In this document: piece by piece, positions 1-64,000 of the stretch
How the letters are laid out: each line of letters opens with the position of its first letter
Position numbering within the stretch: the stretch's first letter is position 1
Assembly: GCA_001247695.2 (NCBI GenBank)
Contig: LGRX02035299.1
Span: 1 to 64,000 of the forward strand
DNA length: 64,000 bases
Source of the DNA: Cymbomonas tetramitiformis
Taxonomy: Eukaryota; Chlorophyta; Pyramimonadophyceae; Pyramimonadales; Pyramimonadaceae
Direction: 5' to 3'
The notes under the pieces: generated by a model
What the model was told of the DNA's origin: nothing
What the model saw: the letters and a program-made list of their open reading frames with translations, nothing else
The model's database searches: none
Translations under genes and position numbers: made by a program

Positions 1-360
1 CGAGAACTACGCCCCCATCACTCGCGCACTCAGCCGCGTACCGCAGACCGACGTCGTCTGCCAGCACGCACGTCCGTATCTCAGCAACCACGTAGCTGTA
101 CATCGAGAGGTGCGTCGTCATCACTCACGCACTCAGCCGCGCGCCGCAGACCGACGTCGTCTGCAAGCTCGCACATCTGAACCGCAACGGTCACATGTCA
201 CCTACATCGAGAACTGCGACCTTATCCCTCACGCACTCAGCCGCGCGCCGCAGACCGACGTCGCCTGCCAGTGCGCACATCTATATCTCAGCATACCTGT
301 ACATCGAGAACTACGCCGTTATCCCTCATGCACTCAGCCGCGCACCGACGTCGTGGCTTG
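1..360. repeat. ~100-bp tandem repeat (minisatellite)
   Basis: A unit of about 97-104 bp is repeated about 3.6 times. The core GCACTCAGCCGCG recurs at about 26, 129, 233 and 330, and is followed by a CAGACCGACGTCG block and then a CATCGAGAACTACG block. The array runs off the left edge. Short open frames through it are products of the repeat and are not called as genes. Confidence 0.8.
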
Positions 361-3345
361 TCAATTTCTCAATCTGTTTCTGCTCCGACGTGGCGCATCG
401 TGATGCTCGTGCACCTTAGGGTCGCTCCTCGCCTTTATGCAGATCTTCGTCAACGATAGCGTCTCGCGCGAGCGCCACCGGAAACACCAAAATCCAACGG
501 ACGGCGCGGCGCAATTGATTTCTGTTCCGAATCGGAACTTCCGACGTGGGGCATCGCGATGCTCGTATACCTGAGTGTCGCTCCTCGCCTCCATGCCATT
601 CTTCGTACGCCACCGCCTGCCATGCAAAAGCGTCGCGGTCGAGGCGCAGTGGTACAGTGACGCGAACGGCAGTAGCAATGTATGATGTACCAAGTACCAT
701 GCAAGAGGTTTGGTCATCGCGATACAGGCGATATCATACGCATTGCTTTCGGCGATCGTCGGATGGAGGTTCAGTCATCGCCGTTCGTTGGGATTCGAGC
801 TTTGTTGCTACTTAATGACCATCTCCATTCGCTTTCCTCATACATCGCAAATAAACAACAAAAAGCGAACAGAGATGGCCACGGAAATGACTCGTATTGA
901 AATTCATAACACGTACAGCGAAGGGAGATGAAAATGAACAATAATAATAATAGGAATAATAATAATAATAATAAAATTAATCGTATAACGTAGGAGGAAC
1001 GTATATCGTAGGTAAAAATTACAGAGATTGAGAAATGATAATATAATCACGTAATAGTTGCGAGATGCATGCATGCAGACATGCATGATATGTGCAACAT
1101 ATGCATAATCATATATGATCGCACACGTGCCAGGCGCTATAAAATTATAATATGCGTTCACACAATTATTCTATACATGCGTATGTAGATCAGGAATGGT
1201 CTACTGAATTGAGTGCATTCATCTCTGCTTCACTAAGAACCATATCTGAAAAATCTAGCTGCTGATGGGTGGCATTTATGAAACGACCGATATTGTGAAT
1301 GCTTGCAGACACGCTTGCGGATGCACCTGCGCCTGCGGAGGTGCCTACACCTGAATGAAGCGTCGTTTTGTGCGGATCTCAGTTCAAAAGCCATTTGCTT
1401 CAGATCTTCAAGGGAATGATTTGGGTATGTATCTGGTATTATGCGCCTGCGCCTGCGGATGCGCCTGCACCTGAAGCGTCGTTGCGCTGTTCGATTTGCG
1501 ATGATCGATGATGCATAAACGCAGTGGCAATTCCGATGCAGACATTTATTCTGAGTATATGCATTGTGTGGACGCGCATGCATGCTACAATTATAAAAAC
1601 ACGCAAGTGACACAACGTGCTTCCTTTTAATAGACATTTATATTTGCAGACGGCGTGCTCACATGTCGCGATGAGATCTAGCGGGCTCCTTTCTACATCG
1701 TCTGCATGTCAAACACGCATGGTGCAATTATGAAATATATCTGCCTACAACTCGCTTCCTGTATCGCAACTGTCGAGCCTGCGTGTCGGTTGGGATGCAT
1801 CCAACGGGATATCTGCCAAGACGCCATGCGAATGGAGACGATACACATTTAAATTCAGTCATTGGCACTACCATGCGAGTATAAAATGTCAATCATGACA
1901 ATCAAGCACATATATTCAAGCAAATGCGCAAATGGCATCACGATATGCAAGTGTGGCATTTGCGATACAGGAAGCGAGTTGTGAGCGTGTGCTTGTGCGA
2001 ATGGGGTATATGAATAGCAGTGATTACTTGTGCTTCGATACAATTTAATCAATAATTAGAAATCCCTCAGATGGAATGCTTCGCCGACAAGTGGCATTAC
2101 CAATTTATACACCTGTGTGATAAGATCAGATTCTACGCTACGGACACGTTCATGAATGTACATCGGAATATCCGATTTATATATAAATTGAATAATCGTC
2201 ATTCGGGAGGCATAGTCAGCCACGTCGGCTGATTATGAAAAACAACGCAACGCCCGATAATGATGTAGAATATAGTCACCTACATGCATATACTTTTGCG
2301 CACCGTCGGTGCGTATTTTTTATTTTTTATTTTCGTATACCTGAAACCCAACGTATATGAAGCCAATATTACAAAGGTCAGAGAGGTAATTTCAGGGGGA
2401 GTATAGTAGATACTACGTATCTACTATACTCGCCAGGGGGAGTACGTACCAACTACACTCCCCCTGAAATCATACACTACCATCGACATTATCCGCCGCC
2501 ATTTAACAGACACTTGTACGGAGTGTTTTCAAATCTCAAGAGAGCATCGAGGCATGTTTCCGTTGCAGTGCAACACAAGCGACGAGTCACCTGTGATACG
2601 CCGATACTGGATCAATTTTCGTATGAGAACGCATAGTTAATAAATGAGCTTTGTGTGTGTGTGTGTGCATCGGCTACGATTATGCACGTAATGTGTGCTA
2701 ATGAACGTATCTAAGCAAATCTGCGATTGTGGAGTATATAGCACATTTGAGCAAAAGTGCATATCGGTCAATGCCAATGCAAGGTGCGCCAAAGCTCGAT
2801 GCTATCATCATGAAAGTTTATCATTCAATTCCTTTGTAGAGTAGAAGTTATATCCTACGTTCGATATGTCCGATAATTCTCCTTGCTTGATGTGCAGTTT
2901 TATCCCTTAAATAAGCTGAATCGATAAATGATTTGTACAACTTTGCGTATCGCAGGCCAGAATTTGCACGTGCGTGCGATATTTTGACGAGGAGTTGTGC
3001 ACCGGATATATGGCATAGTATGATTGCCTGGCACTTAGTGACTATACTTACTTATGCGCGTGTATTTTAAGGCATGCTTAATTCTTATCGCATGCCGCCG
3101 GGCACGCACTTTGTAGCACACACACTGTGCGAAACAATAAGCGATACGCACACGATATACTGCGCTTCGCACAGTTGTAGCATATGTCGATTTTCACCGC
3201 TCGTGTGTTTGACGGATATTTGCGATGCACTGCAGTATTTCATGCGTGCTATTGTGATGTACACGATTGTTCGTGGTATTGAAAGCTACACGCATGTCAT
3301 AATTTGACAAAATTTTGCAATTCCCAAAATTTCATATATTCCGGT
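361..3345. other. Gene-poor region with no recognisable gene
   Basis: The sequence is moderately AT-rich with only short open frames and no recognisable protein. Around 1320-1480 a GCGCCTGCGCCTGCGGATGC-type motif recurs on both sides of a unique stretch. AAT-rich simple sequence lies near 935-975, and a short (GT)n tract near 2650. A small nested palindrome at 2389-2470 is listed separately. Confidence 0.6.
2389..2470. repeat. Nested palindrome
   Basis: The outer arms ATTTCAGGGGGAGT (2389-2402) and ACTCCCCCTGAAAT (2457-2470) are exact inverted repeats. Inside them GTATAGTAGATA (2401-2412) pairs with TATCTACTATAC (2418-2429). The structure could fold as a branched hairpin or be a tiny foldback element. 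No function is assigned. Confidence 0.7.
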
Positions 3346-3700
3346 TACAGTAATCACTCACCTTTAAGAAAACCCGGCGATAAGAAACCAGCCAGCTTTG
3401 GGGGGAGGGGGGGGGTACCGAAGTTGTCGAGAAAAGCTGGCTGGTTTTTTTGAGCTATGGAATCCTCGAAAATAAGAAATATGGGTGCTGGCGCCGCAGG
3501 CGGAAAATTTTGAAAATGTTCGCCTTTTTAAGTGTTTATCATTGGACTTTTAAGAGAATTGCTGGCTGATTGAAAGAAAATACTTGCTAATTCTTACCGA
3601 TTCCATAGGACGCTGGCGCTGGCGGGGGGGTACGCAAGTTGGTGGAATTAGCTGGCTGACCCCAAATCTCCGGTTTTCTTAAAGGTGAGTGATTACTGTA
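3346..3700. mobile_element. MITE copy 1 (TA-flanked, CAGT-ended)
   Basis: The terminal inverted repeats are about 31 bp and near-perfect. The left end begins TACAGTAATCACTC and the right end is GAGTGATTACTGTA. The arms continue inward through a CCTTTAAGAAAACC block. Ends of the form TA-CAGT...ACTG-TA match the Tc1/mariner/pogo layout with TA target duplication. It is 355 bp with no coding capacity, so it is non-autonomous. G-runs and a GCTGGCTGG motif lie inside. A second, diverged copy lies at 5721-6111. The superfamily is inferred from the ends only. Confidence 0.8.
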
Positions 3701-4254
3701 TTGTGCAGGTGTAAAAGTTCCGCACGTTTATCGTGCATTTGCAGCATGGTGTACAGGTATGGCTGAATGCCCAAGCAATAATAGTTTCATCATCAGCGGC
3801 GTAGAAATGACACGATGTGCAACACTTCATGTGATGACCAGTCAACTTTATTTTAACACGGTATATTGTTTACAATAAAGATTGTATGATGGTATGCAAA
3901 TGATGATTGCAGCATGCAGCAGATCGAAATTTAGGGTGTTTGCATATATGAAATGGTTTGTGCTGGGGATTCTGAGTGCCGTCACCATAGATAAAGAAGA
4001 ATATAGGCAAGTATATCACGGGCAAGACAATCTGATCGGCCAACAAGCAACATGTAAACCGGTGCGACAGTATGTATATGTTGTCTCTTCAAAACTGTGA
4101 AGAGTGTGTAGTCTTCCCTTGTCTTTATTCTGCCCAAACTATGTAATAGCACAAAGAGTTCGTTGCACACGGATTATGTGTCTATGCAGGATTTGATATC
4201 GGTGTGATGCATTTGAACACTTGTAGCATATTTTGCACACGCATGCATTGCACA

Positions 4255-5668
4255 CACACACACACACCAATCATTAGCATAGTATTTCTTTTTGTTTATA
4301 TAATTGTGTGGCTGCTGTAAATTACTAATCAAGTATGCATGTACATAGCATGCACACACACTAAGCACACGCACACACATTACAATCATCTATACACTAG
4401 ATGATAGATGTCATAACCGAGGCTGCCTTAGTATCAATACAATCATAAGATACGTCGCTTTTGGTCAGTGCGTGCATACATCAACACGCGCACACGCAAG
4501 CCAATCATCAACACAATCCTAAAATCTTTGTTTATGGAATTTTGAGGCTGTTATAATATACTTATCAAGCATACATGCATGCACATGAACAAACCAAGCC
4601 ACCCGCACACACACACATGCATTGCAACCATGCATACACTAGATATATTTATCCACAGCTACAATAATGTTCATAATCAAGGCTGCATTATATCAATAAT
4701 AATTTGATTTCGGTCAGCGTGCAAACACTCACTCACTCACTCACTCGCTCGCTCTCTCGCTCGCTCACTCACTCACTCACTCACTCACTCACTCACTCAC
4801 TCACTCACACCAATCATCAGCATAATATTTCTTTTTGTTTATATAATTGTGTGTCGTATCGTACTAATCAAGTATGCAAGTACACACACACACACACATT
4901 ATAATCATGACGCTGATTGTGGACACATATGTGCCAGTGCCTTTATACTTATTCCACCTGTGCAACTTGGTCTCAGGATACTTAGAAATATTGTGTATGT
5001 GCACAATCATCTAGTAACAATGCGTGTGCATGTGCGTGCTTGCGTAACTAATAATACACGGTGTGCGTGCGTATACGGTTATTACACCAGTATTGCACTA
5101 GAATAACAGTGGTGCAAGCTACAAGGCAGGCGGCAAAAATCCATCGAGAATGTGAGTCAAGCATTGTGATGATAATCAATTACTCCATCATGCGTCGACA
5201 AATAACCGCTTGCCTTGTAGCTTACACCACTGGATTTAATTGCCAATGTCCAGATCAGTTGGTGTCGCCTCGGTGACGGTGCGTGTGCATGCGTGCGAGC
5301 ACGCGTGCGCACGTGTGTGTGTGTGCATGCGCGCGAGCACGTGTGTGTGTGTGCCACAGCTGGGATTCCCTCTTTAGCTTGCCTGGGCTTGAGCACCAGA
5401 ATGGCATATTTCCATGACAAACCTGCGGTTTAAAGCTGGATAAGCTCCCAGCTACCCCACATTTTTGAATATGATTCGTGTTTGTGGTGGGTTTATTGGG
5501 TTGTTGTGCTTGGTTTGGCATATGTTGAAGTGAATGACATCTTGCCACAGCCCCACCTGTCTCTGAAAGGTTCTCACTCCGATGGGATGGTGGTGGGCTG
5601 GCTTTTATCGGCATATCTCATATGCCGTTAATTGTGCGTGTGTGTGTGTGTGCGCGCACACACACGCG
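4255..5668. repeat. Cluster of microsatellites
   Basis: An (ACTC)n tract with interspersed GCTC variants occupies about 4726-4806. (CA)n tracts lie near 4255-4266, 4607-4617 and 4886-4900. (GT)n/(GC)n purine-pyrimidine alternations lie near 5310-5352 and 5636-5668. Such alternating tracts can form Z-DNA. Open frames across them give Ser/Leu/Thr/His-rich low-complexity translations and are not genes. Confidence 0.8.
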
Positions 5669-5720
5669 CTTGCGTGCTTGCTGTGGGTTTCCAATTTCTT
5701 TTATGATTATCACGTGCGTA

Positions 5721-6111
5721 TACAGTAATCACTCAGTAATAAGAAAACCCGCCAATAAGAAAGTAGCCAGCTTTGTTGGGGGGGAGGGGGGTACCCGATT
5801 TGGTGAATATTGCTGGCTGGCTTTTTTGAGCTATGAAATATGGGGTGATAAGAAATATGGGCGCTGGCGCCATATTTCTTATTGGTGCGCCGCAGGCGGA
5901 ATTTTTTTCAAAATGTCGCATTTTCACGGGTTTATCACTGAAAATTTAAGAAAATCGTTGGCTGATTGAAAAAAACATGACCCACTATTCTTACGATTTT
6001 CATAGGACGCTGGCGCTGGCGGGGGGGGGAGGGGGGATGGGCATCCAAGTTGGCGAATATTGCTGGCTGGTCCCAAATCTCCAGTTTTCTTATTACCGAG
6101 TGATTACTGTA
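5721..6111. mobile_element. MITE copy 2 (same family as 3346-3700)
   Basis: The ends TACAGTAATCACTC and GAGTGATTACTGTA are shared exactly with the first copy, followed by a related AATAAGAAAAC inner-arm block. The internal order is also shared: G-run, GGTACC-like site, GCTGGCTGG, a GGCGCTGGCG motif and a second GCTGGCTGG. It is 391 bp with no transposase. The two copies differ by indels and substitutions, so they inserted independently or long ago. Confidence 0.8.
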
Positions 6112-8200
6112 TCCGTAATGTGTACGTCATATACAAGTCTATGCTTGCCAGCCAAGTGGATACATGTATGTGAGGAACGCCAGATCATGCATTATCCACA
6201 AATCTTTGCCTCAACCGGCAGATGCCCAAGAGCACACACACACACACAACCAACGTGTATGCATAGCATACATATGCAACTCTATATCCTTACCACGATA
6301 AACAATATACTATGATGTGTATACGTATTATATATATTACTAGGATAATGTGTTTATAGATAGAGATGTATCATATGATGAGTGCCAAAATAAATATCAC
6401 ATGTGTGACTATAATGAGATATTGAGTTGAAACGTATAAGCGTTTGACAGTATGGCTGATGTGATATAGAAATTACTAAGCGTGTATGTGTGAAGAATGA
6501 TTGAGATCACATGTGTGGGTGATGAGTGACTGGTGACTAACTATAATTGTTGGACGAGTAATTGATTAAGACTAAAGGTCACTCGAGTGTCTGATGAGTA
6601 GATGAGCGAGAGTGATTGATGAGATACTTAGTGACTGATCAATATACTGGAGGGACTTAACATTGCACGTGCCATTGCACAAGTGATGGATGAGGGATTG
6701 AGTGACCAGTAACCGAATCAATGACTAGTGAGTGATCGAGTGACTGATGAGATATTAAGTGTTGACATAAGATATTCAACACATGTATAACTTAGAACCG
6801 CATGACTGATGAGTAAGTAACTTTGGTTTACTTGTAATTGTATGTGTGGCCATGAACTTCAGATATCACGACTTGAATGAATGATGATACCTTGATGCAA
6901 TATGCGCCGACAGAGTGACTTATATAAGATTGCGTGAAGGGCATAATATCCGCGCAAGCTTTTATGAGTGACCGATGAGATGATTGAGCAAGTTGATATT
7001 GCATCACAATAATGACTCAATATTGCACAAGCCACTCGAGATTGTACGCATGCAATATTGAGTGTCTAATGATACGCATACAGAGTGATGTAAGATGACA
7101 TGAATAATCCAAAATTACATTACTAACTAAAGACTGTGTGTTACTTAAGATGGCATGCGTAACTGATGATATCATTATGAGTGATTGATGAGATACCGAC
7201 AAAGCGACTTAAGATTCCACAAGTTTATGATGGTACAGTGATTGTCGTGATGCTCACTGACCGATGCTGTTGATATACTTATAATCACACGAAGGAGCCA
7301 AGATTACATTAGCGACTGAAGCTAGCATGAATGCCTTCAGGTTGCATGAGTAAATTCTTAAGAATGCAGTGACTTAAGAGCATCACAAAAATTACTTAAG
7401 ATTGCACACGTAATTATTGGTGAGGTAATGACAGAGTGATTAAGATTGCAAGATTGACTTAATAGATTAATTGAGTGGGCATGTGAGTGAATGGATGAGT
7501 CATTCAGTCAATCAAGAACGGGACTATTGTTTGGGTGACTGGATGGTTGGTGATTGACCAACTCCCTGACTATATACTGCTGACTGATTATTGAGCAAAT
7601 GATTGACTGATTGATAGTCTAAGCAACATATTCACCACGAGCTAATTGTCCACACACCCTCTCTTACGCGATACCGCTGGCCGACGTACATACACTTACA
7701 CGCACCCTTCGTATTTATTAAGTTGTATGTATGCACAAACGTACACTCTCGCTCAGTCATTCACTGAATCACCTAACTGTGAACACCCCACCTATATATT
7801 CGTACATGCTGCAACTTTATCGCTTTTGCTGGTGATGACGAGACTACTTGTTGCTACATGAGAGTACAATGTGCATCCGGTGCATGTCACACATATATTG
7901 GGTATTTACGTGTTGACAAGTTCCTGTGGTTTCAGGAAGTATTTGAAGGACACCATGATGCATGGAGGGCTATAGAAGTATAATTGCAAACCTCCAATTC
8001 CGGACAGATCAATTTAAATGGTATCCATATGCGAGTATTGTTAAAGTGACTTTGTGTAATGTAGAAAAACCTTATTTTTTAGTCGACTAAATGAATATAG
8101 GACTACATTACTCACATGGCCTTGCATGTTAATATGGTATATATCATCGTTATTGTGAATAGTGTTGTAATGCCTTAAATCAAAGCCTGCCCCGTGCATG
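6112..8200. other. Gene-poor stretch with degenerate GATGAGTGA-like repeats
   Basis: No gene is recognised. From about 6500 to 7600 the strand is full of loosely repeated words such as GAGTGA, GATGAG, ACTGATGAG and TTAAGATTGCA. This suggests an old, decayed tandem array. The remaining sequence is AT-rich without long open frames. Confidence 0.5.
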
Positions 8201-8830
8201 TGTATGTGTATCGTAGATTGACGTGGATGTCGGGTCGATGTTGAGTCGATGTGAACGTTGAAACTACGTTGAAAGTGCGTTGGTGTATAACGGTGTAGAC
8301 AACACCTAGGCGTCGAGTCAACGTTGCCCAATGCGTGTATCAACGGCACGTTGGTCAACGTCGGTGATGGTAAAGATCGTATATCAACGTGGAGGTCGGG
8401 CCAATGCTGAGTCAATGTGACCGTCGAATATATATCGGAGACACGTCGGTGTAGAGCAATATAGGCAGCACGTAGGCGTCGGCACAACGTATTCCAACGC
8501 TTACATCAACGGCACGTTGGTCAACGTCGGCGATGGTAAAGATAGTAGATCAACGTTGGTGCTGAACGACATCGATCCAACATGGTAGTAGATCAATATG
8601 CAATCAACATACTCGTTGATTTAGCGTTGATCTACAGCCTCGTGTACCAACGTTGTCGATGGTAAAGACCGTAGACCAACGTTGATGCTGACCGACATCG
8701 ATCCAACATGGTAGTAGATCAATATTCAATCAACATACTCGTTGATTTAGCGTTGATCTACAGCCTCGTGTACCAACGTTGTCGATGGTGAAGATCGTAG
8801 ATCAACGTAGGCGTTGTACAACTACTTTTT
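8200..8830. repeat. Satellite-like tandem repeats rich in CAACGT
   Basis: Two copies of a ~126-bp unit sit at about 8545-8796; the word ACTCGTTGATTTAGCG recurs at 8611 and 8737. An upstream pair of ~166-bp units carries CAACGGCACGTTGGTCAACG at 8341 and 8507. The array abuts the left end of the retroelement at 8864. No coding function is seen. Confidence 0.75.
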
Positions 8831-9879
8831 ACGTTGGTCCAACAACCTCCAAATTTCTGGATGTAGCTACCTGGGCTGGTTGCAGAGGTTCTTGTGCTTG
8901 GCTTGCGGGGGGGTCGAGGCCAGAGAAAAGACCTTGCTCCGCATTCGGGTCCGTGTGCGGGCCGAACCCCGGCGGGTACGTCGGGGTCTGCGCGGCTCCC
9001 GGCCGGACGTGCAACGGGGACGGGGGCCGCCGGGGGCCCGTGCCCTCGGTAACAGGGACAACTGGAGGCGTTTGGTGTCCCGATTCCCGGGACACCAAGT
9101 CAGTCGGGACGTCCCCCATTGGCGGGGGGACCGGCCCCCCCGCGTTCAGATCAGTACGCGGGGTCAAAGTCACAGGTGTAGCCATATCCCCCGTCGGGGG
9201 CGTACGTGACCTCTCCAGCACCTCGCGGAAGCTCTCCAAATTCCGAACCATAGTTGCTCTGGACTGGTTGTTCGACACCTCCAGACCGGGGACCTTGGCA
9301 CAGATCTTCCGAAGGTGCTCGGACTTAAAGATCGAGGGGTTCAAAAGTAATTCCTTGCTAGGCAGCACGAAGAAGTTAAGTCCAGTAAAGGCGTTCACCG
9401 CCAAGTCGGGAATAGTCAGCCTCTCCTCCGTCGCGTGGTGGACTTCATCGCGGGACGCCTGCGGACGGAGAGGGAGGCTAGCCCCCCCCCGCAACATCCT
9501 CCGCCAAGGACGTTCTCTGCAGCACATTTCTTGCCGGAGGAGGAGAGTCAGCGCGTCCAGGGGCAGCTTGGTCGCCAAACGACAATTCCTGCAACAAGGA
9601 CGGTCCGGACGGCGACTCCGGCGTTTCAGCACTCTCTCGGGACCACCTTTCCCCCGCGTCGACCACCTCGTCACCGTCTTCAGATTCATTAAGACCCAAC
9701 GAGCGAAAGATTGCGGGCTCCTCCCGCGGAGGGGAGACCCGCGGAGCCGAGGTCGCTGCATTCAACGCGGACGACACGTTGGGCACGGAATTCTCATCAA
9801 GCTGACGGGGCCGTGCGCTGCGGGAGGCGCGGGTCGCCCTCCGCAAATTAGAACTAGTAGCGATTGCTGCGAAACTCAT
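8829..9879 (-). pseudogene. Frameshifted left copy of the repeat-borne ORF
   Basis: This is the counterpart of the intact ORF at 17782-18837, aligned from the same ATG (9879 versus 18837). The C tract at about 9482-9490 has nine C residues here and eight in the right copy. That +1 change ends the upstream frame just after the tract (about 9478). The rest of the protein continues in another frame to 8829. It lies in the 3' repeat, where translation may be unnecessary, so decay is not surprising. Confidence 0.8.
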
Positions 9880-10134
9880 GATTGTAAGAAGAAAACTTGC
9901 GTTAGCAAACGGAGAAGAAAGACGCAGCAATCGTCAGCAGGTAGGAAAAGTGAAGTATTTTCACCAATTTCCGACTTAAGAGCGACACTCTGCGACACTT
10001 GGACTTCGAAGCTGGAGGTGAACCGCCACTTCGCGATTCTTCATTTCCGCGATCCGGGGAGTGAGATCAGACGATCCGTCTCCTGAATGACGGTCATCAC
10101 TGATGACGGAAGGAAAGTCGGCGATCAACAGTGA
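8864..10134 (-). repeat. Left long direct repeat of the retroelement
   Basis: It matches 17820-19092 almost base for base at an offset of about 8956-8958, with a few substitutions and small indels. It contains a degraded copy of the same ORF. Homology starts at TAGCTACCTGGGCTGG and ends at GATCAACAGTGA. Confidence 0.9.
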
Positions 10135-10698
10135 TACTGTTGATCCTGCGGATTCCCCGTAAATCGGATGACCGCCCAGTCACCTTGTCCGATCCGCTCC
10201 CGTTGGGTAGGAATGGCGAGAAAAAGAGCGGAAAGTAAGGCGAAGCAGCAAGGCAGCACTCCAGCGTCAGATCGGAGCCTGAGTTGGAGAACCCATTTTT
10301 AAGGGTGGGCGGGCAGGGAAGAAAAATTGCGTTAGGAAACGAAGAAGAAAGACGCAGCAATCGTCAGCAGGTAGGAAAAGTGAAGTATTTTCACCAATTT
10401 CCGACTTAAGAGCGACACTCTGCGACACTTGGACTACGAAGCTGGAGGTGAACCGCCACTTCGCGATTCTTCATTTCCGCGATCCGAGGAGTGAGATCGG
10501 ACGATCCGTCTCCTGAATGACGGTCATCACTGATGACGGAAGGAAAGTCGGCGATCAACAGTGATACTGTTGATCCTGCGGATTCCCCGTAAATCGGATG
10601 ACCGCCCAGTCACCTTGTCCGATCCGCTCCCGTTGGGTAGGAATGGCGAGAAAAAGAGCGGAAAGTAAGGCGAAGCAACAAGGCACCACTCCAGCGTC
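9891..10698 (-). repeat. Tandem ~378-bp direct repeat pair (9891-10268 and 10321-10698)
   Basis: The two copies are offset by exactly 430 bp and separated by a ~52-bp GC-rich spacer. Each copy joins the outermost 5' part of the long direct repeat (about 240 bp) to a ~135-bp segment, absent from the right long repeat, that ends ACTCCAGCGTC. The arrangement resembles the internal B1/A2 junction copies of split-direct-repeat elements. Minus-strand open frames of 76-87 codons across it are repeat artefacts. Confidence 0.8.
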
Positions 10699-10790
10699 GC
10701 CTCTCCGCCAACACTCACAACCCCCGCCTCTTGACGCCTTTTCACCCCAACTCTCAAACTCGAGCCAACAGAAATTAATAATCAAATTAC

Positions 10791-11930
10791 TCATACAAAT
10801 ACCCGCACGAATGATTGTGCCGCATTCAGCTCCATGTATTCTTTCGTCGAGACTTTCTCTACCTGCCTTGAGGATGACATTCCCAAGACTTGCCACACTT
10901 TCATATAATGTCTAGCAATCCTCTCTGTTTTCCAATACGCCTGTCCCATAACCTGCTGCAGGTCGGCTCCTTCAAGGAAAAGTTCAATTGCTCCCGCTGT
11001 CCGAATGCTGAAGAATGTTTCCCCATTGAACAGCCCCGCTTTTTGCAACCAGTATTTGAGGTCTGAATTCATCTGCTTCCTGGAAATCGGACTATTTTCC
11101 ACTTTGCCAGACCTGACTGGTCTGAACAAGAATCCTTGTGCAAGGTTCAGACCCAAATTTTTCATCACTTGGAGGTAGTCCTCCAACGCTGAGATGGGGC
11201 ATTTAGATTTATCAGGGAGTCTTTTGATTCCGAAAACGTGTTCATCGCCCGAACGGAGTGTCTTCCCCCACTGGTAGTTGAAGAGAAAACCGGAGTTATC
11301 GGGAAATCTTATGATCCCTTCCACCCTTGTGGCGCCCAGCTCCGCCGGTCTCTTCAGAGCGTATAAGTCCATCAGGATCATTGCCTTACATCTAAGAGTG
11401 ATGAACAAAAGTATCCAATCTTGTGTCGAGGCAAAACCAGCTGCCTCTGCGTTCATGTGAATCACTAGCTTGTCGATCGTACAACTGAAAAGTGGTGTTG
11501 CCTGATTTGGGGTGATTCTTGCTTGCAACTGTTCATTCCTGGTCATCGTTTCATAGACCTTAACCACCCTACCTGTGCACGGGTTGTCCGACCCGCCCCT
11601 TCCGAAATCCTGGAAGGCACTAGAGAGTCTGCCGATAAGGGAATTCACCGAACTTGCGGCTTGCCTGACTGGGCAACTACATCTTCCCAGTTGAGGGCAC
11701 GTGGCCGAATGAACGTTAGTCTTACCGAACTGTTCCAAGTAAATAAGATACCATAAGATGTGTTGCGCTGTACACGAATCCAATGATTCTGGTGGGGTCA
11801 TGCAAGCCAGGAATTCCCCGAGGGCCCGCAAATTTCGGAGTTTGGCCGATTGGTACACATCCCTGGCCCTTGCTTCCTGAAGCTCCTTCGTTCTTAGATG
11901 TATGGCGGCCCAGTCAGGGGATTTTCTCAA
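10791..11930 (-). CDS. Tyrosine recombinase (YR) of the retroelement
   Basis: The ~379-codon frame opens with TTG; the first ATG is about 43 codons in (near 11801). An upstream splice or shift may therefore supply the true start. The N-terminal half is a helical core-binding-like region with a small Cys cluster (CPQLGRCSCP). The catalytic half has the first Arg in KRPAELGATR, the second in FSIRTAGAIE, and a nucleophile Tyr candidate in ARHYMK after an AYWKTERI segment. The usual HxxR histidine appears to be Phe here. In DIRS/PAT/Ngaro elements this enzyme integrates a circular cDNA. It is the most downstream ORF of the element, as expected. Activity is uncertain because of the His change. Confidence 0.8.
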   Translation of the reverse strand: MRKSPDWAAIHLRTKELQEARARDVYQSAKLRNLRALGEFLACMTPPESLDSCTAQHILWYLIYLEQFGKTNVHSATCPQLGRCSCPVRQAASSVNSLIGRLSSAFQDFGRGGSDNPCTGRVVKVYETMTRNEQLQARITPNQATPLFSCTIDKLVIHMNAEAAGFASTQDWILLFITLRCKAMILMDLYALKRPAELGATRVEGIIRFPDNSGFLFNYQWGKTLRSGDEHVFGIKRLPDKSKCPISALEDYLQVMKNLGLNLAQGFLFRPVRSGKVENSPISRKQMNSDLKYWLQKAGLFNGETFFSIRTAGAIELFLEGADLQQVMGQAYWKTERIARHYMKVWQVLGMSSSRQVEKVSTKEYMELNAAQSFVRVFV

Positions 11931-12083
11931 CAGGCTCTTGCCACCACCCTGTTAACCTCAAAATTTTCCCCTTCCCCAAAAGTTACAGGCGTTCAACAAT
12001 TTATTTTCCAGGGTAAACGGATTACTATGGGAGGCTTATTAATATATCACATGAATTTTGTGTTTTTGGAATACGAAGTGTTT

Positions 12084-13058
12084 CTAAGAAAAATCGAATC
12101 TAAAAATCCAGACTGCCCACGGGAGTGGGCCTGCTTCTGACCATCTTCCATTTCTAAGTTGTTGGAAACAGACCTCTCCTACTTCAGCGATTCTGAACTT
12201 TTGTTTGCACAGCTTATTGTACGTAGTCCACCAGAACCCATCTGGAGAGAAACCATCCCACTGTGGAGCAACCACAGAGGCTGACGCTTTCTGTTCTCTA
12301 AGATACATCAGGAACGGTCCCATTAATGCAAAAGGCGGATTAGCATAACAGTTCAGTCCAGCTAGTGGATAGGCAAAGACATTGGTGCCACAAGCTTCTT
12401 TCTCTGGCAGCCTTGAGCAAAATCGCATTTTGGGACATCCCCGAACATTAGCCGTTGTTGCGAAGCAGTCGATGTTGTGCCGTCCAAACATCATGTTCAA
12501 CAGAGGAGAGAACCGTGGCATTAATGAATAATGAGACTCTTCATCCGGGACTACAATAGTTCCATCAGGTCCCCTTGAAAAGGAAACCACCTTCAGCTCC
12601 AAGTTGTTATCCGCGACAAATCTATAGAGCTTTTCTGCCAAGTCCTTGCATGCTTTCGCGCCCAGGTTAGACGAGAGGATTCTCGATGAATCCCAGATAT
12701 TTTTATCCAAGATTATGTCCCAGCGTTGCGGGACCCGTTCTACTGGGATTTTGAACAAGGCTTCAGAAATCAAAATTGACCGATCCACCGACGAGCAGGT
12801 TCTCAAATCTCGATAACACGAAATTTCATCTTGGAATTCCCCTGCTCTGATTGATGCCGTGACTTTTGTACCATCGACGTTTGTATCCACGAGTATCGAG
12901 CAGTGGGCCTGCTTCCTAAATGCGGACACCTTAATCAGCGACGGCTGGAAGAGTTGACCCAAGTAGAGTTTGAAATGCCTCATCTGCTTACTGTTCAGGA
13001 AAAACTTTTTCTGCAGAATTCGTGCCTCTTTGCCAGGAAGGCATACAGCCTCCTGCAT
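12084..13058 (-). CDS. Degenerate RNase H plus DIRS-type C-terminal Pol domain
   Basis: This 324-codon frame overlaps the end of the RT ORF by 64 bp in the -1 frame, and it reads as the continuation of the polyprotein. Residues ~55-190 (SILVDTNVDG..., then PDEESHYS) look like an RNase H fold without a clear acidic catalytic set. Residues ~215-310 carry DCFATTANVRG, then TNVFAYPLAG, YANPPFALMG and VAPQWDG. This block follows RT/RNase H in DIRS-like elements and is often labelled Dam-like methyltransferase. I make no claim of methylation activity. Expression probably requires -1 frameshifting, or there is an inactivating indel in the A/T run near 13000. Confidence 0.75.
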   Translation of the reverse strand: MQEAVCLPGKEARILQKKFFLNSKQMRHFKLYLGQLFQPSLIKVSAFRKQAHCSILVDTNVDGTKVTASIRAGEFQDEISCYRDLRTCSSVDRSILISEALFKIPVERVPQRWDIILDKNIWDSSRILSSNLGAKACKDLAEKLYRFVADNNLELKVVSFSRGPDGTIVVPDEESHYSLMPRFSPLLNMMFGRHNIDCFATTANVRGCPKMRFCSRLPEKEACGTNVFAYPLAGLNCYANPPFALMGPFLMYLREQKASASVVAPQWDGFSPDGFWWTTYNKLCKQKFRIAEVGEVCFQQLRNGRWSEAGPLPWAVWIFRFDFS

Positions 13059-14734
13059 GCAATAAGGATGCCCGGGGCTGCGATTGACATTGAAACCAAC
13101 TTTCCTGCCACTCTTTCCAGGTCCCTGGCCGAAATACTTGACGAAGCTCGCAGGTCCGTTGCCAGGCTCAAGAACTTATCCCATTTTTTCTGCGGGATGA
13201 AGAATTCCTGCTTCGCAAGGTCAATACCAATGCCTAGCCAGGTGATGGTCAAGGACGGAATGAACTCCGTCTTCTCCAGATGAATAAAATATCCTGCCGC
13301 CGTCATGCATGACGAGACAACGAACGCCGAGATTTTGGCTCTTTCATGTTTCGTAAGAGTTGAAGCTCCCACTGGGGCCGGCCCCCCGGCATTATCATCA
13401 ATGTAGTATAAATATGGTATCCCCAGCCGCCGGATGAATCCCGCGAATTCTCCCGCGAAGGCGCTATAAATGACCGGCGCTAGCTTCCATCCAAAATTGA
13501 GAACTGTATAGACGTAATAAACGCCATCCCACAGGAAACCCATGTACTGTTGCGACTCCTCTGTAAGCATCACATGGAAGAATCCGTTCGCTTGGTCCAT
13601 AATAAATGCCGGATCCCCCACCTCTAGGATTTGTGGAAGCATTGTCACCGACTCGTAGGTAAACGGAATATCCTTACACCAAAGGTTAAGGAATCTTGCA
13701 TCGTTGATCTTTCTTGGTTTGGCTGGCTCCACTCCTACCGGCATAACAAGATGCGGGGGAGAGCATTCCCCTTCTTTGCCCCAGACTCTTATCGCTCCCC
13801 ACCTGAGCTCGTCCTGTATCTTCCCAGAGATCCAGGGGATCAAATGATCTGGGATCGCATGATTCTTGAACTGCATCCTCGGGGGTGTTCTTGAGTCGAA
13901 ACGAGCCCCTTCGTAAGTGCCTGAAAAGTGTTGGAAGAAATCCAAGATGGAGACTCCATTCTTTGCCCATTCTTTGACCAGCAATCCCATCTCTGATGAT
14001 GTTACCACCGTGTCCCAGAACTGGGTACACTCATGGATAGTTCCCACCCGGAACTCCCCCGGATCCCTAGCTGGTGCGGAAAGGGGGTCCGGGACCAAAT
14101 TACCACTGAGGGCATCAATTACTGAAGGGGCCAAGGTGTCCCGCCCTTGGGCTTCACATGGCCCTAAGGACTGTTGCCTGTCCATCACTTCCCGGGCACT
14201 GTCGAATCCTTTTACTGCCATGGTAATAAATGCAAGCGGGTCTCTCACACTTGTCGTAGCCGGCATGCCAGAATCCAGTGCGAAGTTGGCCAGGCTGTCA
14301 GCCAGTTTATTGTGGTCCCGTGCCACATGCTTGAAATTGAAAACACAATCCGGGCGCAAGGCCATGTGAGCTTTCCCAACGATAAGTAGTCTCTCCAAGT
14401 CTTTTGCGATAACGTTACGGGAGCCCGAGAATGCTGACACCACCAGCTCCGAGTCCCCAACAATTGTTGCTGTGGTCAAGTTCCATTCTATTGCTCTTTG
14501 GATTGCAATCACGGCCCCCACGAATTCTGCATAATTATTCGTCTTGGATCCAAGGCGCCCGTAGTCCCGGGTCCACTGTTGACCTTGTTCTGAGCAGAGT
14601 GCCACCCCGAACGAGGCTTGCCTCAAATCCGGCGATGCGTTAAAGCGGCATGCACCATCGAAGAAAAGCAATCCCTTCCGTGGGGCTGAGTTTGGCTCGT
14701 GTCCCTGTTCGAGACAACAACCACACCAGAGCAC
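12995..14734 (-). CDS. RNase H - reverse transcriptase (RNase H upstream of RT)
   Basis: The 579-codon open frame opens with GTG at 14734; no clear ATG is seen, so the real start is probably upstream or spliced. Residues ~22-155 form an RNase H with all four acidic positions: D26 in FFDGAC, E70 in NNYAEF, D94 in VGDSELV and D146 in HNKLADSLAN. Residues ~290-545 are a reverse transcriptase with motif A (FIMDQANGFFHVML), motif B (NFGWKLAPVIYSAF) and the YIDD active site (YLYYIDDNAGG). The RNase H resembles the plant/archaeal-like type recruited by some retrotransposons (inference). Its position before RT is unusual. The frame ends in TGA within the overlap with the next ORF. Confidence 0.9.
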   Translation of the reverse strand: MLWCGCCLEQGHEPNSAPRKGLLFFDGACRFNASPDLRQASFGVALCSEQGQQWTRDYGRLGSKTNNYAEFVGAVIAIQRAIEWNLTTATIVGDSELVVSAFSGSRNVIAKDLERLLIVGKAHMALRPDCVFNFKHVARDHNKLADSLANFALDSGMPATTSVRDPLAFITMAVKGFDSAREVMDRQQSLGPCEAQGRDTLAPSVIDALSGNLVPDPLSAPARDPGEFRVGTIHECTQFWDTVVTSSEMGLLVKEWAKNGVSILDFFQHFSGTYEGARFDSRTPPRMQFKNHAIPDHLIPWISGKIQDELRWGAIRVWGKEGECSPPHLVMPVGVEPAKPRKINDARFLNLWCKDIPFTYESVTMLPQILEVGDPAFIMDQANGFFHVMLTEESQQYMGFLWDGVYYVYTVLNFGWKLAPVIYSAFAGEFAGFIRRLGIPYLYYIDDNAGGPAPVGASTLTKHERAKISAFVVSSCMTAAGYFIHLEKTEFIPSLTITWLGIGIDLAKQEFFIPQKKWDKFLSLATDLRASSSISARDLERVAGKLVSMSIAAPGILIACRRLYAFLAKRHEFCRKSFS

Positions 14735-15039
14735 TCTTCCTTTCAGGAGAAATGCTCCTCGAAAATCGCACCCCGGTCTCTACCGGGCCCCAATCTTGTG
14801 GAAAGGGATGGACGATTTTCGAGCCTGGCCACTTCCGGTGTGCTACTCGTGTAGAGTAACCCACCCGTTGTGGTCAGTACTCTAACCGTCCAGCATCCCC
14901 ATGTTAAAGGGAGGCTTCTATGACGGACGGGACCAGGTGGTCCGTGCAGGCAAGGTAATTGGCATTAATTGCCTGTATCCGCGAAGCACTCCAACTTGAG
15001 ATATGCATCCCAAAGTCCGAAACCCAGTGTTCCGAAGCT

Positions 15040-15410
15040 GATCCCGAAATCTAACGTAGAGCAAAAAAAAGCAAATCCAATTATCGAAATCCAGGATCCC
15101 GAAGGCTGAAATCTGAAAATTTAACGTAGAGCAAAATCAGCGAAATCGAAATTTCGAAAATCTAACGTAGAGCAAAAAAACAAATCCAAAATTCGAAAAT
15201 CCAGCATCCCGAAGACTGAAGACTGAAAATCTAACGTAGAGCAAAATCAGCCAAATCGAAATTTCGAAATCTAACGTAGAGCAAAAATACCAAATCCAAA
15301 ATTCGAAAAATCCAGCATCCCGAATTTGAAATCTGAAAATCTAACGTAGAGCAAAATCAGCCAAATCGACATTTCGAAAATCTAACGTAGAGCAAATTCA
15401 CAAAAATGCA
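15040..15410. repeat. AT-rich minisatellite within the retroelement
   Basis: The word ATCTAACGTAGAGCAAAA recurs seven to eight times. It alternates between contexts AAATCCAAAATTCGAAAATC and CAGCCAAATCGAAATTTCG, giving a compound period of about 120 bp. It lies between the Pol and zinc-knuckle ORFs. No coding role is seen. Confidence 0.8.
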
Positions 15411-15581
15411 AAATTAACTTATCAAGCAAATCCATATCACATACAACAATGCATTTCAATTTGGTATTTAAACCTGGAATCTGATGTTACAAGGTAAGAC
15501 AGGCATCCTGGCCCGCTCCCAAATATTGATACACTATATACATATTATACAGACCAGCATTCTGGCAACTTTTGACGATTT

Positions 15582-16298
15582 CTAAACAGGCTCCCTCTGA
15601 GGAGGTGGTGGCAACTGAGGCAACTGGTTTTGGTTATTCCTATTGTCATTCTTATTTCGTTTGTCCACCCAAGTCACATTGATGGATCCATCCTTGTTCA
15701 ACGCATAAGGGGACTTGCAGTCCCGCAGCATATGTGACCCCTGGCATTTTGGACATTTGGCATTACCATCTGCAGGGGCTCCCGGTTTTGCAGTAACATG
15801 CTTAGTGGCTCCTGATAACGAGGCCTTCTTGGATTGGGTTTTAATGAACATCTGCAATTCTGACTCGTGCGCATCATCCTTCTCACACTCTGGAACTGTA
15901 GCCCTTATTTGTTGATGTGCAAACAGGGCAATGTGATTGTCCGGCAAGGACGCATCCCTAGTACCTCCTGCCAACTCCCTCTCGATGAGAGTGGCAAGGG
16001 AATACAAGGACTGAGGAGTCTCCGGCTCCCTCGAACTAGCTCCCGGCAAACCAAAAGCAGCTGCCACCTTTCGCATCAGCTTCGGTATCTCCGGCACCGA
16101 TTTCCCCGGGGTCAGGCACCAGTCCAACAGCTCGCTTCTCAATCGGTGTGCTTTCAACCAGTTGGAGACCCCCTTGGTCTCCTCTTGCATGGATCTTTGG
16201 AGCACCGAGTCCACGTACGCCTGAATGTCGAATCCCGGCGTCATCGATGATGCCAATCCCAAAGGAGCCTGCTCCCTCATGCCACCATCCATCTTCAT
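15582..16298 (-). CDS. Gag-like protein with zinc knuckle
   Basis: It starts at an ATG at 16298 and encodes 238 residues. The N-terminal two thirds are helical and charged without a recognisable family. A single CCHC knuckle, CPKCQGSHMLRDC, sits near residue 185 with C-X2-C-X3-H-X4-C spacing, one residue shorter than the canonical X4. The tail is basic and Gln/Asn/Pro-rich. Nucleic-acid binding in a particle is the expected role for such a protein upstream of Pol in a retroelement. AT-rich DNA without genes separates it from the RING ORF (16320-16900). Confidence 0.75.
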   Translation of the reverse strand: MKMDGGMREQAPLGLASSMTPGFDIQAYVDSVLQRSMQEETKGVSNWLKAHRLRSELLDWCLTPGKSVPEIPKLMRKVAAAFGLPGASSREPETPQSLYSLATLIERELAGGTRDASLPDNHIALFAHQQIRATVPECEKDDAHESELQMFIKTQSKKASLSGATKHVTAKPGAPADGNAKCPKCQGSHMLRDCKSPYALNKDGSINVTWVDKRNKNDNRNNQNQLPQLPPPPQREPV

Positions 16299-16905
16299 TT
16301 ACTTGAGGTTGAGGAAACACTCACATATCGTCCTTTGCCTCGATACAAACATGCATAATAATGTGTTACAACAGTAACATCTTCTCGCCCCCACTCTGAC
16401 AATGCACGTAATGCAATAATCATAAGGGGTCATAATCTGAGGCAATCACATCACCCTCCCTAATCATTAATTCCAGCATCAGCTTGTCACGAGCATGCAA
16501 TTTTTCATCGATCGGATCAAAGAAATTTTCATACCTATCCTCACATCGAACAAAGCAATCATAGTCATCATAAATGCAGTACTTATTGTCCAACATTACA
16601 GGAACTATTTCGTCATAATTAGAGCAACTTCATCATCATGATAACAGCAATAATTTCAATCCTATTTTCAGCAATCCTCACAGCAATTCAAGTTGTAATA
16701 TAACAAATTCATATTTTCAATATAAACAAATTCATATTTTCAAATAGCATTCATCTCAATTGCAGCAATTATTTATCATCATAATAACAGCAAACAATTT
16801 CGATCCTAATCACAACAATTAATGCCAAATTTTTGAAACAATGCAACAATCAGGAAATTACAACTCTCATGCAAGACTGCCCTCAGAAAAATAATACAAC
16901 TATAT

Positions 16906-17298
16906 CTACCACAGATATGTGAATCTGTCCTCCCCATATGGGAGTTCATCCACAATCAGCACAGATCTACACAATGGACATCTGACTACTTTTCTATAGG
17001 TCATGGTGAAAACAGCATGTATTGCTGCTGGCTGGACCAAGCTGGTCAAATGGTACATTTCATTCAGGCCATCGAAACAGGCTACATGATAGTGGTGATT
17101 GCATGCAGTTGACACACACGGCATCTCTCCTAGCAGGCTGGCTAGGCAAATGGCACAATCATCTCCCACCGTTGGGGCAGTCAGAGTTCTTGTGAGCACC
17201 ACTTCATCATCAGCCTCCCGAGCCTGCAATATCAACCAATTTTTGTCAAGAAGGCCCATAACCAGGAGCTTACATCCGACCAGATATTTTGGAACCAA
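16906..17298 (-). CDS. RING-H2 finger protein (probable E3 ligase-like exon)
   Basis: The frame encodes a RING-H2 finger. CAIC is the first pair, CNHHYHVAC gives C-X-H-X2-H-X2-C, and CPLC is the last pair. A ~35-residue insertion lies between the second and third parts. RING-H2 domains usually recruit E2 ubiquitin-conjugating enzymes. There is no ATG at the open-frame start (TTG), and a TTGCAG acceptor just upstream of GCTCGGGAGG suggests this is a 3' exon ending at 16906. Upstream, at about 17318-17430, a CCCCACGGGGTACA motif is tandemly repeated. It is on the same strand as the retroelement and may be cargo, but an older host exon cannot be excluded. Confidence 0.6.
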   Translation of the reverse strand: MVPKYLVGCKLLVMGLLDKNWLILQAREADDEVVLTRTLTAPTVGDDCAICLASLLGEMPCVSTACNHHYHVACFDGLNEMYHLTSLVQPAAIHAVFTMTYRKVVRCPLCRSVLIVDELPYGEDRFTYLW

Positions 17299-17781
17299 TT
17301 GTCCACATAAACAACCCCCACGGGGTACAATGTCCCTCCAAGAGGAGACACCTCACAGATTGAGGATTTCAGACAACAAAACCCCCACGGGGTACATACT
17401 CTTCCAAGAAGAGCCTCACTCAGTGTGAGGATAACCAAGTTCTTGTTGTCCCCACGGGACACAAGCAGCATTTTAAATTCAAACTTTTAAAGCAAGTCAA
17501 AACTTTTTAAATTGGCAGGCTACAAACAGCAGCATAAAAGTTTACAAGAACCAAATTTCACCACCTAGGAAGCGCCCACAAGCCCAGGGTACTGCGCTCC
17601 TAGATTACTGCAAGGGCCCTAACTAATTACTCTTTGTGACACGAGGACGGGGACCGGACTATTCTAAAAGAGGGGAAGAATTCCTAACTAGTGAAACGGG
17701 TTGAACAGGCTGATTAAGTTTGTATCAAACTACAGGGAAGGAGAAGGCCCTAGCAAATTAAACCGAAACGAATTCAAATTT

Positions 17782-18837
17782 CTAAAGGAAAAGGAGAGGG
17801 CAAGCAGGAGCGCTCGGGCTAGCTACCTGGGCTGGTTGCAGAGGTTCTTGTGCTTGGCTTGCGGGGGGGTCGAGGCCAGAGAAAAGACCTTGCTCCGCAT
17901 TCGGGTCCGTGTGCGGGCCGAACCCCGGCGGGTACGTCGGGGTCTGCGCGGCTCCCGGCCGGACGTACAACGGGGACGGGGGCCGTCGGGGGCCCGTGCC
18001 CTCGGTGACCGGGACAACTGGAGGCGTTTGGTGTCCCGATTCCCGGGACACCAAGTCAGTCGGGACGTCCCCCATTGGCGGGGGGACCGGCCCCCCCGCG
18101 TTCAGATCAGTACGCGGGGTCAAAGTCACAGGTGTAGCCATATCCCCCGTCGGGGGCGTACGTGACCTCTCCAGCACCTCGCGGAAGCTCTCCAAATTCC
18201 GAACCATAGTTGCTCTGGACTGGTTGTTCGACACCTCCAGACCAGGGACCTTGGCACAGATCTTCCGAAGGTGCTCGGTCTTAAAGATTGAGGGGTTCAG
18301 AAGTAATTCCTTGCTAGGCAGCACGAAGAAGTTAAGTCCAGTAAAGGCGTTCACCGTCAGGTCGGGAATAGTCAGCCTTTCCTCCGTCGCGTGGTGGACT
18401 TCATCGCGGGACGCCTGCGGACGGAGAGGGAGGCTGGCCCCCCCCGCAACATCCTCCGCCAAGGACGTTCTCTGCAGCACATTTCTTGCCGGAGGAGGAG
18501 AGTCAGCGCGTCCAGGGGCAGCTTGGTCGCCAAACGACAATTCCTGCAACAAGGACGGTCCGGACGGCGACTCCGGCGTTTCAACATTCTCTCGGGACCA
18601 CCTTTCCCCCGCGTCGACCACCTCGTCACCGTCTTCAGATTCATTAAGACCCAACGAGCGAAAGATTGCGGGCTCCTCCCGCGGAGGGGAGACCCGCAGA
18701 GCCGAGGTCGCTGCATTAAACGCGGACGACATAACGTTGGGCACGGAATTCTCATCAAGCAGACGGGGCCGTGCGCTGCGGGAGGCGCGGGTCGCCCTCC
18801 GCAAATCAGAACTAGTAGCGATTGCTGCGGAAACCAT
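17782..18837 (-). CDS. Repeat-borne ORF of the retroelement (SAP-like motif)
   Basis: From the ATG at 18837 it encodes about 351 residues, most of it inside the right long direct repeat. The stop lies ~38 bp beyond the repeat. The N-terminal half is acidic and Ser/Pro/Glu-rich. A central stretch (LRKICAKVPGLEVSNNQ followed by SRATMVRNL) resembles a SAP-type helix-extension-helix that binds DNA. The C-terminal third is Pro/Thr-rich and disordered. As the first ORF of the element it may be an ORF1/Gag-like or DNA-binding accessory protein. The family is not recognised. Confidence 0.6.
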   Translation of the reverse strand: MVSAAIATSSDLRRATRASRSARPRLLDENSVPNVMSSAFNAATSALRVSPPREEPAIFRSLGLNESEDGDEVVDAGERWSRENVETPESPSGPSLLQELSFGDQAAPGRADSPPPARNVLQRTSLAEDVAGGASLPLRPQASRDEVHHATEERLTIPDLTVNAFTGLNFFVLPSKELLLNPSIFKTEHLRKICAKVPGLEVSNNQSRATMVRNLESFREVLERSRTPPTGDMATPVTLTPRTDLNAGGPVPPPMGDVPTDLVSRESGHQTPPVVPVTEGTGPRRPPSPLYVRPGAAQTPTYPPGFGPHTDPNAEQGLFSGLDPPASQAQEPLQPAQVASPSAPACPLLFL

Positions 18838-19092
18838 GATTGTAAGAAGAAAACTTGCGTTAGGAAACGGAGAAGAAAGACGCAGCAATCGTCAGCAGGT
18901 AGGAAAAGTGAAGTATTTTCACCAATTTCCGACTTAAGAGCGACACTCTGCGACACTTGGACTACGAAGCTGGAGGTGAACCGCCACTTCGCGATTCTTC
19001 ATTTCCGCGATCCGAGGAGTGAGATCGGACGATCCGTCTCCTGAATGACGGTCATCACTGATGACGGAAGGAAAGTCGGCGATCAACAGTGA
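17820..19092 (-). repeat. Right long direct repeat of the retroelement
   Basis: It is the partner of 8864-10134. Given the minus-strand orientation this is the 5' copy, and it presumably carries the promoter in its outer ~250 bp (18838-19092). That stretch contains two degenerate GATGACGG/TGATGACGG words and the inverted words GACGGTCATCAC and TGATGACGG. Confidence 0.9.
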
Positions 19093-20314
19093 CACGTACT
19101 TGTACTAGTACTCAGGACTCTGGACTGTTACAAAATCTAATTTTCTATTATCTGTATCTGGTGTCACGCGACGGTACTCCACGACAGAAAAACAAAATCT
19201 AATTATCTATCCAGATGTGTTGAATTTAACGAGTGTTTGGACAACTTCACGGACGACCTCCGATACTGCACTTCTGGTAAAATCTGCGTTTGAAATGGAT
19301 ACCAAGGAACCCCTGAGAACCTGGGAATGACCTGTATGGAAAAGAGCGAAGAAGGGCCTAAAGCTGGATCCTGTGTAGGCTTCTGATTGTAGACCACTAC
19401 TTTCACGTTTAATAGGCTGCATCAAGCCAACACTGAAGCATATTCTTAAGTGAATATGTGTCACCAAATTCGTATCTACATGTATCTATTCGTTGGTTTG
19501 GAATGTTCCAGTAATTTGATATTCTCCAGTGATTTTATTACGCTGTACAACATAGCTCGTCGTTGGATGCGTTTGTCGAATGCTTAAAAACTTGTATTCG
19601 AGCGCATCATAAGCCACCTTGTTGAGTCTGAAGGACGTATTTCCTTGTTAGCAATTATATTGGTGCCTTCAAGCAACTGTGAAGCACCGATTCGATGAGG
19701 CACGGTTTCTTTTGGTATGGGGTAGCAGTGGGTAGAGTTTCTGGCGAAAACGGATCACTCTTAGGTTCAGAACGAATATACTTGACGTAATCGCGTACAA
19801 TTTATCTTTCCGGCGCTCCACAAGAAGCGCCCAATATCGTCACTACACTCCGCCTACCTACAGGGCCCCGCCTCCGCCACTTGTGCAGCAGGGTGGCGCC
19901 ATTCGTAGAATGTGCGGAGGGCCCCGCCTCCGCCACTTGTGCAGCAGGGTGGCGCCTTTCGTAGAATGTGCGGAGTTCTTTCGCCGGTTAGAAGGCGTGT
20001 GGCGCGCGCCACAAGGCAATTGCGTCGTCAGATGCCTAGGGCGTGAGTGCGTGTTGCGCGGGTGTGCAGCTGTGTGCAGGCGCTGCTTCACTGTGGGAGG
20101 AGGTTTGAGGCGCTGTATCAGGCTCGCGACCGCATGGTAGCGTCTAAGGCGAACTGGGTGAGTCACTGCCCTGATCCTCCGCCACGCTGTCACACGCGTG
20201 AAAATTCCCAGGCACCGTGTGTCACGCTCCGCACTAGCCGCCGTGCACGGAGGGACTCCCTACTTCTTCTCTCCTAACGCTAGGGGGTGCTCCACAGTTC
20301 GGCGTATTGAAAAC

Positions 20315-20406
20315 ACACACCGCATGCGACCACGTGGCACGTTAGTGTGCCACTTGCGATTTGTCACACGTGGTGCGTAAGTGTCACGTGGTCGCATGCG
20401 GTGTGT
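20315..20406. repeat. 26-bp inverted repeat with 40-bp loop
   Basis: The left arm (20315-20340, ACACACCGCATGCGACCACG...) and right arm (20381-20406) are complementary with one mismatch. Each arm contains the palindrome GCATGC and the E-box/G-box-like CCACGTG. The region could form a hairpin or hold paired bHLH/bZIP sites. No terminator function is claimed. Confidence 0.75.
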
Positions 20407-20918
20407 CACTTGCGTCGCACAGCATGTGTGGCAAGCCATATGCATACATAGCTTTACGAGGACCTTTATTCCAGCTCCTCCCAGAAGGGTGTGCGGAAAA
20501 GAAGGCCCTAGAGAACCAGCTGTGCGGAGTGTGTTTGAGGGCCCACCACCACGATAAATGTGCTCCTGTACGGCGCGTGCTGGCCACCTCCGAACTAGGA
20601 GCTGCGCGTGAGTCTCATGGGAGCTGATTACTGCTGACGCAGGCGTCGGCGTCGGCAGCGCAACCGCCTTCATGTGAGGAGAGTTCTGACCACGGTGACA
20701 CCAGGTCCGTTCAACGCCACGGGTTCTGTGCTGGGCCCTTCACGATGACTTGCGCCTGGGGAGAAGGTGGGTTGGAGGGGGAAGTGATCGCGCAATATCC
20801 CGCTCTCGCAGCTCTCCAGCCTCTAGGCGCCCCTGGAGCTTAGATTCCTTCGTCCGACATACCGCACGACGCCAGCTCATCGATCCGTGTTTCCTGGCTA
20901 ACACACGGGGTACAAGCT

Positions 20919-21473
20919 TCATTCGCTAGTTTCCACTTTTGGTGTCACCTGCTCCCGCGCGCGCCTCTGCCGGTTGGATCCGCGATCCACGTGGATCTGC
21001 TCGGTCCACGGAGGCGTAGGATCTGAGGTAATATAACCGAAAGCTTCCTTTTGATTGCTGCAACTTCCTGCCTGCAGCGCAGGGCGGCGTGCAGGCTCTG
21101 GGCGCTTCTTGTCGCTTTGGGCTGTGGTCGCATCGTGGAATAGAATCAGTTCATTGACTTGTCTTTGAGCTGCACGCGTTTGCAGTGCTTTGCGCATATT
21201 AGTCAACCGGGTGTCATCATCAATGTAACTACGCTGCTGGCTCTTCGCATTCCACGTCATCAAGGTGCGGTGAGCACAACAATACGACAAGTTTTGTGCA
21301 CCTACGTGGCGCCCGCGCTTGCACGGTCCCCTCGCCTCACACCACACCTGGCGCCTGGAGCAAGGGAAGATGCAAGGGCGCAGTTTGCTCTCTCCCTGGC
21401 TAGCACGCTGATGTTTGGATGCTGCGGCAGCCGCCTTATATAACAGTAAATGTGCATACCACATGTAGTCCAC
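20919..21473 (-). CDS. Hypothetical open frame
   Basis: A 184-codon open frame without an initial ATG (GTG at 21473, first ATG a few codons in). The middle (RLTNMRKALQTRAAQRQVNE) is plausibly protein-like and could be an exon divergent from the transporter gene. There is no recognisable domain, no clear splice partner, and basic low-complexity ends. It may be chance. Confidence 0.2.
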   Translation of the reverse strand: MDYMWYAHLLLYKAAAAASKHQRASQGESKLRPCIFPCSRRQVWCEARGPCKRGRHVGAQNLSYCCAHRTLMTWNAKSQQRSYIDDDTRLTNMRKALQTRAAQRQVNELILFHDATTAQSDKKRPEPARRPALQAGSCSNQKEAFGYITSDPTPPWTEQIHVDRGSNRQRRAREQVTPKVETSE

Positions 21474-21661
21474 TCCAGTGCTGGCGGCTCACTCTACATA
21501 CGTTCGGCATCCTTTTGTGGCGAGTGCCATCGATAACTGCTCATCCTATGATGTAATACGGTGTGTGTTTGGTCGATCTGCGGACTTCGTCGTTGGCTTC
21601 CAAGTCTAATGCCAATAAGTAATGCCTTCTCACTCTTAAGGTGAAACCCTGGTCATTCGAC

Positions 21662-23366
21662 ATGGTAGCACTGAGCGGCGTGTCACTCGTGGCTTTCAGG
21701 TGGAAGGAGGAGCAAGGGGTTGGTACCGAGGCTGACTTACTTGACATTGTCCCTCTGCTGAAGACGGATGCAGATGAACCATACTCTGAGCCCCAACCAT
21801 TGGATAAGGATCTTGCCCATGACTCCCTCACTGCAAGAGCCCTCGAGGAGGGCGATGCTGCGGACAAAGATGTCGAGAAGAGCCTTGAACTTTACTTTTT
21901 TTTCGTGTTGCTAGGCCTCGGCTCGGTGCTTCCGTCGTTCGTGTTAGCCTCTGCTGTGGATTATTTCACCACAGTAATTGACAGGAAATCTATCAACTTC
22001 GAAATTAACGTAGCATACAATGGATCTCTATTCTTGACCACCGTCTTCAGCCTGTTTTACCTGCCACGTGGGGCTTTCGTTCCACGGTGCATCTCAGGTG
22101 AGTGCGGTCTTCAGCATCCCTTGGCCTGCACGTTCTGCACATTGAGACCATACAATCCCATACAGTCAGCTCGAACAATATTTCTCCCTTTATTCTCGGC
22201 CAAGCATCTTTGCATGTGATCTCTCGCCCGTGGATGCTGGTATACGATTGTCCTTGTATCGTATTTGCAATTTTCTCAGAGCGTGTGTCCCGATGATGCA
22301 AGTGGCTGCATTCTCCTATTGGCAGCACTACTAGGGTGTGATAGGGTGTGTCTTATTTGGGCACTTGTACACGAGTTGAATTTCCCGGCTGTGTTTCTGG
22401 TGATTCTCACACGCAGGCTTCGCTGTGATGGCATTTTGCTTCGTTGCGATCCCCGCCCTTGAATGGCTACGTGCTTATGGAGGAAGCGATACGCTGGTTT
22501 GGAATCTGCTGATGGGAAACATCGTTATTTTGGGAGCTGCTGACTCGTTCGCTCAAACGCCACTGTTTGCCCTCACCGGTTCGGCCTTTCCGCCAAGTTG
22601 CACCAGGGCTCTTATGGCCGGTGTGGCGCTGTGTGGAACGACGATGACTGCCGCCCGAATATGTACAAAATCCACAACTTCGGATGTCCAGTACTCGAGT
22701 TACGCATTCTTTACGTTGTCGAGCTTGATTTGCTTCGCCTGTGGCACGGGTGTATATTATGGCTCGCAGAGCCACCCGATGTTCAAACGGGGCCTCCAGC
22801 TGGCTAACAGGCTTGCAGAGCAGCAAAATGCTGAGCTGGACGCTGCGGCCACGAGAGCGCAGGTGTTCCAGGTACTACAACTCCGAGCTGTGCAAGTGAC
22901 TTCCTCGATGTTGGTGGTGGTGCAAGCCCAAGAGTTTCTTGTCATACCCTCCGTCATCGCACTTGCACACGACTTTATTGGCAATGGGTGGTATGTTATT
23001 TACGCAATTTTATCCTTCAACTTGGGTGATCTGACTGGGCGAGGGCTTCTTGCTTCGTATTGGCCCTGTCCAATTCGTTATGTTTGCAGTGGCATTCTCC
23101 TGCGCGTTGGTCTTTTAGTGGCAATCTGCCTGTGCATCCCTCCTCATGGCCCATTGGCACACCTGGCTTGGCCATTTATGATATTTACCTGTCTATTAGG
23201 AATCACGACAGGATACCTGGCCACTTCTGTTATATCTATTGCACCGACACTTGTTGAAGCCAAGGATCGTGAGCTCACAGCGCACATTTCGATCCTATCA
23301 ATATTTCTTGGTTTGGTTACTGGCAGTGCATTGAGCTTCGTCATCAAGGGTCTTTTGGGTCACTGA
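21662..23366 (+). CDS. Equilibrative nucleoside transporter (ENT/SLC29 family)
   Basis: There are two exons, 21662-22097 and 22417-23366. The donor CAG|GTGAGT and acceptor CGCAG|GC join phase 1 to phase 1 to give a 461-residue protein, the usual size for the family. After an acidic N-terminal tail comes TM1 (YFFFVLLGLGSVLPSFVLAS), the typical ENT opening. The middle carries the Gly-rich helices (GNIVILGAADSFAQTPLF). A hydrophilic loop (RLAEQQNAELDAAATRAQVF) precedes the C-terminal helices. The last two end in the ENT-like DRELTAH and GLVTGSALSF. ENTs move nucleosides or bases down gradients across the plasma or vacuolar membrane; substrate is not deducible. The first in-frame codon after an AG at 21640 is GTG, so an upstream exon is possible. 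I chose the ATG at 21662. Confidence 0.9.
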
Positions 23367-24249
23367 AGACTAATTTAAAGCAACTTGGCCTCGATCATAG
23401 GCATAGTTGAATGAGATTAATATTTCTTTGTTCCAGTAGACAATCATTATGAAATAGCATGCAGCAACCTGGACAACGTTGTTATTTTTACCTACTCTCC
23501 AATATAATAGCATGCTTCCCATGCTCGATGCAGAACACCTTTCCATTCGATTGCACTGCAATATAATGCGTGCACGTACATACGGTTTATAAATACGGAC
23601 AGTGTTCAGATAATTAATCAAGGTATACGATGACGCGGTTTACTGCCAGGTAGTGTTGCACTAGTGCTTTATGGGCGAGTCTCTATATTTCATGCCCAAA
23701 AGTTTATTATTAGATATTTTTGAAAAACGATGTGCATGACATCTAGAAGAAAGTGCTTCGAACATAAGAGTTTGTTGAGACTTATTTGTCATAAGGTAGG
23801 GCCTCCTGATAAAATACCGGTACGGTGCGAAACGCGGGGAAGCCGAGGCGGACGCAACAGCAGGTTTCAGGTAACAAGCAGACAGGCAGGTGCATTTTTC
23901 ACAAATACGTATTTCATAAATATGCATAGCTTAATAGACATTTTTAGAACATATTGCGATTTCAAAATAACTACGTGCACACGGCTAGATCCGCGAAATG
24001 CCCTCAACGTGGAAAGGGAGTCGCTGCATCAACGCGCAACGCCCGTCGTATGGGTGTACCCTGGCGGACTCCTCCTACAAGGAAAACGCGAGTCTGCGCA
24101 ATACGGCGGGGATGACGGTGAAGCTGATTTCGTTGAGTGCGGCGTGGTACTTGTTGTACGCATGCTCCAGGTCCAGAAGTCTTTCGAACGTTATTGGCAT
24201 GCGCATGCAGTGTGAGATATCGGCATCGTAGATGTGATGAGATCTCAGC
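23367..24249. other. No gene seen
   Basis: AT-rich 3' flank of the transporter gene. No polyadenylation signal is certain. From about 24240 a ~34-bp unit containing CAGCGTGTATCATGCCAAC recurs two to three times at the edge of the hAT relic. Confidence 0.5.
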
Positions 24250-24753
24250 GTGTATCATGCCAACATCGCCATCACTCGCAGCGTGTATCATGCCAACAAC
24301 GCCACCAATCGCAGCGTATATCCTGCTACTGCCGACGAAAAGGTTCCGCTCGCCACCAAACGGGCGTGCGCTAGTATGGGCATCGGCAGGTTTGAGGAAA
24401 CTGTTGCTGGTAAGGACACCAGCGATACCGTGGCGGGATCCGTTCACGCCGCAGGGTCCGATAATGTTGCCAACGTTGTCAGTGGGTGGACTTGCTTCGA
24501 TGGCTTCGAGTGCAACTGCCACACACTAGCGCTTGTTTCGAAGGCATTTATGGAGATCTCTGGAGTGGACGCAGTGTTCAGAAAGTTGCGTGGCATGTCG
24601 ACGCACTTCAACCACAGCGTCCTCCGGCGGAACCTTTTGCACGACTGCCAAGGCACGTATGGTCTGAACAGCAGAGATCGACGAGTTTGCAATCTACATT
24701 TCTATGCCGCGGCCATATTGTCCGAAGCGTCCTCTGAAATGATGGTCAGATAG
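24250..24753 (+). pseudogene. hAT-family transposase relic
   Basis: The frame contains GSDNVANVVSGW, then CNCHTLALVSKAFME, then VFRKLRGMSTHFNHSVLRR. In hAT transposases the order is TDN..NM, C-AHTLNLVVKD and V..L...V.HF..S, which covers the second catalytic Asp region. No N-terminal BED finger or C-terminal dimerisation domain is present, and the frame starts in tandem-repeat DNA. It is a short fragment, dead. Confidence 0.65.
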
Positions 24754-25207
24754 GAAAGGAAATCTGCAGAACATATTCAAGATCACTCGACCGTTCCTAG
24801 CACCTCCTGCCTGCAAGCACTGGCGGAATAGTCTTTCGGGGCATAGGCAAGGAAAGGATGCTGTAACTCTGTCGTATACTAGGCGGGTCGATCTCAAAAA
24901 GAGATCTCCACTAGGCCATCTGACCGTAGGATCATGTGCGCGACAGTACTTCGCTTTTTGCATCCCACCATGCCATACCATAACGCGTGGGTGGCGTCGC
25001 GGTAAATGTACGCGACTGCAGTGGCACTGTCATCGTTAGCGTCTGGCGATCGTGAGATCGGAAGTTCGTCCGTGTCGCCCGTTGGGATTCGCGCTTTGCT
25101 GCTGCTGCTGCTGCTGCTGATTAAGTAAGTAAGTAATTTGGCCAGGTTCCAAATCATAAAGAGCAGAGGTTCAACAATATATACTCTCTCAACAACGAAT
25201 CAATAGG

Positions 25208-25223
25208 CCCTACAAATTTTGGA
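25208..25223 (+). repeat. Left terminal inverted repeat of the CACTA-type element
   Basis: CCCTACAAATTTTGGA, preceded by target duplication AGG. A subterminal GTAC-motif array begins immediately inside. Confidence 0.8.
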
Positions 25224-25233
25224 AACCCCAGTG

Positions 25234-26275
25234 CATATGTACCCGACATGTACCGGGGACGTGTACCCAACGTGTACCCAGTGTGTACCCAGCGTGCACC
25301 CAGCGTGTACCCAGCGTGTACCCAACGTGTACGAAAACAGTAAAAAACGGGGTCTGGTACATGCTGGGTACACGTGTACTCTACCTTGTACCTACGTGTA
25401 CTTGCTCGCGGCGCGGCATATGTACCCGGCATGTACCCACGGCAGAGTACATGCTGGGTGCATGCGTTCGTGTATGTACCTTTTGCCGCATGCGCATGTA
25501 CCCGGTGTGTACGCATTTACGGGTACATGTGTACCGCATATGTACTCAGGTTACCGTTGGATGTTACCGTTGGATGTTACCGTTGGATGTTACCGTTGGG
25601 ACACCCGGGGTACATTATGGGTACATATGTACTTGGCCCAGGTACATATGTACTTATTGATATAAACATGCCTGGTGTTTACGTACCCAACATGTACCCA
25701 CGCATCAGGTACATGCCGGGTATGCGTGTACGCGGGTTAGGTACACATGTACGTATTAATACTAACATAATTGGTGCATATGTACCCCGCATGTTCAATT
25801 AAGTGAGGTACATGCCAAGTGCGCATGTACGCAGGCCAGGTACATATGTACTTATTGATATTACATGACTAGTGCACATATACCCTGCATGTACCTTTAA
25901 TTGAGGTACATGCCGGGTACACATGTACGCAGGCCAGGTACATATGTACCTATTGAGTTTAACATACACGGTACACATGTACCCCGCATGTACCTTTGAT
26001 TGAGGTGCATCCTGGGTACGCATGTACGCAGGCCGGGGACATATGTACTTATTGATATTAACATCCATGGTGCACATGTACCCTGCATGTACCTGTTATT
26101 GAAGTACATGTCGGGTATACATGTACGCAGGCCAGGTACATATGCACTAGGCATGCACCAGATAATGCATTTGTATGCGTATTTATCGGGTACATATGTA
26201 CCCAGTATGCACTACAAGGGAAAACATTGTGGGTGCACTTGCACCAGGCATGCACTTCAGCACAGCAGTAAGTAA
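25234..26275. repeat. Left subterminal array of GTAC-centred palindromic motifs
   Basis: Dense copies of motifs such as GTACATATGTAC, GTACACATGTAC and GGTACATGCCGGGTAC occur in both orientations, often as head-to-head pairs 15-30 bp apart. At about 25549-25600 a 13-bp unit (GATGTTACCGTTG) repeats four times. In CACTA elements, subterminal repeats bind the element's own accessory protein; that role here is inferred. Confidence 0.8.
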
Positions 26276-26318
26276 AGCAAGCTTAGTTTATTTACATATC
26301 TATTTACAATGTTCTATT

Positions 26319-28501
26319 CTATTTTCTACATCCCCTTTTCTTTTTCGCCGGCTGCTCCTCTGGCAGCTTGTCCGCGCTCCTCTTGCCCTTCGAAATGCGG
26401 GAGACGGCGGGAGCATCGTCGACGGCGGGAGCATCGTCGACGGCGGGAGCATCTTCACCGGCTTTCATGCCGATCATCTTGTCCCGATTCTTCTCGGCTT
26501 TTTTGACCCACTCCTTCGGGCCTCCAGAAAAATAAAAAGGAAGGTCCACGTCCTTTTTTTTCGTGGTTTCGTCCTCCACGAAGCGGTGGATACAAAATTG
26601 TTGGGGGACACAAATGTCCCCCACGGCCACCACGCCGTTGTGGAGCTCATTCACCACTTCAGGATCGGAGACCTTTGCCGTGACCCCCAGCTTCTCAGCA
26701 GTCTCCGTAGCTAAAGCCTGCATGGCTGAGGTCGCATGCGGGAGGAGGTCCGGGTCGAGCAAGGTCCAATGGGCCTCCAACACCTACGCGTAAAACAAAC
26801 AGTGCAAAAGTCAGACATAGTACGCATGTACCGAGCCTGTACTGCAAAGTAACACGAAGGGGGTACAAGTGTACTGGGTATGTACCTTTAAGGACACCCA
26901 CCCATCGGGGAGGCCACCCTCCACCACCGCCTCCAGATGCTTGACCTTGGTGCCTTTCTCGTTGTCAAGCACCATGGCCGTCACCAGGGGGGTGTGGAGG
27001 AGTGGGCCGTGCGGCTTGTCCTCGGAGTACCAAACGGTGTCGTCGATGTCAACACCACCCCCCTCCCACCGCTTCTCCTCGGCCTCCACCTCCCACCGTG
27101 CACCGCATGCCATCAGGCAGACGATGTCCCCTATCTCCAAGGGGACCAAATCCTGCTGGACATACGCATCTTTGGCTACTTGAGCTTCAGCTTGAGCTTC
27201 ACCATCCTCCTCCTCCTCCTCGCTCTCCTCGTCCGCCCCCTCAACCGCCGTCCCCTTCCCCTTCCCCTCCTCGACCCCCTTCTTCTTGCCTGAAGATCGG
27301 GCTGGGTCAACCTCCTCTTCCTCCTCCTCCTCCTCGTGCCCCTCCAGTAAGTCCCTCAATATGAGGGACTTCAGCTCTGCTCAAGACACAAAAGCAATCA
27401 GTTGGCAAGCGGGTTGAATGCTACCTCTGACAACAGGTATATACCGGGTACACGTGTACCTAGACTGTACTACTCGACAGAGGTAGCATATGCATAAGGC
27501 AAACAAAGAAGCAAAAAACAAGAAATGGGATGCAATACCTTTGGAGGGGTACTCGGGGAGGGGTTCCTTCCCCATCTCCTTCAGGGCCGCCACGATCTCG
27601 GGGTTGGTGGGCCCGTGCTTGCCCTCGCACTCCACCACCACCTTCCACGTGGAGAAGGGGTGGTGGGCGATTTGGCACCTCCACCGATTGGAGGGTTTGT
27701 TGCGGGTCCACCTCCCCCAACGCGTGCGCCTTTTGAGGGCGGACGTCATCTGGGTGAGCTTGGTGCCGTGCCCCCCCCCAATGAGAGCCGCGGTCAACGG
27801 CATTTTCTTCCGACATGCGTCGACGAACAGGGCCTTTGCGGAAAGCTGGGATTTTATGGGCTTCCAGGGGTCGAGCTTTCCAGTGCTAATGAGATCGCCT
27901 GCGAAAGAAAGATGCTTACTAGTTAATAAAACAACGCGGATGTACCTACCTCTGACTGCAGGTACACGCTGGGTACACAGCAGGCACACGCCGTACGCCC
28001 TCCGGTGTGTGTAGGGTGCACGTGGACTTAGAGCGCACAACCTTGCAAAGACACATAAGGTACACGCGCACCCACGCAGTACAAAAAAAAGGAAGGAAGT
28101 TGCTAATTAATTAGCCATTTCTTACCGAAGATGAGCCTGCGCGTTTCGCAGGCGGAGCCCAATTCCATCTCTTGAGCGCCGCTTAACACAGCCACGCCAA
28201 GTTCGGCCTTCTCGCCGCGCCTCACGTTCAACGTTTTTAAATTACTTTTTATTTTGGAGGTGTGGGCGATCGGCTCATCCCGATGCCCTTTTCGGGCGCC
28301 CTTCGCCACCTTCTTCCCCCGTTTTTTTCGAGGGGATTCCTCCTCGTCCTCCGTCTCCTCGTCCTCACTATCTGAAAAACACGCCATTGCGGCGGCTTTG
28401 CTAAGGTACGTTTCGTACCTTTCCTTGGTGAATTTCTTTTGGTTGCCTTTGCACCAAGCCTTGAACTCGTGCTGATCCATGATTGCTTTGCTCTTTCCCA
28501 T
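26319..28501 (-). CDS. Element-encoded accessory protein, four exons (TnpA-like by position)
   Basis: Exons on minus are 28501-28126, 27898-27539, 27376-26886 and 26783-26319. Every junction has GT-AG ends (for example CTTCG|GTAAG and TTTCGCAG|GC) and matching phase, giving 563 residues from the ATG at 28501. The N-terminus (MDQHEFKAWCKGNQKKFTKE) is charged, then come acidic DSEDEETEDEEE and basic KKRGKK tracts, suggesting nuclear location. Exon 3 holds a poly-Glu tract. Exon 4 has a three-fold DDAPAV repeat and a basic KKKRG tail. No known domain is recognised. It is divergent from the transposase gene inside the same element, which is why a TnpA-like, motif-binding role is proposed. The stop is TAG. 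The open frame extends upstream to 28831 without an ATG and may be 5' leader. Confidence 0.7.
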
Positions 28502-28740
28502 GTTTAGGCTGGCGCTGGTGCTGATTTTTACGGTGGTGTGCGTGGTATTGGATTTTAAGTTAACTTGGGTGGTAAGCGCCGCATCTCTTTCAAAATCCGT
28601 ACTTGAAGCGTACACACGCACCACCCTCGCTGCGGACCGTGTCTTGGTCAACAGTTTCGTCGACACCTTCGTACCGAGTTCGTACCGCACGAAAAATTCG
28701 AGTCCGTACCGTTCGAAAAATCCGACGATAGCAGTCTGGA

Positions 28741-28821
28741 GCTGTCGTAGCCGAGTGGTGGGGATGACCTGTTGCCCGGTCTTCGGGCCGTGAGGCGGCG
28801 GTTCAAACTCGCCGTGGGGCT
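28741..28821 (+). other. tRNA-like sequence (possible decayed tRNA or pol III box pair)
   Basis: TAGCCGAGTGG fits the A box / D arm of Leu- or Ser-type tRNAs. GGCGGTTCAAACTCGCC folds as a 5-bp T arm with a TTCAAAC loop. Between them GCCCGGTCTTCGGGC can form a long variable-arm-like hairpin. The acceptor strands do not pair well and no clear anticodon arm is seen. It is therefore at best a relic or tRNA-derived fragment, located in the leader of the accessory gene. Confidence 0.3.
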
Positions 28822-28831
28822 GATGCGACAC

Positions 28832-29975
28832 GAGCCGAACGACGTGTAGTGATCGGGCGCCAATAGGAGCTAATGACGCTGGCGTCTTTAATTAAGGCCC
28901 TTCAGACGCCATACCCTTTTTCGATTTGCAGTCTGGAGTTTGTATGGGGCCCAGATTTTTCCTGCCTTTGATCCACAGGTGGGAAATCGTTTTTCGCGAT
29001 CACGGTGACACTGACCCCGTCGAATTTCGTGCTTGTAAGTTTTTTGACACCCCTTCCTCATCAGGTATCTTTCGTCCCGTTCGATTCGCTATCGAGCGGT
29101 GCAGCTTTTCTCTGAAAATTTTCGCGGGTTGGGGATCGCAGGCACGCAGGTGACGTACGTATCGATCGCGATCGTCATCGATTATTCCACCCCACCGCTC
29201 TACTCGGGCGGTCATCCTAATTGAGGTACGATTTTCTCTCTCTGTTCCTTTTTTTTTTTGTGCAACACGTTTGCCCATTTTTCGTGCAACTAAAATGTTT
29301 TTCGGGCTCGTCGTGCACTCGATTATTTTTTGCGCTCGTCGTGCGCTTTAAAATGAGGCCAACTTGTTTTTGGGGGGTTTGGTGACTTTTTTTGCGTTTT
29401 GGTGATTTTCGCTTGGGTACACGTGCGCCTGGGTTGTACCTGAAGCTGTCGGGAAAAGTGTAAATTGTACTCGCATGCACTTGCATATACCAAACCTGAG
29501 TACATATGTTATTTCTGCACCCAACTTTGGCTTCATTCTTGTACTTGCTCGCGGCGGATTTTAGTAACGGGATGGTTCATGTATACCCTAATTGTACCCA
29601 ACATCCGCCGCGAGCAAGTACACAATAGTACAAGAATGAAGTTTAAGTTGGGTGCAGAAATAACACATGTACCCAAAATTTACGTTCGGGTACATGCAGA
29701 GTACATCATTTGCGTACTGATAAGGTCCCTATGTACATGAAACGTACGGTGATAGTACATATGCGGTACACATGTAACCGTCTATGCGTACATGCCGGAT
29801 ACACGTGTACCTTTACCTTGTACCCAACGTGTACTTGCTCGCGGCGCGGCATGCGTACCCGGAATGTACTCGCCGCCGGGTACATGCCGGGTACATGCGT
29901 CCGTGTATGTACCTTATGCCGCCTAATACATGTTCGGTACGTATGTACCCGCAATGTCTTCCCGTATGCAGATCC
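28832..29975. other. Divergent intergenic/promoter region of the CACTA-type element
   Basis: It lies between the two divergent genes. It includes CGATCGCGATCG-type palindromes (~29160), repeated CTCGTCGTGC words (~29305-29345), a T-rich tract, then GTAC motifs from ~29415. A pair of near-identical CGCCGCGAGCAAGTAC words sits in opposite orientation near 29540 and 29605. It is expected to hold promoters for both genes; no specific box is certain. Confidence 0.5.
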
Positions 29976-30848
29976 ATGCGACATGGGCAGGAGCGTCGGG
30001 GACGCCCTCGGTATCTTCGCCCGGCCCCGGCGCATGCATGGCGACAACACGGTCGACAACGACCCGTTCACGACACCGACGATGTCGATGCAAGGTGCGT
30101 TCTTCCCTTCATAAAGTAATGCGTGCACCCCGGGTACGCGTGCACCTTACCGTTCTTCAGTTGGTACATGGCCGGTGTGACGTCGGTACATACGTACCGG
30201 ACACTTACGCATGAAGGTGAAACGAAATATGCCGGAAATTCTTGCTTATGGTCACAATGTGCGCCGGAGGCCCTGCCAAAAATTTTATTTTGCGTGGGCG
30301 CGTCGTGTGGGAATGCCTTAGTGGGAGAATGTGTCCGCATTCACCGTACACGCTCGGTACACATGTACCCACGTCGTACCATTGTGATTATTCCCGGGTG
30401 CATGTGTACCGATAATGTACCGACTGACTGTGCTTCGCAGGAACGTGCGTGGCGAGCGTCGTGTACCTCAACAATCCGACCTAAACCACTGGGTCGTGGC
30501 TGGGGGACCGCGTGCACGTGGCCGCCGCCTTCACGTGGACGCGGCTTTATTACAATCAACCACAACAAATAGCTCCGCATGGGAGTCCGAGTTTTGGGAG
30601 GGAGAACGTTCCGGGGACGTGGGATGCGATGTAGCGGAGAGATTATTTTATCGCCAAGGACGTGGTGATGATCGTGCATCTTCCGCGTGGCCTTGGCTGT
30701 CTGCCCTGCCGGAAAATCCTTCCATACATCTCACTGCCGGTGCTCCCGCACCGGAAGGCTCGGCGGTTGTCGAGGAAATAACCGACGCCGTATGCGGCAC
30801 CATTACCGACGGCGATCCTTCAACTGGGGTGGATATTGGCATGGCATG
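29976..30848 (+). pseudogene. Possible 5' exons of the transposase gene, reading frame doubtful
   Basis: Two candidate exons, 29976-30094 and 30441-30848, have GT-AG borders and join in phase with each other and with the next exon at 31284. However, codon usage in the first exon and the first half of the second favours a different frame (...TCVASVVYLNNPT, then WLGDRVHVAAAFTW), and that frame is interrupted by TAA and TAG. The second half (VVEEITDAVCGTITDGD) favours the open frame. Either the region has decayed or its splicing is more complex than I can resolve. Confidence 0.35.
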
Positions 30849-30967
30849 GTGCGTTCTTACCCGTACATCAATCCCCGCTCGATCTCCATTTCCACGAATC
30901 CACGCAGGTTGATTGGGTTCGTTCTAGGCTCGTGCCATAATTATGGTGGATACCCACTAACCCTTTG

Positions 30968-31243
30968 GTACGTGTTGCGTACATGTGCACCCATGTGTGG
31001 TGCATCCACAGTGCATATGTACGGCACCTGGGAATCGTTGGGTGCATATGTACGGAGCAAAGACGCATGCAAGTGAAACAAAAGATGCCGGAAATCCCTT
31101 CTTATGGTTACCTTGTGCGCCGGAGGCCCTGCCAAAATTTTCATGTTCGCATACGAAAATTCATGTTGGCCCTGTCTTTCCATTGTACCGACATTGCTAG
31201 TATGGTCCTGTCAACGGGTACATGGACGGTACAAGTGCACTAG
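30968..31243 (+). repeat. Intron-borne repeat, copy A
   Basis: About 275 bp (TTGCGTACATGTGCACCCAT ... GTCAACGGGTACATGGACGGTAC) is nearly identical to 35596-35856, which lies in another intron of the same gene. A shorter related piece is at about 30205-30285. Shared words include AAACAAAAGATGCCGG and TGTGCGCCGGAG. Confidence 0.85.
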
Positions 31244-31283
31244 AGTTGTGGTACATCATTGGTACATGTGTACTGACGTACAG

Positions 31284-34200
31284 CTTCAACCTCCTTCCAA
31301 AACCCCTCCGCCTCATGTGCCACAGCCCGGTGGTTGACGACGAGACGGCGGCAGAGGCGGCGTTTGATAACGTACTTCGTAACACGATTGTGGAACATCG
31401 CCATGACATGGGTGAGTGGACGTGTGACTATTTGGATGACTATGCACGAGGATTTCCCGACCTCGACGTTAATCGTACCCAACACTTGAACGCGTTCTCC
31501 GCCGAAACAAAGTTCGCGGGCAAGTACTTCAGATGTGAGTCGACTGATGGCATAATACCGTTGCCGGACTTGATCGTGATGCAACAAGAAGTCGCCGATT
31601 GGGTACGCCATTGCTTACTGACGGGCTTCCAAGGGGTTCCGGTTAATTGGAATGATGACGATGAAGCCAGATGGGTTCTTTGCAAGGCACCCCCTCCCCC
31701 CCCGCCGAGGTGAGATTTCTTGCCCGTGCCGTCGAAGTAGTCTGCGGTGTGTTGTTAGTACATATGTACTGGACGTGCACACGTTTCACGGTACTCATGC
31801 GGTGCACACGTACCAAGATCGCACTGATATCGCGTACTCGCAAGGTACACGCGCACCCAGTGAGTTGATAACTTGTGTTTGAAACTCGATCCTTGGCCAC
31901 GCGGTGGTACCCACCCGCGTTGATGATCCCGCGCGCGTGGGTGCGAGGTGCTCGCAGAAGTACGCGGGACCGACCTCAGTTGATTCCTTGCAAATGCCTC
32001 AAATGCGATGGCAAGGAACTAGTGTCGTGGAGAACGTCGCTCCACCACGTCAACAAGTTCGGTCCGCGCATCACCTCGGCCGACGCCGTGATGGAGGACG
32101 GTGAAGCCGTGGCCAAGGAGACCCTGCGCACGGTCGACGCGGACGCCAAGGCGGACGTGGTGGCCGAAATGGAGGATGCCGACGACCCGCCGCCCCCCCC
32201 CGCCGAGGTGAGATTTCTTGCCCGTGCCGTCGAAGTAGTCTGCGGTGTGTTGTTAGTACATATGTACCGGACGTGCACACGTTTCACGGTACTCATGCGG
32301 TGCACACGTACCAAGATCGCACTGATATCGCGTACTCGCAAGGTACACGCGCACCCAGTGAGTTGATAACTTGTGTTTGAAACTCGATCCTTGGCCACGC
32401 GGTGGTACCCACCCGCGTTGATGATCCCGCGCGCGTGGGTGCGAGGTGCTCGCAGAAGTACGCGGGACCGACCTCAGTTGATTCCTTGCAAATGCCTCAA
32501 ATGCGATGGCAAGGAACTAGTGTCGTGGAGAACGTCGCTCCACCACGTCAACAAGTTCGGTCCGCGCATCACCTCGGCCGACGCCGTGATGGAGGACGGT
32601 GAAGCCGTGGCCAAGGAGACCCTGCGCACGGTCGACGCGGGCGCCAAGGCGGACGTGGTGGCCGAAATGGAGGATGCCGACGACCCGCCGCCCCCCCGCC
32701 GAGGTGAGATTTCTTGCCCGTGCCGTCGAAGTAGTCTACGGTGTGTTGTTGGTGCACGCGTACCGAACGTGCACGCATTTTACGGTACTCATGCGGTGCA
32801 CGTGTACCAGGATCGCACCGATATCGCATACTCGCAGGGTACATGCGTACCTGCCAGAGGGTAAGACATGTGTTTAAGATCCATCACGTGAGCGTGGGTG
32901 CAAGGTGCTCGCAGGGGAATCCTCGCAGGCGTCTCAAGACAACAAGGCGCCGTGGAGGTCGGGGCACGACAAAGGGATTGGCGCAAAACGCCATGTCCGT
33001 GCCTCCGATGCAAAGGATGCGTGAGGGTAAGTGTATGGACGATGCGTAGGCACAAAAGGATTTACGGATACGGCAAGGTTAATATACCCCCTCATCAGCA
33101 TGATCATCGTGAGCATCTGCCTCTCCGTCCCCCCGATTTCGAAATGCCGGCGGATGGCGCCGGGCCTTCGGGAATCGCGAAGAATTACGAGGGAGAGGCA
33201 CCCTTGCCGCCGATCCCTTTTGTACTCGCCGATGGAGAGACGCCCGCCGTCGCCGTTGAAGATGCGCCGGCACCCGTGGGTGATGACCTCCCTTATCTAC
33301 CCCCCGACGCCAATTTTGTCGTGAAGGTGGCCCTCCTCGATGGCACGGTGGTCGATGAAAGGACATATGCATGGGGAGATATGGTCGACATCCTTGACAA
33401 CATCGAGCACTCGAATCCCGCCTTATACCCGGGATGGATGCGAAATGGTTTCTACTACGATCTGGTAGCGGATGATGTTGAGATATCCCTTCATTACGGT
33501 TCGGAGATCTGGGACATTTCATTCCCCATCGATGAGTGCATGCTCGAAATTAGGGCACACCCGATTTTCGTGCAAGGGCGGCCTACGCCGATTGTCGACA
33601 CCTTTGTTGAGGCCCCCGTGGTTGAAGACGACAAGCTTGAGGACGACGTGCTTCAGGATGACGGCGGTCAGAGTGACATGGTGGGAGAGTTAATGCAAAA
33701 GCTTGCGGAAATGTGTCAGGTACGTGTTCACAAGCCATGATCCCTGGCGAGTAGTTCATGGTGGGTGCGCTTGCACCCGGTGTGTACCCGTGATAGTACA
33801 TTACGGGTACATATGACCCACTGAAGGGGTACATGCAACGTACATGCGTACCCCGCATGTGTATATATTGATGTTGACTTGTGTCCTAGGTCTTTGTTTT
33901 TGCAGGATGACGCGGGAAACGAGGACACAACCGTACTTCTTGTCTTGGAGTTGATTGAGTGGAACCTGACGCACAACCTTACCCAAGCTTCCTTAACGGA
34001 TTTGTTGACCATCCTTCGCGAGCGCCTTCCAAACTTATACCCCGGCGACACGCTCCCGAAAAGTTTCAACGCCGCGATTTCGCAATTCCAAGCGTTCGGG
34101 CTTCCGCATAAGATTGTGGACATATGCGTGAACGGCTGTTGCCGATTTGATGGGTCGAATGCTGGGTGCACCACATGCCCCAAATGTGGCGCGGATCGGT

Positions 34201-37200
34201 GGGACGAGAAAATGATGGCGAAGCCGGAGAAGAAGCGCCTTGGGCGCACGACCTTCTACTATTGGGACATCAAGGACCTACTAAGGAGGATGTACGCGCA
34301 CCCGGAGTTGGCGGCAGACATGCTCGCGCATGCAAAGCACGTTCCTACCGAAGACGAGATGCACTACATGTGGGGTGTGTAAATCGCCCGTCCCGTCGAA
34401 AGATTCCAGTGCATATGTACCCTTAGCGTACTCGAACCCCGCGTACATAGCGGGTGCACTAGTTCATACACCTCGTACGTGCGTACCCGGCGTGTACCCC
34501 CAGTCTGTACCCAATCAACCATGATATCACACGGCTTGCTTGGTTGCAGATTCGCCGGCGTGGAAGAGACGGCGGGAGAAATACCCCAACTTCTTTAAGG
34601 ACTCCCGGAACGTCGTGCTCTTGGGCTGCGCGGATGGGGCAACCGTATGGAAGGACCTCCGCGGCGTTTTCCCCGTTACATTTCAATACCTCAACTTGCA
34701 CCCCGCCATCCGGGGGAAGTTCGTGAATATGGAGTTGTGGGGGATTTGCAACGGAACGAAACCAAAAAGCACGCAGCCGATATACGAGCTCTTCGTGGAC
34801 CAACTTCTAGAGCTTTGGGAAGGTGTGCCATGTTACGATGTGCTCGAGAAGAAATCGTTCAACCTCCGATGCATGCTTTTCAAGATGCTTTTCGACATTA
34901 AGGGTTTGATGGATGGCGCATGCCGCATGGATGTGGGGGCGTATTTCGCCTGCCTCAAATGCATGCATAAGGCCTGGTTCTCCGACGTCTTCAACGGCAT
35001 GCGGTACACGTTCCGTACGGAATCGGATCCCGGTGAGTGCCACGGCCCATTCTTATGATTGAGTAGAGGCCCGTGCACGTGCACCCGCTTTGTACCTCTT
35101 GTAGGTGCGCGTGTATTCGCGAGTACGTACTCATTCGTGCTGGCCAAGTGCGCATGCACCCGGCGTGTACCGAACCTTTGTTACACTAAACTCACGCGAT
35201 GTGCACAGAGCCGGTAAGTTATCCTTTACGCACGGACGAGGATATTCGCTACCACGCCAAAAAGCACGCGAAGTTGTCGGACAGTGGTTTCTTTACGAAG
35301 ACGCATATCCAAAGTTTCATGTCGGCGTGTGGGGTGAAGCTTCCGGCCGAATTCTCGCGATTGCCCTATTGGGACGAATCCATGGACTATCTTATCGACC
35401 TCATGCACCTCATCAAGAACCTAGGCGAGCATGTTTGCGACTCTCTGATGGGTGCCGATTTCGACGACAAAGTCCGCCAATGGGCGAAGCAAGAAGGCAT
35501 CAAGGCTAACTGGTGGGCCACAGGTATGCATGCATCTATGCGTACAGAGCTGCACGGGTACCTTCCTGGGGCTCATGTACCGGACGTGCACCCGCGTGTT
35601 GCGTACATGTGCACCCATATTTGGTACATCCACGGTGCATATGTACGGCGGCTGGGATTCGTTGGGTACATATGTACCCGGGAAAGACGCAGGGACGTGA
35701 AACAAAAGATGCCGGAAATCCCTTCTTATGGTCACCTTGTGCGCCGGAGACCCTGCCAAAATTTCCATAATCACATACGAAAATTCATGTTGACTCTGTC
35801 TTGTCATTGTTCCGACATTGCTAGTATGGTCCTGTCAACGGGTACATGGCCGGTACAATCATGTGCACCTAGGGCATGTGTACCGGGCGTGCACCCGGGC
35901 AAGGTATACTGCGGGTACACGCGCACCCGACATGTTTCGCACGAGCAAAGCAGTGATGTGATGAAGGGGGGGAAGGGGGGGTCGCTTGCAGGCGAAAAGG
36001 GCAAATACACCATGCGAGATTCTCCTTGGCAGATTCCCGACGTCAAAACCAATTCTTATCGCTCATTGGATGCCGCTGGCTTTTGGGCTAGAGATGGCGA
36101 ATTTCCACGAGCTTGGGGAAGTGGCCAATGGAAATTGTTGAAGCTTGCTATGGATGGAAGGGCGAAGAAGCTGAAAGCGCACGAGTACTTGGTAATGTTC
36201 GTCTCCGGCATGTTTGCAACTCTCGCGGCTTGGCCACGCGATGACAATTCCTTTAATCCACTCGCCAAGATTGTTGGAGACCTCACCACCATCATAAGGG
36301 AGTTGACTTCGCACAAGGTCATCCCGAAGGTGCGATAAAATATGCTCCTCCATCCCACATGACACCTGCAACTGCAAGCACGTAGGGTACATTTACGAGG
36401 TACACGCCTGGTACAGACGCCCCCGGTGCGTACCCGGCGCGGTGCATGCCGGGTACCTATGTAACAGAATAACGGTGCGTATGTACTTGCTTTGTACCCG
36501 GTACATTGAATGTCCCGGTACGCTAGCACCCACCTTGCACGGGGCGTGTGTCGATACAGGACAAGGCGTCATTGGACAAGTATGTACAAGAATGGTTCGA
36601 GAACATGGAGAGCACTCGGGGAATGTGTTCACCACATTGGTGGGTACTTAACACGCACTTGCTTTCGCACACGGTCGATCAGATGTTTGACCTCGGGCCG
36701 GTTCGCGAGTATTGGATGTACGTGTTCGAGTCGTATAATGGGAAGATCGGGAGATGGGTGAAGAACAACGCGTTTCCAATACAGAGCATCATGAACGGCA
36801 TCGGCAGACAGGACATGATACGGTTCGTGCGTGGACTCCTCATGGCATTACGCCAAGAGGTGCCAATGCCGTTCCACACGAAGGTCATCACCGTGGACCC
36901 GGTTGGCGTCAACAACGTGGGGAAAAACCACAATCTCACCGACCTCGAGCAACAGCAGCTGACCAAGTGGATGAGGAACAATATCCAGCACTACATAAAT
37001 CTCGAGGAACTCGTGGAGAACTACAACCACCTCATCTCCAAGTAAGTCGCATGTGGAGCATTGCGGGTGCACGTGTACCCACCATGCACCATAGACCAGT
37101 ACGTGTGCACCCGGTCGCAACCGTTTCCAGTGCTGGCCCGGTACACATGCACCTAGCCTGCATCCGTAATGAAGTGCACGCGCGGTACATACGTCCTCGG

Positions 37201-38125
37201 CATTTCCGTAGTGCTTAGGCGCCATGTGTTGTTTTCAGACGGCGCACCTTCAGGTCAAAGGCACCGGGTACCGCCAAGTACAAGATGCACATCGACCTGG
37301 ACCCCACCCCATGGTTGGGAAGACAATACACAGAGTATGAGCGCGCTCTACTCGAAGGTTGCCCTCCTCGATGCCGCAAGTTCAATCGAGTGCAAGTGGG
37401 TACGATGAAGTTCCGGACCGCATCCATGGACAAAAAGTTCAAGACAGTGCAATGTTACTTCCGATCCTTTTACGTCGAGAGGGTGAGGACGAAAGGTCGC
37501 GAGCAAACAAAGGAACAAACAGACCGGTGAGTACACAATCATGTACCGCCAGTACCCGTACACCCTCGGTACATACACACCTAACATGGGAACGTGCGGG
37601 TACATGTGCACCCGTCATGGCTTTATGCTGGGTACACGCTGGGTACACATGTACCAGTGTACAGTAGTGTGCAGGCCGAACATGCATGCACGAGCCGAGC
37701 GGTGCGAGACTGATTTGATATCGATGTGATGGTACATACGTGCTTGATGTCGGGAGGGGGGATGCTTATATTCCAGGTTCGGCCGGGTGGATGACATCTA
37801 TCGAGTGGAGCTTGGAGGAAGACCGTACGTGCTTGTCAAGGTTTCGTGGCTCAAGAAGCCAACTAAAGCTTTAACGGCCGCTTTGCGTGCGAGGCATTCC
37901 ATCATAGGAGCGGATAGTGTTTCAAACTGCTTCTACGTATTGGACCCAGAGAATCCGGCCACTGAATTCGATCGAAAAGAACCTTTTATGCTTGCCGAGG
38001 AGATTGCTTCTCAAGTGGTGATTCGAAAGCATCCTTGCATGGAAACCTCGGTGGTCTTGGATCCGCTAGCCGACTTCTTTGAGCAGATTGTCCGAGATGA
38101 GAATCCCAGTGACGATGAGGCATGA
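31284..38125 (+). CDS. tnp2-type transposase of the CACTA/EnSpm-type element
   Basis: Exons: 31284-31709, 32456-32703 (second tandem copy), 32929-33719, 33906-34374, 34550-35032, 35209-35523, 35992-36329, 36560-37041, 37239-37526 and 37777-38125. All junctions are GT-AG and phase-matched. The last eight give about 1,170 residues. Order: a transposase-associated CPCLRC...HKRIYGYG motif; a tnp2 core (CVNGCCRFDG, CPKCGADRWD, then SRNVVLLGCADGATVW, NLHPAIRGKF and ELFVDQLLELWEGV); a DUF4218-like part (HTVDQMFDLGPVREYWMYVF); and a DUF4216-like end (FGRVDDIYRVELGG ... EPFMLAEEIASQVV). tnp2 proteins cut and rejoin CACTA termini in the nucleus. The stop is TGA. Catalytic acids were not assigned. Exons before 32929 are less certain. 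Confidence 0.85.
31710..32860 (+). repeat. Tandem ~497-bp exon-plus-intron duplication
   Basis: Unit 1 is 31710-32207 (498 bp), unit 2 is 32208-32703 (496 bp), and a partial third unit follows to about 32860. Each full unit holds an intron segment with GTAC motifs and an exon coding a CxCxxC zinc-binding stretch (IPCKCLKCDGKE). The units differ mainly in C-tract length just before the splice donor and by one Asp/Gly change. Confidence 0.9.
35596..35856 (+). repeat. Intron-borne repeat, copy B
   Basis: The partner of 30968-31243, lying in the intron between transposase exons 35209-35523 and 35992-36329. GTAC motifs form its left and right edges; the middle is unique to this repeat family. Confidence 0.85.
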
Positions 38126-38189
38126 TAGATAAACATAGGTAAATGTAATTGTATATAATGATCGTTTTTGTTATGGTGAATTGTTAAAT

Positions 38190-38779
38190 TCACACATGGT
38201 ACATTGTCGGTACACGTGCACGCCATATATAACGCGCGTGGAGTTACTATGTACCCACGTCGTACTAAGGGGGTGCGTTCACATGTACCCAACATGCACT
38301 AGTCTGCCATTTGGTACATGACCGGTACATGTGTACGGGGTACCATGTACTCAGCATGTACTCAGCATGTACCGCATGGTACACGTTGAGTGCATGTGTA
38401 CGCAAACCATGTACCCGGCATGTATCTACATGTACCCGCCCGGTACATGCTGGGTGCATGTGTACTCACTCGAGTGCGTACACATGCACCCCGCATGCAC
38501 CGTTCTGGAAGTGTGTGCCCGTCGACGGGGTACGTGTAGGTACACGTAGGTACACGCCAGTCCTGTTTTCCGGATGTCCATTTCTGAAGGAATAACTCAT
38601 TTGTTTACATCGAAACTTGTCAAGGATGTCTTAGTCACTCATGGCCTTGACATATATGTGGAAATATTGCACTTTTTTACAACTCGGATTTTCACTGAGT
38701 TTTGGGCCCCAAGTTGGGAGTGGGTAGGTACATATGTACCTTGCCAAAGTACATGCCGGGTACATGCCGGGTACAGGCG
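38190..38779. repeat. Right subterminal array of GTAC-centred palindromic motifs
   Basis: The same motif family as at the left end and in the introns (GGTACATGACCGGTACATG, GTACATATGTACC and others). It starts just after the transposase stop codon and stops ~10 bp before the terminal repeat. Confidence 0.8.
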
Positions 38780-38795
38780 TCCTAAATTTGTAGGG
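38780..38795 (-). repeat. Right terminal inverted repeat of the CACTA-type element
   Basis: Reading inward on the minus strand it is CCCTACAAATTTAGGA, with one mismatch to the left end. It is followed outside by AGG. Confidence 0.8.
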
Positions 38796-38798
38796 AGG

Positions 38799-39283
38799 AA
38801 GAATATAATGCTAATCTACGGCTACTATTTTTTAACGGTAATCGCAAACTGAGGAGACTGTAGACGACATTTCCTTTTTATCACATTTGTCCTGCACTCG
38901 ATTATTTTCCCCAATCGTCCGCAGGCACGATCGCATCGATCTTCGATCGTACGCCCCACCCCCGATTATATTCCTCATTCGTCTGTAGGCACGACCCTAT
39001 CGTCTGTAGGCACGGTCTAGATCTCATGTCCGTCTGTAGATTCGATCGTCATCCGGTATTCGATTCACGGATTTCTCGTTAACACAATGCTGTGCCTCCG
39101 GGCACAACTCCCCCCCCTAAGAGGTGGTTATCTCCCGACCGACCTACTTCTTATTTCATCAGCCAGTTCTTGGGTTTTCTGGTTCCCGCCAGTTCTGAGG
39201 TATGCTGGCTCCTGTTATTCTCCTGCTAACGGTCAGTGCGTATGGGCCCCAAGGTCCCGCCACAAGGGGTGTTGGTACAAAAC
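38799..39283. other. No gene seen
   Basis: Flank of the CACTA-type element. CGTCTGTAGGCACG and CGATTATATTCC words recur near 38890-39030. No coding evidence. Confidence 0.5.
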
Positions 39284-39600
39284 CTAGTGGTACACTATGT
39301 AGAGTGTATAGTGTATCAGTTCCACTATATAGTGAAATTATTGGTACACTATGTAGAGTGTATAGTGTATCAGTTCCACTATATAGTGAAATTGGTACAC
39401 TATATAGTGGAACTGGTACACTCTATAGTGTACCAATTTAACTGGCACACTATATAACGTCACTACAGTGTACCAATTTCAATATATAGTGGAACTGGTA
39501 CACTATATAGTGGAATTGACCACTATATAGTGTACCAGTTCCACTATATAGTGGAACTGCTACACTATATAGTGTACCAATTTCACTACATAGTGGAACT
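39284..39600. repeat. Array of CACTATATAGTG palindromes
   Basis: CACTATATAGTG (a perfect 12-bp palindrome) and variants such as CACTATGTAGAGTG are repeated about a dozen times, separated by GGTAC/GGAAC and AATT spacers. One 62-bp unit is directly duplicated (about 39284-39400). Single copies occur near 39867 and 40003. The array could fold into multiple hairpins. Confidence 0.85.
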
Positions 39601-40120
39601 ACTACATTCTTGTCTATTACCCTTTGCTAAATTGGCTCATTCGCTTAAAGAGCTGCTAGGGGCTTCCTCGAAGGTCCTTTGAAAATTTGGGGACCCATGT
39701 TGTCAAGTTCTCGAGCTGTTCTTTCTGCAGTGTCTTGTCAAATTTTTGATCCGAGGTCATCTTGACCCTCTAAATATCGGATTAAAGTAGCCTGGTATCA
39801 GTCAATTTGATATACTGCTTGAGTAACAAACCATCGAGAATCCCACCCTCCCGATGTAATGGAAATGGTACACTATATAGCGGAACTATAATTTTGCGAG
39901 CGGTCGTTAAAAAATTAAGTGACATACAGTACATTATTGGCAAGATCCCGATAACCCGATGACATCCTCGTGTTAGGCACGCCACTATATGAAAAATCTC
40001 GTGCCACTATATAGTGTACCAGTCCCACTAGGTTTTAGACAAAAATCACCCGGTTATATCATGTCACCCCGCCACAAGGACGCTATCCCAAGGAACCTTC
40101 CACTACGACACCTCCGGAAT

Positions 40121-41025
40121 CTAAGGCAGGGCTTCATCTTCATCTTCGTCTTCAGGTCTTCTACGATGATGCGTGACATGCATTTGTACATGATGCTGAA
40201 TCCTGCTTCGGCGCTTGCTGTCCGAATTGCAACGCGTGAAACAGGTGATGAAGTAGTGGTCCGGGAATTGGGTACACCGTTCGGGAGTCCCGCACGCCTT
40301 CTTGATCCGGGTGCGGCCCGACCTGCGCCGTCTCGGGGTGTTCTCTAGTAGTGGCCCACCTGTAGGCACACGGGGTTTCTGCGACGCACTGCAAAATGGG
40401 GGATTTGCGGGGGAGAGCTGATCCAAATGCACGTGGGTTTTCGATAGCGTTCCCCGTACTTACAGTAAGTGCAAATGAGTGGTTCCGGCAATCCGGCCAC
40501 CACTGGGCGCATACGAAGGGCGTTAGGGAAGCGACCCTCTGGATTCTCCAAGAACCAATGCTCCGGCTTGAAGTATTCGATAACGTCCAGCGTTCGCTGT
40601 ACGCATTCATCGGCTGACTGTAAGTATGGTGCCCCCCCCCCACCCCTAGTCCTTGCCTGGCTGTACACGGGGGGCTCGCTCAGATTACGTCAAAGTACCC
40701 CGGGCGGGGGTATTGACGGTAGTCCCAATCCTCAATAGTGGTGGCGTGCGTTGCTCTCCACAGGGGTCGCGCGATCCACGGTCACCACATAAGAACTGGG
40801 GAAGCGTTTGCTAAACTGCCTCTCTACTGATCCGGTGCCGCTGAACAACACCAGTATCCTCACCGGGCGTCCGCTGCCCCAGTCTGCTTCCGTGACCCGC
40901 GCCATCTCCCCGTCATCTAACACGCACAGATGCTCCCACGGCAAGCACGACTGCCCCGGAATGAGCGACTCCGGAACCGCCGTTGATGCTTTCGACGGGG
41001 TTTCCACGTCGTAGAATTGAATCAC
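40121..41025 (-). pseudogene. Decayed cytosine-C5 DNA methyltransferase
   Basis: Reading on minus, the SAM-binding motif RILVLFSGTGSVERQFSKRF and VVTVDRA come first. After a frame change come DWDYRQYPRPGYFDVI, a TGA where family members have Trp, and then ASPPC, the Pro-Cys catalytic loop. After another frame change come YSQARTRGG, ADECVQRTLDVIEYF, WFLENPEG and the family block CTYCKYGERYRKPT. A C-terminal piece lies in yet another frame. Such SGTGSVG-type methylases occur in phages, large DNA viruses, algae and some retrotransposons. Several frameshifts and a stop argue for a dead copy, though introns or assembly errors could explain some of them. Confidence 0.7.
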
Positions 41026-41747
41026 AACCTAGTTATAAACAAAAGACTTCAATACGCCGATTGTGTTGCACCTTTTTTACAACATCGCCTATGGGTGCAA
41101 CACGACAATAGATATATGTTATATCTACACTATAACATATACACTTCATATTCGTATGCGAACGGGTATTACAACAGAGTTGCAAAAAGAAAACGGTGAG
41201 GACTGGATGGGGAAGGGGGCAAACTCATCCTTACCTGATTCCAAAAATACCACTGTGCTTGCTGAAATGCACCTCCCCACCCAGTACGAGTATCGTTGTC
41301 TTGGGGGGGCTTGTTGAATATATCAGGCAGATATATACAATACGAACGTGAGCAATCAGAACGAACGGATAGAATAGATAGCGGAACACGAAAGTAATAT
41401 GCTAGCTGTCAAACGGAAACTGTATGACCTATGGCGGATGACAGTCATAAACCCTAAACCCCGAGATGTGGCTTCGCGTCTGCCGCACGGTGCCATATCC
41501 AGCACACCACCTAGGGTGGTGACTGGCAGATGCAGTCGGAGGTCGAAACGAAACAAACACCAGTGCACGGTGGAAGAATGCATGTGGTGAGGCCTGTCCA
41601 TTCTGGCAGGGCTGTCCCGATCTAGCAGTGCGGTGCAGGGTACTAGACGATACAACAAACGAGAGAAAGTCCGGCCCGGAGGCCCCTCTACACATCTAGT
41701 CGATCTGAAATATAATAACTAGGCAGACACGGCCACTGCTGTGGCAC

Positions 41748-42729
41748 TCAGTCACTAGGGGTGCTGCCGGGCACACGGGTGCCGGCACGGAGCAGGGTGA
41801 GGTAACCGTCGGCTAGGACGATCTTTTCAGCCGCGGACGTTGGAGTTGAAGTAGATGACAAATCTGAAATTGACGGTGAAGGTAAAGTAGGCGGGGGCTC
41901 TGGACGGACTGGAACGACTCGTGCAGCACCACCGACCGTCAGGATGGTCGTGTCGAACGAGGTCTGTGTCACACCACCGACACCGAAGGCGGTGGCCGGT
42001 GTCGCGGTGACACAGAAACAGAGGATCGTAGCGGTGAGTAGCAGTGGCAATGCCATGCGGTGGAACTGCAGAGGCAAAGCACCACCGAAGCACGGCGGCG
42101 GCGGTGGTGGCACCACCGGCTCCTCGGTCACAGGCTCGGCCTCGTACTCATAGACGGTGGAGTCAGTGTCAGAGTCGGAGGCCAGAATAGCGGAATTGTC
42201 GTTGACGCCGAAGTTGAAGATCTCGACGTGCTGAAGGCGCAGTTCAGGATCTCGTGGAGCTACGGAATCCTCGCTGACGATATCCGCAAACAGACGTGTG
42301 ACGGGGATATCGAAGGCGGGGCAGAGCTCGCCGGAGCCCTCCCACTCAGTGTCCATAGGAGGCTCCGCAGGCCAGGATTCCGGGAGTCCGGCGTCGGGAT
42401 CCTTGACGCTGAAAGCCGCAAACGTTGTCGGTGGCTTCGCAGCACCACCGACGCTGAAGCCACCAAGGTGTACCCCGGCGGGCTGGCAGAAAGCGGCGCA
42501 GTCGTCGATAGCGTCGGACACGTGCGTGTCGTGCACGCCGAAGAATGCTCGCGGAGATCTCGTCGCAAATCTCGGGGCGGTCGTCGGCGAGAACGCACAA
42601 GGCGTCGAACTTCTCGGTATCGTCGTTGTCGAAGTTCAGGGCGAGGAAATCCGCCTCGTAGTCAGTCGGCGAGAAAGCACGCGCTGATGTCGGAAGGGGA
42701 CCCAGACGCACCCGAGGACCGCGGGGCAC
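41748..42729 (-). pseudogene. Uncharacterised ORF with membrane segment, frameshifted
   Basis: Two minus-strand frames read as one protein. The upstream frame includes DYEADFLALNFDNDDTEKFD and ALCVLADDRPEICDEIS. Near 42545 it continues in another frame as FFGVHDTHVSDAIDD, then an acidic region (SDSDTDSTVYEYEAEPVTEE), a poly-Pro stretch and a hydrophobic helix (LPLLLTATILCFCVTA). The tail is Pro/Ser/Thr-rich. No family is recognised. A Gag-like or membrane-anchored protein is possible. A single indel or a programmed shift would join the frames. Confidence 0.45.
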
Positions 42730-42839
42730 AGACCTAGAACCGAGGCTTTAGAACCCATTGTCACAAGTGCGTGCTTGCTGATCCCCAGACAATGTAGATA
42801 AGTGCCACATGGCCTAGAGAGGACGTAGGCGTGCATCAA

Positions 42840-44477
42840 AAAGGGGGGAGAGTTGTACTAGGGTGTATCGCGAGTCAGTACGAGAGACAGACGTCGGTGT
42901 CAGAGTGACGAGTGACAGCACTGATGTCAGCTCCCAGTATGACCGAGAGGTATGACGAGGGTGACTGACAGAATGTGACAATTGAATATCTGCACCCACA
43001 GCAGAACAGGTCTGAGAGAATTGGTGGGAAACCATCCAGAAATGGTGGGAAACCTTCATGACTCAAACAGCCGAACAGAACTGGAGGGAAACCATGAGAG
43101 CCACAGTTCTTGCCACATCAGCACATTTATGATTATTCAGAGGAGAGATCTAGGATTACTCAGAAGACAGATCAGAGTTGATTGGCAACTGCAGTCCGAG
43201 GGCTGTATGACAAGACAAATATCGAGACTGCATAAGAAGTGACTGACCATGTGACTTTCGAATCCGCGGTGAGCCGAGGGAATTCGAGTCGACAAGTTGC
43301 TACTATCAGAGCTGAGCAAGCTCGCACATCAATTTTTGAATTAGTTACAAGTGGCACCCAGCCTCTGGTTGCTACGTAGTAACTCCGACACTAAGTTTTA
43401 ACCGATATATCCGATATATAACCTTGGGGTTCTTAGTAATCTCAACCGGTGCTAATAGAGCATTCCTGTAAGCTTGCTTACACCGGTGTGATCCTGCCTT
43501 AGGACTCATACCCCGAACACAGCCTCTGAGGAATGCGACCTCCCTAGACTTTGCGATCACTTGAGATGTGTGGCGGCAGGGAGATTGGAACAAAACCTAC
43601 ATTCATTACTACAGGTGCTTGGCACTTCGCACAACCGAGTGGTTGAGGCCCGGACCCCGGATAGCAGATGGCCATCCCTTCCCGTTACTGGGTTGACCCG
43701 AGTTGGATTCGGAGCTTGGGTGGAGTCTCTTTGCGCAACCCGAATTTGAAATTTAAGTTGCAGAAGGACCTTTCTGCGGTTTCGACCGGATCCGACTGCT
43801 GGCTTGATTTATTTGACCAAGCTGCGCCTGCCTCTAGAGCTCGGCGGCTTTCCCTTTCCCAACATGGTGCCACTGCTCACTTGGTAGACATCCCCGCGTC
43901 GCCTTGTTTTCGGCTTCCACACACTCAGGCAGTTGTTGCCTTGGCTTTGCTAGTGGGCGCCCCGATGCCTAGTATTCTAGCTAGTGTGCATACATGTGTA
44001 TGTGGTGCTTCCATTGACCCCTTTGGCTACCAACAACACCAACAACAACAATAATAAAACACTACGTTCTTTGCTAGGGCAAAGTCCTCAAAGTGCAAGT
44101 AGTCCCTCAGAGAGGCACGCAAGCGGTGCGCAGCTACTCCGGCAAACGACACAGCGCTGTCTCGAAAGCGGAGACACGCCCGCTCATCAGCAGAGCAGGA
44201 TGATCGTCATGGTATAACTAGTGCGGGTCGCTATGCCACGGCATCGATCCAGAAGCATGGCTACCATTACCTTGTAACTTGCGTGGATGGGCTATCACGG
44301 CACATCATGCCGTTCGTAATGTGTTGGCATCGATGCTGAAGCAAGTGCTAAGTATTCGATCCAGCCTTTGTTATCGTGGCGGATCGCAATCATCATGGGT
44401 ATTCGCCTGAGTGGAAGCCTACCATCACGGTGCTCGACCAAGATGACGAGGCAGATATATCGTGATCGACCTGCGCC
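42840..44477. other. No gene seen
   Basis: There are GT/GA-rich words such as GGTGGGAAACC duplicated near 43020-43090, and a (CAACAA)n short tract near 44030-44055. No open frame with protein-like character. Confidence 0.5.
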
Positions 44478-44806
44478 TTGTATTCCCTTGTTGTGCCTCC
44501 TATGCGAACCGCTGGGCTGCTCGGGAGCTGCTGCGGGCTGCGGCAGTACATGAGCGAGCCAAGAGGGCATTTGTACGGGCCAATCTGGCCCCACACTCTC
44601 GTGCCTTTTGCGATGGAGTCTTTTGGAGGTTCGGGGAAATCGGCGGGGACCTTCTTCGACAGTTGTGTAGAGCGCAGGCAAGACCGATTGTTTCAGGAGG
44701 AGGAGGATGCAACATGGAGCACGCGGATCGTTTCAACCTATTGGTTGCAGCGGATGATGGTTGCCCTAGACGGCTCGTAGGGCTACGGGTTTCCTTGCAG
44801 GCCTAG
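44478..44806 (+). pseudogene. Non-LTR retrotransposon (LINE-type) relic
   Basis: The frame ending at 44780 contains LVPFAMESFGGSGKSAG, then FFDSCVERRQD and a ...LQRMMVAL end. This layout (P-F/V-x-E-T/S-x-G, then a helix, then QR-S/M) is common at the extreme C-terminus of LINE reverse-transcriptase polyproteins in algae and protists. Only about 100 residues survive, with no RT motifs upstream in frame. Confidence 0.5.
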
Positions 44807-45412
44807 TCATGATTATCAGTATGGGTGCATCAGAAATTTGCATGATGTTGGTTTAGGTGACCGTTTCGGCGTTTGGATGGATTTGTTTGTTTGCTGTTGA
44901 GTGTGACATTTTAATTGTTAGATGAGGAACTTACAATAACGTTTCATCCAACTGAAAGTTGGCCAGAGAATCAATTATTCCACCACCTCAACGGGAGTGA
45001 GTAGTGACAACACCCGATAAGTCGATTTACGCTATTTTTTTGACGTAGACCACGCCATCCAAACAATTTATAACCTTGATGCATGTGCACCATGCGTTTA
45101 CTACTACGAGTGCCCCAAATCCCATTTTTGGGCGAAAAATTGTCTTGGTCTAACTGCTTTACGCTAATGATCTATCTATCTACAGTAGTCTATACATCTA
45201 TTGCTCTATCATCTATCGGTCTATCTATCGATTCATCTTTCGGGAAATCTATTGATCGATCTTTCTACCCAACATTCTATTCCAATTCCCTTTGCTGTTT
45301 TCACAGCTTACTACAGTGTTTTCATAGGCAGCATGCAATCCCGCAATAAAAAACCCAAACATATATGCAGCCTCAGACCATCATGACTGTTTTGTCAGTC
45401 TTGCTCCAAATT
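44807..45412. other. No gene seen
   Basis: AT-rich, with a (TCTA)n-like tract around 45170-45265. It lies beyond the 3' end of the minus-strand gene that stops at 45413. Confidence 0.5.
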
Positions 45413-47362
45413 TTAGTGATCCGTGCCGTCTTCCAGCTCTTTGATCACAGCGTTCATTTTTTCCTTGGAAACCCAGAAATCTTGGTTTTTGCGGTACGGT
45501 TTATTGAACACCTTCAAAAAGAGCCTAGAAATCCTCTCCACGGAGCCCCGGAAGCCTGCACAGCCATCCCCGACCACCTTGCACACACAACTTTGGACAA
45601 CGCCATGCTTGTACGAGGTGCGCTCGCGCAGATTTCCCGAAAGTAGCGTCCGACGAGGTAGCGACAACATCTGAATCATGCATCCGAGTGATCCAGCACT
45701 GCGCCCCACACCCAGGTACCGCAGTTTGACTGCGCAAGTGGTTTGCTGGCACTGGCGCAGTGGTTGGAGCTGGGCGAAGGGAGGTTGGCAAACCTTGAGC
45801 TGCCCATTCAGTGTCCTTCAGCTCTCGCAGCATTACTTGGCTGGGCGGGCTCCATGGACCAACTCCGCGGTCGGTGTTCGCCCTTACCCGTATGTGCAGC
45901 TCCGTTTCCTACACACCGGAGCCGCTTCCCCATCCCCGTTCATATGGCCTACACTGGCCACACGGGTTGCTGGATGACTGCAAGGCCGCTCCACACTCCT
46001 CTGCGACAGGCCTGCGCCCCTGTGGCAGGCCCCTTGGTGCAGCGCCCGGGAGATGCGCATGCATGCAGTAGCCGTGCGGGCCGGACTGCGGGCATGGGTG
46101 AACGGAGACCGCGGCGAGAGAGGCTGCGGCGAGGCCATGCTAGGCGGAGGTCTGAGGTGGGACAAGGATAGAGTGGAGTCACCTGATAAAGCTCGCGAAG
46201 GCTCGTCTTGGTGATGAGAAACACCTCCTCCATCCCTTCCTCCTGCAGTGAACACACGCACAGCTCAGTAGCCACACAGGATCCTGCAGATACCGCATAC
46301 CCAGTCCGAGGCCCGGGTGGGACATCTGCACATGCTATGCGCTCTGGTGGAGGCCTGGGGAGCGAGGAGAGTGGCCGGGCGCCTCAACCTGCAGGAGGCG
46401 AATCCTCGGTGGATCATCAAGCAGGGCACGCAGGTCCACCGAGTTGGTGTACTGCCCATAGTTGAAGTCCACATCGAAGCCATGCACCTGTGCTGCGCCC
46501 TCAGGACGGCCCGTTAGAGCGGCCCTCGGAGGCTTGGGGACTGCCCCCGAGCACATTAGCGGGATGCGACGATCAGAAGCGGAGCGGAAGGCACAGGGGG
46601 AGGAGTGAGGCGATGATGGGGATGAATTGGGACAGGGGAAAGGGGGGGCAGGAGGAGGAGGAGGAGGAGGAGGAGGACCTGAGTTCCATGCAACGCTGCT
46701 GGGAAGTGCCAGCACACTCTCACCGCGGTGCCTCCCTCCAGCTCCACCTTATGCACAGACTTGAGGGATACCTCTATGTCTACGGGGGCCTGCCCACGAC
46801 CAAACCCCTCCCTTTCATTGCTCACATCTCATTGCTCATATTTCATGCAGAGTTGCCGCATCATCTGATGCCCGCTGCCGCCCCTTCCTCCGCCCACCTC
46901 CGCTCGCCTCCTGTCCGCCTGCAGTCTCGACATGTGCAGCCGGGAGCAGCCGGAAGGGATTCCAGGCATATCGGTCGCCCCACAGTGATGAATCCACTTC
47001 TCACACCCAATCACAGGCTCTGAAATTCTCACGCCCAATCACAGGCTCTGAAGCGTCGTCCCCCCGATTACCACGTTCGAGGCTCCCCCCTGATTGCAGG
47101 GTCGCAAGCTTGCCCCGGTCACAGGCACCTCGGAGGCACCAGGAGGGCCCCCCCCTGCAGGGCGCCCAGCCCCCCTAAGAAGGTGCGCGTAGTGGCAAGC
47201 AGTCACCTCAGAGAAGAGCTGCCGGCGCGCGAGCCTGACTTCGGCCGGGGCTGACACGGTCCTGGACAGCCGCCGCCCGGCCATCTTCGCCCTCTCGCCC
47301 GCGCCCGGCAACACCTCCGCAGCGGCGTGCGCAGCAGCCTGCGCGGCCTGTTGCCCCCGCGT
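45413..47362 (-). CDS. Probable 3' exons downstream of the HSP70 region, function unknown
   Basis: Several short protein-like minus-strand blocks end at donor-like sites. They are AHAAAEVLPGAGERAKMAGR (to ~47213), PVDIEVSLKSVHKVELEGGT (~46790-46685), DFNYGQYTNSVDLRALLDD (~46511-46397), EEGMEEVFLITKTSLRELYQ (~46245-46185), LRELKDTEWAAQ (~45830-45795) and RKNQDFWVSKEKMNAVIKEL with the final stop at 45413. They follow the HSP70 exons in order and strand, so I infer one transcript, but phases were not all resolved. The first block could be part of an HSP70 lid. The rest is not recognised. A separate small gene is possible. Confidence 0.4.
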
Positions 47363-47466
47363 TCCCACTCTGTTTCAGCTTAGTTCAGGGTGTCAAGGGG
47401 GGCATGCAATCGGGGCCGAGGAGCACAGATCCAGCTGCGCGGCCGCGATGTGCGAGGGCTCCCCAC

Positions 47467-50400
47467 CTGCTGGCCGGCGACGGTGGCGCGCCGGAACCAC
47501 CGCGAGTCGATCTGCTCCGCGCCAGAGATCACGTCCAGCTCCAGCACGCCGTTCTCGTCCAGTTTCCACAGCAGGCGCAACCGCGCCTTACTCCGCCCGC
47601 CCCCGCTACCTGACTCCGCCACCCTCCACGTCCACATATCCCAGGGACGTGTTGGAGTCCACGTTGCCGGAGAGCCCCTCGAACACCTGGAGCCGGACCG
47701 CAGCAGCAGCGGACGCCGCGCCTCCTGCGACGGGCGCAGCCGAAGCGGCACCCATGGAGCTGCTGTCGCGCCGCGCCGCCGTCTGCTCCCCCTGAACGGG
47801 GGATGACTGGGACCCCTGGTTGGGGGGCGATGGAAGTGTGCCCAGTTCGACCTCCATCTCCGCCTGCGCCTCCCCATCCGCCAGGCTGTCAGTGCACCGT
47901 CATCATCTCCGCTGAAACTCGCACCCCGTCCACCGCCGCGTCCCCGCATGATTGGCGGCGCTGGGCGGCGCCTGAGCGTCCTCGAGCGCCTCCGCGCAGC
48001 CGCCCTCTAACAGCTTGACGAGCCGGGGCCGCGGCGACGAGCCCTCCCTGTGCGAGGAGAAGACCTGCACGCACGCGGTCAGGGGTCTGCCGCGGGTCTT
48101 CATGCGGCCCTCAGGGATGTAGGCTTTTGGCGCCTCTTCCCGAGGTCTGTGGGCGCCTCCGAGGAAGCTTCCGGGGCTTGCCGCATGCTGCCTGCAGCCT
48201 TCAGGCGCCACAAGCGCAGGCGCGCGCGGCACGGGCAAGGGACGCACCGTCGCCGGGATAGCGGTGAAGCGCGGGAACACGTGGCGGAAGCCCACGGAGG
48301 TGCTGGGGAAGTGCGTGGTGTGGAAGCCTGGATGCTCCCCATGGGTCAGCACCGCCAGCCCGACGTCCTGAGGGATGACATCCACGAGCTCTATCTGCGG
48401 CACGCAGTCCGTCTGGCGCTTGGTGTAGCTATCGTTGAGCATTGCCCCGAGGATCGCCGCTCCGCGCGCCACCGCCTCATCTGCGGCCGCCCGCCACTCC
48501 GAGCTTCAGGCGAGGCGCAGGTGGCCAAGCCCGTGTCACGTTGCGCCGGGAGCTCAAAGCCTACATTCCTCCATTCTATGCAGCCAAGACGAAGGCGGTG
48601 AGATGACTCTCAGTTGTGTACCATCCAAGGCAGCTTCCTGCTGCGGCGTGCCTCGCGTGCGTATGCAACAACTCCTCAGTCGCGGACACGGCACAGCTTG
48701 AGGTTTCCTGACGGAGAGCTCAAGCTTCGCGCAAGTGCGCTGCTGGGGTTCGGACAAGTCAGCGCGACAGAGCGGACAAGGCACAATAAGCCGCCGCGAG
48801 ACACATCAATATATGTCATCATGCTGAGAGCGTCGAGCATGTTTGTTGGAAACTCATTTGCAGTTGACTTGAGACTGTGTCATGCGTGCGGTGCGCCACG
48901 TGGGATGACAACTGCCCGCACCGGCATCTAAGGTTTCAAGAGGAGGTGCCCCGAACACAGCGGCCAGGTCCTGCTTAATGCGAGGCATCTGGGAGCTTCC
49001 ACCTGGGAACCGCGCATGCCCCCCTTGCGCCTCACTTCGCATTTCCACCCACCTCCCTTCAGGGTCCGCCCCTTCCCTTCACCGCACCCAAAAGGCCCAC
49101 AAGGCGCCGCTCCGGCCAAAGCAGTGCTCCCCGCTCTACCGCTGCTCCCACGAATGTGGAGGCTAAGAGCAGGGGACAGCCGACAGAAGACGCTCGGAGG
49201 AGGGCGGGTGCCCACCGACGAGAAGGACAGCGTTCACATCGCTCGGCTCAAGGTGCGCTTCCTGCGCCGCCCTCGCCCCCCAGCCCGCGCGGCGTCTCAC
49301 AGACAAGCTCCCTGCGCGCTCCGAGCAGCGTCCGCTGCGACGGGCGCCACATTCCCATGCCTCCACCTCTGCTTGGAACCCTGCTTGGCCGCCCGCTCAG
49401 TGCACGCCTCGTGCGTGCCTGGCGCGCTGCCACCTGCGCGGGTCCTGGCAGCCGCCCTCGGCGCGTCTACCCTGGATATGCAAAGGAGCGCTAAGAGAGG
49501 AGCGGTCGCAGCAGACGGCGTGCGCGCCCAACAGGTGGACCGCACGATTCGAGAGCGGGTGACAGCGAATACCTGCAGGAGCTCCGCCACGAGCTTGACT
49601 GTTCGACGGAATAAATGCGCGCACTGAGTGGCCCCCCATCAACCCCCCACCCCAACCTGTCAACGCCCCCTGGAATCTGTTGCCTAGGAATGGACGGCGC
49701 GGCTGTGGACGGCGCGGCTGAGGAAGCGGGGACTCAGAAGGAAAGCAGCAGCAGCGGCCGTCACCATTTGCTCGAAGGCGTCGCGTGTCAGCTCGAAGCG
49801 CTCCTCCAGGTCCACGGGGTACACACTCACTGAAGTGTGCTCCTGCGCCTAGCCCCCCCAAACGCTCTCACGCAATGGGCACCCTCAACATTTGCCGGGC
49901 GGGTTGGGGATATGCCCCAAGAGGCTCACGCGCCCCCTCGACAATAGGTTAAAAGGGCTGACCCAAGCTTGTTGAGGCGGAGAGGTAAAAGGTCAACAGT
50001 GAAACAACGGATGGGACAGGATGACAAACGTATGGATCAGGAAAATCGTAATAACGCCCTACAGCCGCCGGCCCCTGAAAGATGCGGACCCAGCACCTGC
50101 TCGGAGAGGGCGTGCTTGGCCCTCTTGGCAGCCTCAAGAAGGTAGGGGGTGGCGTGCGGGGGCAAGCCCTCCTCGCCCCCCTTCCGCTCGGAGCACCACG
50201 CCAGCATCGCACTCAGCACCACCTGCGGGAGCTCCTCCCAAGCGCCGGGCGTCATCCACAGCACAGCGGGGAGTCACGCCAGCTGCTGACGAGAGACGCC
50301 CTCGTGCTGGCGCCGTCGCGTGCTTATGCTTGCCTAGCCTCGGGCTGGTCGTGGGGCAACCAAACCCTAATTAAAACCTAATCAAACCCTAATTAATCCC

Positions 50401-52163
50401 TCATAAAAGCTTTCACACAACCCTTGAGGTTGAACACTTCCTTGAGGCCGCAATCAGCACCTCTGCCTGAGAATGGTCCGCTAAACCCTTCAGAGCATCC
50501 CGGACGTTCGCCGGGGCCACGAGCACGGGCGGGCCGCGTGCCTCAAACGCACGGGCGGGTAGATCTTCTGAGCAGCATCGAGCACAACCGATCCAAATTC
50601 TGATTGGGCGCTTTCTTCCACCGCGGCACCCGCCATACACATCGACGGACTTTGCGAGATCGCGACTGCGGGGCGAAGGACAGGCCGGACGCGCCGCCTC
50701 ACCAAAGTCCTGCCCTTGCAGCTGATGGGGCAGGGGGGTGGCTTGGGCAGCCCGCCTGCGCAGGGCTCTGCCCGGTCAGATGAGGGGGTGGGGGATGTGT
50801 CTGACGGCCCACCTGATCGAAGTCCTGCCCACCCAGCTGCCCGTCTCCATTCACAGCTTTGACCTGTATTTCAGCTGGGCAACAAAAGGTGGACCGCTCG
50901 TCAGGGCCATGCTCTCCGCGGCCTCCGACCAGCGCCCCCAGCACAGGGGGGCCTAGGAAAGAACCTCTCCAAAAGCTGAGTGCCCCACATTGTGATCTGG
51001 GTCCTGGGACGTGGTCGCACTGGCTGGAGGCACCTCGGCAGCCAATCAGCGCGCTGTCACGCATCGCCCGTGGGGCCAAAGCGGAGGGCTGCGAAATGCG
51101 GTGGAGAAGCGGAGAAGCGCGCCGCAGCCGATAGCCTCCGCAGTGCACCGAGTGATCACGCGATCCAAGAATTATAACCGCTAAAATTCTAAGAATACTG
51201 AAAAAAAACTTTTCCCTCGCTCAAATTGACGAAAAACCGCTTTTTTTTCTCCTAAAGAAAGGAGAGCCGTTGCCTCACGTGCGTGCCAGGCGAGGGGCCG
51301 GGCCGGGCACCATGGTGCTGGTCCACGAACACGAGGGTGACATCAGTGGTGCCGCCGCCCATATCGAACACCACAAAGTAGCCGTGAGCAGCCAGCGCAG
51401 AGGAAGGAGCCGCACCGCTGTCCACTGCACAGTGCACCCATCGCCCCCCACCCCCACCCCCTCATCTGAGCTTCCAATCAATGGCGTCTCAATGACATCA
51501 ATCTCATCCCGAGGGTGGCACTGTTGATTGCTTCGGAAATATCGCACCGCGGACGCCTGCGATGTGCGGCATGCGGAAGGGCGTCATGGGAGCTGGTAGA
51601 GATGGGGCGGAGTGGGAAACGCGGCGCAGCGCCTTGCGAAGGGGCCGGGGAGATCCCAGGAGCAACCTGCCGGTGCCGGGAGAGCCCGGGAGCAACCTGC
51701 CGGTGCCTGGGAGAGCCCGGGAGCAACCTGCCGGTGCCTGGGAGGCCCGGAGAACCTGGACCTCCGATGCCGTGCCGGGAGAGCCTCCGTGCCAGGGAGA
51801 CTGGAGCAACCTGCCGGTGCCGGGAGAGCCGGGAGCAACCTGCCGGTGCCGGGAGAGCCCGAGCAACCTGCCGGTGCCAGGAGACCCTGGAGCAACCTGC
51901 CGGTGCCAGGAGAGCCCAGGAGCAACCTGCCGGTGCCAGTGAGGAGCCTGGGAGCAACCTGCCGTGCCGGAAGAGCCCTGGAGCAACCTGCCGGTGCCGG
52001 GAGAGCCCGGGAGCAACCTGCCGGTGCCGGGGAGAGCCCGGGAGCAACCTGCCGGTGCCGGGAGAGCCCGGGAGCAACCTGCCGGTGATTCGCGCGCGTC
52101 CCGCTGCTGGAGCACACCATACGCCAGCGCCGCAGCGGTGGGCTCGGTGACGAGCTGGATCAC
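47467..52163 (-). CDS. Downstream HSP70 exons of the fusion gene
   Basis: In order on minus: VIQLVTEPTAAALAYGVLQQ (52163-52079), YFVVFDMGGGTTDVTLVFVD (51424-51311) and VKAVNGDGQLGGQDFD (50874-50813). Next come LLEAAKRAKHALSEQ (donor 50097), DLEERFELTRDAFEQM (~49833-49735), LFRRTVKLVAELLQ (donor 49573) and LEPSDVNAVLLVG (donor 49216). Then GSSQMPRIKQDLAAVFG (49002-48922) and DEAVARGAAILGAMLN with VFPRFTAIPATV (48480-48248). Substrate-binding strands follow (VRLQVFEGLSGNVDSN and LLWKLDENGVLELDV). The ATPase signature loops are all present and the phases that could be checked agree. Near 47605 the last two blocks lie in different frames. Confidence 0.8.
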
Positions 52164-55100
52164 CTGCGCCTCCACCCGCGAACAGGCCTCTCATCCCGGG
52201 ACCTCCCCCCACTCCCATACCTTGATGGCATCCAACGGCTGAGCCCATACCTTGATGGCATCCAACGGCTGAGCTCACTGTTGAGACCAGGCAAGGCGGC
52301 GCGTTGCGATGGAAATGTTTCGTCCCCATGCATGGCATCGCACCCCCTTGCAAGATGGAAGGGAGGGGAGGGGGCGAGGCGGAACGAAGGGGAAGTGTCC
52401 AAAGAGAGGCTATTTCCGGAAGGGGGAAGGACACGGTGGGGGCAGCGTTGGACCCAGGGGGTGGGGACCCACCTGCAGGTTGGCCATCTGGGCGGCGTCG
52501 AGCGTGGCTTGGCGCTGCGCGTCGGTGAAATGCGCGGGCACGGCGATCACGGCGGACTGGGGCTCGTCGGCGGGCAGCCCGAGCTGCGATGAGGCGAGCT
52601 CTGTCGCGTGGTCCAGCACAAACGCGGCCGCCTCCTCCGCGGTGACCCGCTCGGAGCGGATGCTGATGACGCAGCGGTCATCCTCCGCCTCCAGCACCTT
52701 GAATGGCCACGCGGCGGCCATCGTGGCGTGTGCCTGGAAGGCCGAGTAGGGCAGCCCCATGATGCGCTTGGTGTCAAACAGCCCCCCCTGAGGGTCGTCA
52801 CGCATCAGCACCGCCGCCTCGTGCCCGACAGCCTCCACGCGCCCGTCACGGGAGATGTGCACCACGCTCGGGATGGTGCTCTCGTGGAACCGGCTCTGGA
52901 TCATGACGACGCGCTCGTGCAGCCCTGGGGCGGCGCGGTCAGCGTCATACACCGCTACGCAGGTGCGCGTCGTGCCCAGGTCGATGCCGAGGATATGCCG
53001 GCTGGCGCCTGCCTGTGAGGCACCGCCCACCTCCTCCCGGGGCGGTGTCCGCTCCCCAACCTCCCCGGAGTCGATCTCTCGCTGTCCCGCCGGCGCCTCC
53101 GCCGGCACGCCCGCGCCTGACGCAACGATTGGCTGTGACGAGTGCGGCGCCCCCTCCAGCGCGCCAGCGGCGGCGCTCATCTCTGCACGCAACTGCGCGA
53201 TCAGCGCTTCCGCCGCCGCGAGCGCCGCGTCCTTGCGCGCCACCTCATCATCCAGGACCTCACCGGATGGGTCGGCCGCGCCCGCTGCGGTCCGGGCGTC
53301 CGCGCGGGGAGCAGGAGCGATGGCCGCTTCTGCCACAGGAGCCGGGGCCTGCTGCGCCGCCTGCCCCCGGGCCAGTGACAACTCTTCCAGCAGCGCCCTC
53401 TCCCGGGCCGCCCCGGCCTCCTTCTCCGCCTCGAGGGCATGCACCGCGGCCTCCTTCTCCTTCTCAGCCTTCAGAGCCTTCTTGGCCGCCTCCTTCTCGG
53501 CCTCGAGGGCTCTGCCGGCAGCCTCCTTCTCCGCCTGCAGGGCCTGAGCGGCGCACTCCGCGCGGGTGCGCTCCGCCGCCTCGCGCCTCGCGGTCTGCCG
53601 GAGCTCGTCGCCCTGGCGGCAGATCTCGCCCTGCGCGCGTGCCAGCAGCGCCTCCATGCGCCCAGGGCGTCCCTTCGTCTTCTCCGCCGCCTCTAGCTCC
53701 GTCCCCAGCTCCGCCTGCCTCAGCTCCGCCTGCGCGAGCCCGCTCGCCAGCCCCGCCGCCTCGGCCCGCACCGTCTCCAGCTCACGCGCCTGCTCCGCCA
53801 GCTTCACGGCGGCCTCCGCCGCAGCGCTTTGGGCCCTCCACTCAGCCTCCTCAAGCTCTGCAGCCAGAACCTCTCGCCTCCCCGCAGCACCTGGCGCCTG
53901 TTGCCCGATCTGCTCTGGCGCCTCACTCGCCGCCTGGGAGCCTTCTGCGGGCAGCGGCTCGTCCGAGGGCGGGTCGCGGGTAGTTCCGATTTCCGCAGTG
54001 GGCGTGGTGGAGGGGGGAGGGGCGGGGTTGCGGAGATGGGCATTGGTCCCCGCCGCGGCCTGGCGCAGCTCGGTACCGAGCTCCGCCACCTGGCGCTCCG
54101 CGGCCGCCAGCTCCTCGCGCAGCTCTTCGACCTGCGCCTCCGCGCCCATCCACTCCATCTGCTGCTCCTGCAGACGCGCCTCGAGCTGCGCCGCGCGTAC
54201 CGCCACCGCGCTCTGCTCCGCGTGCATCGCGATCACCACCTGCGTCAACGCGCCCACCTGCGCCTCCTTGCCCGCCACCTGCTCCTCCAGTACCGCGCTT
54301 CGAGCCACGGCCTCCCTGACCTCCTTGCTGCTCGCCTCGGTGGACTCCCGGCCGCTGCCACCGCCGCTTCTCACCCTAGCCTTGGCGACCACCTTACCCT
54401 GCTGCAGCCGGGCTTTTCCGCGCCGCAGAGCCCGCTCCAGCTTCTCCTGCAGCCCCCTCGCCTCCTCCTGGGCCGCCTGCGCCTCCGCCTGCGCGGCCTC
54501 TGCTCGCGCCTCCGCCTCCGCGGCCCCTACCCGTGCCGCTGCGGCAACCGCCTCCCCCCGCTCCCTCGCCGCTAACGCCTCCTCCAGGGCAGGGGCCGCC
54601 GCTCGATCCGCCACCTCTGCCGCACGGGGTGTTGTTGCGCGCGACCTGGGACCCCTCGGGGACCCCGGCCGCTGCTCCAGGCGCGCTCTGCCGCGCCGCA
54701 GGGCGCGGTCCTGCGCGGCGCAGAGCCCCTCACTCACCTTCTTCAGGGCCGCCGCCTCCGCCTCCGCCTCCGCCGAGCGCTCGATGGCGCCCGCCACCTG
54801 AGCCTCGAGCTCGCCCGCTGCAGCCTCCCAGTCGGCGCACTCCTCGCGCGCCTCCGCCAGCTGCTGCGTCGCACTGCGGCTCTCCGAGCGCGCCTCCACC
54901 AGCACCATCTGCGCCACAGCCCCACACGCTTACCACTCCGCCCAGGACCGATGCACATGGAGCGGCGCGCGGTGGGCAGCCATGCGTGTTACTAGGCTAC
55001 CAACCTTCGGGCTACCAAGGCGCAAAGCGTCAACGGTAAACGGGTTCTCTGCCGCGTCATGCACGGCTATACGAGGCCCGCGCGCGCTCTACTCCCACCC

Positions 55101-58100
55101 AGCGTGATCCAGGGATCGGAAGTTGAGAGCTCGAGGCTGAAGGCACAATCCCTGGTCCTGACCCCTGGAGGGGATAGTTCCACATCTTTGCAGCATGCGG
55201 TCCCCTGCAGAAGATTAAGCGGCTAAGGAAGGGAGCGCATTGCTCGCATTGCTCAGCGCGGGGACCGTCGCACATTGATGAGATACGCCGGCGCGGTTCA
55301 CCTCAACTCTCAGTCAGCTTTTGCATTTCCTAATACAGCTTCGGGATTGGCTGCACATGCTGCTTGATGCAATCGGCAAACGTCGCGCCTCATCAACGCT
55401 GCAACAGCCCCTCGTCGGATCGATGCTCCGACTGTGCTCGCTTGTGGTCGCACCTGCAGCTCCTCCACCTCCAGGCGGTGTGCCTCCCGAATCTTTGCCA
55501 GTACCTCCTCCGCCCCCGCCATGTCCGCAACATCAAAAGCATCTGCAGGCGCGCTGCTCCCCACAGCGCCCGCCTCCCAGGGAGCTTCCCGGCCTGTGGC
55601 AGCCTCGGAGATGGAGGTGGCGACTGCGTCGTAAAACCGGGGCGTGCTCTGCTCGGAGGATGTCCCGAGGGCAGAGAGCTCGCGCTCGCGCACGAGGGCA
55701 ACTTCAAGGTCGTCCCGCCGCACGAGGTCTCCCGCCAGCTTGCCGTACGCCGCGTCTGCGTCTGCCTCCGCCTCCCGCACCCGAGCCTCCAGGTCGCGTG
55801 CCCGCCTCAACGCCGTCTCCAGGCTCGCTGCGGCCAGCGCTGCAGCCTGCTCCGCCGCTTTCTGCGCTTCCTCCGCCTCCTCCCGGCCGCGCTCCAGGCT
55901 CCGCTCGCGCCGCGCAGCTGCCGCCTCCTCCACCTGCCTGCGCCCCTCCCGCTCCTGAGCTGTCGCCACCTCCGCCTGCAGCTGCAGCGCCATCGAGGCC
56001 CGCGCTTCCTGCGCCTGCCGCACCGCCGCCGCAGCGTCTCCCATCTGCACCTCCGACACCTCCACGCAGCTGGCCAGTTCCTCAATCCGCCTCTGCGCCG
56101 CCTCCAGCTCGCGTCGCTGCGCCTCCACCTGCGCCTCTGCCTCCTGCACTGCCACCTGGGCGGCTGCGCCCGCGTCTGAGACATCAGGTGCGGCGGATGG
56201 CGAAGGCCGCTGCATTGGATTGAGGGTCGGCGCCCCGGCGGAGCTGGCTCCCGCGCTGCCCGCCAAGTCCTCGCGCAGCTTCTTGTTCCTGCACCTCGGA
56301 GCCCACCGCCCTCCGACACGCGGAGTCACTCCACAGAAGGCGCCCCTCTCCCTGCCCGCCCCTCTTGAAGGGGTCCATGGGAACCCCCCCTTCTGCTCCC
56401 CTCAGAGGGGCCGCTGTCTCACAGCACGCGGGCTTGCGGAGGCATACGAGTGCGGTTCGGCGCAACACCACAGACAAACAATCGGATCGACCAACAAACA
56501 CCGAACGGCAACCTGGGAGGATTCGTCAACGCTTCACTCGAGAGCGGGGCACTTCTTCACAACTTCTGGAGGTATCACCTGGTGGCTGTCTTCTGCAGCC
56601 GGCTCTTGGTCTTCTTCAATGCCTTCTCCGCCTCCAAGCTCTGCTGGTGCAGCGTCTCAGCACGCTCCGCAGCGGCCTGCTCCCCGTGCTCGGCCCGCGC
56701 CACCTCCTGCGCCCGCTCCTCCAGCTGCCCCCGCAGGTCCGCCTCCACCGCGCTCCTCTCGGCAGCTTCCTCCCCGGCGCTCGCTGCAGCCTCTGCGGCG
56801 TTCACCTCGGCCGCTTCGCGCGCCGCGGCCGCGGCCGCTGCCGCGGCCGTCTCCGCGTCCCACTCCACCCGCGCAGCCGCCAGCTCACTCCGCAGCTGCT
56901 CTGCGGCGGCCTCCGCGGTTGTCAGCCGCGCCTCCGCCGCCGCCGCTTCCAACCTGGCCGCCTCCTCCCTGCGCCGTAGCTCCTCCGCCACTTCCTGCGC
57001 TCGCGCCGCCTCCCCCGCCGCCGCCGCCTCCCGGCCAGCCAGCAGCTCCCCGAGCGCCACGCTCCGCCCCTCCGCCTCCTGCAGCGCCCGAGACCCCATG
57101 TTCCGCAGCGCCGCGTGTGCCGCCTCCAGACGCTCCACTTCGGCGTGGTGGTCCGCCTCCACCATCGTCAGCCGGGCGCAGGCCTGCACCGTCCGCCGCT
57201 CCCGCTCCGTCGCCGCCTCCTCCAGCGCTGCGGTCTGCGCCTGCGCCTCCGCCACCTTGGCGAGTAGCGCCTCGTGGGCACCCTCGGCGCAGCGCAGCTC
57301 CCCGTGCAGCGCCTCCGCCTGCACCCCGTGCTCCACCGCCGCAGCCTTCCACCGTTCTTCGGAGGTCGCCGCCGCCACCGCCTCCGCCTCGTGCGCTCCC
57401 ACCGCCACCTCCGCGGCTCCGAGCCGGCCCTCCAGGGAGGCCTGCCGGGCCTCCCAGCTGGCCGAGGCTCGCGCCATCTCCGCGCTCAAAGCCACCGCCG
57501 CCTCACTCTCCGCCAGATGCGCCGCCTCCACCGCCGAGTGCTCCCTCTGCAGCTCCCCCAGCTGCCCCCTGGAGGCCTGGACGCGCTGCGCCAGCCCTGC
57601 AGCCTGCTCTTGCACAGCAGCCAGCTCCGACGTCTGGAGCCCGGCAGCGCTCTCCGCTTCCACCAGCTGCAGCTGCAGCTCGTGTAGCGCAGCCTCGGCG
57701 CTTTGGGCATCGTGGGCCATCTCTGCCACGCGGGACTCGAGGGACCTCGCCACGTCCGAGTGCGAAGTCACCGATTGGCGTGCCGCCGCCGCTTCGTCCC
57801 GCAGCACGGCCTCCCGCGCCTCCGCCTCGCCGAGCAGCCGCCGCGCCTCCTCCGCCTGCGCGCCCCACTGACGAGCCTCCGCTGCGGCCACCTCGTGCGC
57901 TCCGGCCTCCCGCCCCAGCGCCTCCAGCTGCTGCAGCAGCGCGGCGTGCTGCGTCTCCGAGCTCTGCACGAGCGCTGCCATCTCCACCGCCCGCGCGCTC
58001 TCCGAGGCCAGCCCTGCCGCCTGCTCGATGACGGCGGCGCCCGCCTCCGCCACCTCGTGCCGCAGCGAGGCGTGCAGGGCCTCCCCGCTGAGCTCCAGCC

Positions 58101-61100
58101 TCGCGGCCCTGGCGGCCGCGGACTGCAGCGCCACCGCCTGCTCGGCCACCGCCTCCTTTGAGAACCGCAGCTCGTCCTGCAAGGTGGACTGCTGCGACTC
58201 CGCGGCGCGGAGAGCCGTCGCCGTGTCGGCCGCCTCGGATGTCAGGGAGGCCAGCTGCGAGGCCTGCGCGGCTGCATAGCTCCCCGATTGGTCCAGCTGC
58301 TGCTGCAGCGCCGCCTGCTGCGCCTCCGAGCTTCGCAGCAAGGACGACATGAGCGCCGCCATCTCAGCAGCATGCGCGTGCGCCGCCTTCAGCTCAGATG
58401 CTTTTGCAGTCATGGTCGCGCCCGCCTCCTCCCGCTCCTGCCACAGCGCCGCCTGCTCCGCCTCCGAGCCCCGCAGCAGCGCCGCCATCTCGGCCGCACT
58501 CGCGCTGGCCTCCTCCAGTTCAGACGCCTGCTCCACGCCGGCCTTGCCCGCCTTCTCCAGCTCCTGCCGCAGCGCCGCCCCCTCCGCCTCCGAGCCCCGC
58601 AGCAGCGCCGCCGTCTCGGCCGCCTTCCTATCTGCCGACTCCAGCTCGGACGCCTGCTCCATTACAATCTTGTCCGCCTCCGCCAGCTCCTGCCGCAGCG
58701 CCGCCTGCTCCGCCTCCGAGCCCTGCAGCAGTGCGGCCATCTGGGATGCTCGCTCAGCAGCCGCGGCCTCCACCGTGTTGACATGCACGACCGCGAGATG
58801 GTTGGCCTCTTCCAGCCGCTGCAGCGCCGCCTGCTCCGCCTCCATGCTTAACGCGTGCGCCGCCTCGGCAGCTTCCCTGTGCCCGGCCTCCAGCTCGCGC
58901 ATCTGCTCCGCTTCGATGCCGCCCGCCTCCTCCAGCCGCTGCATCGCCTCTTGCGCCTCCACACATCGCGCCTCCGCATCACGTGCACCCTGCGCCATCT
59001 CGACGGCCTGCCTTTCAGCTGACTCCAGCGCGGACCCTTGCTCCGCGGCAGCGTCACTCGCAGCCGCCAGCTGCTGCTGCAATCCCGCCCGCTCCATGGC
59101 CCAGCCCTGCGTCACCGCCGCCACCTCAGAGGCGCTTCCGGACTCCGCGGCTTCCATCTCCTCGAGCGCCCGCTGCAGCTCCCGGCACCGCCCCCCAAGT
59201 GCCTCACCGCGGCTCTCCATCTCTGCAACATGCTGCCGGGTCTCCGCCAGCTCAGCACGCTCCGCGCTCAGGGCCAGCTCGCTACTCGCCAGTGCCTCGC
59301 CCAGCGCCGCCTGCTCACTCTCTGCTCCTTCCCGCGCTGCCTCGTGCTCCCCACACGCCATCTCCAGCTCTCGGCCCACCTCCGCCTCATGCGCAAGGCT
59401 CACCGCCAGCTCCGAAGACTGCGCCGCCGCCTCCGCCTCCGCCATCTCTACCTGTGCCCGCAGGGCGTGCACTTCTTCCCTGTGCTGGGCCCCCAGATCG
59501 AGCACGCTCTCCACGCGCTCCTGCGCCGCCCTCGCCGCTGCCGCGCTCGCATCCAGTTCCACCCGGAGGCTTGCGAGCCCTCCAGCCGCGCTCCACGCTT
59601 CAGCCTCCGCCTCCACCAGCTCCGCCTCCAGCGCTGCGCCCCTCGCCTCGAAGCGGTCCTCCGTGGACGCCAGCTCAGCCCGCAACGCGGCCATCTCCGC
59701 ATCCAGCCGTCCATTCACGGCGCACATCTCCGTCAGGTGCTCTGTCGCGCTCCGGAGCTGCTCGAGGCCCGCCTGGGCCTCCGCCTCCGCCTCCGCGGCG
59801 AAGGCCTCACTCACGCCGAGCTCTGCGAGGGAGCTGTCGCCCGCTGCCTGCAGCCTCGCCGCCTCGATGCGCAGCGCGCCCCGAGCTTCCTCGTCCTGCG
59901 CCCTTCGCACGGCCGCCGCCTCCACCTGCGCCGCGTGCGCCGCACACTCCTCCTGCGCCGCCGCCAGCTCCACGCTGGTTCCCGCCAGGTGGCGCTCTGC
60001 CTGCTCCGCGAACGCCGTCACCTCCGACACCATGGCCTGGCTCGCCGCGAGCTCGGCGCTGCGCCGCCCGGCGGCGGCCTCCGCTGTCGCCAGCTTGGTG
60101 CCAAGGGCCACCTCCCGCAGCTCGGTGACGCTGACGATCCGCGCCAGCTCCGCTGCTCGCACCTGTCAGGACACATCGGTGCAGACGGGGTGTAGCGTAT
60201 CAGCCGGGCGGGAGCGCGGCGAGGGGAGACGGGGTGTAGCGTATCAGCCGGGCGGGAGCGCGGCGAGGGGAGACGGGGTGTGGCGTATCAGCCGGGCGGG
60301 AGCGCGGCGAGGGGAGACGGGGTGTAGCGGATCAGCCGGGCGGGAGCGAGAGAACAAACCCTAAACAGGCGCGACTCGTGATACCGACCCAGCCGCTGCT
60401 GTGCACATTGTCCTCTGCATCCTGGCTTGGAAAGGGCGCCAACTCTGAGAGAAACCAGCGCCAGGTGGCGGGCCCACAGCCACACAAGGGGTCCAGCAAG
60501 GCCTTCATTGCGTGCGAACTTCACCCCCAGTGCATGATTGTGAGGCATGTCTATGACACATGACTATGCCACATGACTATTACGCACCTGAATCACCTCC
60601 AGTTCCTCACGCTGCGCCTCCACTACGCCCTCCACGCTAGCCGCCCGCGCCGCGTTCAGCGCCACGTGGCTGCGCATGGCGTCCACCTCCTGCAGGCTCT
60701 CGCGCAGCTGCCGCTGAACCGCCACGTGGCCACGGCGCTCCTCTGCGGCCTGTGCCTCGAGCATCCCCTGCAGCTTCGCCGCCAGCTCCTCCTTCTCCGC
60801 ACCCAGTGTCACCCTCAGCTCCTCCTTGTCCCGTTCCTGCTCCCGCTCCTTCTGCTCGAGCGCAGCCTCGGCGTGTCGCATGCGCCCCTCCAGCTCCGCG
60901 ATGCGATGCTTCGCCGCCCGCGCCATCTCCTCGGACTCTGCGGCTTCCGCCTCGGATGCTGCCACACGGCGCTGTAGACGCATGGGAACAGGGGGGGTGC
61001 GGGGGAGGGGGGTGAATCCACACGCCACTGCATCCTGCGGAAACGGCTTGGCACACCTCACGGCAGACTATCTGCGCCCGCCAATGGCAATCTCCGACGG

Positions 61101-64000
61101 CGGAGCTCGCATCAAGGTCAAATAAAAAATCAAGTAAAAAATACAGCAGTCTACCCTCAGGGTATATTCCACGTGCTTGTGTGCGAGATGCTGCATGCAA
61201 GCACCCACTCACGACACCCCTGGTCCCTGCGCACCCCCCAGGAACAACCCAGTGTTTCTCGTCTTACCATCCCAGAGGATGATGCGTCTCAAGGGTATCT
61301 GTCCCCCCCCCTTCCCCCCTACAACGGAACCGGGGGATGTCGGGCACCTGCTTGATGCGCTCCATGTCCACCAGCGCGAGCTGCTGCACGTGCACCTGCC
61401 GCTCCATCTCCCGCAGCTTGGCTCGCCAGGTGTCGGGCGCGACCGGCTGCGAGGCATCCTGTGGCGCCGGCGGCTGCGCCCGGGTCCCCGGGGGATGCGT
61501 GGAGGACGTGCCGGCAGCGTCCCCCATCACCGCGGCAGCCACCGCTGCCGCCTCGGAGGCCTGGAGCAGCAGCTGCATTTCCGCACGCTGAATGCCCAGG
61601 GCCTGGCGCGCCCCTGCCAGTTGCTCCGACTGCGCCGCCTCCCGCCCCTGCGCGCTTGTCTCGGCCTTCGCCACCAGCTCCTGCGCAGAACTCGCTTCCC
61701 CCCCAAATTCTCCACGCAGCGCGCGCCTCAGCGGCAGACCCTCCTGACCCTCAATAACCCCTGCACAACGCGGACAACTTGGGCGGGGATGGAGCCTACT
61801 CAATCAACCCTCCACACTCTTTATGGCCGGCGCATCATCATCATCTTTGCGGCGGGCAGATCATCATCTCGCGGCCATCATCAACTTTACAGCTGCCGGA
61901 TCATCATCTCGCGGCCATCATCAACTTTACAGCTGCCGGATCATCATCTTGCGGCCATCATCCAACTTTGCAGCCGCGGATCATCATCTTGCGGCCATCA
62001 TTAACTTACAGCCGCGGATCATCATCTTGCTTGCGGCCATCATCAACTTTGCTGCCGCCTGATCATCATCTTGCGGCCATCATCAACTTTGCAGCCGCCG
62101 GATCATCAACTTGTGGCAATTTGCGGGGAGAACGGCGCGCTTTGCCGCACCTGTGCCACGGCCGCGTGCTCTGACGACTCCCGGGCAGCCTGCTTTGCGT
62201 CAGCCAGCTCCCCGCGCAGCTCGTCCCGCCCGGCCGTCAGCTCCTCGGTCGCGGCAGCAAGCTCCGCGGCATTCGCCTCCGACCACAGGTGCGCCGCTTG
62301 GGCGGTCTCGTACGCCGCCTGGGCCTCGGCGAGCTCCGCCTCTAGGGCGTCCCGCTCGATAGCCGCGCGGCCCACCACCGTCTCCCAGTCCAACGCGGCG
62401 ACGGCGGCAGCGTCCACCTCAGTCAGAACCGCCTCTTGCAAAGCTGCCGCCTCGCTCTGCAGTGCCTCCCGCGTCACCGCCGCCACCCGCAGCTGCTCCG
62501 CCATGTCGTCCGCCTCCACTGTGCGGCTCTCCAGCCTGGTCGCCAGCTTAGCACCCGCGTTGCCCGCCTCCTCCAGCTCCTGCCGCAGCGCCGCCTGCTT
62601 CGCCTCCGAGCCCCGCAGCAGCGCTGCCATCTCGGCGGCCTGAGCATCCACGGAGTCCAGCCTGGCCGCCTGCTGCGTGGCCGCCATGCCCGCCTCCTCC
62701 AGCTCCTGCCGCAGCGCCGCCTGCTCCGCCTCCGAGCCCCGCAGCAGCGCCGCCATCTCCACCGTCTGTGCGGTGGCAGCCTGCAGCTGGCGGGCCTGGA
62801 GCGCCACTGCGCTGCCCGTCTCCGCCAGCTGCTGCACGAGCGCCGCCTGCTTCGCCTCTGAGCTCCGCAGCACCTCCGCGACTTCACTTGTTTTGGCATC
62901 AGCGGCCTGAAGTTCAAGTCCACGTGCTCGTGCGCGATCCTCCGCCTCTCGCAGCTCCCCCTGCAGCGCGGCTCGTCGGGCCTCAGAGCCCTGCAACCGC
63001 TCCGCCATCTCTTCCGCCTTCCCGCGTGCCTTGCCCAGCTCCGAGGCCTGGTGCGCTGCAGCCGCGCCGGCCTCCGCCGCCTGCTGCCGCCGGGAGTGCT
63101 GCGCGGCTGCGCCGTCCTCCTCCGTGTCCCGCAAGCGACTGGCTAGCTCCGACAGTCTCGCCTCCGCCGCCTCCGCCTCCGATTGCTGCCTCGCAGCGAC
63201 GTCCTCAGTTTCGGACCACCGCTGCTGCAGCGCCGCCTTCTGCTCCAAGGCTTCAAGCAGCGCGGTATCCGCAGCTTGAGACCGTGCCGTCAGATCAACC
63301 ATCCTCGAGCCGGCAGTTTCCAACTCGCACAACCTGGATGCGGCGGTCGCATGCGCCTGCCGAAGCTGCAGCTGGAGGGCGTCCCTGTCCTCCTCAGCCT
63401 GCTGGACGAGCAGGGCCATGTCGCACACCTCACTGCCGATCACCTCCAAGCTGTCCGCATCCTTCGCCGCCTCCTCCTCCGCCTGTGCGAGGCGCTGCTG
63501 CAGCGTCACCAGCTGCTCGCCGGAGCCCGCGGCCCGTGCCTCAACCTCCGCTGCTGCACTTCTGGCCTCCTCCAGCTGAGCACCTAGTGCTGTGCACGCA
63601 CCCGTGGCTTCCTCCACTTGCCGTTGCAGCTCTGCCTGCTGCACCTCAGACTCTTGCACCACAGCCGCCACCTCGGCCGCGTCGGCATGAGCACGGCAAA
63701 GCTCCGCTTCCCGATCAGCCGCTGCTTCCCCTGCCTCCGCCAAATCCTGCTGCAGCGCCGCCTGCCGTGCGTCCGATTGTCGGAGCAGCTCTGCCATCTC
63801 GGCAATCGAGGAAGTCGCTGAGTCCAGCTCGAGCGCCTGCGTAGCAGCCGCTCCGCGGGCCTCCTCCAGCTCCCGCCGCAGCGCCGCCTGCTGCGCCTCC
63901 GAGCCCCGAACACGGGCCGCCAGCTGGCTTGCGTGTGCACTCGTGGAATCCAGCTCGGTAGTCCGCTCCGCGGCGACCCGCCTCGCCTCCGCCAGCTCCT
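47467..64000 (-). CDS. Giant coiled-coil/HSP70 fusion protein, 5' end beyond window
   Basis: On minus: 64000-62151 (partial), ~61790-61348, 60971-60588, 60162-56579, 56288-55454, 54908-52473, 52163-52079, 51424-51311 and 50874-50813. Further HSP70 blocks end at 50097, ~49735, 49573 and 49216. These are followed by 49002-48922, 48480-48248 and substrate-binding blocks to 47467. GT-AG borders and phases match across nearly all coiled-coil exons. They also match at 52473/52163, 52079/51424, 51311/50874, 49216/49002 and 48922/48480. About 3,000 residues of Ala/Glu/Arg/Gln-rich coiled coil precede an HSP70 that starts ILGIDLGTTRTCVAVYD, near plus 52,975. HSP70 is an ATP-driven chaperone; the coiled coil implies a filament- or scaffold-anchored version. 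No signal peptide can be judged because the start is outside. I know no described protein of this layout. Confidence 0.8.
51655..52090. repeat. ~27-bp minisatellite containing repeated splice-donor sequence
   Basis: On plus the unit is GAGCAACCTGCCGGTGCCGG plus GAGAGCCCGG-like sequence, repeated about fifteen times with small variants. On minus each unit carries CCGGCAG|GTTGCT, which is the donor used to end the 52163-52079 HSP70 exon. It fills most of the following intron. Confidence 0.9.
52473..54908 (-). CDS. Exon joining coiled coil to HSP70 nucleotide-binding domain
   Basis: The acceptor GGCGCAG|ATG and donor CTGCAG|GTGGGT are both phase 0, giving 812 residues. The first ~630 are coiled coil and linkers; the Ala-rich segment around KEAAVHALEAEKEAG is very regular. 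HSP70 begins at ILGIDLGTTRTCVAVYD and continues through STIPSVVHI, the FDTKRIMG lysine segment, VIAVPAHFTDAQRQA and DAAQMANLQ. Both parts lie in one uninterrupted open frame, so the fusion does not depend on a splice prediction. Confidence 0.9.
55454..56288 (-). CDS. Coiled-coil gene exon
   Basis: The acceptor GTGCAG|GAACAAG enters in phase 2 and the donor CTGCAG|GTGCGACC leaves in phase 0. After an Ala/Ser/Pro linker, about 150 residues of coiled coil follow. Then comes a Ser/Thr-rich non-helical part (TSSEQSTPRFYDAVATSISE) and a final short helix. Confidence 0.8.
56579..60162 (-). CDS. Longest coiled-coil exon (about 1,195 residues)
   Basis: The acceptor CTGACAG|GTGCGAGC is phase 0 and the donor ACCAG|GTGATACC is phase 2. 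Continuous heptads run throughout with almost no Pro or Gly breaks. A block of 42-residue repeats (MAALLRGSEAEQAALRQEL type) lies roughly in the middle third. Ala and Glu dominate. It resembles myosin-tail, golgin or centrosomal coiled coils in character, but composition alone cannot assign a family. Confidence 0.85.
60184..60355. repeat. 44-bp intronic minisatellite
   Basis: The unit GACGGGGTGTAGCGTATCAG plus GC-rich CCGGGCGGGAGCGCGGCGAG-like sequence repeats nearly four times, immediately upstream (on minus) of the acceptor of the longest coiled-coil exon. Confidence 0.85.
60588..60971 (-). CDS. Coiled-coil gene exon
   Basis: The acceptor CTACAG|CGC and donor ATTCAG|GTGCGT are both phase 0. 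The 128 residues form a highly charged helix (EQKEREQERDKEELRVTLGA), less Ala-rich than its neighbours. Confidence 0.8.
61348..61790 (-). CDS. Coiled-coil gene exon
   Basis: It codes for EGLPLRRALRGEFGGEASSA, a helical stretch, a Pro/Thr-rich hinge (THPPGTRAQPPAPQ) and the helix WRAKLREMERQVHVQQLALV. It ends at the donor CAAGCAG|GTGCCC (61348, phase 0). The acceptor is uncertain; a GGTCAG or TTGAG site just inside 61770 keeps phase with the previous exon. The hinge is the only clear break in the coiled coil. Confidence 0.65.
61859..62115. repeat. 40-bp intronic minisatellite
   Basis: The unit GATCATCATCTCGCGGCCAT plus about 20 bp (CATCAACTTTACAGCTGCCG type) repeats about six to seven times. 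It lies between the first two in-window exons of the coiled-coil gene. Confidence 0.85.
62151..64000 (-). CDS. Coiled-coil exon with 42-residue repeats (runs off the edge)
   Basis: It is open from the window edge to the donor GCACAG|GTGCGG at 62151, about 617 residues of uninterrupted heptad pattern. A 42-residue unit (six heptads; core EMAALLRGSEAEQAALRQEL) repeats with variation. The unit also recurs in the exon at 56579-60162, so the gene grew by internal duplication. Confidence 0.8.

Follow-up and report, generated by a model that had tools for sequence, protein, structure and literature searches.

Hsp70 chaperones are mostly brought to their working places by partner proteins. The giant repetitive coiled-coil cytoskeletal proteins of protists, e.g. 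the repetitive flagellar and cortex proteins of kinetoplastids, are very long and built of repeats, and we know of none that carries a chaperone domain. An Hsp70 stationed on a cytoskeletal scaffold is described for the ciliary central-pair C1b complex with CPC1/SPEF2; according to PMC8175508 this Hsp70 is a separate subunit, perhaps loosely attached in Tetrahymena.

The locus considered here, from the green alga Cymbomonas tetramitiformis, joins a coiled coil and an Hsp70 in one exon. The window analysed comprises positions 1 to 64,000 of a 96,690-bp contig (C25115), and the gene is read from right to left on the minus strand. It would share with C1b the placing of an Hsp70 on a scaffold and differs in that the C1b Hsp70 is a separate protein; nothing found in this analysis links the locus to the axoneme. 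With the protist giants it would share great length and a make-up of repeats. No account of a coiled coil fused to an Hsp70 was found in the open-licence PMC papers searched, and a junction-spanning protein search returned only ordinary Hsp70s among the best 120 of 2,578, under a length limit that the second copy described below (754 aa) exceeds.

The fused exon

Coil and Hsp70 are almost certainly fused in frame. Exon E6 (54908-52473, 812 codons), which lies in an open frame of 839 codons (52410-54929), encodes 637 residues of predicted coiled coil and linker and then, without interruption, the opening 175 residues of an Hsp70 nucleotide-binding domain, beginning with HILGIDLGTTRTC at 52997. 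The first-pass annotation, which had proposed about 630 coil residues followed by an HSP70 start in a single frame at 52473-54908, is upheld in this respect. The linker adjoining the Hsp70 reads TPPREEVGGASQAGASR. The Pfam HSP70 match covers residues 646-820 of the 839-codon frame, and E6 alone matches DnaK in a phmmer search of the PDB (best 1e-19). The Hsp70 is on the C-terminal side; alignment extends it downstream to 48248 and perhaps to about 47.5 kb. Beyond the E6 donor, CAG/GTGGGT, reading resumes in E7 (52163) with VIQLVTEPTAAALAYG, as it does in the second copy.

The length of the frame is weak proof by itself, because long frames are cheap at 70% GC and a 690-codon antisense frame is also present. 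The coil claimed earlier is seen in the periodicity and the predicted structure as well: the 3.5-residue hydrophobic periodicity of the E6 coil stands at z = 4.0 relative to shuffles, as against 0.2 in the antisense frame and 0.0 in a DnaK, and AlphaFold2, applied to E6 alone, places six long helices within residues 2-584 of a model whose mean pLDDT is 63. A misassembly joining coil to Hsp70 is ruled out, since one exon holds both and the copy on another contig keeps the Hsp70 together with the conserved linker and the roughly 100 residues that precede it.

Table 1. Features of the coil-Hsp70 locus on contig C25115; a slash marks the exon-intron boundary
Feature	Position	Strand	Evidence
Coil exon E1, 616 codons in window, extending outside to 66761 (1,537 codons in total)	62151..64000	-	Open frame, heptad z 6.8, donor CAG/GTGCGG, phase 0
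Coil exon E2, 132 codons, weakly periodic (z 0.2)	61348..61743	-	GT-AG, phase 0
Coil exon E3, 128 codons, z 1.8	60588..60971	-	GT-AG, phase 0
Coil exon E4, 1,195 codons including split last codon	56579..60162	-	Open frame, heptad z 6.6, phase 2
Coil exon E5, 278 codons, heptad z 2.5	55454..56288	-	GT-AG
E6 first part, coil and linker (637 residues)	52998..54908	-	Heptad z 4.0, six predicted helices, last ~100 residues conserved in C9925
E6 second part, HILGIDLGTTRTC to MANLQ, where the Hsp70 nucleotide-binding domain starts	52473..52997	-	PF00012 E 7.5e-28; 76-77% identical to P0001/C9925
Hsp70 exon E7, TEPTAAALAYG	52079..52163	-	P0001 homology and splice signals; 3' end is one of many similar minisatellite donors
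Hsp70 exon E8, FDMGGGTTD, phosphate 2 motif	51311..51424	-	P0001 homology
Hsp70 exon E9	50813..50874	-	tblastn, 95% identity to P0001
Hsp70 exon E10	50097..50222	-	P0001 homology
Hsp70 exon E11	49765..49842	-	P0001 homology
Hsp70 exon E12, tentative; model ~10 residues short here	49573..49593	-	Frame and splice signals only
Hsp70 exon E13, DVNAVLLVGG	49216..49261	-	Weak tblastn to P0003 (E 0.12) in right place; alignment
Hsp70 exon E14, GSSQMPRI, adenosine motif	48922..49002	-	Hsp70 alignment and matching phase
Hsp70 exon E15, DEAVARGAAI, interdomain linker-like stretch, putative beginning of the substrate-binding domain	48248..48480	-	Weak tblastn to P0002 (E 0.057) in right place; alignment
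Beta substrate-binding domain, probable and degenerate, LQVFEGLSGNVDSNTSLG ... ARLRLLWKLDENGVLEL; uncertain exon boundaries	47467..47863	-	Two Hsp70-like stretches, Viterbi
Possible last exons	46183..47347	-	Viterbi only; path open at end under two of three priors
30-bp minisatellite, ~15 copies, in intron E7-E8; units hold donor-like CGGCAGGTTGCT	51648..52087	+	Tandem Repeats Finder, sequence

The second copy

The Hsp70 search, in which proteins of about 461-1,468 residues were scored so that other giants would be invisible to it, yielded one close relative: CYMTET_24304 (P0001, 754 aa), on a 23.8-kb contig (C9925) of the same genome. The two copies share an Hsp70 that is 76-77% identical, the linker and a homologous in-frame extension of about 350 residues. 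The roughly 100 residues before the Hsp70 align with a score of 142, against a best of 51 among 150 unrelated coil pieces; the farther part of the extension scores 113 against a best of 88 among 100 such pieces, with weaker shuffle tests (score reached by 2 of 300 and 11 of 300 shuffles). The second copy differs in lacking a heptad signal over its first 410 residues (z 0.0) and in carrying QPVGAAVEERQ repeats; AlphaFold2 gives its extension some helices, best at 293-357. Between the copies the Hsp70 has a dN/dS of 0.156 (0.112-0.208; 321 codons) and is under purifying selection.

Homologues with a separate HSP70 had been named as the counter-evidence to look for, and this copy answers in part: its extension is related and in frame, but its 23.8-kb contig showed no giant coil upstream. 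The full-length layout has therefore so far been seen once. Of the novel scaffold-chaperone layout proposed in the first-pass annotation, the in-frame fusion stands, with the end of the coil kept in the second copy.

A search with the Hsp70 exon gave 12 matches in the genome, three on these two contigs (at least 76% identity) and nine at no more than 41%, which leaves no further close copy; sequences taken from five other contigs with PF00012 matches (L017-L023) hold neither a close copy nor a giant coil. Among viral contigs seven stretches fitted a search pattern for relatives, none of which was confirmed.

The upstream coil

More than 2,000 further coil residues with matching splice phases had been claimed, and within the window E1-E5 indeed add 2,349 model residues, with phases 0, 0, 0, 2 and 0. 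E1 contains 42-residue repeats (a 126-bp tandem repeat) and those of E4 resemble them; E4 aligned to the upstream coil scores 1,120, versus 692 for the reversed sequence. The cost of breaking each join was computed under three priors, with splice matrices trained only on junctions of the Hsp70 part and a codon table that is biased towards continuation because it was derived from coil exons of the window itself. Breaking E3-E4 costs 14.2, 10.8 and 9.3 nats, E4-E5 11.4, 8.0 and 5.5, and E5-E6 10.7, 7.3 and 5.8; the E2-E3 join is weak (4.7, 1.3 and 0.0). A coil of at least 2,100 residues is probably joined to the Hsp70.

The suggestion that the gene runs past the edge of the window also proved correct, in that coil-like frames reach 94,173. 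From there to 53,310 the minus strand holds 21 coil-like stretches spanning 10,295 residues, whereas the rest of the contig has a single one of 60 residues (at 27 kb, minus) and the plus strand none above 80 residues. GC content is 0.60-0.76 across 46-95 kb and 0.50-0.59 in 40-46 kb and 95-96.7 kb.

A stop-free chain of 37 exons can be drawn through this region, amounting to 10,928 codons (1.18 MDa in the model) with the Hsp70 starting at residue 10,472. GT-AG ends were imposed on all 36 introns (median 370 nt; phases 27/5/4), the Hsp70 exons come from the homology model rather than the Viterbi path, and the Viterbi exons 85888-75344 and 75268-73823 were merged because the frame between them is open. 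Hydrophobic periodicity over the 10,471 residues peaks, of 13 periods tried, at 3.5 (0.349; mean of 100 shuffles 0.149 +/- 0.008, maximum 0.169). Block by block, heptad z is at least 3.3 in 20 of the 21 and 1.9 in the other. There is also a lesser, unexplained peak at 2.0 (0.285).

The coil matched no described family in these searches. Ten Hsp70-free pieces gave no Pfam match above the cut-off (below it, PUMA_CC at 0.0017 and DUF1664 at 0.0088), two pieces gave no PDB match at E 0.01, and the 7,993 scored candidates of limited length included none that matched E4 at E 1e-3 or better.

One gene or several

The chances are about even that a single gene architecture occupies roughly 95.6-46 kb of the contig and encodes some 10,900 residues or more; that all its exons enter one transcript we infer. 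The competing reading, credible though somewhat short of even odds, divides the locus between at least two adjacent genes, with one or more giant coil genes upstream and a separate Hsp70 gene whose coil of about 640-2,100 residues starts in E6, E5 or E4. The coil on the Hsp70 would then be a rod for targeting or self-association, and the giant coil would merely be encoded next to it.

Several adjacent genes are possible because many joins beyond about 2,100 coil residues are weak. Under the prior that makes splitting cheapest, 11 of 28 junctions break at 0.3 nats or less, eight of them within the coil; the weak coil joins follow 88936, 87979, 87187, 73823, 72054, 70457, 69507 and 61348. For the initial three junctions of the chain the cost of a break is nil whatever the prior. 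Nearer the Hsp70, the E4 donor (CAG/GTGATA) overlaps an in-frame TGA that is avoided only by phase-2 splicing, joining 56579 to 56288; E5 carries an in-frame ATG, and E6 opens with one. Proline is commoner in the 971 residues that precede the Hsp70 than in most of the coil: the final two blocks contain 13 and 23, ten of the 21 blocks lack it, and two others hold 15 and 22. No specific repeats were found that E5-E6 share with the upstream coil; alignment scores versus reversed sequence are 172 and 152 for E5 and 361 and 311 for E6. The existence of the C9925 copy without the coil is likewise consistent with neighbouring genes. Three points argue for continuity instead. Breaking E4-E5 or E5-E6 has a positive cost under all three priors; the gaps there (290 and 545 nt) resemble the other introns, having flat codon-position GC and neither TGTAA nor AATAAA; and the deposited model of the second copy has three small exons before its Hsp70 exon, which is therefore not read as a first exon. 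At the other end, the gene finder skipped E8 and placed no gene end under two of the three priors.

The Hsp70 and its possible loss of chaperone function

The spliced Hsp70 part matches PF00012 with E 7.4e-79 over profile positions 1-398 of 599, the query itself ending soon after 398. In common with canonical Hsp70/DnaK it has a complete nucleotide-binding domain with its catalytic residues, and it is 32-40% identical to the 120 matches listed, the second copy excluded; the 50 best Foldseek matches of the second copy's model are Hsp70 chains, mostly nucleotide-binding domains. Twelve of 14 compared positions equal those of a DnaK (P0016), the catalytic ones included, and the two exceptions, position 13 (R for N) and position 366 (D for N), vary among the other compared Hsp70s too. 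All 12 of the residues that we take to serve the ATPase (in DnaK numbering D8, T11, K70, R71, E171, D194, G196-G198, T199, D201 and G342) are identical. Unlike canonical Hsp70s, it has some 640 to 10,470 coil residues in front, lies on a long isolated branch and has a substrate-binding domain that is probably diverged.

A class of atypical Hsp70s retains the nucleotide-binding domain while its substrate-binding domain is reduced. The Hsp70 part may accordingly be an ATP-dependent structural or regulatory head and no longer a folding chaperone, a reading that is compatible with either gene structure and that we consider reasonable but rather under half likely. It would account for the early end of the Pfam match, the weakly recognisable beta domain, the very long branch of the two-copy pair in the tree and the two insertions present in both copies; moreover, tblastn of 12 Hsp70 C-terminal parts detected no helical lid in 44.5-48.3 kb, where exons are poorly defined. 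The intact catalytic positions speak for a working chaperone, as do the linker-like ELVDVIPQ at the interdomain position (LLLDVTPL in Hsp70s) and two stretches resembling the beta domain (47692-47536), which are in the right order but each below significance by tblastn. Since the exon model becomes uncertain beyond 48248, domains that seem to be absent may lie in exons that were overlooked. The Viterbi path has exons at 47863-47687 and 47613-47467, which place most of the first stretch in an intron. No Pfam match was found in 46335-46748, and a fibronectin-like exon at 45.8 kb was set aside as part of the gene for want of Pfam support.

It is very improbable that the locus is decaying or untranscribed, or that high GC has produced a spurious coil frame: long antisense frames do occur and the coil repeat copies are only mildly constrained (dN/dS interval below 1 in three of seven comparisons and above 1 in one), but the coil region contains a 4,081-codon open frame and a stop-free exon of 12,066 nt, heptad periodicity is present in the proposed frame and absent from the antisense frame tested, and the Hsp70 is conserved at the dN/dS given above.

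A proposed chaperone at the end of a fibre

We put a shade below even the chance that the locus yields a single polypeptide of about 10,900 residues with its own terminal Hsp70 ATPase, from a deep-branching Hsp70 lineage found, among the proteins searched, only in C. tetramitiformis. As proposed, such a chain would rank among the longest coiled coils known to us. Its mechanism can be sketched tentatively, in a form that we think rather less likely than not. Some 10,470 residues, mostly coiled coil, would precede a highly diverged Hsp70 that is predicted to be active. The coil might dimerise, which is a guess, into a very long rod or fibre serving as a cytoskeletal scaffold; at the coiled-coil rise of 0.1485 nm per residue the rod could measure up to about 1.5 micrometres if continuous. 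The C-terminal Hsp70 would bind and hydrolyse ATP and act where the rod ends. A place on a filament, basal body or membrane tether, suggested in the first-pass annotation, is as conjectural as the clients, which could for example be the fibre's own partners, to be loaded, held or remodelled.

Even if nothing more is accepted than an Hsp70 sharing its exon with 637 or more residues of coil and linker, the chaperone is unusual and its lineage isolated. If the larger reading is true, the Hsp70 and the element that places it belong to one polypeptide, the placing element being as long as cellular structures are, and the alga would offer a natural system for chaperone action confined to a single end of a fibre. 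C. tetramitiformis is, according to PMC5741210, one of the few green algae that eat bacteria, and for that reason a giant scaffold specific to its lineage would be of interest for the feeding and flagellar apparatus.

A coiled coil and an Hsp70 start in one exon

Coil and Hsp70 share one exon, E6, which encodes 637 Ala/Glu-rich residues followed by HILGIDLGTTRTCVAVYDADR and the remainder of the first 175 residues of the Hsp70 nucleotide-binding domain. Its frame matches HSP70 in Pfam (E 7.5e-28) and its PDB match is DnaK, which bears out the first-pass annotation in its claim of a single frame (52473-54908) with about 630 coil residues and then the HSP70 start. The structure prediction proposed there, made for E6 with AlphaFold2 from a seven-row alignment, gave six long helices within residues 2-584 (mean pLDDT 63).

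Nine exons beyond E6 (E7-E15) continue a stop-free domain, and the spliced domain matches PF00012 at profile positions 1-398 of 599 (E 7.4e-79). By its predicted nucleotide-binding domain the protein is an Hsp70. Exons E7-E11 were located by tblastn with P0001, the Hsp70 relative CYMTET_24304; E13 and E15 are weakly touched by two other Hsp70 proteins, P0003 (E 0.12) and P0002 (E 0.057), respectively, and between E11 and E13 the exon model lacks about 10 residues. Beyond 48248 two stretches, correctly ordered and each below significance, resemble the beta substrate-binding domain; no helical lid was found past that point. Identity with the DnaK row extends to 12 of the 14 positions compared, the catalytic residues of Hsp70, and the two that differ (13 and 366) vary among the other rows too.

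Minisatellites occupy three introns. The 30-bp units, in the E7-E8 intron, include donor-like CGGCAGGTTGCT, so that this intron presents many similar donor sites.

Features of contig LGRX02035299.1 (C25115)
Feature	Position	Strand	Remarks
Repeat element, apparently two copies	8746-10086; 17782-18998	both	similar open frames
Retroelement, reverse transcriptase/RNase H	10791-14779	-	Pfam; frame matches ALOG domain, phage integrase below cut-off; presumably DIRS-like
Nucleoside transporter gene fragment	22404-23366	+	PF01733, E 3.5e-29
Satellite-like array	39288-39606		TATATAGTG units
Exons E7-E15	52163 to 48248	-	stop-free
Minisatellite, E7-E8 intron	51648-52087		30-bp units
Open frame containing E6	54929-52410	-	839 codons without stop
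Exon E6	54908 to 52473	-	starts after AG; ends CAG/GTGGGT
Minisatellite, intron	60183-60348		44-bp units
Minisatellite, intron	61836-62108		40-bp units
Large coil exon	85888-73823	-	12 kb without stop
Coil-like span of 4,081-codon open frame	73,790-85,819	-	outside the window

A second gene copy

P0001 (754 residues, C. tetramitiformis) is 77% identical to the Hsp70 part and is the top match among the best 120 of 6,178 in a search of proteins of about 461-1,468 residues. The two pair with support 100/100 in a 25-row tree, where 1.94 + 0.61 changes per column lie between them and the remaining 23 rows; the composition of the window row is flagged as unusual. P0001 matches contig C9925 at 99.6% over 454 residues and, judged by this match, is very probably a second gene copy. 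The published assembly comprises 914.3 Mb in 35,945 scaffolds, with tetraploidy inferred, and its genes were predicted by BRAKER2 with transcript data (PMC10675990). In the genome searched here, a set that differs from the published table (851.7 Mb, 25,745 contigs), a search with the Hsp70 exon found these two close copies only, the other 9 of 12 matches being at most 41% identical.

Between the window and C9925, dN/dS is 0.156 for the Hsp70 part (0.112-0.208; 321 codons), 0.354 for the last 110 residues preceding it (0.154-0.681; 86 codons) and 0.506 for the extension farther upstream (0.305-0.701; 260 codons). Unrelated coil pieces put through the same alignment procedure gave medians of 0.66 (5-95% 0.25-1.00) in a first control and 0.59 (0.47-0.78) in a second, so that the Hsp70 value alone is decisive; that of the far part (0.42 in the control run) is suggestive. 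The predicted ATPase site is thus intact, by the positions shared with DnaK, and under purifying selection. The near extension aligns with a score of 142, against at most 51 in 150 unrelated coil pieces, and the far extension with 113, against at most 88 in 100; since both exceed all controls, the extension is, on alignment evidence, homologous in the two copies. The C9925 exon start aligns inside E6 (about residue 222) and is thus uninformative on the start of E6 itself.

The first 410 residues of P0001 have no heptad signal; AlphaFold2 places some helices among them, and a PDB search with the second-copy model (mean pLDDT 57) returns Hsp70 structures. QPVGAAVEERQ-type repeats occur in the N-terminal extension of this copy (L011 8192-9700, on C9925). 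No long coil was found upstream of the Hsp70 on the contig (23,844 bp), which also contains open frames resembling retroelement gag. On the possibility that homologues carry Hsp70 as a separate gene, raised at first pass against the fusion, this copy gives a divided answer: the homologous extension is present, the long coil is not.

The coil and its extent

Periodicity at 3.5 residues reaches z 6.8 in E1, 6.6 in E4 and 4.0 in the coil part of E6; E5 scores 2.5, E3 1.8 and E2 0.2, compared with 0.2 for an antisense frame of 690 residues and 0.0 for a DnaK. The coil exons have GC of 0.81-0.85/0.41-0.57/0.80-0.86 at the three codon positions, and in the gaps the three values hardly differ. No coil piece scanned matched a family over its cut-off.

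C25115 extends to 96,690, and coil-like frames on the minus strand reach 94,173, as expected of a gene running off the window. From there to 53,310, 21 coil-like stretches span 10,295 residues, measured from first to last passing 50-residue window; one more, of 60 residues, lies at 27 kb, and the plus strand of the contig yielded none longer than 80 residues. GC, at 0.60-0.76 between 46 and 95 kb, drops to 0.50-0.59 on either side (40-46 and 95-96.7 kb), which makes the locus a high-GC island. Inside the large coil exon, at about residues 2000-4700 of the model, are repeats roughly 135 residues long whose local identity reaches 90%, the string ADLQREAEHRQ occurring nine times; E1 and E4 contain 42-residue repeats. 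In seven repeat comparisons the dN/dS interval lay below 1 in three, included 1 in three and exceeded 1 in one (1.41, 1.16-1.75). Across the whole coil a second hydrophobic peak stands at period 2.0 (0.285).

A single gene or several

With its codon table and splice matrices derived from this locus, a small gene finder read 95,623 to 46,183 as one gene under the default prior, as two when the prior was intermediate and as nine when it made splits cheap. E4, E5 and E6 stayed together throughout, E8 was missed in all three runs, and the path was still open at its end under the first two priors. Break costs were computed for 28 junctions under three priors, with splice matrices retrained solely on sites from the Hsp70 part (eight donors, eight acceptors); the costs favour continuation, because the coil exons of the window had served as training set for the codon table. 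Breaking E5/E6 costs 10.7, 7.3 and 5.8 nats, E4/E5 11.4, 8.0 and 5.5, E3/E4 14.2, 10.8 and 9.3, and E2/E3 4.7, 1.3 and 0.0. The more than 2,000 upstream coil residues first claimed are accordingly upheld at the three joins from E3 to E6 (at least 5.5 nats) and weakly at E2/E3.

Several adjacent genes, rather than a single giant, would account for the weak coil joins. The first three junctions are unsupported under every prior, the cheapest coil junction past them under the default prior is 69507/69132 (3.3), and 11 of the 28 cost at most 0.3 under the split-cheapest prior, namely these three and the eight after 88936, 87979, 87187, 73823, 72054, 70457, 69507 and 61348. Also counted against a single giant are the TGA in which E4 ends, the lack of an E4 relative among 7,993 candidates, the coil-less second copy, and the E5 and E6 coils, which align with the upstream coil little better than reversed sequence does (of nine 100-residue pieces, five score higher when reversed). 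For a single gene, coil exons from the Viterbi path and Hsp70 exons from homology join in a 37-exon chain of 10,928 residues (1.18 MDa) with no stop and 36 GT-AG introns, Hsp70 beginning at residue 10,472. From these joins we infer that at least 2,100 coil residues lie in the same chain as Hsp70; about 10,470 probably do.

A proposed chaperone on a rod

In such a chain a coiled-coil rod would bear Hsp70 at its C-terminal end, and ATP-driven client binding would thereby be confined to one scaffold point. A known parallel is the ciliary C1b complex, of which Hsp70 is a reported component in Chlamydomonas, while in Tetrahymena its attachment may be loose (PMC8175508). Hsp70 forms a subunit of its own in that complex, whereas here it would lie in the same chain as the predicted coil. 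None of the papers listed in searches of the open-licence literature describes a coil-Hsp70 fusion, in agreement with the first-pass annotation. If the giant transcript is confirmed, the claim to novelty would be larger than that of an Hsp70 variant.
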